Shown here: positions 1 to 35,931 of the stretch, in pieces
Layout: every line of letters starts with the position of its first letter
Position numbering within the stretch: position 1 is the stretch's first letter
Assembly (NCBI GenBank): GCA_034440135.1
Contig: JAWXBP010000164.1
Location: forward strand, 1 to 35,931
Direction: 5' to 3'
DNA: 35,931 nt
Source: Planctomycetia bacterium
GTDB taxonomy: Bacteria; Planctomycetota; Planctomycetia; Pirellulales; JALHLM01
Made by a program: the position numbers and the translations under genes
Notes under the pieces: model-generated
What the model was told of the DNA's origin: nothing
Seen by the model: the letters and a program-made list of their open reading frames with translations, nothing else
Databases searched by the model: none

Positions 1-262
1 CCTTAAAAACATAGAAGCCGGTCGTGAAATTGCGCAGCATCACATGCGCGAGGGCCTGTTCTGCTTTGCCGGCGCTGGCGCCCGTGCCGGTTTGCGCGGG
101 GAATGTTTGTTCCAGTCCGGTGGTGATGCTCCATTCGAAGAGAGGAACCTGCATCTCCTCAGCGGCCTTGCGCACAATTGCGATGGCCCGGGCTTCGTCA
201 TGCGACTCCAACGACATCAAGCCGGCGCCGGAACGGACGAGCAGTTGCAGTTGTTCGAGCAT
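1..262 (-). CDS. AAA+ ATPase, Ycf46-like, N-terminal fragment (runs off the left edge)
   Basis: An open minus-strand frame starts at the ATG at 262-260 and is still open at base 1, giving 87 residues. It begins MLEQLQLLVRSGAGLMSLES, followed by an EAR-AIVRKAAEE stretch and the phrase PLFEWSITTGL. That layout (short N-terminal helix, LVRSG, then W-S-x-T-T-G-L) resembles the N-terminal domain of Ycf46-like AAA+ ATPases, which precedes the P-loop module. The Walker motifs would lie outside the window, so ATPase activity is inferred from this resemblance only. No strong Shine-Dalgarno sequence precedes the start. It lies downstream of purD on the same strand but is separated from it by a long palindrome, so co-transcription is doubtful. 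The family call is moderately sure; the reading frame itself is convincing. Confidence 0.6.
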   Translation of the reverse strand, partial: MLEQLQLLVRSGAGLMSLESHDEARAIAIVRKAAEEMQVPLFEWSITTGLEQTFPAQTGTGASAGKAEQALAHVMLRNFTTGFYVFK

Positions 263-310
263 GGAAACTCGTCAGAAAGTTGTTTGCGGTCGCTGGCAAT
301 GAGTTTATCA

Positions 311-487
311 CACCAGCCCGTAGCGCAAGCGAGGGAGAGTGGGCGACGATGATAGCTTGACGTGTACGCCCTGCCGACCTTCCGCTTCGCGATAGACGCA
401 CTTGATTGCGAGTGAACGTTCCGCTTGGCGTATTCGATTTGACGGTCGTTAACGTCCACTCTCCCTCGCTGGCGCTACGAGCTGGTG
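311..487. repeat. Long imperfect inverted repeat, 32-nt arms
   Basis: The left arm 311-342 and the right arm 456-487 are reverse complements at 30 of 32 positions, separated by 113 nt. The right arm ends 8 nt beyond the purD stop codon, and the left arm lies about 50 nt upstream of the AAA+ gene start. No clear T-run follows either arm. A REP-like or MITE-like intergenic palindrome, possibly acting at the purD 3' end, is the likely reading. The spacer holds no recognisable gene. Confidence 0.8.
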
Positions 488-494
488 TTTGCGG

Positions 495-1793
495 CTATTC
501 CGCCACGTCGGGCTGCGCGTAGAGGAGCGCCTTGTCGGAGATATCCTTGCGGCACCAGGCGCCTTCCCAGCGGATTTTTTTTACCGCGGTGTAGGCCTGC
601 AACTTGGCGGCCGAAACGGAATTGCCGAGCGCCGTCACGCCCAGCACGCGGCCGCCGCTGGTCATCACACGGCCGTCGGACGTGGCCGTGCCAGCGTGGA
701 AGACTTTCACGTCCGGCACCTGCGCGGCGTCTTCGAGACCGCGGATCGCCTTCCCGGTAACGTATTTGCCGGGGTAGCCTTCGCTGGCCATCACCACGCA
801 CAGGCTGGGCCGATCGTCCCACACGGGAGGTTCAATGGAATCGAGACGGCCGTCGGCGACCGCTTCCAGCAGTTCGACCAGATCGCTTTTCAATCGCAAC
901 AACAGCGGCTGGCACTCGGGATCGCCGAAGCGGACGTTGTACTCCAGCACTTTGGGCCCTTGATTGGTGATCATCAGCCCAGCGTACAGCACGCCGCGAA
1001 ACGGCCGGCGCGCACGCTTCATCGCGTGCACTGTGGGCACGAGCACATGCTCCTCAATCCAGCGGAGCATCTGGTCGGTCACCAGCGGCGTGGGGCAATA
1101 AGCGCCCATGCCACCCGTGTTCGGTCCGCGGTCGCCGTCGAAGGCCGGCTTATGATCCTGGCACGCCGGCAAGGTGAGAATCGTGCGGCCATCGGTCAGC
1201 GCTAGTACGCTGGCCTCGTGCCCGTCGAGCCGTTCTTCGATGACGATCGACTTGGCGGCCTCGTCAAACTCTCGCGAGCGCGACAGGGTCTCGACAGCCG
1301 CCAGTGCTTCCGCGCGGCCAGAGCAGACGAAGACGCCCTTGCCGGAGGCCAAGCCATCGGCTTTCACCACGACCGGCACGTCTTCGCGGTCGGTGAGAAA
1401 TGTGGACGCGCGTTCCGCGCTGCGGAACACCTGGTAGTCGGCCGTGGGGACGTCAGCGTTCCGCAGGAGTTCCTTGCAGAAGACCTTGCTGCCCTCCAGT
1501 TCGGCGGCCGCCTTGTTGGGCCCAAAGACTCGCAGGCCTTCGGCTTGGAACGCGTCGACAATGCCGGCCGCCAACGGCCCTTCCGGGCCGACGACGGTGA
1601 GGCCGACCTGATTTTCCTTGGCGAAACTGATCAGCCGTCGGAAATCGTTGACCCGGATATCGACGTTCTCGGCGTCCAGCGCCGTGCCGGCGTTGCCCGG
1701 CGCGACGAACACGCGGTCGGCCCGAGGGCTTTGCTTGAGCTTCCAGGCCAAGGCGTGCTCGCGCCCGCCGTTTCCGATGACGAGGATGTTCAT
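495..1793 (-). CDS. purD: Phosphoribosylamine--glycine ligase (GAR synthetase)
   Basis: This cytosolic ATP-grasp enzyme joins glycine to 5-phosphoribosylamine, the second step of de novo purine synthesis. From the ATG at 1793 the protein has 432 residues, normal for PurD. The N-terminal Rossmann-like signature GNGGREHA is at residues 7-14. The ATP-grasp region carries KADGLASGKGV near 144-154, the loop GDRGPNTGGMGAY lies at about 220-232, and the family signature RFGDPECQ is at 288-295. An upstream TTG at 1817 would add eight residues, but the family starts right at M-x-x-L-V-I-G-x-G, so the ATG is preferred. No clear Shine-Dalgarno sequence is seen at either start. It stands alone, with palindromes on both sides and no other purine genes nearby. 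Identification is very secure. Confidence 0.97.
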   Translation of the reverse strand: MNILVIGNGGREHALAWKLKQSPRADRVFVAPGNAGTALDAENVDIRVNDFRRLISFAKENQVGLTVVGPEGPLAAGIVDAFQAEGLRVFGPNKAAAELEGSKVFCKELLRNADVPTADYQVFRSAERASTFLTDREDVPVVVKADGLASGKGVFVCSGRAEALAAVETLSRSREFDEAAKSIVIEERLDGHEASVLALTDGRTILTLPACQDHKPAFDGDRGPNTGGMGAYCPTPLVTDQMLRWIEEHVLVPTVHAMKRARRPFRGVLYAGLMITNQGPKVLEYNVRFGDPECQPLLLRLKSDLVELLEAVADGRLDSIEPPVWDDRPSLCVVMASEGYPGKYVTGKAIRGLEDAAQVPDVKVFHAGTATSDGRVMTSGGRVLGVTALGNSVSAAKLQAYTAVKKIRWEGAWCRKDISDKALLYAQPDVAE

Positions 1794-1850
1794 GATTGCG
1801 GTCGTGTGATCAGCCAAAGGGACCGCGAAACTTCAGCGCGGCGAATGATA

Positions 1851-1880
1851 ATCTTACGGCGAGCCCGTTCCGGCAAGCAA
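1851..1880 (-). promoter_or_regulatory. Possible sigma-70-like promoter for purD
   Basis: Read on the minus strand there is TTGCTT (1880-1875), an 18-nt spacer and TAAGAT (1856-1851), about 58 nt upstream of the purD ATG. It is a partial match to the consensus in the expected place, but planctomycete promoters are poorly defined, so this is tentative. Confidence 0.35.
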
Positions 1881-1902
1881 GGAGACGCGGCCACGCGAAC
1901 GG

Positions 1903-2010
1903 ACTGTGGGAGGCGTCTCCGACGCCGATGCGCAGGACGTGGTTCAGCTCGGCGGCATCGATCGGTACAGCAGAGTTCTCTCCATCGGCGTCGGAGACGC
2001 CTCCCACAGT
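1903..2010. repeat. Intergenic palindrome, family copy 1 (28-nt perfect arms)
   Basis: Arms 1903-1930 and 1983-2010 are perfect reverse complements with a 52-nt spacer. The arm core (GTGGGAGGCGTCTCCGACGC) recurs in a second palindrome at 11318-11417 that has the same spacer length. It sits between the Gfo/Idh terminator and the purD promoter region. No open frame or transposase is associated, so it looks like a non-autonomous dispersed palindromic element. Confidence 0.85.
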
Positions 2011-2037
2011 CAAATTGCGATACCTTGTGATTCTAAA

Positions 2038-2084
2038 TCAAAAACGAAAAAACGCCGCGCACCCCACTTCTGGCGTACGCGGCG
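2038..2084 (-). terminator. Rho-independent terminator of the Gfo/Idh gene
   Basis: On the minus strand, 28 nt after the Gfo/Idh stop codon, there is a 7-bp GC stem (CGCCGCG at 2084-2078 pairing with 2059-2053) with an 18-nt loop. It is followed directly by a T-rich run, GTTTTTTCG-TTTTT, read from 2054 downwards. Position, stem and U-tract all fit intrinsic termination. Confidence 0.75.
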
Positions 2085-2112
2085 CTGATTTCACAGGCTC
2101 AAACGGAACGAC

Positions 2113-3420
2113 CTAGCCGTCGATCGTATAGCCGTCGCGGTAGACATTCTTGATGATGCTGTCGACCTCGGGGGCGTTGGTCGCTTTGAGATTCTTGGCA
2201 TCCCATTCGATCTTCTTCCCGTCCGCCCAGACGGCTAGGTTGCCGAGCAGGATGGTTTCTGAGAGCGGGCCGGCGTAGTCCGAGAAATTGCTCATCGCCT
2301 GCTCGCCACCGCGAATGGCGTTGACCCATTCGTCAAAGTGACCGGGCGACTTCTTGAACTCCACGTCCTTCATTTCGGCGTCGATCAACTCAAACTCCGC
2401 GCCGTAGTCGTTCGGCGAGTAGATCTTGCCCTGGTCGCCGACGATCAAACAGCCGCTGTCCTTCGGGGCGCGGCCTTCGCCGAACATGGCGACGTCCGGC
2501 AGCTTACCGCCGTCGTACCAGGAGACCTTGAGGGCTGGCCGAGTGTCGTTGGCGGGGAACTCGAAGTCGATGATCGACCACTTCGGATAGCTGTCCTTGT
2601 TGTGGCCGGCCGTCTTGGCGACGACCGAGGTCGGGTTCTTCAAGCCCAGGCCCATGAACGGCATGTTGAACGTGTGACACGCCATGTCGCCCAACGCGCC
2701 GGTGCCGAAGTCCCACCAGCCGCGCCACGCGAACGGATGATAACCGTTCGAGTACGGGCGATACGCCGCGGGGCCGAGCCACAGTTCCCACTTCAGATTC
2801 GAGGGAATCGGCGATTCCGCTGGGCGGGGACCGCCTTGCGGCCAGATCGGTCGGTTCGTCCAAACGTGGACTTCCTTGACTGTGCCGATCACACCGGCCT
2901 GCAGCAACGCGGCCGCCTTGCGGACGCCGTCTTCCGACGTGCCTTGATTGCCCATCTGCGTGGCGACGCCCTTCTCGCGGGCGACTTCGCCCAAGCGGCG
3001 GGCTTCGTAAATCGAGTGCGTCAGCGGCTTCTGGCAGAAACAATGCTTGCCCATGCTCATCGCCTTGTAGGCGGCGACGGCGTGGCAGTGATCGGGCGTG
3101 CTGACCGTGACGGCGTCGATCTTATCGCCCATCTTGTCGAGCATTTCGCGGAAGTCATGAAACTTCTCCGCGCTCGGGAAGCGGGCGGCGCCGGCCGCGA
3201 GGTTCTTGTCGTCAATGTCGCAGATGGCGACCATATCGCCGTTCTGGCCCGCGTCTTCGGAATCGCTCGAGCCCTTGCCCGTGACGCCGATCGACGCGAA
3301 TTGAATTTTCTCGTTCGGTGAGTTGCTCTGCGCTCGGGCGACTCCGCCGGCCGCCCAGAAGCCGACGCCCGCCAGGGCAGAGGTTTTGACAAAGGTCCGA
3401 CGGCTGGTGGGGCGCGCCAT
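2113..3420 (-). CDS. Gfo/Idh/MocA-family oxidoreductase, Tat-exported
   Basis: The 435-residue protein belongs to the NAD(P)-dependent Gfo/Idh/MocA sugar dehydrogenase superfamily; the substrate cannot be read from sequence. The N-terminus has a twin-arginine signal: S-R-R-T-F-V-K at residues 6-12, then a hydrophobic stretch and an A-R-A-Q-like cleavage region near 28-31. This suggests export of a folded, cofactor-loaded enzyme to the periplasm. The Rossmann part (about 38-160) contains VAICDID and the STPDHCHA loop. The usual E-K-P motif reads QKP at 130-132, keeping the lysine. A Gfo/Idh C-terminal domain follows, with a W-W-D-F-G-T-G-A-L-G-D-M segment. The start at 3420 is supported by AGGAG at 3434-3430, nine bases upstream. 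It appears monocistronic, with its own promoter and terminator. Such exported paralogues are abundant in Planctomycetes. Confidence 0.93.
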   Translation of the reverse strand: MARPTSRRTFVKTSALAGVGFWAAGGVARAQSNSPNEKIQFASIGVTGKGSSDSEDAGQNGDMVAICDIDDKNLAAGAARFPSAEKFHDFREMLDKMGDKIDAVTVSTPDHCHAVAAYKAMSMGKHCFCQKPLTHSIYEARRLGEVAREKGVATQMGNQGTSEDGVRKAAALLQAGVIGTVKEVHVWTNRPIWPQGGPRPAESPIPSNLKWELWLGPAAYRPYSNGYHPFAWRGWWDFGTGALGDMACHTFNMPFMGLGLKNPTSVVAKTAGHNKDSYPKWSIIDFEFPANDTRPALKVSWYDGGKLPDVAMFGEGRAPKDSGCLIVGDQGKIYSPNDYGAEFELIDAEMKDVEFKKSPGHFDEWVNAIRGGEQAMSNFSDYAGPLSETILLGNLAVWADGKKIEWDAKNLKATNAPEVDSIIKNVYRDGYTIDG

Positions 3421-3496
3421 GACAGCAGACTCCTAAGCAGGAAACGAGGCGAAAACAGCTGAGCCAAGGAAAAAGTGGCCTGGCTGGTGGGCTTAT

Positions 3497-3525
3497 ACGA
3501 TAACCTGCCGGAATAGGGTTGACAA
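3497..3525 (-). promoter_or_regulatory. Probable sigma-70-like promoter of the Gfo/Idh gene
   Basis: On the minus strand TTGTCA (3525-3520) is followed by a 17-nt spacer and TATCGT (3502-3497), placing a start of transcription about 70 nt before the ATG at 3420. Spacing is ideal and the -35 box matches 5 of 6 consensus bases. Confidence 0.5.
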
Positions 3526-3572
3526 GTTTGCCCGGGCGGAGGAAGTGGTGCAGATTGGCTCGCACGAAATGA

Positions 3573-3824
3573 CTAGCGACGACTGAGACCTGCCACAACG
3601 AATACCGCGCCACAAGCAACTATGAGAGTCGCTGAAATATAAGGGCCAGGCTTCCAAGCGGCCCACGCGGTTCCTGGCCTGGCAGAATTCGGAGAAACCA
3701 CGACTCCGTAGACGATTGCGATCAGACCTATGCAAACCATCATCCAACGCAGAAAAGGTCCACGCCGCCTTGGAGAATGGCCCGACCCGCTGGCTGGCGG
3801 TGACTTGTACGGGTTAGCGTCCAT
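3573..3824 (-). CDS. Small two-helix membrane protein of unknown function
   Basis: The 83-residue protein begins with M-D-A-N-P-Y-K-S-P-P, an opening seen in many small planctomycete membrane proteins of unknown role. A basic patch (RRRGPFLR, about 19-26) precedes a first hydrophobic helix (about 27-44). A second helix lies at about 62-79, and the protein ends in S-R-R. The segment between the helices contains two tryptophans. Both helices and the positive residues suggest an inner-membrane protein. It lies upstream of the Gfo/Idh gene on the same strand, but about 150 nt and a promoter-like sequence separate them. No domain was recognised. The start is the only ATG in the frame ahead of the conserved opening. 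Confidence 0.65.
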   Translation of the reverse strand: MDANPYKSPPASGSGHSPRRRGPFLRWMMVCIGLIAIVYGVVVSPNSARPGTAWAAWKPGPYISATLIVACGAVFVVAGLSRR

Positions 3825-4205
3825 GCCCCCGATTCTAACAGGCCCCCGAGCGCCCGGCCCGGTTTTGGCCTACTCCTGCCCCTGGGCGCTGCTATACTTC
3901 GGGTATCTGGTTTGCCGATTTCAGTTGCGGCCCCGATTTTTGCCTGGTTCTGGGGGCCGGTTCTTTCTCTCGCCATCCCGGCTTGGTGGACCACCATTTT
4001 GGTCCCTTGCTTGGCGGCCCTGATTTAGCATCGGGCCACGCGATCTGTCCGGAACGGACGGTCGATCGAAAGGCTTTTGCTCACCGCCGGTTTTTGGCGC
4101 GCTGGGTTCAGGCCTTGCTAGGCAGCACATTAGGAACAGTTCGCGATCCGCCGGACCTTTCGGCGATACGTCCCATACTCATTTTTGTCAGGATCAAGCA
4201 CCTTC
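3825..4205. other. Intergenic region with no recognised gene
   Basis: These 381 bases separate divergent genes. Much of the stretch is rich in G, T and C runs (about 3842-4020). The short open frames here look like chance frames. No convincing promoter, tRNA or terminator was found. An AGGA at 4190-4193 may serve the downstream start at 4206. Confidence 0.5.
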
Positions 4206-4430
4206 ATGATGACACTTATGCGAGACATTGATTACGCGGCCCAGGCCGTGCGCTCGGCGCTGCAACAGAAGTTTGGTCGCCAGCACGACCTCAACGAGCT
4301 CAAGGTCGACGCGCTCGACAAGACCATTCGCGTGACGCTGTCAGACCTGGACGCGGAAGGCACACGGGACGAGCTGCTGGCCGCGATTCGCAAGGCCGGC
4401 GTGCTGGAAGAGTTCTGGTCCGCGAACTAG
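4206..4430 (+). CDS. Small conserved-looking hypothetical protein
   Basis: From the ATG at 4206 the product is 74 residues (MMTLMRDIDYAAQAV then a mixed alpha/beta pattern). Helix-like residues 7-22 are followed by strand-like KVDALDKTIRVTLSDL and a C-terminal helix (EGTRDELLAAIRKAGVLEEF). An in-frame TTG at 4185 is possible, but the ATG has AGGA twelve bases upstream and is preferred; another ATG lies at 4218. The alternating polar/hydrophobic pattern and absence of low complexity suggest a real small cytoplasmic protein. No family was recognised. It precedes the DUF309 gene by about 110 nt on the same strand and could share its transcript. Confidence 0.65.
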   Translation: MMTLMRDIDYAAQAVRSALQQKFGRQHDLNELKVDALDKTIRVTLSDLDAEGTRDELLAAIRKAGVLEEFWSAN

Positions 4431-4542
4431 TCGCCATTGCGGCGCTCACCGCCGCGGCACACGGGCGTTATGGCTTCATCGTCAAGCCGGTTCTATAATC
4501 GGGCGTGTTGAGGAATTTGCGCACCCCCGGGCGGAGCTGTCG

Positions 4543-4932
4543 ATGGCCGCGGCTGAATATGACGCCCTGTACCTGCAGGGGGTCGCGTATTTCAATGATT
4601 GCGAGTTCTTCGAGGCCCATGAGGTCTGGGAAGAACTTTGGCAGGAAGATCACGGGCCCTCTCGCAAATTCATGCAGGGCCTGATCCAGGCCGCAGTGGC
4701 GTTGCATCATTTTGGCAACGGCAATATTCGCGGCGCCAAGAAGGTCTACTATGGCAGCCGCAGTTATCTGGCGGCCTACCGGCCTGTGCATATGGGCATC
4801 GACCTGGAAAAATTCATCGGCGAGATGGACCAGTGCTTCGCGGAAGTCGCCACGGCGACGGAGACGTTTCCGGAGATCACCATCAATCCGGAACTGATCC
4901 CAGAGATTCACCTCGATCCCCCGGCGGAGTAG
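4543..4932 (+). CDS. DUF309 family protein
   Basis: The 129-residue protein shows the full DUF309 signature. This is a small helical domain of unknown biochemical function found in bacteria and archaea. Diagnostic segments are FEAHEVWEELW (23-33), the FMQGLIQAAVALHH helix (43-56) and GNIRGA (60-65). Acidic and histidine residues in the first segment are the conserved ones of the family. The C-terminal tail (about 100-129) is proline- and acid-rich. A GGAG at 4533-4536, six bases before the ATG, supports the start. It lies between the 74-residue unknown and the LON-domain gene on the same strand. Neighbours do not suggest a specific role. Family assignment is confident, function unknown. Confidence 0.9.
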   Translation: MAAAEYDALYLQGVAYFNDCEFFEAHEVWEELWQEDHGPSRKFMQGLIQAAVALHHFGNGNIRGAKKVYYGSRSYLAAYRPVHMGIDLEKFIGEMDQCFAEVATATETFPEITINPELIPEIHLDPPAE

Positions 4933-5059
4933 GCTTTGCACCACGGAGTCACGGAGAGCGGAGAACTAGCGATGAGCGATGCATACCGCCGCTCAAAAAC
5001 TACTTCACTCACTACCTACTTCGCCGACTCCACCTACTAACTACTCCACCTACTCCCCT
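4933..5059 (+). other. Leader region with a pyrimidine-rich degenerate repeat
   Basis: After the DUF309 stop there is a short motif CACCACGGAGTCACGGAGAG (4939-4958). From about 5001 to 5059 follows a tract made of CTAC, CTCC and ACTA words with almost no G. Its reverse complement is built from GTAGT and GTGGAG words, very like the minisatellite at 15417-15500. It is probably a degenerate repeat, not coding, although a frame happens to run through it into the LON gene. Confidence 0.5.
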
Positions 5060-5758
5060 ATGTCCTCTGATTCGGAAAACGCGGATTTTCAAGGTTTCGC
5101 CGGTCGGACGCGGGTCTTTCCGCTGCCGAACGTGGTGTTGTTTCCGCACGTGATTCAGGCGCTGCATATCTTCGAGCCGCGCTACCGGGAGATGACCGAG
5201 GACGCGTTGGCGGGCGACAAGCTGATCACGATGGCGCTGCTCGCGCCGGGATGGGAACCGAACTACGAAGGGCGGCCCGCGTTGCAGCCGGTGGCCTGCT
5301 TGGGACGCATCGCGACGCATCACGTGTTGCCGGATGGACGCTACAACTTGTTGCTGCTGGGGTTGAAGCGCGTGCGAGTGCTCGAGGAGTTGCCAACGGA
5401 GCACAGTTTCCGCGAGGCGCTGGTGCAGGTGATCGACGACGAATACCCGCCGCAGGGCGCCGCAGAGCGGCAACGCATTCAGCGGCAACTGATGGACGGG
5501 TTTCGCCGCGCGCTGCCATTGTTGCCGGACATGCAAGAGCAAGTCGAGCAGTTCGTTTCGAGCGACGTCAGTCTCGGGATTCTGACCGACATCCTGGCCT
5601 ATTCGCTGCCGCTGTCGCTGGACGAAAAGCTGTTACTGCTCGGCGAAGCCAACGTCGACCGCCGCGCGGCCCAGTTGGCGGACTATATGCTGCGCATGAA
5701 GGGCGGGAACGAGGCCGGCAATCAGCGGGTGTATCCGCCGGAGTTTAGTGAGAATTGA
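5060..5758 (+). CDS. Stand-alone LON N-terminal (substrate-binding) domain protein
   Basis: The 232-residue protein matches the LON N-terminal substrate-recognition domain without the AAA+ or protease parts. The opening strand and loop read FPLPNVVLFP (20-29), then HIFEPRYREM (36-45), a G-R-I-A block and GRYNLLLLGLKRVRV. The C-terminal half is a helical bundle (about 125-215) with a P-L-S-L-D-E-K-L-L-L-L helix. Such proteins may present or bind substrates for Lon-like proteases, but activity is unproven. The frame extends upstream to 4979, but those 27 residues come from the low-complexity pyrimidine tract and are unlike the family. The ATG at 5060 gives the normal family start. It is the last of three plus-strand genes and converges on the ABC permease gene. 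Confidence 0.9.
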   Translation: MSSDSENADFQGFAGRTRVFPLPNVVLFPHVIQALHIFEPRYREMTEDALAGDKLITMALLAPGWEPNYEGRPALQPVACLGRIATHHVLPDGRYNLLLLGLKRVRVLEELPTEHSFREALVQVIDDEYPPQGAAERQRIQRQLMDGFRRALPLLPDMQEQVEQFVSSDVSLGILTDILAYSLPLSLDEKLLLLGEANVDRRAAQLADYMLRMKGGNEAGNQRVYPPEFSEN

Positions 5759-6032
5759 GGTAGGGTTTGAAGTGTTCAGTTTTCAGCGTGGTAGGGCGGG
5801 CCGTGCGCGAGACAGTCGCTGTCGACGAGTGCGGCGTCGCGTTCGATAAGGCGCTGCGAATCGCAAATCTAAGGCCCGCCGTTTTATTTTGAAATCGGCG
5901 GGCCTTACGTTTCGAACGAGCGCAGAGTTAGCGATGCGCGACGTCGTGCAAAAAATTGACGCAGTTCGCCCGCGCGCGGCCCGCCCTACGTCCCACTCGC
6001 TCTCCCCTCTGCCTCTCTGCGGTGAAGACGCA
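5759..6032. other. Convergent intergenic region
   Basis: This 274-base gap lies between the converging LON-domain and ABC permease genes. Besides the nested palindrome at 5791-5989 it holds a TTCAGTTTTCAG word (5774-5785) shared with 8694-8705. A pyrimidine-rich TCTCCCCTCTGCCTCTCTGC (6000-6019) lies just before the permease stop codon. No gene was found. Confidence 0.6.
5791..5989. repeat. Nested inverted repeat between convergent genes
   Basis: The outer arms 5791-5809 and 5971-5989 are reverse complements at 18 of 19 positions (core GGGCGGGCCG). Inside is a perfect 12-bp stem, 5870-5881 with 5896-5907, and a 14-nt loop containing TTTTATTTT. The arms share the word GGCCCGCC with the inner stem. 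The element lies between two gene 3' ends and may act as a bidirectional terminator or a REP-like element. No good U-tract follows the inner stem. Confidence 0.75.
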
Positions 6033-7712
6033 CTAACCGTTGGCGGGTTGGCCGTCGTCCCAGGGGTTTTTGCGGAGTGGCTCGGCGCTGGGTTGGAGCG
6101 ATTTGTCGTCTTCGACGACGCGGCGCGGTTTGGAAGCGCGAACTTGTTGCACTTCGCGGGCGATGGTCGGCAGGTTGAGCAACACGATCAATCCGGTCGG
6201 TAAACCGAGCAAGGCCAAGACCGCGAGCTGTTGGCTGATCGGCAGACTGTCTTCCGACATTTCCATCAGCGTCCAGAACGGGTTGCTGGCTTCGACGAGC
6301 GAGTATTCGCTGCGCCAGAACGGTTCCATCAAGTGGATGCTGAGCGGGATCCCGCAGCCAAGGAGAATCAGCAGGATGGTCACCAGCAGCGACATGAACA
6401 TGGTCCCCCAGCCGGCGCGGCGCAGCAGGAGCATGATCAGTCGCGTCAGTCCGAGATAGCCGGCCAGGTACAGGAACATCACCATGCCGAAGGTCAGCGG
6501 ATTGAAGTCTTTCATCCACGTGACCGTCATCGACTGGGTGTAGCTGGCCGGCGCGGCCTGCTGCCAGATCATTTCGGCAATAACGGTCAGCACCACCAAC
6601 GCCAGGTAGCTGCCGAGCGCAAAGACATATCCAGAGCCGGAGCCGGGGTTAAACCAGGTGAAGAAGGCGCGGCCGAGGAAGCTTTGCGGCAGTTGGCGGC
6701 GGACTCGGAGCGAGAGCTCGCCGGCTTCGCCGACCATGAACGCGCCCATCACGGCCCAATGGATGCCGGAAAACGTAAGGAGCAGCACAAAGAAAGCTCG
6801 TTCTTCGGACAGGTAGATGCCGTACGTCATCCAGCCCAGGAAGAGCAGTTGTTGGAACAGCATCACCACGCGGAGCTTGGTGCTGCGATTGTTGCTGGGG
6901 AAATCGAGTTGGGCCGAGGAGGCCTGCACGACGAGTGCGAAGTAGCCCCAGAACACGCTCAGCACGGCAAGATTGCCGATCCAGAATTCCGGATCGCTAA
7001 TTGCAATGCCGTTGAATTCGGCGATGTTGACCGCCGCCATGGACGCGATGAAGAATACCAACAGTAGTCCAGCGACCATGAAGACGGACAATACGACTTG
7101 CCAGTGCCGTTCGCTGGTGGCCGTGGCCACGAGCAGACCGATCGCCGAGAGCCCCAGCGAACCGTGGAACATATAGAACATCACCATCCCGATCAGAGGG
7201 ATGTCGATGCCGCGCAGTAGGTACGTGAACGCCAGACACGGAGCGAGCGCGGAATAGTAGACCAGCATCTGCAACATGGCGCTGGCGAGCTTGCCGGTGA
7301 TGACATGCCGCGGCGTGAGCGTGGTGACGGAGAGCAGTTCATACGTGCCGTCGGCGCGCTCCGTGGCCAGCGACCAGAAGGCGCTGAACGGCACCACGAC
7401 GAGAAGCGCGAAATTCAGAATGACAAAATATCCGCCGAACAAGAATAAGCCCGACGAGCCGTAGTAGATGCTCGGGCCGACCACCGCCACGCCGAGCATG
7501 GTCCAACCCCAGGCGGCCGCCAGCACTAGCGTGAACGTGACCGTGAACTGCCGACTTTTGAGCGCCTGGCGGGCTTCTTTCACCAGGATCGGGTTCAAAC
7601 GCTGATTGATCGCCGTCACGGCGCGGTCGAGCAGGCCCCACAGGCCGGAGTCCGGCCGCGACTCGTCCTCGATTACTTCGACAGCGGTAATGGCTTCTTC
7701 GAGGGTGCTCAT
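6033..7712 (-). CDS. ABC-2-type transporter permease
   Basis: The 559-residue integral membrane protein is the likely partner of the ABC ATPase encoded just upstream (16-nt gap). A cytoplasmic N-terminus (1-60) contains the NPILVKEARQALKSRQF segment typical of ABC-2 permeases. About twelve hydrophobic segments follow in two groups (roughly 57-285 and 290-510), separated by polar stretches. The ERADGTYELLSVTTLTPRH loop after the second helix is the coupling-type segment common in this class. The C-terminal 50 residues are charged and proline-containing, so probably cytoplasmic. The substrate cannot be deduced. The order exported protein, ATPase, permease suggests one export or envelope-remodelling complex, vaguely reminiscent of gliding-type ABC systems; that parallel is inference. 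Confidence 0.85.
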   Translation of the reverse strand: MSTLEEAITAVEVIEDESRPDSGLWGLLDRAVTAINQRLNPILVKEARQALKSRQFTVTFTLVLAAAWGWTMLGVAVVGPSIYYGSSGLFLFGGYFVILNFALLVVVPFSAFWSLATERADGTYELLSVTTLTPRHVITGKLASAMLQMLVYYSALAPCLAFTYLLRGIDIPLIGMVMFYMFHGSLGLSAIGLLVATATSERHWQVVLSVFMVAGLLLVFFIASMAAVNIAEFNGIAISDPEFWIGNLAVLSVFWGYFALVVQASSAQLDFPSNNRSTKLRVVMLFQQLLFLGWMTYGIYLSEERAFFVLLLTFSGIHWAVMGAFMVGEAGELSLRVRRQLPQSFLGRAFFTWFNPGSGSGYVFALGSYLALVVLTVIAEMIWQQAAPASYTQSMTVTWMKDFNPLTFGMVMFLYLAGYLGLTRLIMLLLRRAGWGTMFMSLLVTILLILLGCGIPLSIHLMEPFWRSEYSLVEASNPFWTLMEMSEDSLPISQQLAVLALLGLPTGLIVLLNLPTIAREVQQVRASKPRRVVEDDKSLQPSAEPLRKNPWDDGQPANG

Positions 7713-7728
7713 ACGTTCCAGGTCATTG

Positions 7729-8667
7729 TCATTGCACGTGTCCGCGCGTGACGTCGAGAAAGACTTCTTCCAGGCTTTTGTCCTGCGAACCGAAGGCCGC
7801 GACGGCGAAGCCGGCCTGGACCATTTCTTTCAATAGCAAGACTTCCGCCTGACGATCGCCGTCGTGGAGGAAGATCGCGCTTTCGCCGCTGATTTCGACG
7901 CTATGGACGCCGTCGCGCGCGGAGAGCCATTCGCCCAGTGCGGCCGCGCCGCCCAGAATCTGCGTTTGCACGCGCGCCTGGTGCTGCTGCGTTTTTTGAA
8001 TGTCGTTCACCGAGCCGACGGCGAGCAAGCGGCCCAGTTCGATGATGCCAACCGTGTCGCACATCTCGGCCAGTTCGGTGAGGATGTGCGAACTGATGAG
8101 CACGGTTTTGCCATGCGCGGCAAGGGCGCGGATCATTTCGCGGAGCTGAATTCGCGCGCGGGGGTCGAGACCCGCGGCCGGCTCGTCGAGAACCAGCACG
8201 GCGGGGTTGTGAATCAACGCCCGCCCCAGGCAGAGCCGTTGCTTCATGCCCTTCGACAATCCGCTGATGGGCTTTTCGGCCAATGTGTCGAGTTTGGTGA
8301 AGCTCATCACGTAGCTCAACGACCGGGTGCGATCCTTGCCGCGGAGGCCATACGCTCGGGCGAAGAAATCGAGGTATTCACGGACGTTCACATTGGCATA
8401 GGTGCCGAAGTAGTCCGGCATGAAGCCCAGGCGGTAACGCACGCGATCCGGATCGTTGACGACGGAGAAACCGTCGATGTAGGCATCGCCGGCGGTGGGC
8501 TGGTCGAGCGTAGCGAGAATCCGCATGCTAGTCGTCTTGCCAGCGCCGTTTGGTCCGATGTATCCGAACACATGTCCCTTCGGCACGCTGAACGAAATAT
8601 CGTTCACGGCGCGCGTACTCCCGAACGTGCGGTGCAAGTTTCGCAGTTCGATCATGGGGTGGGACAT
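7729..8667 (-). CDS. ABC transporter ATP-binding protein
   Basis: The 312-residue cytoplasmic ATPase powers the adjacent ABC-2 permease. Visible motifs are Walker A GPNGAGKTT (38-46), signature LSKGM (137-141), Walker B VLVLDEP (157-163) and the H-loop histidine at 194 (SSH). The usual Q-loop glutamine appears to be replaced: the segment reads GFMPDYFGTY (81-90), with Asp where Gln is expected. The C-terminal 90 residues form the extra domain seen in ABC-2 exporter ATPases. The first ATG at 8667 is used here; a second ATG four codons later (8655) is possible, and neither has a clear Shine-Dalgarno. It sits 79 nt after the large exported protein gene and 16 nt before the permease gene, consistent with an operon. 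Confidence 0.93.
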   Translation of the reverse strand: MSHPMIELRNLHRTFGSTRAVNDISFSVPKGHVFGYIGPNGAGKTTSMRILATLDQPTAGDAYIDGFSVVNDPDRVRYRLGFMPDYFGTYANVNVREYLDFFARAYGLRGKDRTRSLSYVMSFTKLDTLAEKPISGLSKGMKQRLCLGRALIHNPAVLVLDEPAAGLDPRARIQLREMIRALAAHGKTVLISSHILTELAEMCDTVGIIELGRLLAVGSVNDIQKTQQHQARVQTQILGGAAALGEWLSARDGVHSVEISGESAIFLHDGDRQAEVLLLKEMVQAGFAVAAFGSQDKSLEEVFLDVTRGHVQ

Positions 8668-8746
8668 GGGAGCTAGTTTGAAGTTTTCAGGGTTCAGTTT
8701 TCAGTGGGAACTTGCGCCGCCTAGCATTTTCATGCATCATTCTCCC

Positions 8747-10915
8747 TCACCAGGTTCCGTGGATGACGTGGAGGGGGAGCTCCTGCTGGACGGTTTCGAC
8801 GCCGTAGTCGAGTTCCGGGGATTGGTCGACGATGGCCAGGTAGTTTCGCGGAGTGAGCAGCGTTGGCGTGGTCATCGCTCCGGCGGCGTTCGCGAGCGAC
8901 TTTTCCAGAATGCCGTCTGATTGCGAGGCGGGCACATTGCTCTGTCCGTAGTAATACACGCGCGAGCTCCCAAACGAATTCTCGGTGAGTTGCACGTCTT
9001 GCATTTGGACGGGCGCGCGGTCGGCGAAGTACCGGCGAATCTCTGGCAGGTCCTCTTCCGTGATTTCCTTCAATTGGCAGGCGGACCCTTTCGCGGTTTC
9101 ACCGCACTTGAAGAGTCGGCCTTGTTCGTCGCACATCACCAAATGCAGAAGGTTCCCGCCCAAAGCATTCACGACGGCCGGCGGCGCATTTTCCGTGGAG
9201 GGCGTGATGCGCAGCCCATTGGTCGTGGGGCGCGTTCGCATCAAGAGGAATTGCGTCGGCGTGCGCGAGGCGAGCCAGCCGCTGGCGAGGCGCTGGCGAT
9301 TTCCTTCCCACTCGAAATCGCGCCGGGTCCAGGCCATCCCTTGCGAAACTTTCGGATCAATCGGCTGAATCATCGTATCGTCTTCGAACTCCAGGCCGTC
9401 CGAGGGCGACAGGCCCGCGTAATACGTAACGCGCGATGTGCTGGCGGCCTGACGCCTGGCCTGGTCGATCGACGTGAACGAACGCGGACGGACGCGGACT
9501 TGGAGGCCGTCGGTCAACAAGGCGTAGCCGAACAGGCTCGCGGTGACGACGATCGCGGTGATCGGCACTACCGCTAACAGCAGGTGCAGTTTTCCTTTGC
9601 GGCGCAGCCAGTAGTAGTTGATCGGACCAATAGCCAGCACAAAGCCGGTGATCAATACGCGAAACGCGGTCACCGGGGCGCGGCCGACGCCGGGAATCAT
9701 CTGCTTCCAGAAATCGGGATTGTCGTCCGTCGTCGACAACCCGAGCCGCTTGCGCGACAAGATGCGGTCGGCGCCTACGGTGTTCGTGGCCCAGACCCAA
9801 TTGGCGACGTCTTCGGACGATGGCGGATTCGCGCCAATCGGCTTGTCGTCATGGAATACCAACACCATTCCCAGCTGCGCAGGGCGCGTGCGGAATGGCG
9901 GCGCTTTCGGCGGTGGCAACGACAAATTCGGCGGCGTTTCGCCGGTGATCGATTCATTCGCCGTCGCCGGCGCGCCGGGCATACTGTAGTCGACTGAGCG
10001 GGAAACGGCGAAAGCGCTATCCAACCCTTGGGCGAACTTATTTACGTCCGCATCTTTCCACGGCTCGGCGTGCGGCCCCCAGAGCCCCGTGCGCTCTTCG
10101 ATTTCGGCCAGGCGCTCCCAGTTCGCGCCGGCGCCCCAGATCCAGAGATTCCCGCCCGCGGACGTCGCCTGGCAAATCGCTTGAAGCGCTTCGGGCCGCG
10201 TGTCGGCGAGTTTCTTGAGCTCGTTGACGTGCAGGCAAATCACGTCCGGCGAGGTGTAGTCCACCCAGCGTTTCGGCAGGCTCGCGCCGGGTATCTGCGT
10301 GAACAGTTCCGTCGGATACTGCGCGCGGCCGTTGATGGTGCTGGTCGAGAGATTGCCGTAGGCCACTGCGCCCTGCTGATTGGCGCGCGCTAAGTCCATC
10401 GCTTCGGTCAGCAGCGACGTATCGACAGCCTGATCCGAGATGCAAAGAAACGACGGCAGGCTGAGACCCGACCCAAAAGCGTACAAATTGCCGGTCGAAG
10501 CGTAATTGTCCAGCTTATCCAGATGCCGCCCGCCCTCGTAGATCTTGAATTGCTGGTTGACCCACAATTCCGTCTGTGGCGCTGTGATCACGACTTCCCC
10601 GGAGCGGGAACCGGCGGGAATGGTCAATCGCTCGCTGGTGGTCGTGAACTTGCGGCCGTTGTAGTCCTGGTTTTCAATTTCGATCGTGAATTCCCGATCG
10701 TTGCCGGTCACCTTGCCGGAACGCAACAGGACGCGGACAGGCCGATAGCCTTGCCCGAGCGGCCAGCCGTTTTGGCCTTCGAAGACGTAGCCGTCGCCAC
10801 GCGATTGCGCCACGCCATATTGCGTCTGCGCCGCAAGCTGCGCGGAATACCAGGGCGCGCACGCGAGGGCCAGGAATAGCACGGCCCGGCGAACGAAGGT
10901 GGTCGCGAAGCTCAT
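8747..10915 (-). CDS. Large exported membrane-anchored protein of unknown function, ABC-associated
   Basis: The 722-residue protein has an N-terminal signal peptide (basic F-V-R-R, hydrophobic core about 10-27, A-A-Q end). A large extracytoplasmic domain follows (about 30-405), starting with beta-rich segments. Two adjacent transmembrane helices lie at about 411-470, around the phrase GPINYYWLRRKGK, and a second soluble domain of about 250 residues ends the protein. The G-P-x-N-Y-x-x-L-R-R loop recurs in large bacterial membrane proteins of unknown role that accompany ABC-2 transporters. It starts 12 nt after the 87-residue membrane protein and ends 79 nt before the ABC ATPase, so it is probably the extracytoplasmic component of the same system. 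No catalytic motif was recognised. Confidence 0.85.
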   Translation of the reverse strand: MSFATTFVRRAVLFLALACAPWYSAQLAAQTQYGVAQSRGDGYVFEGQNGWPLGQGYRPVRVLLRSGKVTGNDREFTIEIENQDYNGRKFTTTSERLTIPAGSRSGEVVITAPQTELWVNQQFKIYEGGRHLDKLDNYASTGNLYAFGSGLSLPSFLCISDQAVDTSLLTEAMDLARANQQGAVAYGNLSTSTINGRAQYPTELFTQIPGASLPKRWVDYTSPDVICLHVNELKKLADTRPEALQAICQATSAGGNLWIWGAGANWERLAEIEERTGLWGPHAEPWKDADVNKFAQGLDSAFAVSRSVDYSMPGAPATANESITGETPPNLSLPPPKAPPFRTRPAQLGMVLVFHDDKPIGANPPSSEDVANWVWATNTVGADRILSRKRLGLSTTDDNPDFWKQMIPGVGRAPVTAFRVLITGFVLAIGPINYYWLRRKGKLHLLLAVVPITAIVVTASLFGYALLTDGLQVRVRPRSFTSIDQARRQAASTSRVTYYAGLSPSDGLEFEDDTMIQPIDPKVSQGMAWTRRDFEWEGNRQRLASGWLASRTPTQFLLMRTRPTTNGLRITPSTENAPPAVVNALGGNLLHLVMCDEQGRLFKCGETAKGSACQLKEITEEDLPEIRRYFADRAPVQMQDVQLTENSFGSSRVYYYGQSNVPASQSDGILEKSLANAAGAMTTPTLLTPRNYLAIVDQSPELDYGVETVQQELPLHVIHGTW

Positions 10916-10927
10916 CGTCGGATTCCC

Positions 10928-11191
10928 TTAGGGATTCAGAGGGGCAAAGGGAGATCGCCCTTCCGGCGTGCGACTCCGCGTGAGGGTTCGCAAGAGCGCA
11001 GAAACGAGCCAGACCAGAAAAAACAGCCAGGCATAGACGGCCAGGAACACGGCGAGCCCGGCCATGCCGGCGGTGACGCCGACGGCCCAGGCGCTGCCTT
11101 GCGTGGCGCTCCGCACGACCACGAGCGCAGAGCCCGCCAGAGCGGTGCCGCCCAGCACCCAGCGCAATGAGTAACGAGGAAAGAGCATCAT
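10928..11191 (-). CDS. Small two-helix membrane protein, first gene of the ABC operon
   Basis: The 87-residue product opens M-M-L-F-P-R-Y-S-L-R-W, similar to many short planctomycete membrane proteins. Two hydrophobic segments lie at about 11-26 and 36-66, the second long and tryptophan-containing. A basic tail (T-R-S-R-T-P-E-G-R) ends the protein, probably in the cytoplasm. Either of two adjacent ATG codons (11191, 11188) could start it. The next gene begins 12 nt after its stop, so the two are almost certainly co-transcribed. No family was recognised; it may be an accessory subunit of the transporter. Confidence 0.65.
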   Translation of the reverse strand: MMLFPRYSLRWVLGGTALAGSALVVVRSATQGSAWAVGVTAGMAGLAVFLAVYAWLFFLVWLVSALLRTLTRSRTPEGRSPFAPLNP

Positions 11192-11474
11192 CGGTTCTGT
11201 TCGTCAGCGGAGCAGTGTTCTTGAATCGCTACGAGGCGCAGAACGTCAGATTACTAGAAAACCCGAGGTCGTGTCTATTCTTTGGCCCGGCAAAATAGGG
11301 CGAAACCGTTTTCGACCGTGGGAGGCGCCTCCGACGCCGATGGAGAAGGCTTCGCCGACGACGCACGGCCTGTTCGGCAAAAAGCGATGAACGATCGGCG
11401 TCGGAGACGCCTCCCACACGCCGAGATGGGCGCGTCGGTAGATGGACGCGGCAGAAGCGCGAGACGCCGTGGCC
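11192..11474. other. Intergenic region between the coiled-coil gene and the ABC operon
   Basis: This 283-base region contains the second copy of the 24-28-nt-arm palindrome (11318-11417). On the ABC-operon side it has a weak promoter-like pair, TAGACA (11277-11272), an 18-nt spacer and TAATCT (11253-11248), on the minus strand. Otherwise nothing was recognised. Confidence 0.5.
11318..11417. repeat. Intergenic palindrome, family copy 2
   Basis: Arms 11318-11341 and 11394-11417 pair at 23 of 24 positions around a 52-nt spacer. The arm sequence is the same as in the 1903-2010 element, and the spacer length is identical although the spacer sequence differs. It lies downstream of the coiled-coil gene and upstream of the ABC operon promoter region. 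Confidence 0.85.
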
Positions 11475-13736
11475 TTAGCCCTGCGGGCCGTCTTTCAGGC
11501 CGAGGCGTTCCAACCAGCGGCCGCGCTTGGGCTCCTTCGCCGCGGCGTTGGCCGCGGGAGTCTGGGCGCCCATCGTAGCGCTGCGCTCCTCGAGGACGCG
11601 GAGTTTTTCCTCCAAGTCGGAACGTTCGCGGGCTAGCTTGGCGCGTTCCACGGAGATTTCCACTTCCGCGGTCCGCATCTTGCCTTCCCATTCGGTCTGC
11701 AACTGGCGAGCCCGTTCGCGCTCGTGCTGGATGACTTCGTCGGATTCGATGAGCTGGGCGATCGCGGAAGCGCCGACCGCGACGTTGCCGATGTTGCTGC
11801 TTTGTTCTTCGAGCAGCTTGCGCAGCTCGGCGATTTCCTGGTCCTTGTCAGCGACGACCGAATCGGTGATGTCCAGCGTGCCTTGGATTGTCAGGCGCTC
11901 ACGGGCTTGCTCCGCGTCGCCGTCGTCATACTCTTCCAGCATGGCGAGCATGCGGAGCTTCTGCGCCTCCCAATCCATGCCGGCGCCGGACGGGGCGGGA
12001 GTGCCGCCATTCTTGCGGGAGATGGCGAGCTTCTGTTCCAACTCCGCGGCGCGGGCTTTCTCCTCGCGAACGTCTTCCATCGCCAATTCGTAGCGGCGCT
12101 CCAGCGCGTGAATCCGTTCGGCGACGTCTTCGTCAACTGCCGCCACCGCCGGCGGCGCCTCTTCCAGTCGCTCTTGGAGTTCCGCACATTGCGCGATCAA
12201 TTTGGTGCGGGCATCGAGCAGTCCGCTGAGCTGTTCTGTGAGATTCGCGTTTTCCGTCCGCAATGACGCCACTTCTTCGGTGGCATGACTCGCCGAGCTG
12301 GCCTGTTCGCGGAGTTGTTCGAGCTGTCGGGCAACGTCCGCGGCTTGCGTTTCGGCGGCCTGTTGTGCAGCGAGCGCCTGTTTCGCGGCGGCTTCCGCAT
12401 CGGCGAATCGTTTGGCGAGCTCCTGTTGCGCTTGTTGATCCCCGGCGCCTGAGGCCTTGGCGCGGGCGAGGTCGCGCTCCAGCGATTGCACGCGCGAGGC
12501 CGCTTGGGCGGTTTCGCGGTCGAATTCCGCTTTGACATTAAGGAGCGCCGAGTCAAGTTCCTCGCAGCGCCCATGCAAGCGAGCGTGTTCGCTGGCCGCC
12601 TGTTGTTCGGCGGCGCGGAATTTGGCGAGCTCTTCGGTCAGAGCCGCGGCCTCGGCCTTCGCGGATTGGAGTTCGGCGGCCTGTGTTTGAACGGTCTGTT
12701 CCAGCCGTTCCTGCAGTTGGCGGCGTTCTTGTTCAGCTTGCTGGAGCTTCGCTTGTAGTTCGGCGACCGCTTGCGCCTGGACACTGGAATCCGCCAGCGC
12801 GCGACGGGCTTGTTCGACATCGCCTTGCAGGCTGGAGACGTCCGTGGCGAGCCGATCGCGTTCGACGGCAATCCCGTCGCGCTCTGCTTTGAGGCGATCG
12901 CGTTCAACGGCTAGCCCGTCGCGTTCCGCAGACAGGGAACGGAGTGATTCTTGCGCCGCGCTTGCGGCGGCCGTGAGTTGTTCGCGCTCCTTCGCCGTTT
13001 CGTCCTGACGTTGCCGCGCGGCCTCGACGGCCGTGCGCAGCTCATCGCGTTCCGCCGCGAGGCTTGCCGACGCTTCTTGATCGTGTTTCAGTTCGCCACG
13101 CAGGCCATTCAGCTCGGCGCGGATGCTGTCGAGCTCCGCCGGCAACGGACGTAGCGGTTCCAGTTCGCGCAGAGCCTGGTCGCGTTCTTCGGACCGGGCT
13201 TGCAGCTGCACCGCAAGTTGATCGCGCTCGGCTTGAAGTTTTTCGCGTTCCGCCTGCAATTGCACGAGGCCGTCGCGCATCGAGGCGATTTCGGCCACCG
13301 CGGAATCGTCGAGCTTCACTTTGTCTTGCTGGCGCTGTTCGACCAACGTGCGGCGTTGCGCACGGACGCGTCCTGCAATTCGCCTGGCTCGGGCGGCGAT
13401 CGCGGCGCGGTCTTTGATCAGCGTGTCGTTGAGTTCCAAAAGTTGCGAGTCGCGGCGTTCGATCTCGGCCAGCCGCGCTTCCAACTCCGCCCGGGTCTGC
13501 TCGGCGGTTGTGCCTTGTTGCTCGGCTTGAGTCAACTTGCCCTGCGCGTCTTGCCGGAGTTCGTCGAGCGATTGCGCGATTTTTTCGACGCGCGCGCACA
13601 AGTCGCCTTCCAAATCTTGTATGCGCTGGCGGCGGCGGGCGCCGAATTCCTGGAGCCTGGCGCGTTGCTCCGCGAGCACGGCGACGAAATCGTCGTCGAC
13701 GGAATCCGAAGGGGATGAGGGGAGATGTGCGTCCAT
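11475..13736 (-). CDS. Long coiled-coil protein
   Basis: The 753-residue protein is dominated by heptad-type, Glu/Gln/Arg/Ala/Leu-rich sequence from about residue 20 to 700, with few prolines or aromatics. The N-terminus (1-17) is short and acidic. A helix-breaking patch near 535-545 (EAPPAVAAVDED) and another near 590 (NGGTPAPSGAGMDWEAQ) split the rod. The segment around 610-670 (TIQGTLDITDSVVADKD, then NIGNVAVGASAIAQLIESDE) is less repetitive and may be a specific binding region. The C-terminus is basic (K-R-G-R-W-L-E-R-L-G-L). No signal peptide or membrane helix was seen, so a cytoplasmic structural or scaffold role is plausible. SMC or Rad50 heads are absent. A promoter-like sequence at 13865-13893 would drive it. 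Function is unknown. Confidence 0.85.
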   Translation of the reverse strand: MDAHLPSSPSDSVDDDFVAVLAEQRARLQEFGARRRQRIQDLEGDLCARVEKIAQSLDELRQDAQGKLTQAEQQGTTAEQTRAELEARLAEIERRDSQLLELNDTLIKDRAAIAARARRIAGRVRAQRRTLVEQRQQDKVKLDDSAVAEIASMRDGLVQLQAEREKLQAERDQLAVQLQARSEERDQALRELEPLRPLPAELDSIRAELNGLRGELKHDQEASASLAAERDELRTAVEAARQRQDETAKEREQLTAAASAAQESLRSLSAERDGLAVERDRLKAERDGIAVERDRLATDVSSLQGDVEQARRALADSSVQAQAVAELQAKLQQAEQERRQLQERLEQTVQTQAAELQSAKAEAAALTEELAKFRAAEQQAASEHARLHGRCEELDSALLNVKAEFDRETAQAASRVQSLERDLARAKASGAGDQQAQQELAKRFADAEAAAKQALAAQQAAETQAADVARQLEQLREQASSASHATEEVASLRTENANLTEQLSGLLDARTKLIAQCAELQERLEEAPPAVAAVDEDVAERIHALERRYELAMEDVREEKARAAELEQKLAISRKNGGTPAPSGAGMDWEAQKLRMLAMLEEYDDGDAEQARERLTIQGTLDITDSVVADKDQEIAELRKLLEEQSSNIGNVAVGASAIAQLIESDEVIQHERERARQLQTEWEGKMRTAEVEISVERAKLARERSDLEEKLRVLEERSATMGAQTPAANAAAKEPKRGRWLERLGLKDGPQG

Positions 13737-13864
13737 ACCAAACTTACCTGACTGCTGAATCGGAGCGCGGTCCCGCGGCGTCCGCGCGCCGCCCGCCCAT
13801 CCAGGCGCGACGCGTACCGCCTAGGCAGCGCAGGCCGATCTCCGTCGGCTACGCCCCTAGAGTT

Positions 13865-13893
13865 TCTATAGGTCACGCTCCGCACGGGGTCAA
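13865..13893 (-). promoter_or_regulatory. Sigma-70-like promoter of the coiled-coil gene
   Basis: On the minus strand TTGACC (13893-13888), a 17-nt spacer and TATAGA (13870-13865) match the housekeeping consensus at 5 of 6 and 5 of 6 positions. Transcription would start near 13858, leaving a leader of about 120 nt before the ATG at 13736. It is the best promoter match in the window. Confidence 0.6.
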
Positions 13894-14075
13894 AGCGAGA
13901 CGTCCGGTTGTACGCATCGTGCCGTTCGACCGGCATGACGGCGGCAGCCGACGCGGTCCCGCGGACCTCGGTTTCCCTTTTCGGCCTGAGGGGGCTAAAC
14001 TGTCGCTACCCCGGCCAGCGGCTTCGCGTCCGCCGCTCGGCCCGCGTGGTTACATTTTTCCGTTCCGAAAGGGTG

Positions 14076-14080
14076 AAGGA
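14076..14080 (+). promoter_or_regulatory. Ribosome-binding site fixing the GTG start of the CorC-like gene
   Basis: AAGGA ends eight bases before the GTG at 14089. It supports this non-ATG start, which also places the first membrane helix right at the N-terminus as expected for the family. Confidence 0.6.
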
Positions 14081-14088
14081 CCGTCCAG

Positions 14089-15417
14089 GTGCCCCCATAC
14101 GTTTGGGAAATCCTCCTGATCTTGCTGCTGATTCTGGCCAACGGCTTCTTTGCCGGGGCGGAAATCGCCATTATTGCGGCACGCAAGAACCGCCTGGAAC
14201 AATTGGCCGACGACGGCGACCGCAAGGCGCGGCGAGCGCTGGAGTTGGCGCGCGACCCGGACCGCTTCCTGCCCACGGTGCAAGTCGGCATCACGCTGGT
14301 GAGTACGCTGGCCGCGGCCTTCGGCGGCGCCCGACTGGTCGACTACCTGGCGGACGCGTTGGCAAAATCGCCTTGGCCGTTCGTCCAGGCGCATCAGCAT
14401 GGAATTGCGTTCTCGCTGGTCGTCGTGGCGATCACCTATTTCTCGCTGATTCTGGGCGAGCTGGTTCCGAAGCAAGTCGCCTTGCGGAATGCTGAGACCC
14501 TGGCGCGATTCGTCGCGCCGGTGATGTCGCTATTGGCCAGCGCCGGACGCCCGGCGGTCTGGGTGTTGGAAAAATCGACGTCGTTCGTGCTAGCGCTGTT
14601 TCGCGTGCCGCTCGCCAAAACCGCCACTGTTTCGGTCGACGACATCGAACACATGATCGAATCGGGCACGGCCGAGGGAGTGGTCGAACCCTTGGAGCAA
14701 AAGGTGGCGATGGGCGCGCTGCGGCTTGGTGAGCGCACCGTGCGCGACATCATGCGTCCGCGGACCGATCTCGATGCGATCGACGTGAGCACGCCGACGG
14801 ACGAGATCATCGGCACGATCGCGATGGCTGGCTTTTCCCGGCTGCCGATTTACGAACGTGACCTCGATCACATTCTGGGCTACGTGCATATCAAGGACCT
14901 GGTCCGCTACCTGCACCTGGGTTGGGAGATCGACCTGCGCAAAATGTTGCATCCGCCGCTGTTCGTGCCGGAGACATTGCATCTCGACCGGCTGCTGGAG
15001 ATGTTTCAGGCGCAGCGGACGCAATTGGCGATCGTGCTCGACGAACACGGCGGCACCGACGGCATGCTGACGATGGAAGACGTGCTGGAAGAGTTGGTCG
15101 GTGAAATTCAGGACGAACATCGCGACGACCGCGCCCAGGATTTTGTGCGTCGCGACGACGGCAGCTTTCTGGTCGACGGCGGCTTAAGCGTGGCCGACCT
15201 CGTGGTCAAGCTCGGCGTGAAACCGGACGACGTCAGCGTCTCAAGGCGCTTCACCACAGTGGCCGGCTTGATGTTGTTCCTGCTCGGCAGCATTCCCCGC
15301 ATCGGCGACATGGCTGAATGGAACGGCATGAAGCTGGAAGTAGTCGACATGGACGGGCGCAGGATCGACCGAATCCTGATTACGCCGCTGCCGAAGGAAG
15401 AGGATACGGAGGAGTAG
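14089..15417 (+). CDS. CNNM/CBS-domain membrane protein of the CorC/HlyC (hemolysin-like) family
   Basis: The 442-residue protein has the standard three-part layout. A DUF21/CNNM membrane domain with helices at about 5-28, 65-85, 105-125 and 140-172 contains NGFFAGAEIAI and GELVPKQVALR. Two CBS domains (about 215-340) carry the IMRPR motif (221-225) and DEHGGTDGMLTMEDVLEEL (318-336). A C-terminal CorC_HlyC domain (about 350-436) ends in RIDRILITPL. Relatives are implicated in magnesium or cobalt efflux, and CBS pairs bind adenine nucleotides. Calling it a hemolysin is historical and unsupported. The GTG start is backed by an AAGGA eight bases upstream. The last codons (E-E-stop) merge into a 12-bp tandem repeat. 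It is convergent with the acetyltransferase gene. Confidence 0.95.
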   Translation: MPPYVWEILLILLLILANGFFAGAEIAIIAARKNRLEQLADDGDRKARRALELARDPDRFLPTVQVGITLVSTLAAAFGGARLVDYLADALAKSPWPFVQAHQHGIAFSLVVVAITYFSLILGELVPKQVALRNAETLARFVAPVMSLLASAGRPAVWVLEKSTSFVLALFRVPLAKTATVSVDDIEHMIESGTAEGVVEPLEQKVAMGALRLGERTVRDIMRPRTDLDAIDVSTPTDEIIGTIAMAGFSRLPIYERDLDHILGYVHIKDLVRYLHLGWEIDLRKMLHPPLFVPETLHLDRLLEMFQAQRTQLAIVLDEHGGTDGMLTMEDVLEELVGEIQDEHRDDRAQDFVRRDDGSFLVDGGLSVADLVVKLGVKPDDVSVSRRFTTVAGLMLFLLGSIPRIGDMAEWNGMKLEVVDMDGRRIDRILITPLPKEEDTEE

Positions 15418-15500
15418 TGGGAGGAGTAGTGGGAGGAGTAGTGGGAGGAGTAGTGGGAGGAGTAGTGGGAGGAGTAGTGGGAGGAGTAGTGGGAGGAGTA
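15408..15500 (+). repeat. 12-bp minisatellite beginning at the CorC-like stop codon
   Basis: Seven perfect tandem copies of GTGGGAGGAGTA occupy 15417-15500, preceded by a partial copy (15408-15416) that encodes the last two glutamates and the first bases of the stop codon. Since 12 is a multiple of three, each unit repeats TAG in the gene's frame, giving eight in-frame stops (reading W-E-E-stop). A purine-rich decayed tail runs on to about 15530. Confidence 0.95.
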
Positions 15501-15773
15501 AAGGAGAGGAGGAATAGAGGAAATTTAAGTTGAGCCCCGGAGGGGCGGCAGGTAATAGCCAGGGGTGCGAACCCCTGGTGAACATTTACGGAATACCGAC
15601 GGAGCCCCAACGGGGCGACACATTGAACACGTATGTCGCCCCGTTGGGGCTCCAACGTTTTCCGCCGCGACGTTTCCAGGCGTTTGCGCGCCTGGCTATT
15701 ACCTGCCGCCCCTCTGGGGCTCTTTCAAAACTCCTCCACTCCTTAATTCCTCTTCTCCTTTACTACTTCCCCC
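15501..15773. other. Convergent intergenic region, mostly palindrome
   Basis: This 273-base region holds purine-rich sequence (15501-15530), the nested palindrome (15532-15722) and a pyrimidine-rich tract (15727-15785) that is roughly the inverted counterpart of the first. No gene was seen. Confidence 0.6.
15532..15722. repeat. Nested intergenic palindrome with four stem-loops
   Basis: The outer arms 15532-15563 and 15691-15722 pair at 31 of 32 positions (core GGGGCGGCAGGTAATAGCC). A perfect 20-bp inner pair, 15601-15620 with 15634-15653, has a 13-nt loop. Small hairpins lie inside each outer arm's end: 15559-15578 (8-bp stem, GCGA loop) and 15676-15695 (7-bp stem). The whole could fold into a cruciform or a branched RNA between the two convergent genes. 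Confidence 0.85.
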
Positions 15774-16295
15774 TCACTTCTCCTCCTCCTTGTACCGCCG
15801 GAAACCGGCGCTTTCATAGTTCGGCAGTGCCTTGGGATGATCCAACGTGCAGGTGTGGACCCAAAAGCGTTGGGGACCGTAGGACCAGGCGCGGTCGATG
15901 GTCCAGTGGAGCAGATAGCGGCCCAGGCCGCGGCCGATGAATTCTGGCATCAGGCCGAAGTAGGCGAGTTCGATCTCGGTCGCTTTCCGCCGGTCCAACT
16001 CCGCGTAGCCCGCCGGCGTGCCATCGGCGTAGAGGACGTGTGTTTCCACAAGGGGATGTTGCACGATGGCGCCGAGTGTTTCTTCCGACATCACGCGGCG
16101 CTCGCGCCATTGCCAGCCGCCGCCGACCGTGTCGTAAAGATAACGGTAAAACGAAATCGTCGGCGGTTTCGCCTGCACGATTGCCAAGTCATCTGATGGC
16201 GGCTCAAGTTTCAGTTGCGTCGGCCGCGCGTGCATCTCCAAATACGTGATCACCACCTTGCCCGGCGAGTGGGCGGCGTCAGGCTGGTCGTTCAT
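15774..16295 (-). CDS. GNAT-family N-acetyltransferase
   Basis: The 173-residue protein fits the GNAT fold, which transfers an acetyl group from acetyl-CoA to an amine. The substrate is unknown. The acetyl-CoA binding region is visible as ELAYFGLMPEFIGRGLGRYL (109-128), with G-R-G-L-G at 121-125 forming the pyrophosphate loop. The upstream strand THVLYADGTPAGYAELD (85-101) and the C-terminal ALPNYESAGF (156-165) are the other family hallmarks. The N-terminal YRYLYDTVGGGWQW segment is typical of one GNAT subgroup. The C-terminus is K-E-E-E-K, encoded by purine-rich DNA merging with the intergenic tract. The ATG at 16295 lies 20 nt downstream of the giant gene's stop, so it may be read from the same transcript. 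Confidence 0.92.
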   Translation of the reverse strand: MNDQPDAAHSPGKVVITYLEMHARPTQLKLEPPSDDLAIVQAKPPTISFYRYLYDTVGGGWQWRERRVMSEETLGAIVQHPLVETHVLYADGTPAGYAELDRRKATEIELAYFGLMPEFIGRGLGRYLLHWTIDRAWSYGPQRFWVHTCTLDHPKALPNYESAGFRRYKEEEK

Positions 16296-16315
16296 TGCGT
16301 TTCATCCGGACGTTT

Positions 16316-16640
16316 TCAATCGAGCAAGCGGCGTTTGCCATTTGGCTTCGATTGTCGCCCAGCGGCGGGCGTCTCGTCCACTCCCCACCACGATTTGCCG
16401 GTGGAATGCATCAACTCATCGATCGCCCGCAGCTCGTCGCGTTGTGGACGATCGGCCTTGCGGTAGCCATCGGTGGCAGAGCCCGGCAGGTCGTCGAAGT
16501 CGAAGAGTTGCTCGTCCAGATCGAACCGATTCGCCGGGCCGAGTTGATCGATGGTTTCGTTCGCGCCGAGTCGGCCGTTCAGTGACGAGCGCGGCTTGAC
16601 GCGTCGGGTGAGGTTCACGGTGCAATCGAGGCAACCTTCG
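16316..16640 (-). other. Non-repetitive C-terminal tail of the giant protein
   Basis: After the last repeat the composition changes abruptly. A C-L-D-C motif is followed by a basic patch (TRRVKPRSS), an acidic aromatic stretch (FDLDEQLFDFDDL), the segment RDELRAIDELMHSTGKSWWG and a basic end (K-R-R-L-L-D). It is about 108 residues long. It lacks a PEP-CTERM, LPXTG or Por-type signal. A type I secretion signal or planctomycete-specific anchoring signal is possible but unproven. Confidence 0.6.
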
Positions 16641-19600
16641 ATGTCCTCGATTCCGCCCGTGCCGGTCGCCGTGCCGGCGGCTAAATTGATCTCGGCGGGG
16701 GTGGTGTAGGCGGAGTAATCGAGCGTGTCGGTTCCCGCTTCCCCGTCGAGCACCGCGTCGACACCGACGCCATCGGCGAAGATGTACAGGTCGTCGAGCG
16801 TGCCGCCGGTCAGATTCTCGAAGCTGGCGAACGTGACGCCGTTCACATCGCCGGCGTTCTGCGCGGAGATGTTCCAGGTGTTCGCCGCGTTCGGACCGAT
16901 GAACGTATCGCTGCCGGCGCCGCCGAGGAAGTTCTCGATGTTGGCGATGCCGCCCGTGCCGGTGGCCGTGCCGAGTTCGAGGTTCACTTCGACCGGCGTG
17001 GCGTAGGCGGAGTAGTCGATCGCGTCGTCGCCGTCGCCGCCATCAAGCACGCCGTCGATGGTCGCGGCATCAGCGAACGTGAAGGAATCAGCGTCTGTTC
17101 CGCCGGTCAGGTTCTCAAAGCCTGTGAAGTTGACGCCGTTCACGTCGCCAGCGTTCGCTCCGGTGAGATCCCAAGCGTTCGCGATGTCGTCGCCGACGAG
17201 CGTGTCGCTGTCCGCGCCGCCGATAAACGACTCAATGTTCGCGAACGAACCGAGACCTGTGGCGGAATTCGCGCCGAGCGCGACTTCGACCGGGGTCGTG
17301 TACGCGGCATAGTCGAGCGTGTCGTCCCCGTCGCCGCCGTCGATCGTGCCGGTCAGCGTTGCGGCATCGGCCAACGTGAAGGCATCGACGTCGGTTCCGC
17401 CGGTCAGGTTTTCGAAGTTACTGAATGTCACGCCGTTCACGTCGCCGGCATTGGCCGCGGACAAGTTCCAAGCATTCGCGACGTTCGCGCCGATCAGCGA
17501 GTCGTCGCCAGCCCCGCCGATAAAGCTCTCGATGTTGGCGATGCCGGCCGTACCAGTGGCCGTGGCGTTTTGCAGATCGACTTCGACGTTCGCATTATAC
17601 GCCGTGTAATCGAGCGTATCGTTGCCGTCGCCGCCGTCGACCAGACCGTCGATCGCGGCGCCGTCGCCGAAGTCAAAGGCGTCCGCGTCAATCCCGCCCG
17701 TGAGGTTCTCAAAGCTTTGGAAGGCAACGGAATTCACCGTGCCGGCATTCGTGCCCGACAAGGTCCAGAGGTTCACCACGTCGGTGGCAATCAGCGTATC
17801 AACGTCGCCGCCACCGATTACGACTTCGAGATTCGCGATGCCGCCTGTTGACGTCGCGGTATTCGCGTTCAGGTTGACTTCCACCGGCGTGGTCGCGGCG
17901 CTCAAGTCGAGCGTGTCGCTGCCGTCGCCGCCATCGATCGTGCCGGTGATGCCAGCCGCATCGGCGATGATGAAACTATCCTCGTCCAGGCCGCCGCTGA
18001 GGTTCTCGAAGCTGGAGAACGTGATTCCGGCGACATCGCCGGCGTCGAGCGCCGTGATGTTCCACGTTGTCGCCGCGTCCGGTCCAATGAGCGTATCGCT
18101 CGCCGTTCCGCCGATTGCGTTCTCGATGTCGGCGACACCGCCCGTGCCGGTCGCCGTGCTGGCCCCGAGATTGATCTCCACGGCCGTGGTGTACGCGGAG
18201 TAATCGAGGGTATCGCTGCCCGCACCGCCGTCGATCACGCCATTCACGCCTGCGCCGTCGGCGAAGACAAAGGCATCGGCCTCCACGCCGCCGGTGAGGT
18301 TCTCGAAGCCATCGAACGTGACGCCGCCAATCGTGCCGGCGTTAAGAGCGGTGATATTCCAGATATTCGGAATGTCGTAGCCGATCAACGTGTCGCTGGC
18401 CGTGCCGCCGAGGAAGCGTTCGATGTGGGAGTGGCTGCCGACACCAGTCGACGTTCCCAATGGCAGATTGACTTCGACGGGCGTGCTGTACGCGGTGTAG
18501 TCGAACACATCGTCGCCGTCGCCGCCGTCGATGTTGCCGGTGAGCGTGGCTGCGTCGGCGAAGTTGAATTGATCGACGTCCAGGCCGCCGAGCAGATTCT
18601 CGATGCCGAGGAAGAGCGCGACCATGCCGGCGTTGCCGGTGTCGGCCGCGATGATGTTCCAGATCGTGGCGACGTTGTCACCGAGGATCAGGTCGTCGCC
18701 GAGGCCGCCGTCGATCGAACCGGTGATGCTGCCTCCCGGCAGGAAGATGAACGTATCGCTATCCGCTCCGCCGGTCAGGTTGTTCATGTCGGAGAAGTGC
18801 ACGCCGTTGAGCGTGCCGGAGTTCACGCCGTCGATGATCCAGGTGTTCGGCGTATCGGCCGCGACGAGCGTGTCGTTGCCCGTGCCGCCGATGAGGCGTT
18901 CGATGTTGTTGGCCGGATGCGTGGCCAGGTTGACGCCGTCGGTGGCGGTGACGAAGCCGAGTCCGACGGTGAACACGAGGTCGACCGTTACGGCGGAGAA
19001 ATCGAGCGTGTCGTCGTCTCCTTCTCCGGCGAACTCGATGATGGTGTCGTTGCCCCAGTTATTTTCGAACAAGTAGTCGTCGTTGTCCGCACCGCCGAGC
19101 AGTTCGTCGTCGCCGCCGAGACCGTTGATCTGATCTTCGCCGCCGCTGCCGGCCAGCGAGTTGGCTTCGTCGCTGCCGCGGATGATGTCGTCGGCCTGCG
19201 TGCCAATCACATTCTCGAACAGGCCCGGCACCGTGGAGGTGACCGTTCGTTCCGGCGTGCCGTAACGGGCCACGATCGGCGCCGGCAACAAGATTGGCGG
19301 CGTGGAAAGATCGACGATCACCGGCACGTTGATCAGACTGAAATCGAGCGTATCGCTGCCGATGGTTTCGATGATTTCGTCTTCGTCGTCGGGATTGCCG
19401 AGCACGAACACGTAGGTGTCGTCGCCGGCGCCCCCTTGCATGTAGTCGGAACCATCGCGGCCGTCGAGCAGGTTGTCGCGATCGTTGCCGACGAGAATGT
19501 CGTCCGACGCGCCACCGACGAGTTGCTCGAAGTTGGCGAAGTTCTCGTAGACGTCGGTCACGACCTTGTGCGTATCGCTCGTGCCGTCGGTGCGGCGATG

Positions 19601-22600
19601 TTCGGCGATCTGATTCGCCTCGGTAAACGACGCGGGCGGCGTGCCCGAGAGGTCGATGATGACCGGCTCGTTCGGCCCGAGCGCGCTGAAGTCGAGGCGA
19701 TCGCGGCGGCCCTCGTCGGTCGGTTCGTCGGTGCCGGCGTCCGGCAGTTCGACGACCGTGTCGATTTCATCGCCTGAGCCGGCGGTAGGCGCCGGCAGGA
19801 AGTGATACGTGTCATCGTTCAACTGGCCGATGAGCGTGTCGTTGCCTTCCAGGCCGTAGAGATGATCCTTACCGCCGACGCTGACGACGCACGGGTTGTC
19901 GATGACGTTGTCGCCGTAAAGGATGTCGTCGCCAGCGTGACCATAGATATAGTCGTCGCCATCGGGGAGCACGACCTTGGTGAAGTTGCCGAAATCGATG
20001 CCGGCGATGGTCTGCCCGCTCACTGCCATCGTTACCAGATGGACGCCGGAAGCCGGGAAGCTCGGGAAGTAACCGTCCGGAACCACTTCGCGGACCACGT
20101 GCGTGCCGGGTCCGACGCCGGTGATGACGTAGAAGCCGTTCTCGCCGGTGACGCCGAACAATTCGCCTGCGTCGAACTCGCCGTTGTTGTTGGCGTCGAT
20201 GTAGATGGTAACGCCGGCGAGGCCGGGATCGTTCTCATCGCGATCGCCGGCGCAGTCCATGTCGTGGAACTTCTGCCCGGTGATGATTCCTTCGCGGAAG
20301 TTGCCGAAGTCGCGCCCCGTGGCGATTGTGCCGGAGGGCAATTCGACCACGTGTGCGCCCGGCTCGCCGCCAAGCAGCAATACCGTGACGTTGTTCGACT
20401 CGACATTGGCGACGGCCAGGTCGAGCAGATTGTCGTTGTTCAAATCCTCCGTCACAACGGCGCCGGGCGACGTGCCCACCGGGAAGGAGATCGGATCGCC
20501 GAACGCGCCTTGTTGCGTGTTCAGGACGATCAGCACTTCGCCCGTCGCGCTATCCGTGACGGCCAGGTCTGGATACTCGTCGCCGTTGAAATCGCCAACG
20601 GCAATGCCGGCGGGATTGTTGGCGACAAAGAAAGTGACCGGCTCGGCGAAGCTCACGCTGGCGCCGACGCCCCCTTGGTTCATCAGGATCGCGATCCGCG
20701 CACCACCGTCGCCGGACTGGTTGCCGACGGCGAGATCGATGTCGCCGTTCTGATCGAAGTCGCCAGCGGCGATCGATTGCGAGCCGAACCCGGCGTCGAA
20801 CGGACCGAGCGCGCCGAAGGTTCCTTCGCCATTGGCTTTATTCAGAAGCACCGTGACAGCGCCAATTTCCAAACTTGTCACCGCGAGGTCGGGGAAGTGG
20901 TCGTTGTTGAAATCCGCCACGACGAGCGCCGTAGGCAGCGCGGGCACGTCGTAGGCTTCCGGCGCGCCGAAGGAACCGTTGCCTGCGTTCAGCAGTACGG
21001 TCACCGAGCTATCCTGGATGTTCGCCGTGGCCACGTCGATGTCGCCATCGCCGTCGAAATCGCCGGCGGCGATGTCTTCCGGCACGTTGCCGGTTTGGTA
21101 CTCGGCCGCCAGCGCGAAGACGCCGGCGCCGTTGTTGAACAGCACCGCCACCGCGCTCTTGCCGCGGACGGACACCGCCAAATCGATATCCAGGTCGCCA
21201 TCAAGATCGGCGGCGATCAAGGCGCTCGGCTGCGCGCCGGCGTTGTATTGCACGGCCGGCAAGTAGTGTCCGGTCTTGTCGTTGATCAGAATCGAGACAT
21301 TGCCGCTGCTGGCGTTCGCCGTGGCCAAGTCGGCGAAACCGTCGCCGTTGAAATCGCCGCTGGCGATATCGACCGGCACGTTGCCGACGTCGTAATTCGT
21401 CGAGCCGGTGAACGACACGACGGGCACCGTCTGCACATAGCCGTCGGGAACTTCCTCGCGGACGATGTACGTACCGCAGTCGAGGCCGTCGAAGAAGTAG
21501 CGGCCGGATTCGTCGGGACGCGTGTCCGGATTGTCTTGCAGCGTCGTGCGGAACGGTTCGTTCGGGCGACCATTCGCGTCACGATCGAGAATGCCGTTGT
21601 TGTTCAAGTCGAGATAGATGATCACACCCGGCAGGCCCGGCTCCTGCGGATCGCGGACGCCGTCGCCGTCGAGATCCTCGAACTTTGTGCCCGTAATGCC
21701 ACACTCAGGTTGGCGATTGCCGAAGTCGAGTCCTTCAATGGTCGTTTCCGGACCGACCTCGACGACATGCACGCCGGGCCCGCCTTGATCGAGTCGCAGC
21801 AGGTCGATGAAGAACTCTTGCCCGCCGATCGTAAAAGAGGTGATCGCACCTTGAACGATGATTGTGCCCAGGTTCGATTCGGGATCCTGGATGACGGTCA
21901 CCTGCGCGCCGCCGATGTTCAGGCCGTCGAAGTCATTGATTTCGCCGATCCTCAGATCACCGTTGACGCCGAGGTTCTCCGAACCGCCGAAATCGGCGAA
22001 CCGGATGGAAAGTTCGCTCACTGCCGCGTCGAACGTGAACGTCAGGTTGATGTTGTTGACCAGCAACTCGTGGCCTTCGTCGCCAGCGTTGCCTTCGTTT
22101 TCGACTTGCGCAAAGCCGCTGCTCGTCGATTGACCCGGCACGAAGAAGAACGGTTCCATCGTGGCATGCGCGACGGCGCCAAACATGCCGACGGTGTCGA
22201 AGGTTTCGCCCACCGTGTAGGTCGTCTCCAACGGCAAATCTTCAAAGCCGAACACGCGGAGCGGAGCGTCCGGATACGTTTGCTCCCAGCCCTCCTGCAA
22301 TACTTCGGCGACGGTGTAGGTATCCGCAGCAAGACCCGTGAACGAGTACGCGCCGTTTTCATCGGTGACGTCGTTCGGTTCGCCTTCGTCGAACTGGCCG
22401 TTGTTGTTGAGATCAAGGTAGATCGTCCAACCCGCCAGGACTTGTTCGTCGTCCGTGCGGCGGCCGTCGCCGTTCGTGTCGTTCCACTTGGTGCCGAAGA
22501 TACGGCCATTGGTGCGTTGATTGCCGAAATCGATGCCGGTCACATTTTCGTCCGGCGTGACCGTGACGACGTGCACACCCAGGCCGCGAATACCGATCGT

Positions 22601-25600
22601 CAGGTCGTCGATGGCGAACTCTTGCCCGCCGATGGCGAAACTCGTCACATTGCCGAGCACGCCGAAGATGCCGAAGGCGCCCTCCGGCTGATTCACGACG
22701 ATCTGCGCGCCGCCGATCGTCTGGCCATTCAGGTCGAGCAGGTTCTTGACATTGCGGAAATCGCCATTGATTGAGACGTTGAACGACCCGCCGAAGTCGC
22801 CGTAGCGCAACACGAGCACGTCGACCACGGTGTTGAACGTGAAACTCAGATTGATGTTGCCGAGGAACAAACCTTGGCCAGAGCCGTTGGCGCCGCTCGG
22901 ACCGACCGAGGCCTGGCCTTCCTCGAAGGGCGTGCCATCCGAGAAGATGAACGGCCTGGCGACGGCGGTAGCAATCGAGCCGAGAGCGCCGGTGGTCGTG
23001 AATGTTTCACCCACCGAGTAATTCGTTTCGCTCGGCAAGTCCTCGAAGCGGAACGCCACGGGCGTGATTGCCGGGAAGGTTTGCTTCCAACCTTCTTGCG
23101 GCACTTCTCCGACGGCATGCTCGCCCGCCGGGACGCTTTGGATGAAGTACGCGCCGCGCTCGTTGGTGATATCGAACGGTTCGCCGGCATCGAATTGCCG
23201 GTTGTTGTTGAGGTCGACGTAGATCGTCCAGCCGGGCAGACCGTCTTCCAAATCGTCCTGGCTCCCGTCGCCGTCGACGTCGTTCCACTTCGTCCCGGAA
23301 ATGCCGCCCGCCACGAGGCGATTGCCGAAATCGCGCCCTGTGGCGCTCCCTTGTCGCAGATCAACGACGTGAACGCCCAAACCCGCGCGCTGCACGGTAA
23401 GCAGATCAACGAACAATTCTTGTCCGCCGATGGTGAACGAATCGACGTCGCCGATGAGTTCGATCGTCCCGAACGGCGCGCCGGGCGTCGAGACAACCAC
23501 GACCATTGCGCCGCCGATCGTCTGGCCATTAAGTGCGGCGAAGTTGGAGACGTTGCGGAAATCGCCATTGACGGCCAGATTCACGTTTCCGCCGAAGTAA
23601 CCGAACTTGATCGAGACGCGCTCCATCGTGCTCGTGAAATCGAACCGCAGGTTGATGTTGTTGACCTGCAGTTCTTGACCGGCGTCGCCGGCTTGGCTGT
23701 TGTCGTCGACCTGCATCACGCCGTTGTTGGTAGGCGTGCCGTTCGAGAAGAAGAATTGTTCGGTGGCCAGTTGCGCGAGGTAGCCGTCCGTGGATGTGAT
23801 CTGCAGCGTACGTCCGACGGGGAATCGCGCGCCGAGCGCCAGATCATCGAACCCGAAGCGGCTGCGCGGCGTGGGGAAAGTCTGCGTCCAGCCGGCTTGC
23901 GCGACCTCGGCCACTTCGTACCGCGCCAACTCCAACCGCTCGAAACGGTAGCGCCCGGCTTCATCGAAGAACTCCGTCTGCGGGTCGTCCTCGGTCGTGA
24001 TCGTGAACGGCTCCAGCGGATTCCCGAGCGCATCGCGATCGAAAATCCGGTTGTGATTCAAATCGAGGTAAATCGTCCAGCCCGGCAGGCCCGGCTCATT
24101 CGCTGCCTGCTTGCCGTCGCCGTCGAGATCGTTCCACTTGGTTCCTGTGAGCGTGCCCGGGGGATCGCCGCCGCCAGCGCCGCCGTCGTCATCCGCCTCC
24201 GAATTTTGCGGAACCGGAGGAATCTCCACACCGATATTCTGACGGAAATTGAAGAGATCGACAAAGTCAACGTCGCCGTCACGATCCGAGTCGAAGCAGG
24301 AGTTGTAGTTGTCCTGGCCGCGGACCGAGTGGAACGCTTCCTGGAAATCCGCCACGTCCTCGCCGTCGACGCGGCGATCGCCATTGCAGTCGCCGAAGAT
24401 GGTATTGCCGAAATCGATGCCGACCAGCACTTGCTGTTGCAGCAAGTCGATCTTGTGTCCGTTGACGGCTGGGTCGCTCGGATACGTGCGCGTCCAGCCG
24501 GGCCGCAGTTCTTCCGACACGACATAGGAACCAGCCGGCACGTCCGGAATCGCGTAGGCGCCGGTGTCGTTCAGCGGCGTCGCGGGATTGTCGGTTTGCG
24601 TGATCGCGAACGGCTCCAGGGGCTGGCCTTCGTTGTCGCGATCGAGTTGGCCGTTGTTGTTGAGATCGACGTAAATCGTCCAGCCGGCGAGGCCCGGCTC
24701 GTTGTCCTGGCGTTTGCCGTCGGCGTTGAGGTCCCACCACTTGGTGCCGCCGATGCCGCCGGCGCGGACGTTCCCAAAGTTGAATCGGTTGCGCAAGTCG
24801 CCGGAGCGAATCGTCGCGTCGTGCGAGCCGTTCTGATCCAGCCCTGGGGTCGTTTGCTTCCAGCCGGCTTGCAGCACTTCGCGGATGCGGTAATCGCCTG
24901 GCAGCAGTCCTTGGAACGAAAATGCACCGGTTTCGTCGAGCACCGTCGTCAGATCGTCTTCGGCCGTGATCGTGAACGGTTCGAGCGGAATGCCAAAGAT
25001 CGGATGGACGTCGAGGATGCCGTTGTTGTTCAGGTCGACGTAGATCGTCCAGCCCGCGAGGCCCGGCTCGGTGTAGACACCGTTTTCGTCGCTGTTGCGC
25101 TGTCCGTCGCCGTTGATGTCGTTAAACTTTTGCCCGTGGATTTCGCCCGAACGCAAATTGGCGAAATCGACGTGCTCCACATTCCCGACCGCGTTGAGCA
25201 CGATCTGTGGTTCCGGCGTCGAGCGCGGATCGCCCGGCCGCGATTGCAGCCACTTCACGTCCATTTCTTCGTAGATGGTGTACGTCCGCGCCGGCATGTC
25301 GAGGAACGAATACGCGCCCGCTTCATCGAAGTCCGTGTCGGGATCGTCTTCCCGCGTGAGCATGTTCGGCTCGAAGGTGTCGCGCGAACCGTTGCCGTTC
25401 ACGTCGATCCAGACGCGCCAGCCGGGCAAGCCAGGCTCGCCAGCGTCGCGTTGGCCGTCGCCGTCGAGGTCTTCGTACTTCGTGCCGAAGATATCGGCGC
25501 GTTGCGTATTGCCGAACGCGGCGAAGTCGGATTCGCCGGAACTGACCGCGAGATGATGGAACCGTGGATCGCGCCCGCCGTCCAAGTCGTTCAGTGATGG

Positions 25601-28600
25601 CACCCAACCGCGGAAGAACGGCACAAAGCGGCGCAGCGGACTGACCGCGGGCTCGGGGAAGGTTTGCGTCCACCCGCTTTGGACGACCTCGCCGATCACG
25701 TAGTTGCCGGGACGCAGATTCTCGAAGGAGAACAAGCCGTTGTCGTCGGTGACGTCGGTCGGTTCGCCATCGTCGAGTTGGCCGTTCTCGTTCAAGTCGA
25801 GGTAGATCGTCCAGCCTTCCAGCAGCGGCTCGGTGAACAGATCAAGCGTGCCGTCGGCGTCGATATCGTGCCACTTGAAGCCTGCAATGCTGCCGAGGCG
25901 GTAGTTGAGGAAGTCCGCGCCGAAGCGGAACTGCCCGGAGAGCAACGTCACTTCATGCACGCCGCCCGGAAGCGTTGTGTTGTCGAAGCTTTGTTGCCAG
26001 CCGGCTTGGGCCACTTCGGCTACGTAATACGTGCCCGGCTTCAAGTTGTCGAAGCGGTAGCCGCCGAATGCATCGGTGATCGTGCTCAGTTCGCCCGCGT
26101 CGAGCGCGCCGTTTTGGTTCTGATCGAGGTAGATCGTCCAACCTGCGAGCGCCGGTTCCGTGGGTTTCCCTTCGCCGTCGCGATCGAGTACGCCGTCGCC
26201 GTCGAGGTCCTCGTACTTCGTGCCGTCGATGAACACGGCTTCCGCGTTACCGAAATCGACGTTGTTGACGACTTCGTCAAAGCTCAAGTCGATCGAGTGG
26301 AATCCAGTCGACGGGAACGTCTGCACCCAGCCGAGTTGGCCGAACTCGACGACCGAGTAGGTGTCCGGCAGCAGTTGCGTGAAGTGGTATTGCCCGAATT
26401 CGTCGGTGACTTGCACGTCGACAAATCCGCCGTCGTTGACGAGCACGATCGTCCACCCGGCGAGGATGTTTTCCTCGGGGTCGAAAACGCCGTCGCCGTC
26501 GATGTCTTCCCACTTCGTGCCGTGGATTTCGCCGTACTCGATATTGCCGAAATCGATATCCTCGGCCGTTTGCACATCCGCCGGATCAGGTCCGGAATCG
26601 AGCGCGAGCGTATAACCGAAGATCGACAAGCCGCCGAGCGCCGTAAAAGTCTCGGCCGTGGCGCTGCCGCCGTTGGGAAGCGTGACGGTGTAGCTGCCGA
26701 ACGGAAGCGTGTTGAGGAAATCGGCCTGCTGCACTTCGGCGACGTGATAGACGCCGGGGTTGAGTCCCACGACGGTCCCGCCCACGCTCACGTCCGTGAA
26801 CGAGTAAAGTCCCATCTCCGTCAATGGATCGATATCGCCGCTTGAATCGACGTCGACGCTCGCCGTCACCGTCGTGGCGATGAGTTCGCCTTCTTCGTCG
26901 TACAGCTCGATCACCCAATCATTCAGGCCAGGCTCGCCTGGGCCCTTCACGCCGTCGCCGTCGAGGTCCTTGAACTTCTGCCCGGCAATCGAGACCGGCA
27001 GCACTGGCAGCACGACTGGGTCGGGGATCACGCAACTCGTGATGCCGTAACCGCCGTAGAACGGGCCGCCCGATGGCGCGCCGGGATTGCTGAGGATATA
27101 GTCGAGGTTCATATCCGAAGTGCCGCCGATCATCACGTTCACGCCGAGCGTACCGCACATCGGGTCGTCGTTATCGGGGCCGCCTTCGAGGCGATCCTCA
27201 TCGGTCGCCGAAATGCTGCCGATGCGATAGCCGAACATCACGTCGTTGCCGTAGTCGCCGAACAGGTTGTCCGCGCCTTCTTCGCCCGTCATCAGGTCGT
27301 TGCCGTGGCCGCCGTGAACAATGTCGCTGCCGTCGGAACCAGCCGTGATGAACGTGGCCAAGAGCGCGAGGAAATCTTCGTTCTCGTCATCGGGCGCGAC
27401 GAGCAACGGATTCGGCGAGTTCGAGTCGAACAGGTCCTTGAAGTGCTCGACGACCAGATTATCCAACAGCGGGTAACCGAGGGCTTGACCGCCGATCACG
27501 AGATCGTTGCCACTGGCGCCGTCGAGATAGTCGCCGAACTCGGCGCGGATCAAATCGCCGAGCGTGAGTCTTACGCCGGTGTCGATGCCGCCGGACAGGA
27601 AATCGTCGCCGGAACCGCCGTCGAGGTTGTCATTGCCGATGTCGCCCAGCAGGAAGTCGCGTCCCGATCCGCCGAAGAGCGAATCGTCACCGTCCTGGCC
27701 GAAGATTTTGTCTTCGTTGCCGTCGCCGTGCAGCTCATCGTTCCCGTCGTTGCCATATAGGATATCGGCCCCGGCGAACGCGGCGGGGTTGACGAAGAAC
27801 AGCGGCAGGAAGAACGACGTCTGCCGCGCACTGTAAACCGGATCCACGGTGCGCGTCGGCACGTCGATCTCGAAGTAGGCGTCACCGTAAGCCAGGTCGT
27901 CGCCGTCGCCGGCGTTGACGATGTCATGTCCGCCGCCGAGGGCGATGCGATCGTTGCCCTGGCCGCCGGTGACCAAATCTTGGCCGCCGCCGGTATCGAT
28001 GGTGATGCCCAGCACGGAACCGCTGGCGTCGACCACGTCGTCATCTTCGCCGGGAGCGCCTTCGCCGATCGGCAGATCGCCGAACACGGCCACGAGTGTG
28101 GCGCTGTCGAGCGCCGGGATGCTGATCGTAAATTGATCGGCGGCGCGACCGCCGATGACGAACATGACGCCGTCGTCCGGCGCGCTGGTGAGGTTAAAGG
28201 TGTCGACATCTTCGTCCGCACGGACCTCGACGAATGGTGCGTCGAACGTGCCGTGAATTTCGACCTGGCTGCCAGCGGCTTCGGTGTTCTGGTAGTCGGC
28301 CTTGATGTAGGAAGCGACGCCCGCCGAGATCGTGGCGCCGACCGCGAACGTCACGTTGTCGCCTGCGTTCAGGAACGAACTGCCTTGCGGCGTGGAGACG
28401 GACGAACCGGCCGGCAGAAGCAAATGCCCGGCGCTGCCGTCGATGACGTTCAGCGTCACATTGCCTTGCGTGCTCGTCACGTCGCCCACGGTCATGGAGC
28501 CGGAAATCTCGGTGACGAAAATATCTTCACTGGCCCGAGCGTCCAAACTGCTGGCCTGCTGATTGATGCGAATCGGCGACAGTGATGTGCCGATGTGCCC

Positions 28601-31600
28601 GACGCCCGGGTCGGGCATCACGACTCCGCCCACAACGATTGCGTCGACCACGAGCGCGACATCCTCAGCGACGATCAGATGTCCCGGCGCGCCGGCTTCG
28701 ATGTTGCCGCGCCGTGTGAGAATGGCGACCTTGCCGTTGGGCGCGGAAACCGTTTCATCGATCCTGATGTGCGACGAGGCGACGATCGCGTCCTTCGTGC
28801 CCGCAAATGCCAGCACCGTGATATTACCGGCGGCCGCGATCTGGCCGAGATGCAACGTGCTGGTGGCCGGCACGACGGTCTTGTTCGGCTGGACCTTGAT
28901 CGCGCCGTTATAGCGAATGTCCACGTCGCCGGAGATGGATTCAATGCGGTCGATATCGCCGGCCGTTTCGCCTTGCCCGCCCAACGTGAGCTCCAGCGGC
29001 GAACCGTCGCTGACGCCGAGCGTCACGTCGACATAGACGCCGTCGTCGCCCAGCAACTCCACGCCCGGCGTGGGCGCGGCTAGACTGCGGGCAATGCGGA
29101 CAAACAGCCGCTCGGTGTTCAAGCCATTCACGCGCCCGATGGTTCCGGCCGCGTCGACGCGAATCTCGCGCGTGCGAACGTACGAGGCCGTCTCGGCGAA
29201 CTGCTTCGAGTTCGTCGGGTCCTGATCCTCCGACAGGATCCCGCCGCCGGCGTTGTTCAACACCGTGACGCCGCCTTGGTTCTCGATATGCCCGCGGAGA
29301 ATGATGTTCCGGTTCGCGGCGTTGGTGTTCTCAATCGACACGTCGGTATCGACGGCGTTAGTGAACACGTCGTATGTGAAATTGTTCGGCGCACCGATGA
29401 TCTGGATCGGCGGCGTGCCGGGAATCTGCGAGACGTCGATATTGTTGACGATCAGATTCTTGGCCGACTGATTGAGAATCGTGACGTGATCGAACGCCGT
29501 GTTGAAGAAGAAGTTCGAGTGCCCGGCGGTTTCTCCCTCCGCCTCCAAGCGAATCGTGCCTTGCGGATCGTCATTGATGATCGCGTCGATCACGATGTCC
29601 GGCGTCGAGACAATGCCGCCGACCGGCACGACGTTGCCGTTGCCGTCGCGAACCGTGACATTGTCGGCCTTGGTGACGCGTCCGGCCGCGTCGATTTCCG
29701 CTTCCGGCGCCGCGCCGCCGGTGATCGTCACGTCGGCGTTGAAGTTGATCGTCGATTCGACCACCGGGCCCGGCAAACCTTGGTCGAGTGTGTAGATGTA
29801 GACTTCGCTGTTGCCGGTGATGCCGCGGACGGCCTCGAAGCCATCGTCAATGGCGCCTTCAGCGTCGCAGATCAGGCCCCACAGGCAGACGATTTCGCCA
29901 GCGACGGTCAGCACGCCTTCGGCCGCGTCCAACACCAAGTCGGCCAGCGTGTCGAGATCGACTTCGACAAATTCTTCGTATCGTTCCAGCTTCGTGGCTT
30001 CGGTCTCGAACTTGTGGGCGAAGGCTTCGACGTCCAGATCGTGCGTGGTGATATCCACTCCCGCGGCGACATTGACATCCGCGCGGGCGACTTTGAGATT
30101 CGTCGACTTCCCCGTGGCGCCGCCGAAACCACCCGCCGAAGCGGCGCGGACGTCGGTCTTCGTATTAACCAGCTCTTGCCGCGCGGCGATCGTCGTCTGA
30201 CCGAGACTCGCGCCCGTGCCGTTCGCCTCGATGTTCGCGCCCGACGCGACGATGACCTTGGCCAACACTGTTGCATCCACCGTGCCGAAGGCGTCGCTGA
30301 ACGCGCCGAACCCGAGTCCGCCAGCGTTCGCGAAGGCCTGGGCCTTGCCGTCGACATCGGTCGCCGTGACGCTCACGTCACCGCCCACCACATTCGCGTT
30401 CGCGCCGATCCGTGCAACTGTTTCAGAATCGACCGTGGCGGTCGCGCCGCTCTCGTTCGTCGTGATTGCGGCGATCGGCGTGTTGGAAGTGGAATGCGGC
30501 GTAACGAGGAATCGCGACTCCGCGCGGACGTCGATCACGCCGTCGGCCACGACCGAAGCGTTATCGCCGATCTCGGCACGGGTGCGATTGGTGAGACTCG
30601 CGCGAGCGCTCGAACCGCCGACCGCCAGCAATCCGCCTTGTCCGGCGTTGGCGCTCACGTTGGCGTCGTTCTTGCTCAATGCGCGAATCGTCACGCCGCC
30701 GCCCGCGTTCAAACTCGCTCCGGCGCGGACCTCGGCGATGGTTTCCATCGTGCCCATCGTCGCCCGGGCGTCGACAAAGCCCGCGGCGAACAACCCCGCG
30801 GCGAAAGCGTCGGCGTCGGCCAGCGCATTATTGCGCGAATCGGCGTCAATCAGGATATCGTCAGTCGCAGTCAGCGTGGCGTCGCCGATGAAGGCGCGGA
30901 AATCGACGTCCATCGTCGAGTTCGCCGACGTGCCGGGCACGATGCCCACGAGCCCCGCGGCCGTAGCGTCAGCGGCCGCGTCGGCGGTGTTCGTGGCGTT
31001 CGACGCGGTCAGATAATTGAACGCCTCGGCGACGATCGTGATGTCGCTCAACCGCGCAGGCGTGCCGGCGCTGACATTAGCGCCAGAATTGATGTGGGCT
31101 TCGATACCGCCGCGCACCGTGGCGTCGGCTCGCGATGCGCCGACCGCGCCGAGGCCGGCGGCGAGACCATCGGCGCGCGAGGTGGAATCATTGTCGGCCG
31201 TGGCTTGGACTACGACGTTGTCGCCGACCACCGCGGTGATGTCGCCCAAGAATGCGTTCACGCCGACATGGGTCGTCGCTTCGGCGACGTTCGCGGTAGC
31301 GCCGATGAGGCCGACCGCGGTGCCGTCCGCGTCGGCGAACGAGGTATGCACCGACTGCGCGCGAACTTCCAAATCGCCAGCCACCGAGTTGTTGCCGGCC
31401 GTGATCGTGGCGCCGTTGTTGACGTGGGCTTGCACGTCGCCCGTGAGCGTGGCGGTGGCGTCGACCAGACCGGCCGCGCCGAGTCCGCCGGCGACGCCGT
31501 CGGCGTGACTCGTGGCGTCGCCTTGTGAGAGCGCGTTCACGCGCGTGTCGCCGGTCGTGGTCACGTTGGCGTCGCCGATGAAGGCGTCGGTGTTGACGGT

Positions 31601-34600
31601 CACCGTCGTATCGGCCGACGTCGTCGCCACGCCGATCAAGCCGCCGGAAGTGGCGTCTCCTTCGGCATTCGCGACGTTGCGGCCGTCGGCGATCACGTCC
31701 AAGTTACCGGCGTTCCCACCCTGGCCGGCTTCAACCGTAGCGCCGTCGTCAATGTGCGCGCGGGTCGTGCCAGTCACGCGCGAGTCGGCGCGGCTGGCGC
31801 CAATGCCGACGATGCCGGCCGCGATGCCAATGCTATGCGAGGTTGCTACATTGTTGGCCAGCGACTTGACGGTTACGTCGCGCCCGGCGTCGAGCAGCGC
31901 TCCGGCGCGGGCGAACGTATCCGTGTTACCCGTGGTCACGGCGTCAGCGTCGGCGCCCACGGCGGCGATCAAACCGCCGGCCGGGGCGCTGGCATAGGCG
32001 TTCGCGCTGTTGGCGATGACGCCGCCGCCGAGCGTGTAGTTATGTGCCGAGAGGATCACGATGTCACGCCCGGCGCGGATGACGGTGTTCTGTCCGGCGG
32101 ACGTTTCGATGTCGGCGTTGATCGTGGCGTCGGACTGCGAAATGCCGACGGCGACTACGCCCGCATTGACGCCGCGCGCGTCGGCGTCGGCGTCGGTGCG
32201 AATCTCGGAGGTGATCGCCACGTCGTTGTCGACGTCGACACTGCCGCCGTTGCCCACGAAGGCGCGAATCGTGGGGTTCACGGTCGCTTCGGCCGCCGAG
32301 CCAGAGCCGGCAATGATGCCGCCCGCCACGGCGCGCGAATCGGCTTCCGCGGTTTGGCTCGTGAAGGTCCGGACGGCTAGGCTATTACCGTCGCTGACCG
32401 CACCATTCATCTGTGCTGTCGTCGTGCCGCCGGAGGTTGCGCCGGCGAGCGTCGAGCCGATGCCGACCAGGCCGCCGGCCACGCCGGTGCCATCGGCTTC
32501 GGCGTCGTTGTTGTTCCAACTGACGATGGCGATATCGCCGCCGGCGCTGAGCGTCGCGCCGCCGTTCACGAAGGTATCGACGTTGGCTCGCGCGAAGGCG
32601 TTCGCGTCTGCGCCGGAGCCGGCGATCAGGCCGCCCGCGGGCGTCGTGGCGTTGGCCGACGCGCCGCGATTGATGAGATTCCCGTCGAGTTGATAGTTGT
32701 GCGCCGAGGTGACAAAGATGCCGCCGCCGGTGGTGACCGTGGCGTTGCCGATCGACGTTTCCAGGTCAGGTTCCAACACCGCGTCAGCGTTCGAGACGCC
32801 GATCGCGACGCCGCCGATACTCACGCCAGCGGCCAAGGCCGTCGAATCCGCCGAGGCCTGGCCCGACACATTCAAATGCCGATCAAGGAGGATGTTGGCG
32901 CCGTTGCCGACGAACGCTCGCACCGTCGGATTGACGATGGAGTCGGAATCGGTACTCGCGCCGGCGACGATGCCGCCGCTGACGCCGATGGAACGCGCGT
33001 CGGCTAATTCATTCGTCGTTGTGCGCACCGACAGATCGCGCCCGTCGGTGACGTCGCCGTCGAAGTGCGCCGACGTCGTGCCCTGCGATGTGGCGTCGGC
33101 CAGCGTGGCGCCGATGCCGACGATGCCGCCCGCAATGCCGGTCGCGTCTGCTTCCGCGTCGTTGCTGGAAAGGGCCGAGACGAAGATATCGCGATTGGCG
33201 TTCAGCGAGGCGCCGCCGGAGACGAAAGCCTCGACGTTCGCGCGAGCGATGGCGTTGGTATCCGCACCCGCTCCCGCGAGCGCGCCGCCGGAGGGCGTGG
33301 TGGCATTCGCCGTCGCGCCGCCTGCGATGACCGCGCCGGCGAGCGTGTAATTGTGCGCGGCGATGACGGAGATATCCCGCCCGGCATTCACCTGCGCGTT
33401 GCCGATGAAGGTATCGATCGTCGGTTCGAGCGTGGCGTCGGCGAGCGACACGGCAATCGCGACTGCACCAATGGAAACGCCGAGCGCCGAAGCGTTGGCG
33501 TCCGCCGTGGTTTGCGACGAAACGGTCACGTCGGTATCGACAGTGATGTTCGCGCCATTTCCAAGAAACGCCTGCACGGTCGGATTGACATTCGCATCGA
33601 TGTCAGCCCCCGCGCCCGCGGCCAAGCCGCCGGAGACCGCCTGGCCGTCGGCCTCGGCGCGTTGCGTCGTGGTCGTTTGCACGAACAGGTTGTTCGCGTC
33701 GGTGATATTTCCATCGACGTGGGCCTTCGTCGTGCCGCCGACCGTGGCGTCGGCCAGGCTCGCGCCGACGCCGATCAATCCGCCGGCCGCTCCCGTCGCA
33801 TCGGCTTCCGCATCGTTATGCACGAGCGACAGCACACGGATATCACCGCCAGCCCGCAAAGTCGCGTTGGCGTTGACGAACGTATCGACCACTGCGGCGC
33901 TCAAAGCGTCGGCATCGGCGCCCGCGCCGGCAATCAGACCGCCGGAAGGAGCGATGGCCGTGGCGCCGGCGCCTTTGTTGATCGTCGCACCGGCGAGCGT
34001 GTAGTTGTGCGCGGATTGCACTGTGATGTCGCCGGCGACAGTGATGCTCGCGTTCTGCCCGACGAAGGCTTTCAAATCGGCGGCCACGCTGGCGTCGCCG
34101 ATCGAGATGCCGACCGCGCCGAGGCCGATCGTAATGCCAATGCCTTGCGCATCAGCGTCCGCTTCCGCTTGCGCGGTGACGCTCAGACTGCCCAGCAGGT
34201 TAATCACCGCGGCCGTGCCGACATGGGCATCGACAATCGGTGCGGAATCCGCGTGCGATTCCGCTCCGGATCCGGCGACGACGCCGAATGCGCCGGCCGT
34301 GGCTTCGGAATCGACGGTGCTGATGCTCTTGGCCAGAATCGACAGATTGGTGACTTGCTTCGCGGCGTCGACCGCGTCGCCGACGATCACATTGTCGCCG
34401 ACAAACGCGCGAGTCGTACCCGTATCGATCGCGTCGGCGCGGACGAATCCGCCGGCCGCGACGCCGCCATTCGCGCCGAAGGCGATGGCGTTGACATGGG
34501 CATTCTGCGTCGCGGTGACGTTGATGCCCACTGCGCGGCCGAGCTGCGCACCGTTGTCGACATGCGCGTCGACGGTGTTGTGCGTTTCATTCAAGGAAAT

Positions 34601-35931
34601 CGCCGCGCCGAGGCCGACGAACGCTCCACCTCCTTGCAGCGTGAGGGAATCAACCGTGGGATTCGAATCAGCGGTGACGTCGATGTTGCCGCTCAACGAG
34701 CGGAGCGTGGCGTTGTCGACGAACGACTTGACGTCTTTGCCGATTTCGTTCGTCGCCACCGAAGCGCCCAGCGAAACGAACACCGCGCCGGTGCCCGTGC
34801 CGGAGTTGGCTTCGATCGTGGCGTTGTCGATCGCCCGCACGCGGACCAGTCCGGAGGCCTCGATCACGGCGTCGTTCGAGACGTGCGCGTCGACTGTCCC
34901 CGTGATTTCATTCAGCGACACGGAGCCGCCCGCCGCGAAACCGCCCGCGCCGGCGCCGCCGACCGCGAGCGCCGCGATGTCGGCGCTGGAATCGGCCGTC
35001 ACGGTGACGGTGCTTGAAGCGCTATCGAGCGTGGCGTGGTCGACGTAGGCGGTGACCACTCCGTCAAGCTTGTTCGTCGCGACGCCTGCGCCGAATGCCG
35101 CGCCTCCCGCGCCGGCCACGCCGCCCGCGAAGGCTTCGATGGTGGTGTTGTCGTCGGCGGTGACGTTGATCGCGCCGGGCGCGTTGATCGTGGCATTGTT
35201 CGAGACGTGCGCGTCGATGGTCGAAGTGACTTCATTGAACGACACCGAGCCGCCCGCCGCGAAGCCGGCCGCGCCCGCCCCGCCGACAGTCAGTGTGAAC
35301 ATCTCTGAAGTCGACGTAGCGTTGACGTTCACGCCAGCGTTGTCGGAAGTGACCGTGGCCTGATCGACGTAGGCGGTGACGGTGACTTCGATGTCATTCG
35401 TGGAAACGCCCGCGCCAATGGCCGCGCCCGCCGCACCTGCTACACCGCCGCCAAAGGCGTCGAGCGTGGTGCCGTCGGTCGCCAGCACGCTCACGGAATT
35501 GAACGCTTGCACGTTCGCGGAGCCGGAGATGTGGGCGTCGATGGTCGACTGAATCTTGTTGAGCGACACTGAGCCGCCCGCTGCGAAACCGCCTGCGCCG
35601 GCGCCACCGACCGTGACTAACGTGAAGTCGGCGTTATTGGTCGCGGTTACATTCACCAGGCTCGCGGTGGAATCGACGTCGGCGTCGGTGATGAACGCCC
35701 GGACGGTGTTGTTGGCGTCGTTCGTGGAGACCGCCGCGCCAATGGCCGCGCCGCCGGCGCCCGCCACGCCGCCGCCGATCGCTTCGATCGTGGCGTTGTT
35801 GGTCGCCGCGACGATGATCGCCCCCGGCGCGGTAACGTTCCCGCTATTGCCGGAAATATGCGCGTCGACCGTGTTGTGAATGTCGTTGAAGGAAACGGAA
35901 CCGCCGGCCGCGAACCCGCCCGCGCCGGCGC
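16316..35931 (-). CDS. Giant multi-modular secreted surface/adhesion protein (N-terminus beyond the right edge)
   Basis: One minus-strand frame without a stop runs from the window edge to the TGA at 16318-16316, more than 6,530 residues. The GTG at 35767 is only an internal codon, since the same repeats continue upstream. Domains from N to C, by nucleotide: Gly/Ala-rich repeats (35931 to about 30050), a helical Cys-containing island (30050-29811), a filamentous-haemagglutinin-like beta region (29810-28040) and RTX repeats (28040-27120). Next are twelve SdrD-B-like modules (27000-19985), interrupted by a dockerin-like EF-hand pair, three copies of a 168-aa domain and seven FG-GAP/VCBS repeats. 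A second RTX region (19985-16640) and a tail complete it. Numerous D-x-D-G-D motifs imply calcium binding. Such proteins are exported and act in adhesion or surface structure; no secretion genes are visible here. No frameshift interrupts it. Confidence 0.97.
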   Translation of the reverse strand, partial: AGAGGFAAGGSVSFNDIHNTVDAHISGNSGNVTAPGAIIVAATNNATIEAIGGGVAGAGGAAIGAAVSTNDANNTVRAFITDADVDSTASLVNVTATNNADFTLVTVGGAGAGGFAAGGSVSLNKIQSTIDAHISGSANVQAFNSVSVLATDGTTLDAFGGGVAGAAGAAIGAGVSTNDIEVTVTAYVDQATVTSDNAGVNVNATSTSEMFTLTVGGAGAAGFAAGGSVSFNEVTSTIDAHVSNNATINAPGAINVTADDNTTIEAFAGGVAGAGGAAFGAGVATNKLDGVVTAYVDHATLDSASSTVTVTADSSADIAALAVGGAGAGGFAAGGSVSLNEITGTVDAHVSNDAVIEASGLVRVRAIDNATIEANSGTGTGAVFVSLGASVATNEIGKDVKSFVDNATLRSLSGNIDVTADSNPTVDSLTLQGGGAFVGLGAAISLNETHNTVDAHVDNGAQLGRAVGINVTATQNAHVNAIAFGANGGVAAGGFVRADAIDTGTTRAFVGDNVIVGDAVDAAKQVTNLSILAKSISTVDSEATAGAFGVVAGSGAESHADSAPIVDAHVGTAAVINLLGSLSVTAQAEADADAQGIGITIGLGAVGISIGDASVAADLKAFVGQNASITVAGDITVQSAHNYTLAGATINKGAGATAIAPSGGLIAGAGADADALSAAVVDTFVNANATLRAGGDIRVLSLVHNDAEADATGAAGGLIGVGASLADATVGGTTKAHVDGNITDANNLFVQTTTTQRAEADGQAVSGGLAAGAGADIDANVNPTVQAFLGNGANITVDTDVTVSSQTTADANASALGVSIGAVAIAVSLADATLEPTIDTFIGNAQVNAGRDISVIAAHNYTLAGAVIAGGATANATTPSGGALAGAGADTNAIARANVEAFVSGGASLNANRDIFVSALSSNDAEADATGIAGGIVGIGATLADATSQGTTSAHFDGDVTDGRDLSVRTTTNELADARSIGVSGGIVAGASTDSDSIVNPTVRAFVGNGANILLDRHLNVSGQASADSTALAAGVSIGGVAIGVSNADAVLEPDLETSIGNATVTTGGGIFVTSAHNYQLDGNLINRGASANATTPAGGLIAGSGADANAFARANVDTFVNGGATLSAGGDIAIVSWNNNDAEADGTGVAGGLVGIGSTLAGATSGGTTTAQMNGAVSDGNSLAVRTFTSQTAEADSRAVAGGIIAGSGSAAEATVNPTIRAFVGNGGSVDVDNDVAITSEIRTDADADARGVNAGVVAVGISQSDATINADIETSAGQNTVIRAGRDIVILSAHNYTLGGGVIANSANAYASAPAGGLIAAVGADADAVTTGNTDTFARAGALLDAGRDVTVKSLANNVATSHSIGIAAGIVGIGASRADSRVTGTTRAHIDDGATVEAGQGGNAGNLDVIADGRNVANAEGDATSGGLIGVATTSADTTVTVNTDAFIGDANVTTTGDTRVNALSQGDATSHADGVAGGLGAAGLVDATATLTGDVQAHVNNGATITAGNNSVAGDLEVRAQSVHTSFADADGTAVGLIGATANVAEATTHVGVNAFLGDITAVVGDNVVVQATADNDSTSRADGLAAGLGAVGASRADATVRGGIEAHINSGANVSAGTPARLSDITIVAEAFNYLTASNATNTADAAADATAAGLVGIVPGTSANSTMDVDFRAFIGDATLTATDDILIDADSRNNALADADAFAAGLFAAGFVDARATMGTMETIAEVRAGASLNAGGGVTIRALSKNDANVSANAGQGGLLAVGGSSARASLTNRTRAEIGDNASVVADGVIDVRAESRFLVTPHSTSNTPIAAITTNESGATATVDSETVARIGANANVVGGDVSVTATDVDGKAQAFANAGGLGFGAFSDAFGTVDATVLAKVIVASGANIEANGTGASLGQTTIAARQELVNTKTDVRAASAGGFGGATGKSTNLKVARADVNVAAGVDITTHDLDVEAFAHKFETEATKLERYEEFVEVDLDTLADLVLDAAEGVLTVAGEIVCLWGLICDAEGAIDDGFEAVRGITGNSEVYIYTLDQGLPGPVVESTINFNADVTITGGAAPEAEIDAAGRVTKADNVTVRDGNGNVVPVGGIVSTPDIVIDAIINDDPQGTIRLEAEGETAGHSNFFFNTAFDHVTILNQSAKNLIVNNIDVSQIPGTPPIQIIGAPNNFTYDVFTNAVDTDVSIENTNAANRNIILRGHIENQGGVTVLNNAGGGILSEDQDPTNSKQFAETASYVRTREIRVDAAGTIGRVNGLNTERLFVRIARSLAAPTPGVELLGDDGVYVDVTLGVSDGSPLELTLGGQGETAGDIDRIESISGDVDIRYNGAIKVQPNKTVVPATSTLHLGQIAAAGNITVLAFAGTKDAIVASSHIRIDETVSAPNGKVAILTRRGNIEAGAPGHLIVAEDVALVVDAIVVGGVVMPDPGVGHIGTSLSPIRINQQASSLDARASEDIFVTEISGSMTVGDVTSTQGNVTLNVIDGSAGHLLLPAGSSVSTPQGSSFLNAGDNVTFAVGATISAGVASYIKADYQNTEAAGSQVEIHGTFDAPFVEVRADEDVDTFNLTSAPDDGVMFVIGGRAADQFTISIPALDSATLVAVFGDLPIGEGAPGEDDDVVDASGSVLGITIDTGGGQDLVTGGQGNDRIALGGGHDIVNAGDGDDLAYGDAYFEIDVPTRTVDPVYSARQTSFFLPLFFVNPAAFAGADILYGNDGNDELHGDGNEDKIFGQDGDDSLFGGSGRDFLLGDIGNDNLDGGSGDDFLSGGIDTGVRLTLGDLIRAEFGDYLDGASGNDLVIGGQALGYPLLDNLVVEHFKDLFDSNSPNPLLVAPDDENEDFLALLATFITAGSDGSDIVHGGHGNDLMTGEEGADNLFGDYGNDVMFGYRIGSISATDEDRLEGGPDNDDPMCGTLGVNVMIGGTSDMNLDYILSNPGAPSGGPFYGGYGITSCVIPDPVVLPVLPVSIAGQKFKDLDGDGVKGPGEPGLNDWVIELYDEEGELIATTVTASVDVDSSGDIDPLTEMGLYSFTDVSVGGTVVGLNPGVYHVAEVQQADFLNTLPFGSYTVTLPNGGSATAETFTALGGLSIFGYTLALDSGPDPADVQTAEDIDFGNIEYGEIHGTKWEDIDGDGVFDPEENILAGWTIVLVNDGGFVDVQVTDEFGQYHFTQLLPDTYSVVEFGQLGWVQTFPSTGFHSIDLSFDEVVNNVDFGNAEAVFIDGTKYEDLDGDGVLDRDGEGKPTEPALAGWTIYLDQNQNGALDAGELSTITDAFGGYRFDNLKPGTYYVAEVAQAGWQQSFDNTTLPGGVHEVTLLSGQFRFGADFLNYRLGSIAGFKWHDIDADGTLDLFTEPLLEGWTIYLDLNENGQLDDGEPTDVTDDNGLFSFENLRPGNYVIGEVVQSGWTQTFPEPAVSPLRRFVPFFRGWVPSLNDLDGGRDPRFHHLAVSSGESDFAAFGNTQRADIFGTKYEDLDGDGQRDAGEPGLPGWRVWIDVNGNGSRDTFEPNMLTREDDPDTDFDEAGAYSFLDMPARTYTIYEEMDVKWLQSRPGDPRSTPEPQIVLNAVGNVEHVDFANLRSGEIHGQKFNDINGDGQRNSDENGVYTEPGLAGWTIYVDLNNNGILDVHPIFGIPLEPFTITAEDDLTTVLDETGAFSFQGLLPGDYRIREVLQAGWKQTTPGLDQNGSHDATIRSGDLRNRFNFGNVRAGGIGGTKWWDLNADGKRQDNEPGLAGWTIYVDLNNNGQLDRDNEGQPLEPFAITQTDNPATPLNDTGAYAIPDVPAGSYVVSEELRPGWTRTYPSDPAVNGHKIDLLQQQVLVGIDFGNTIFGDCNGDRRVDGEDVADFQEAFHSVRGQDNYNSCFDSDRDGDVDFVDLFNFRQNIGVEIPPVPQNSEADDDGGAGGGDPPGTLTGTKWNDLDGDGKQAANEPGLPGWTIYLDLNHNRIFDRDALGNPLEPFTITTEDDPQTEFFDEAGRYRFERLELARYEVAEVAQAGWTQTFPTPRSRFGFDDLALGARFPVGRTLQITSTDGYLAQLATEQFFFSNGTPTNNGVMQVDDNSQAGDAGQELQVNNINLRFDFTSTMERVSIKFGYFGGNVNLAVNGDFRNVSNFAALNGQTIGGAMVVVVSTPGAPFGTIELIGDVDSFTIGGQELFVDLLTVQRAGLGVHVVDLRQGSATGRDFGNRLVAGGISGTKWNDVDGDGSQDDLEDGLPGWTIYVDLNNNRQFDAGEPFDITNERGAYFIQSVPAGEHAVGEVPQEGWKQTFPAITPVAFRFEDLPSETNYSVGETFTTTGALGSIATAVARPFIFSDGTPFEEGQASVGPSGANGSGQGLFLGNINLSFTFNTVVDVLVLRYGDFGGSFNVSINGDFRNVKNLLDLNGQTIGGAQIVVNQPEGAFGIFGVLGNVTSFAIGGQEFAIDDLTIGIRGLGVHVVTVTPDENVTGIDFGNQRTNGRIFGTKWNDTNGDGRRTDDEQVLAGWTIYLDLNNNGQFDEGEPNDVTDENGAYSFTGLAADTYTVAEVLQEGWEQTYPDAPLRVFGFEDLPLETTYTVGETFDTVGMFGAVAHATMEPFFFVPGQSTSSGFAQVENEGNAGDEGHELLVNNINLTFTFDAAVSELSIRFADFGGSENLGVNGDLRIGEINDFDGLNIGGAQVTVIQDPESNLGTIIVQGAITSFTIGGQEFFIDLLRLDQGGPGVHVVEVGPETTIEGLDFGNRQPECGITGTKFEDLDGDGVRDPQEPGLPGVIIYLDLNNNGILDRDANGRPNEPFRTTLQDNPDTRPDESGRYFFDGLDCGTYIVREEVPDGYVQTVPVVSFTGSTNYDVGNVPVDIASGDFNGDGFADLATANASSGNVSILINDKTGHYLPAVQYNAGAQPSALIAADLDGDLDIDLAVSVRGKSAVAVLFNNGAGVFALAAEYQTGNVPEDIAAGDFDGDGDIDVATANIQDSSVTVLLNAGNGSFGAPEAYDVPALPTALVVADFNNDHFPDLAVTSLEIGAVTVLLNKANGEGTFGALGPFDAGFGSQSIAAGDFDQNGDIDLAVGNQSGDGGARIAILMNQGGVGASVSFAEPVTFFVANNPAGIAVGDFNGDEYPDLAVTDSATGEVLIVLNTQQGAFGDPISFPVGTSPGAVVTEDLNNDNLLDLAVANVESNNVTVLLLGGEPGAHVVELPSGTIATGRDFGNFREGIITGQKFHDMDCAGDRDENDPGLAGVTIYIDANNNGEFDAGELFGVTGENGFYVITGVGPGTHVVREVVPDGYFPSFPASGVHLVTMAVSGQTIAGIDFGNFTKVVLPDGDDYIYGHAGDDILYGDNVIDNPCVVSVGGKDHLYGLEGNDTLIGQLNDDTYHFLPAPTAGSGDEIDTVVELPDAGTDEPTDEGRRDRLDFSALGPNEPVIIDLSGTPPASFTEANQIAEHRRTDGTSDTHKVVTDVYENFANFEQLVGGASDDILVGNDRDNLLDGRDGSDYMQGGAGDDTYVFVLGNPDDEDEIIETIGSDTLDFSLINVPVIVDLSTPPILLPAPIVARYGTPERTVTSTVPGLFENVIGTQADDIIRGSDEANSLAGSGGEDQINGLGGDDELLGGADNDDYLFENNWGNDTIIEFAGEGDDDTLDFSAVTVDLVFTVGLGFVTATDGVNLATHPANNIERLIGGTGNDTLVAADTPNTWIIDGVNSGTLNGVHFSDMNNLTGGADSDTFIFLPGGSITGSIDGGLGDDLILGDNVATIWNIIAADTGNAGMVALFLGIENLLGGLDVDQFNFADAATLTGNIDGGDGDDVFDYTAYSTPVEVNLPLGTSTGVGSHSHIERFLGGTASDTLIGYDIPNIWNITALNAGTIGGVTFDGFENLTGGVEADAFVFADGAGVNGVIDGGAGSDTLDYSAYTTAVEINLGASTATGTGGVADIENAIGGTASDTLIGPDAATTWNITALDAGDVAGITFSSFENLSGGLDEDSFIIADAAGITGTIDGGDGSDTLDLSAATTPVEVNLNANTATSTGGIANLEVVIGGGDVDTLIATDVVNLWTLSGTNAGTVNSVAFQSFENLTGGIDADAFDFGDGAAIDGLVDGGDGNDTLDYTAYNANVEVDLQNATATGTAGIANIESFIGGAGDDSLIGANVANAWNLSAANAGDVNGVTFSNFENLTGGTDVDAFTLADAATLTGTIDGGDGDDTLDYAAYTTPVEVALGANSATGLGSFANIESFIGGADSDTLVGDDIANAWDLTGANAGDVNGVNFTGFENLTGGTDADSFTFADAATIDGVLDGGDGDDAIDYSAYATPVEVNLELGTATGTGGIANIENFLGGAGSDTFIGPNAANTWNISAQNAGDVNGVTFASFENLTGGTLDDLYIFADGVGVDAVLDGEAGTDTLDYSAYTTPAEINLAAGTATGTGGIEDIEGCLDCTVNLTRRVKPRSSLNGRLGANETIDQLGPANRFDLDEQLFDFDDLPGSATDGYRKADRPQRDELRAIDELMHSTGKSWWGVDETPAAGRQSKPNGKRRLLD
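16640..18780 (-). repeat. 99-residue tandem repeats with RTX-like motifs
   Basis: The conserved F-E-N-L-T-G-G site recurs at exactly 297-nt spacing (reference base 16815, 17112, 17409, 17706, 18003, 18300 and 18597), then once at 183 nt (18780). Each unit has the order FENLTGG, DAF-FADAA, IDGGDGDDTLDYSAY, a PVEVNL strand, TGTGGIANIE, IGG-SDTLIG and W-N-I. Glycine/aspartate motifs resemble calcium-binding RTX nonapeptides. Confidence 0.9.
18780..19985 (-). other. RTX (hemolysin-type calcium-binding) block of the giant protein, C-terminal
   Basis: Degenerate nonapeptides appear as GDDYIYGHAGDDILYGDN, GLEGNDTLIG, GGASDDILVG, DGSDYMQGGAGDDTYVF and GLGGDDELLGGADNDDYLF. They alternate with short beta segments such as DRLDFSALGPNEPVIIDLSG. 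This is the classic beta-roll calcium-binding pattern and leads into the 99-aa repeats. Confidence 0.85.
20345..21430 (-). other. Seven FG-GAP/VCBS-type repeats in the giant protein
   Basis: Seven calcium-loop repeats are visible, including DFNGDGFADLATANA, DLDGDLDIDLAVSV, DFDGDGDIDVATAN, DFNNDHFPDLAVTS, DFDQNGDIDLAVGN, DFNGDEYPDLAVTD and DLNNDNLLDLAVAN, each about 45-50 residues apart. Such repeats form a beta-propeller; seven is the usual blade number, so this is probably one complete propeller. It lies inside the linker of SdrD-B-like module 11. Confidence 0.85.
21757..22265 (-). repeat. 168-aa inserted domain, copy 3
   Basis: It starts near FGFEDLPLETTYTVGETF and ends at GPGVHVV. It shares NINLTFTF, FADFGGS-N, NGDLR, IGGAQV and FTIGGQEFFID with copies 1 and 2. 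It is a beta-rich, jelly-roll-like domain that I cannot assign to a named family. It interrupts module 10 between Q-T-Y-P and H-V-V. Confidence 0.85.
22563..23063 (-). repeat. 168-aa inserted domain, copy 2
   Basis: It starts near FRFEDLPSETNYSVGETF and ends at GLGVHVV, sharing NINLSFTF, YGDFGGSFN, NGDFRNVKN, GQTIGGAQ and FAIGGQEFAID with the other copies. It interrupts module 9 at the same linker. Confidence 0.85.
23358..23870 (-). repeat. 168-aa inserted domain, copy 1
   Basis: It starts near FGFDDLALGARFPVGRTL and ends at GLGVHVV, sharing NINLRFDF, FGYFGGNVN, NGDFRNVSN, GQTIGGAM and FTIGGQELFVD with the other copies. It interrupts module 8 at the same linker. Confidence 0.85.
24230..24394 (-). 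other. Dockerin-like EF-hand pair inside the giant protein
   Basis: This 55-residue segment contains two calcium loops, D-C-N-G-D-R-R-V-D-G-E-D and D-S-D-R-D-G-D-V-D-F-V-D, each followed by a helix (FQEAFHSV, LFNFRQNIG). That is the dockerin type I layout. It follows the D-F-G-N end of module 7 and is followed by an acidic Gly-rich linker (EADDDGGAGGGDPPG). Confidence 0.8.
27120..28040 (-). other. First RTX block of the giant protein
   Basis: RTX-like nonapeptides include GGGQDLVTGGQGNDRIALGG, NDGNDELHGDGNEDKIFG, DGDDSLFGGSGRDFLLG, GGSGDDFLSGG and GGHGNDLMTGEEGADNLFG. The series is broken by two non-RTX inserts of about 35 and 70 residues rich in Phe, Leu and Pro. Confidence 0.85.
28040..29810 (-). 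other. Beta-helix-like region of the giant protein
   Basis: About 590 residues have alternating short strands and N/G turns, with phrases such as NRNIILRGHIENQGGVTVLN, NGKVAILTRRGNIEAG and TQGNVTLNVIDGSAG. These resemble filamentous-haemagglutinin-type solenoids. No strict repeat period is seen. Confidence 0.6.
29811..30050 (-). other. Helical, cysteine-containing island
   Basis: Residues from HDLDVEAFAHKFETEATKLE through DLDTLADLVLDAAEG to AGEIVCLWGLICDAEG look helical and include a short hydrophobic stretch with two cysteines. They stand out in an otherwise all-beta protein. Confidence 0.6.
30050..31600 (-). repeat. Degenerate Gly/Ala-rich repeats of the giant protein
   Basis: Units alternate an A-D-G-x-A-A-G-L-G-A-x-G motif, an A-x-A-T-V segment, AHINSGANVSAG-like turns and a V-V-A-x-A strand. 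They continue the pattern of the 218-aa repeats but with irregular lengths. Confidence 0.75.
31600..34330 (-). repeat. 218-residue supra-repeats of the giant protein
   Basis: The phrase S-A-H-N-Y-x-L recurs with its Tyr codon at 32036, 32693, 33347 and 34001, that is at 657, 654 and 654 nt. Each unit holds two related halves, one with PSGGLIAGAGADADA and the other with GVSIG-VAIGVS-ADATLEP, joined by ADATG-AGG-VGIGA-LADAT and VNPTVRAFVGNGANI. Each half is about 109 residues, like the units upstream. Confidence 0.9.
34330..35931 (-). repeat. 108-residue Gly/Ala-rich repeats of the giant protein
   Basis: The GGAGAGGFAAGGSVS motif recurs with a reference base at 34923, 35247, 35571 and 35898 (324, 324 and 327 nt). 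Each is followed by N-x-x-x-x-T-V/I-D-A-H and a second motif, GGVAGAGGAA-GAGV-TN, half a unit later. The series runs off the window edge, so the number of copies is unknown. Confidence 0.92.

Follow-up and report, generated by a model that had tools for sequence, protein, structure and literature searches.

The closest described counterparts of the palindromes analysed here are the GI/PF1 REPINs of P. fluorescens SBW25, extragenic inverted doublets of REPs with diverse spacers, a preferred distance of 71 bp and a RAYT gene flanked by REPs. The PF1 REP, GTGGGAGGGGGCTTGCCCCCGAT, is laid out as a GTGG tag, GA, a short stem-loop and a GAT tail (PMC3116915, PMC3686654). The GTAG-1 and GTAG-2 REPs are set apart from other families by two unpaired bases that follow the tag and by a conserved 3-nt motif at the opposite end, and GTAG REPs have already been reported in the PVC superphylum, R. 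baltica included (PMC3733652). E. coli REPs belong to GTAG-3, which lacks the two-base gap seen in GTAG-1/2 (PMC3733652), and lie beside the Y1 HuH transposase TnpAREP in an arrangement termed REPtron (PMC6006769).

The family described below shares with the SBW25 REPINs the succession of GTGG tag, GA, short hairpin and GAT tail, the inverted doublets (here mostly at 76-78 bp), the extragenic location, the diverse spacers and, in relatives, a RAYT flanked by REPs. It differs in its planctomycete stem and loop, GGCGTC-TCC-GACGCC, in that a cognate RAYT was not found in the genome under study, in that the ends are kept at orthologous sites and in that some loops are inverted between species. With GTAG-1 and GTAG-2 REPs it has in common a tag, two unpaired bases, a stem-loop, a 3-nt tail and head-to-head homo- and heterodimers, although the tag here is GTGG; it may overlap with a family already described from planctomycetes (PMC3733652). 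The likeness to TnpAREP lies in a Y1 HuH transposase beside its own REPs, whereas the sequences are distant. The family is one of REPINs of GTAG-1-like layout with an identified RAYT group in relatives, and its population in the genus studied is apparently orphaned.

The window, that is, the whole stretch of DNA analysed, comprises 35,931 nucleotides and is one contig of a 7.29-Mb draft genome in 534 contigs (G000). Copy 1 is a perfect palindrome at 1902..2011, with arms of 29 nt each (1902-1930 and 1983-2011, complementarity 100%) and 52 nt between them; as a single strand it is predicted to fold into one long hairpin (-43.5 kcal/mol, z -9.3). Arm comparison delimits within it a left REP arm on the plus strand, GTGGGAGGCGTCTCCGACGCCGAT, at 1906..1929, which consists of the tag GTGG (1906-1909), GA, the stem-loop GGCGTC-TCC-GACGCC and the tail GAT and by itself folds as ......((((((...))))))..., followed by the spacer (1930..1983) and an identical right arm, inverted, on the minus strand (1984..2007). 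In copy 2, a palindrome with 24-nt arms of 96% complementarity and 52 nt between them, the left arm (11318..11341, plus strand) carries one change, GGCGCC for GGCGTC, by which one stem pair is lost, while the right arm (11394..11417, minus strand) has the consensus sequence; the spacer occupies 11342..11393. An earlier note on this DNA had described conserved arms around an exact 52-nt spacer of different sequence. The arm sequence is indeed identical in kind in both copies, and the two spacers do not align, scoring -4 in the same direction and -2 inverted, no more alike than shuffled spacers (best-of-two mean -4.7, sd 3.2, maximum 9). The figure of 52 nt holds for each palindrome by its own pairing, but once both are set to the 24-nt arm register that they have in common, the spacer of copy 1 measures 54 nt and that of copy 2 measures 52 nt; "exactly 52" as a fixed length was thus a register effect, copy 1 having been measured by its longer perfect pairing. 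Neither palindrome had a match at E<=0.5 in an Rfam scan of window positions 1-20000.

The window has other repetitive features. A palindrome at 15532-15722 has arms that match the Rfam Acido-Lenti-1 RNA (RF01687) with 48 and 41 bits on opposite strands; what is listed there as an "RNA" family may in fact be one arm of a dispersed palindrome. Positions 310-488 form a palindrome of a further family (CAGCCCGTAGCGCAAGCGAGGGAGAGTGG..), with similar ones in the sister species G001 (loci L251, L253, L263 and L078); in the last three of these, the arm extends into GGAGTTGACG/GGAGTGGACG/AGAGTGGA, near the inner motif of the family studied here. A tandem 12-nt repeat, GGAGGAGTAGTG, occupies 15384-15515, and a single 6483-aa open frame that contains 297-nt repeats runs along the minus strand at 16316-35767.

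Both copies belong to a dispersed family. A 21-nt core of the copy 1 arm has 128 matches in G000 at up to three mismatches (62 forward, 66 reverse), as against one for the reversed pattern (0 forward, 1 reverse), a control that excludes a chance origin of the palindromes. Pairs were assembled from the window and 59 stretches around the first 100 of the 128 matches, with arms accepted at <=4 mismatches; this set is incomplete, loci lacking any exact arm being mostly left out, and 16 further arms with a 4-nt loop are additional to it, two of which (C126 and C135) are partners in fetched loci. The loci examined contain at least 54 head-to-head inverted pairs, with GTGG ends facing outward, and 8 single arms, two of which do have a partner, with one extra base in its loop; tail-to-tail pairs are absent among the G000 arms listed. 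Start-to-start distances fall within 70-81 in 52 of the 54 pairs (44 and 66 in the other two), most commonly at 76 and 78 (15 pairs each), and spacers measure 46-57 nt in 52/54. The family is thus neither confined to two copies nor random in spacer length, the two outcomes that the earlier note had named as contrary to its reading. The constant element size that it proposed stands as a narrow range; it is not exact and varies between genomes, with distances of 65 in 13 of 17 pairs in Lacipirellula limnantheis, 47 in 36 of the 48 pairs in the JPNG MAG and 64 in another 8 of them, and 59-60 in all four pairs of Botrimarina colliarenosi. Even distances outnumber odd ones in G000 (41 versus 13 among the 54 pairs, which as copies are non-independent, so that descent may account for this).

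The arms of the G000 pairs deviate from the consensus at 1.5% of sites. Outside them there is strong conservation of CT and partial conservation of a G at -4, and inside them GGAG..G.CG is partly conserved. As to a direct target-site duplication, as in a classical MITE, only CT/AG is conserved beside the arms, and element-free sites have diverged too far at the junction for a duplication to be delimited. The spacers were also compared for a constant difference between their left and right sides, with an unconvincing result (669.7 against a null mean of 635.3 and a maximum of 671.2 in 60 nulls).

Analyzing the arms themselves, we found the layout of tag, unpaired GA, 6-bp hairpin GGCGTC/GACGCC and GAT tail, with the two unpaired bases, hairpin and 3-nt tail of GTAG-1-like REPs and a tag that agrees with the GT[AG]G of REPs and REPINs (G 105, T 105, G 106 and G 106 in 108 arms). 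In 286 arms from several genomes, double stem changes preserve pairing within the arm in 69 of 71 arms (a count of arms rather than of independent events, 62 of the 69 stemming from two change types common to many arms), and one-sided changes break it 29 times and keep it 10 times. Because the stems covary within arms, the hairpin inside each arm is the constrained structure, the part kept by compensatory change. Heterodimers lead to the same distinction. At least two stem columns distinguish one arm from the other in 48/48 pairs examined in the JPNG MAG and in 16/17 pairs in L. limnantheis, combining, for example, GGCGTC..GACGCC with GGCCTC..GAGGCC or GGGGTC..GACCCC. Stem cells are paired within arms in 567/576 cases versus 467/576 between arms in the former genome, and in 197/204 versus 168/204 in the latter. 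The earlier suggestion that arm pairing matters is therefore unsupported as worded, since heterodimers lose pairing between arms and keep it within them, and long arm-arm pairing is ruled out as the conserved unit; in folding, a composite example of a heterodimer can still form one long hairpin.

Extended by a T to 25 nt, the arm has exact matches in 112 stretches of the genome collection, all 112 of them planctomycete, including L. limnantheis, which carries 60 arms at <=2 mismatches, and B. colliarenosi. Among 56 relatives, only G001, of the same genus, has many copies (36 at <=1 mismatch), and two others have one each.

The transposase side of the system was found in relatives. G000 encodes four RAYT-like proteins, two of them above the model cut-off, and one IS200-like protein, and those of its RAYT loci that were scanned, some with flanks cut by contig ends, are without arms of this family alongside. 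From 32 RAYT-family hits in 10 genomes, 24 loci were scanned for tagged hairpins within 450 bp, and only that of Botrimarina bears arms of this family. An ungapped arm scan of all 32 hits had given none at <=4 mismatches and one at 5 (L224); it missed the Botrimarina locus because the arms beside that RAYT have one more loop base. This B. colliarenosi RAYT (L227) has GTGGGAGGCGTCTCCAGACGCCGAT on both sides in inverted orientation. Its protein scores 113 bits against REP_Tyr_transpos (cut-off 80), matches Y1_Tnp and weakly matches PDB entry 4er8, "TnpArep" (E 0.0011), which is from E. coli. With L227 as the query and E<=1e-20 defining the group, such a RAYT is present in 8 of 396 genomes of the order, taken as Pirellulales and counting the query's own genome. 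All eight have tagged hairpins of the same layout near the RAYT, on both sides in six. One member (L291) has the exact arm of the window on both sides, the only one in the group to do so, and another (L288) has arms on both sides that are one base off; in the remaining members the arms depart from it in stem or loop, with one close arm each at L290 and L293. No RAYT of this group was found at E<=1e-20 in G000 or G001, drafts of 96% and 83% completeness, where the best weak hits have E 2.5e-6 and 0.007, and a search of L. limnantheis with L227 gave no match at E<=0.01.

A RAYT group flanked by REPs of the same layout, the arm layout and the within-arm covariation together identify the family as REPINs and bear out the earlier note's proposal of a RAYT-linked mobile palindrome. 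We therefore read each palindrome as a REPIN, two REPs head to head around a free loop, and assign a probability of about 0.82 to this explanation as a whole, including the orphaned state, the maintenance in place and the flipping of loops discussed below. The cognate RAYT is likely missing from both G000 and its sister G001, which would leave the REPIN population there orphaned. Loss of a RAYT with its REPs remaining is a possibility discussed in PMC3686654, and the missing RAYT therefore does not bar membership of the REPINs. Mobility in the window's own genome, where the search returned no cognate RAYT, is suggested by the relatives. Going by the RAYT literature, the transposase would bind the hairpin of each arm in single-stranded DNA, cut at the tag and move the doublet in trans.

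Orthologous sites in G001, which is 83-92% identical to G000 at long matches in common, allow arms, spacers and flanks to be compared. Matching through flanks yielded 11 arm-bearing loci, eight of which have both arms in both species. In these eight, arms stay near consensus, with differences at 6 of 384 sites, and scarcely drift, in contrast to the spacers, which drift about like the nearby flanks: spacers are identical in 322/426 columns (76%, with gaps counted and the better orientation taken), and flanks in nine pairs are 75% identical at 0-20 bp, 84% at 20-50 and 88% at 50-200 with gaps omitted, or 61, 72, 82 and 85% in four bins with gap columns counted. A neutral divergence of only 12% would predict 48 arm differences where 6 are observed (P about 3e-15), in a set ascertained with bias through at least one near-perfect arm per genome; taking only the less intact arm of each element, which lessens this bias without removing it, 10/384 sites are off consensus. 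This comparison, like that of loop orientation, covers one species pair and eight loci. Decay occurs as well, with one arm lost at L015 and degraded arms around a well-kept spacer at L257.

Separately from the eight doublets, which were found by their arms, 33 G001 sites were located by their flanks (one further 49-bit match was dropped). The same family is near intact at one (L046), decayed at one (L034), a relic at one (L064) and present as a variant with a 4-nt loop at two (L014, L018). Seven sites, among them that of window copy 2, have another palindrome, ten have none, and six, including that of window copy 1, are ambiguous. At the remaining five (L241, L250, L260, L266, L267), the G001 contig stops shortly before the element site, as if palindromes break assembly. 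Five of the other-family palindromes are complete (L244, L246, L251, L253, L261) and two are cut by contig ends (L242, L263). We make no claim of a replacement hot spot, as long inverted repeats are not more frequent at such sites (7 of 19, five of the seven being of other families) than in other gaps (5 of 9, p 0.43). One element-free site, L245 (the orthologue of L036), reads ..CCGTGGG|GCCACCGG.., where five bases of the arm start may remain, or match by chance; such a remnant resembles the outcome of the asymmetric excision described for SBW25 (PMC3116915).

The RAYT-like and IS200-like genes of G000 and the ten palindrome-free sites among the 33 would also fit a population that is still mobile, in which an unassembled RAYT or another RAYT-like protein of G000 copies perfect-armed elements in trans. 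We regard this as doubtful: the scanned RAYT loci of that genome are without these arms, the best-scoring of 1378 pairs among 53 G000 spacers is identical at 46/56 positions, with no recent copies seen, and arms are near perfect also at old sites common to both species.

Comparing the spacers at the eight orthologous doublets, we further noted that in four, with the flanks as reference, the G001 spacer aligns best with its G000 counterpart when the latter is reverse-complemented. The scores were 17, 32, 26 and 7, where shuffled spacers reached at most 1, 0, 2 and 4, with the orthologue ranking 2 (tied), 1, 1 and 2 among 54 G000 spacers. The inversion is clear at L078/L020, where the left flank is nearly identical up to the arm. 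At L080/L027 and L073/L017 no spacer outscores the orthologue, but paralogues score as well or almost so (L080/L027 lies in a subfamily whose other members score almost equally), and at L085/L048 the inversion is weak; at L080/L027 and L085/L048, another copy may instead have inserted the opposite way round. Three retained elements found later (L237, L248, L257) have the same orientation, each at rank 1, and a fourth (L239) is weakly inverted at rank 3, which brings the inverted spacers to 5 of 12 retained elements. Flipping of the spacer in place is therefore supported by the alignments, though not proven; it would be produced by the identical inverted arms, through recombination with each other or through template switching. 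Plastid trnH-psbA palindromes likewise have a loop between short inverted repeats that flips between related lineages, but they are local and not a dispersed family with a transposase (PMC2903610). Titles and abstract openings from a literature search whose scope excluded most subscription journals contained nothing on REPIN loop inversion or on this family.

Exchange between arms bears on gene conversion, between copies or between the arms of one copy, as a selection-free means of keeping arms alike. At L248/L018, where the spacer is orthologous (rank 1 of 54), the loop of both arms is TCC in G000 but TCCC in G001, a joint change that speaks for exchange between arms, and among 28 arms with a 4-nt loop, 20 form 10 matched pairs, 2 face an arm with a 3-nt loop and for the other 6 no partner is listed; recombination between arms would, moreover, flip the loop too. 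At L083/L019, however, the compensated variant GGCGAC..GTCGCC persists in one arm only in both species, which conversion should erase and which speaks against full homogenisation, and arm-to-arm conversion alone cannot hold arms to the family consensus. Gene conversion as the full account is thus rather unlikely. The G001 locus L248 also has an insert of about 800 bp between left arm and spacer.

The elements are mostly intergenic, with 47 of the 54 G000 elements between genes, 5 within genes and 2 at an edge, whereas random placements are 83% genic (gene positions come from a simple in-house gene finder). Host transcription terminators or mRNA-protecting hairpins, with arms kept for stopping or protecting transcripts, are a rival reading: the hairpins are strong in folding, arms are kept at orthologous sites, 34 neighbouring genes have their 3' end facing the element at a median of 29 bp past the stop codon, and convergent neighbours are more frequent than in random intergenic placements (11% versus 3%). 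Yet, of the 47 intergenic elements, 18 have divergent neighbours, 24 tandem ones and only 5 convergent ones, neither window copy has a T run beside its arm, and REPs of this layout adjoin a transposase group. Given the orientations of neighbouring genes in particular, we do not favour a terminator role, which we consider improbable. An invertible switch, with a site-specific recombinase acting on the arms, is highly implausible: spacer orientation differs at 4/8 orthologous sites, but the at least 54 copies are dispersed, their loops have little in common, their arms covary as REP hairpins, and RAYT genes adjoin them in relatives.

Under the preferred reading as orphaned REPINs, the arms seem to be kept in place without their transposase, with a loop that drifts and sometimes flips. 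They would be kept by purifying selection that acts on their hairpins, and not by new rounds of transposition. More tentatively, these REPINs may have outlived their transposase and been domesticated as chromosomal sites, no longer a replicator, with hairpins selected for a host role and loops flipped by arm recombination. What is new here is that arms are maintained in place although no cognate RAYT is detectable, and that the loop is inverted. Whether the functions of REPs are local accidents or the reason for their presence is stated as unclear in PMC8049555. The two sister planctomycetes offer a direct test of this question, because arms that are no longer copied can be held only by selection or conversion. 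If it proves general, loop inversion would be an easy marker of recombination at REPINs and would alter how their spacers should be aligned.
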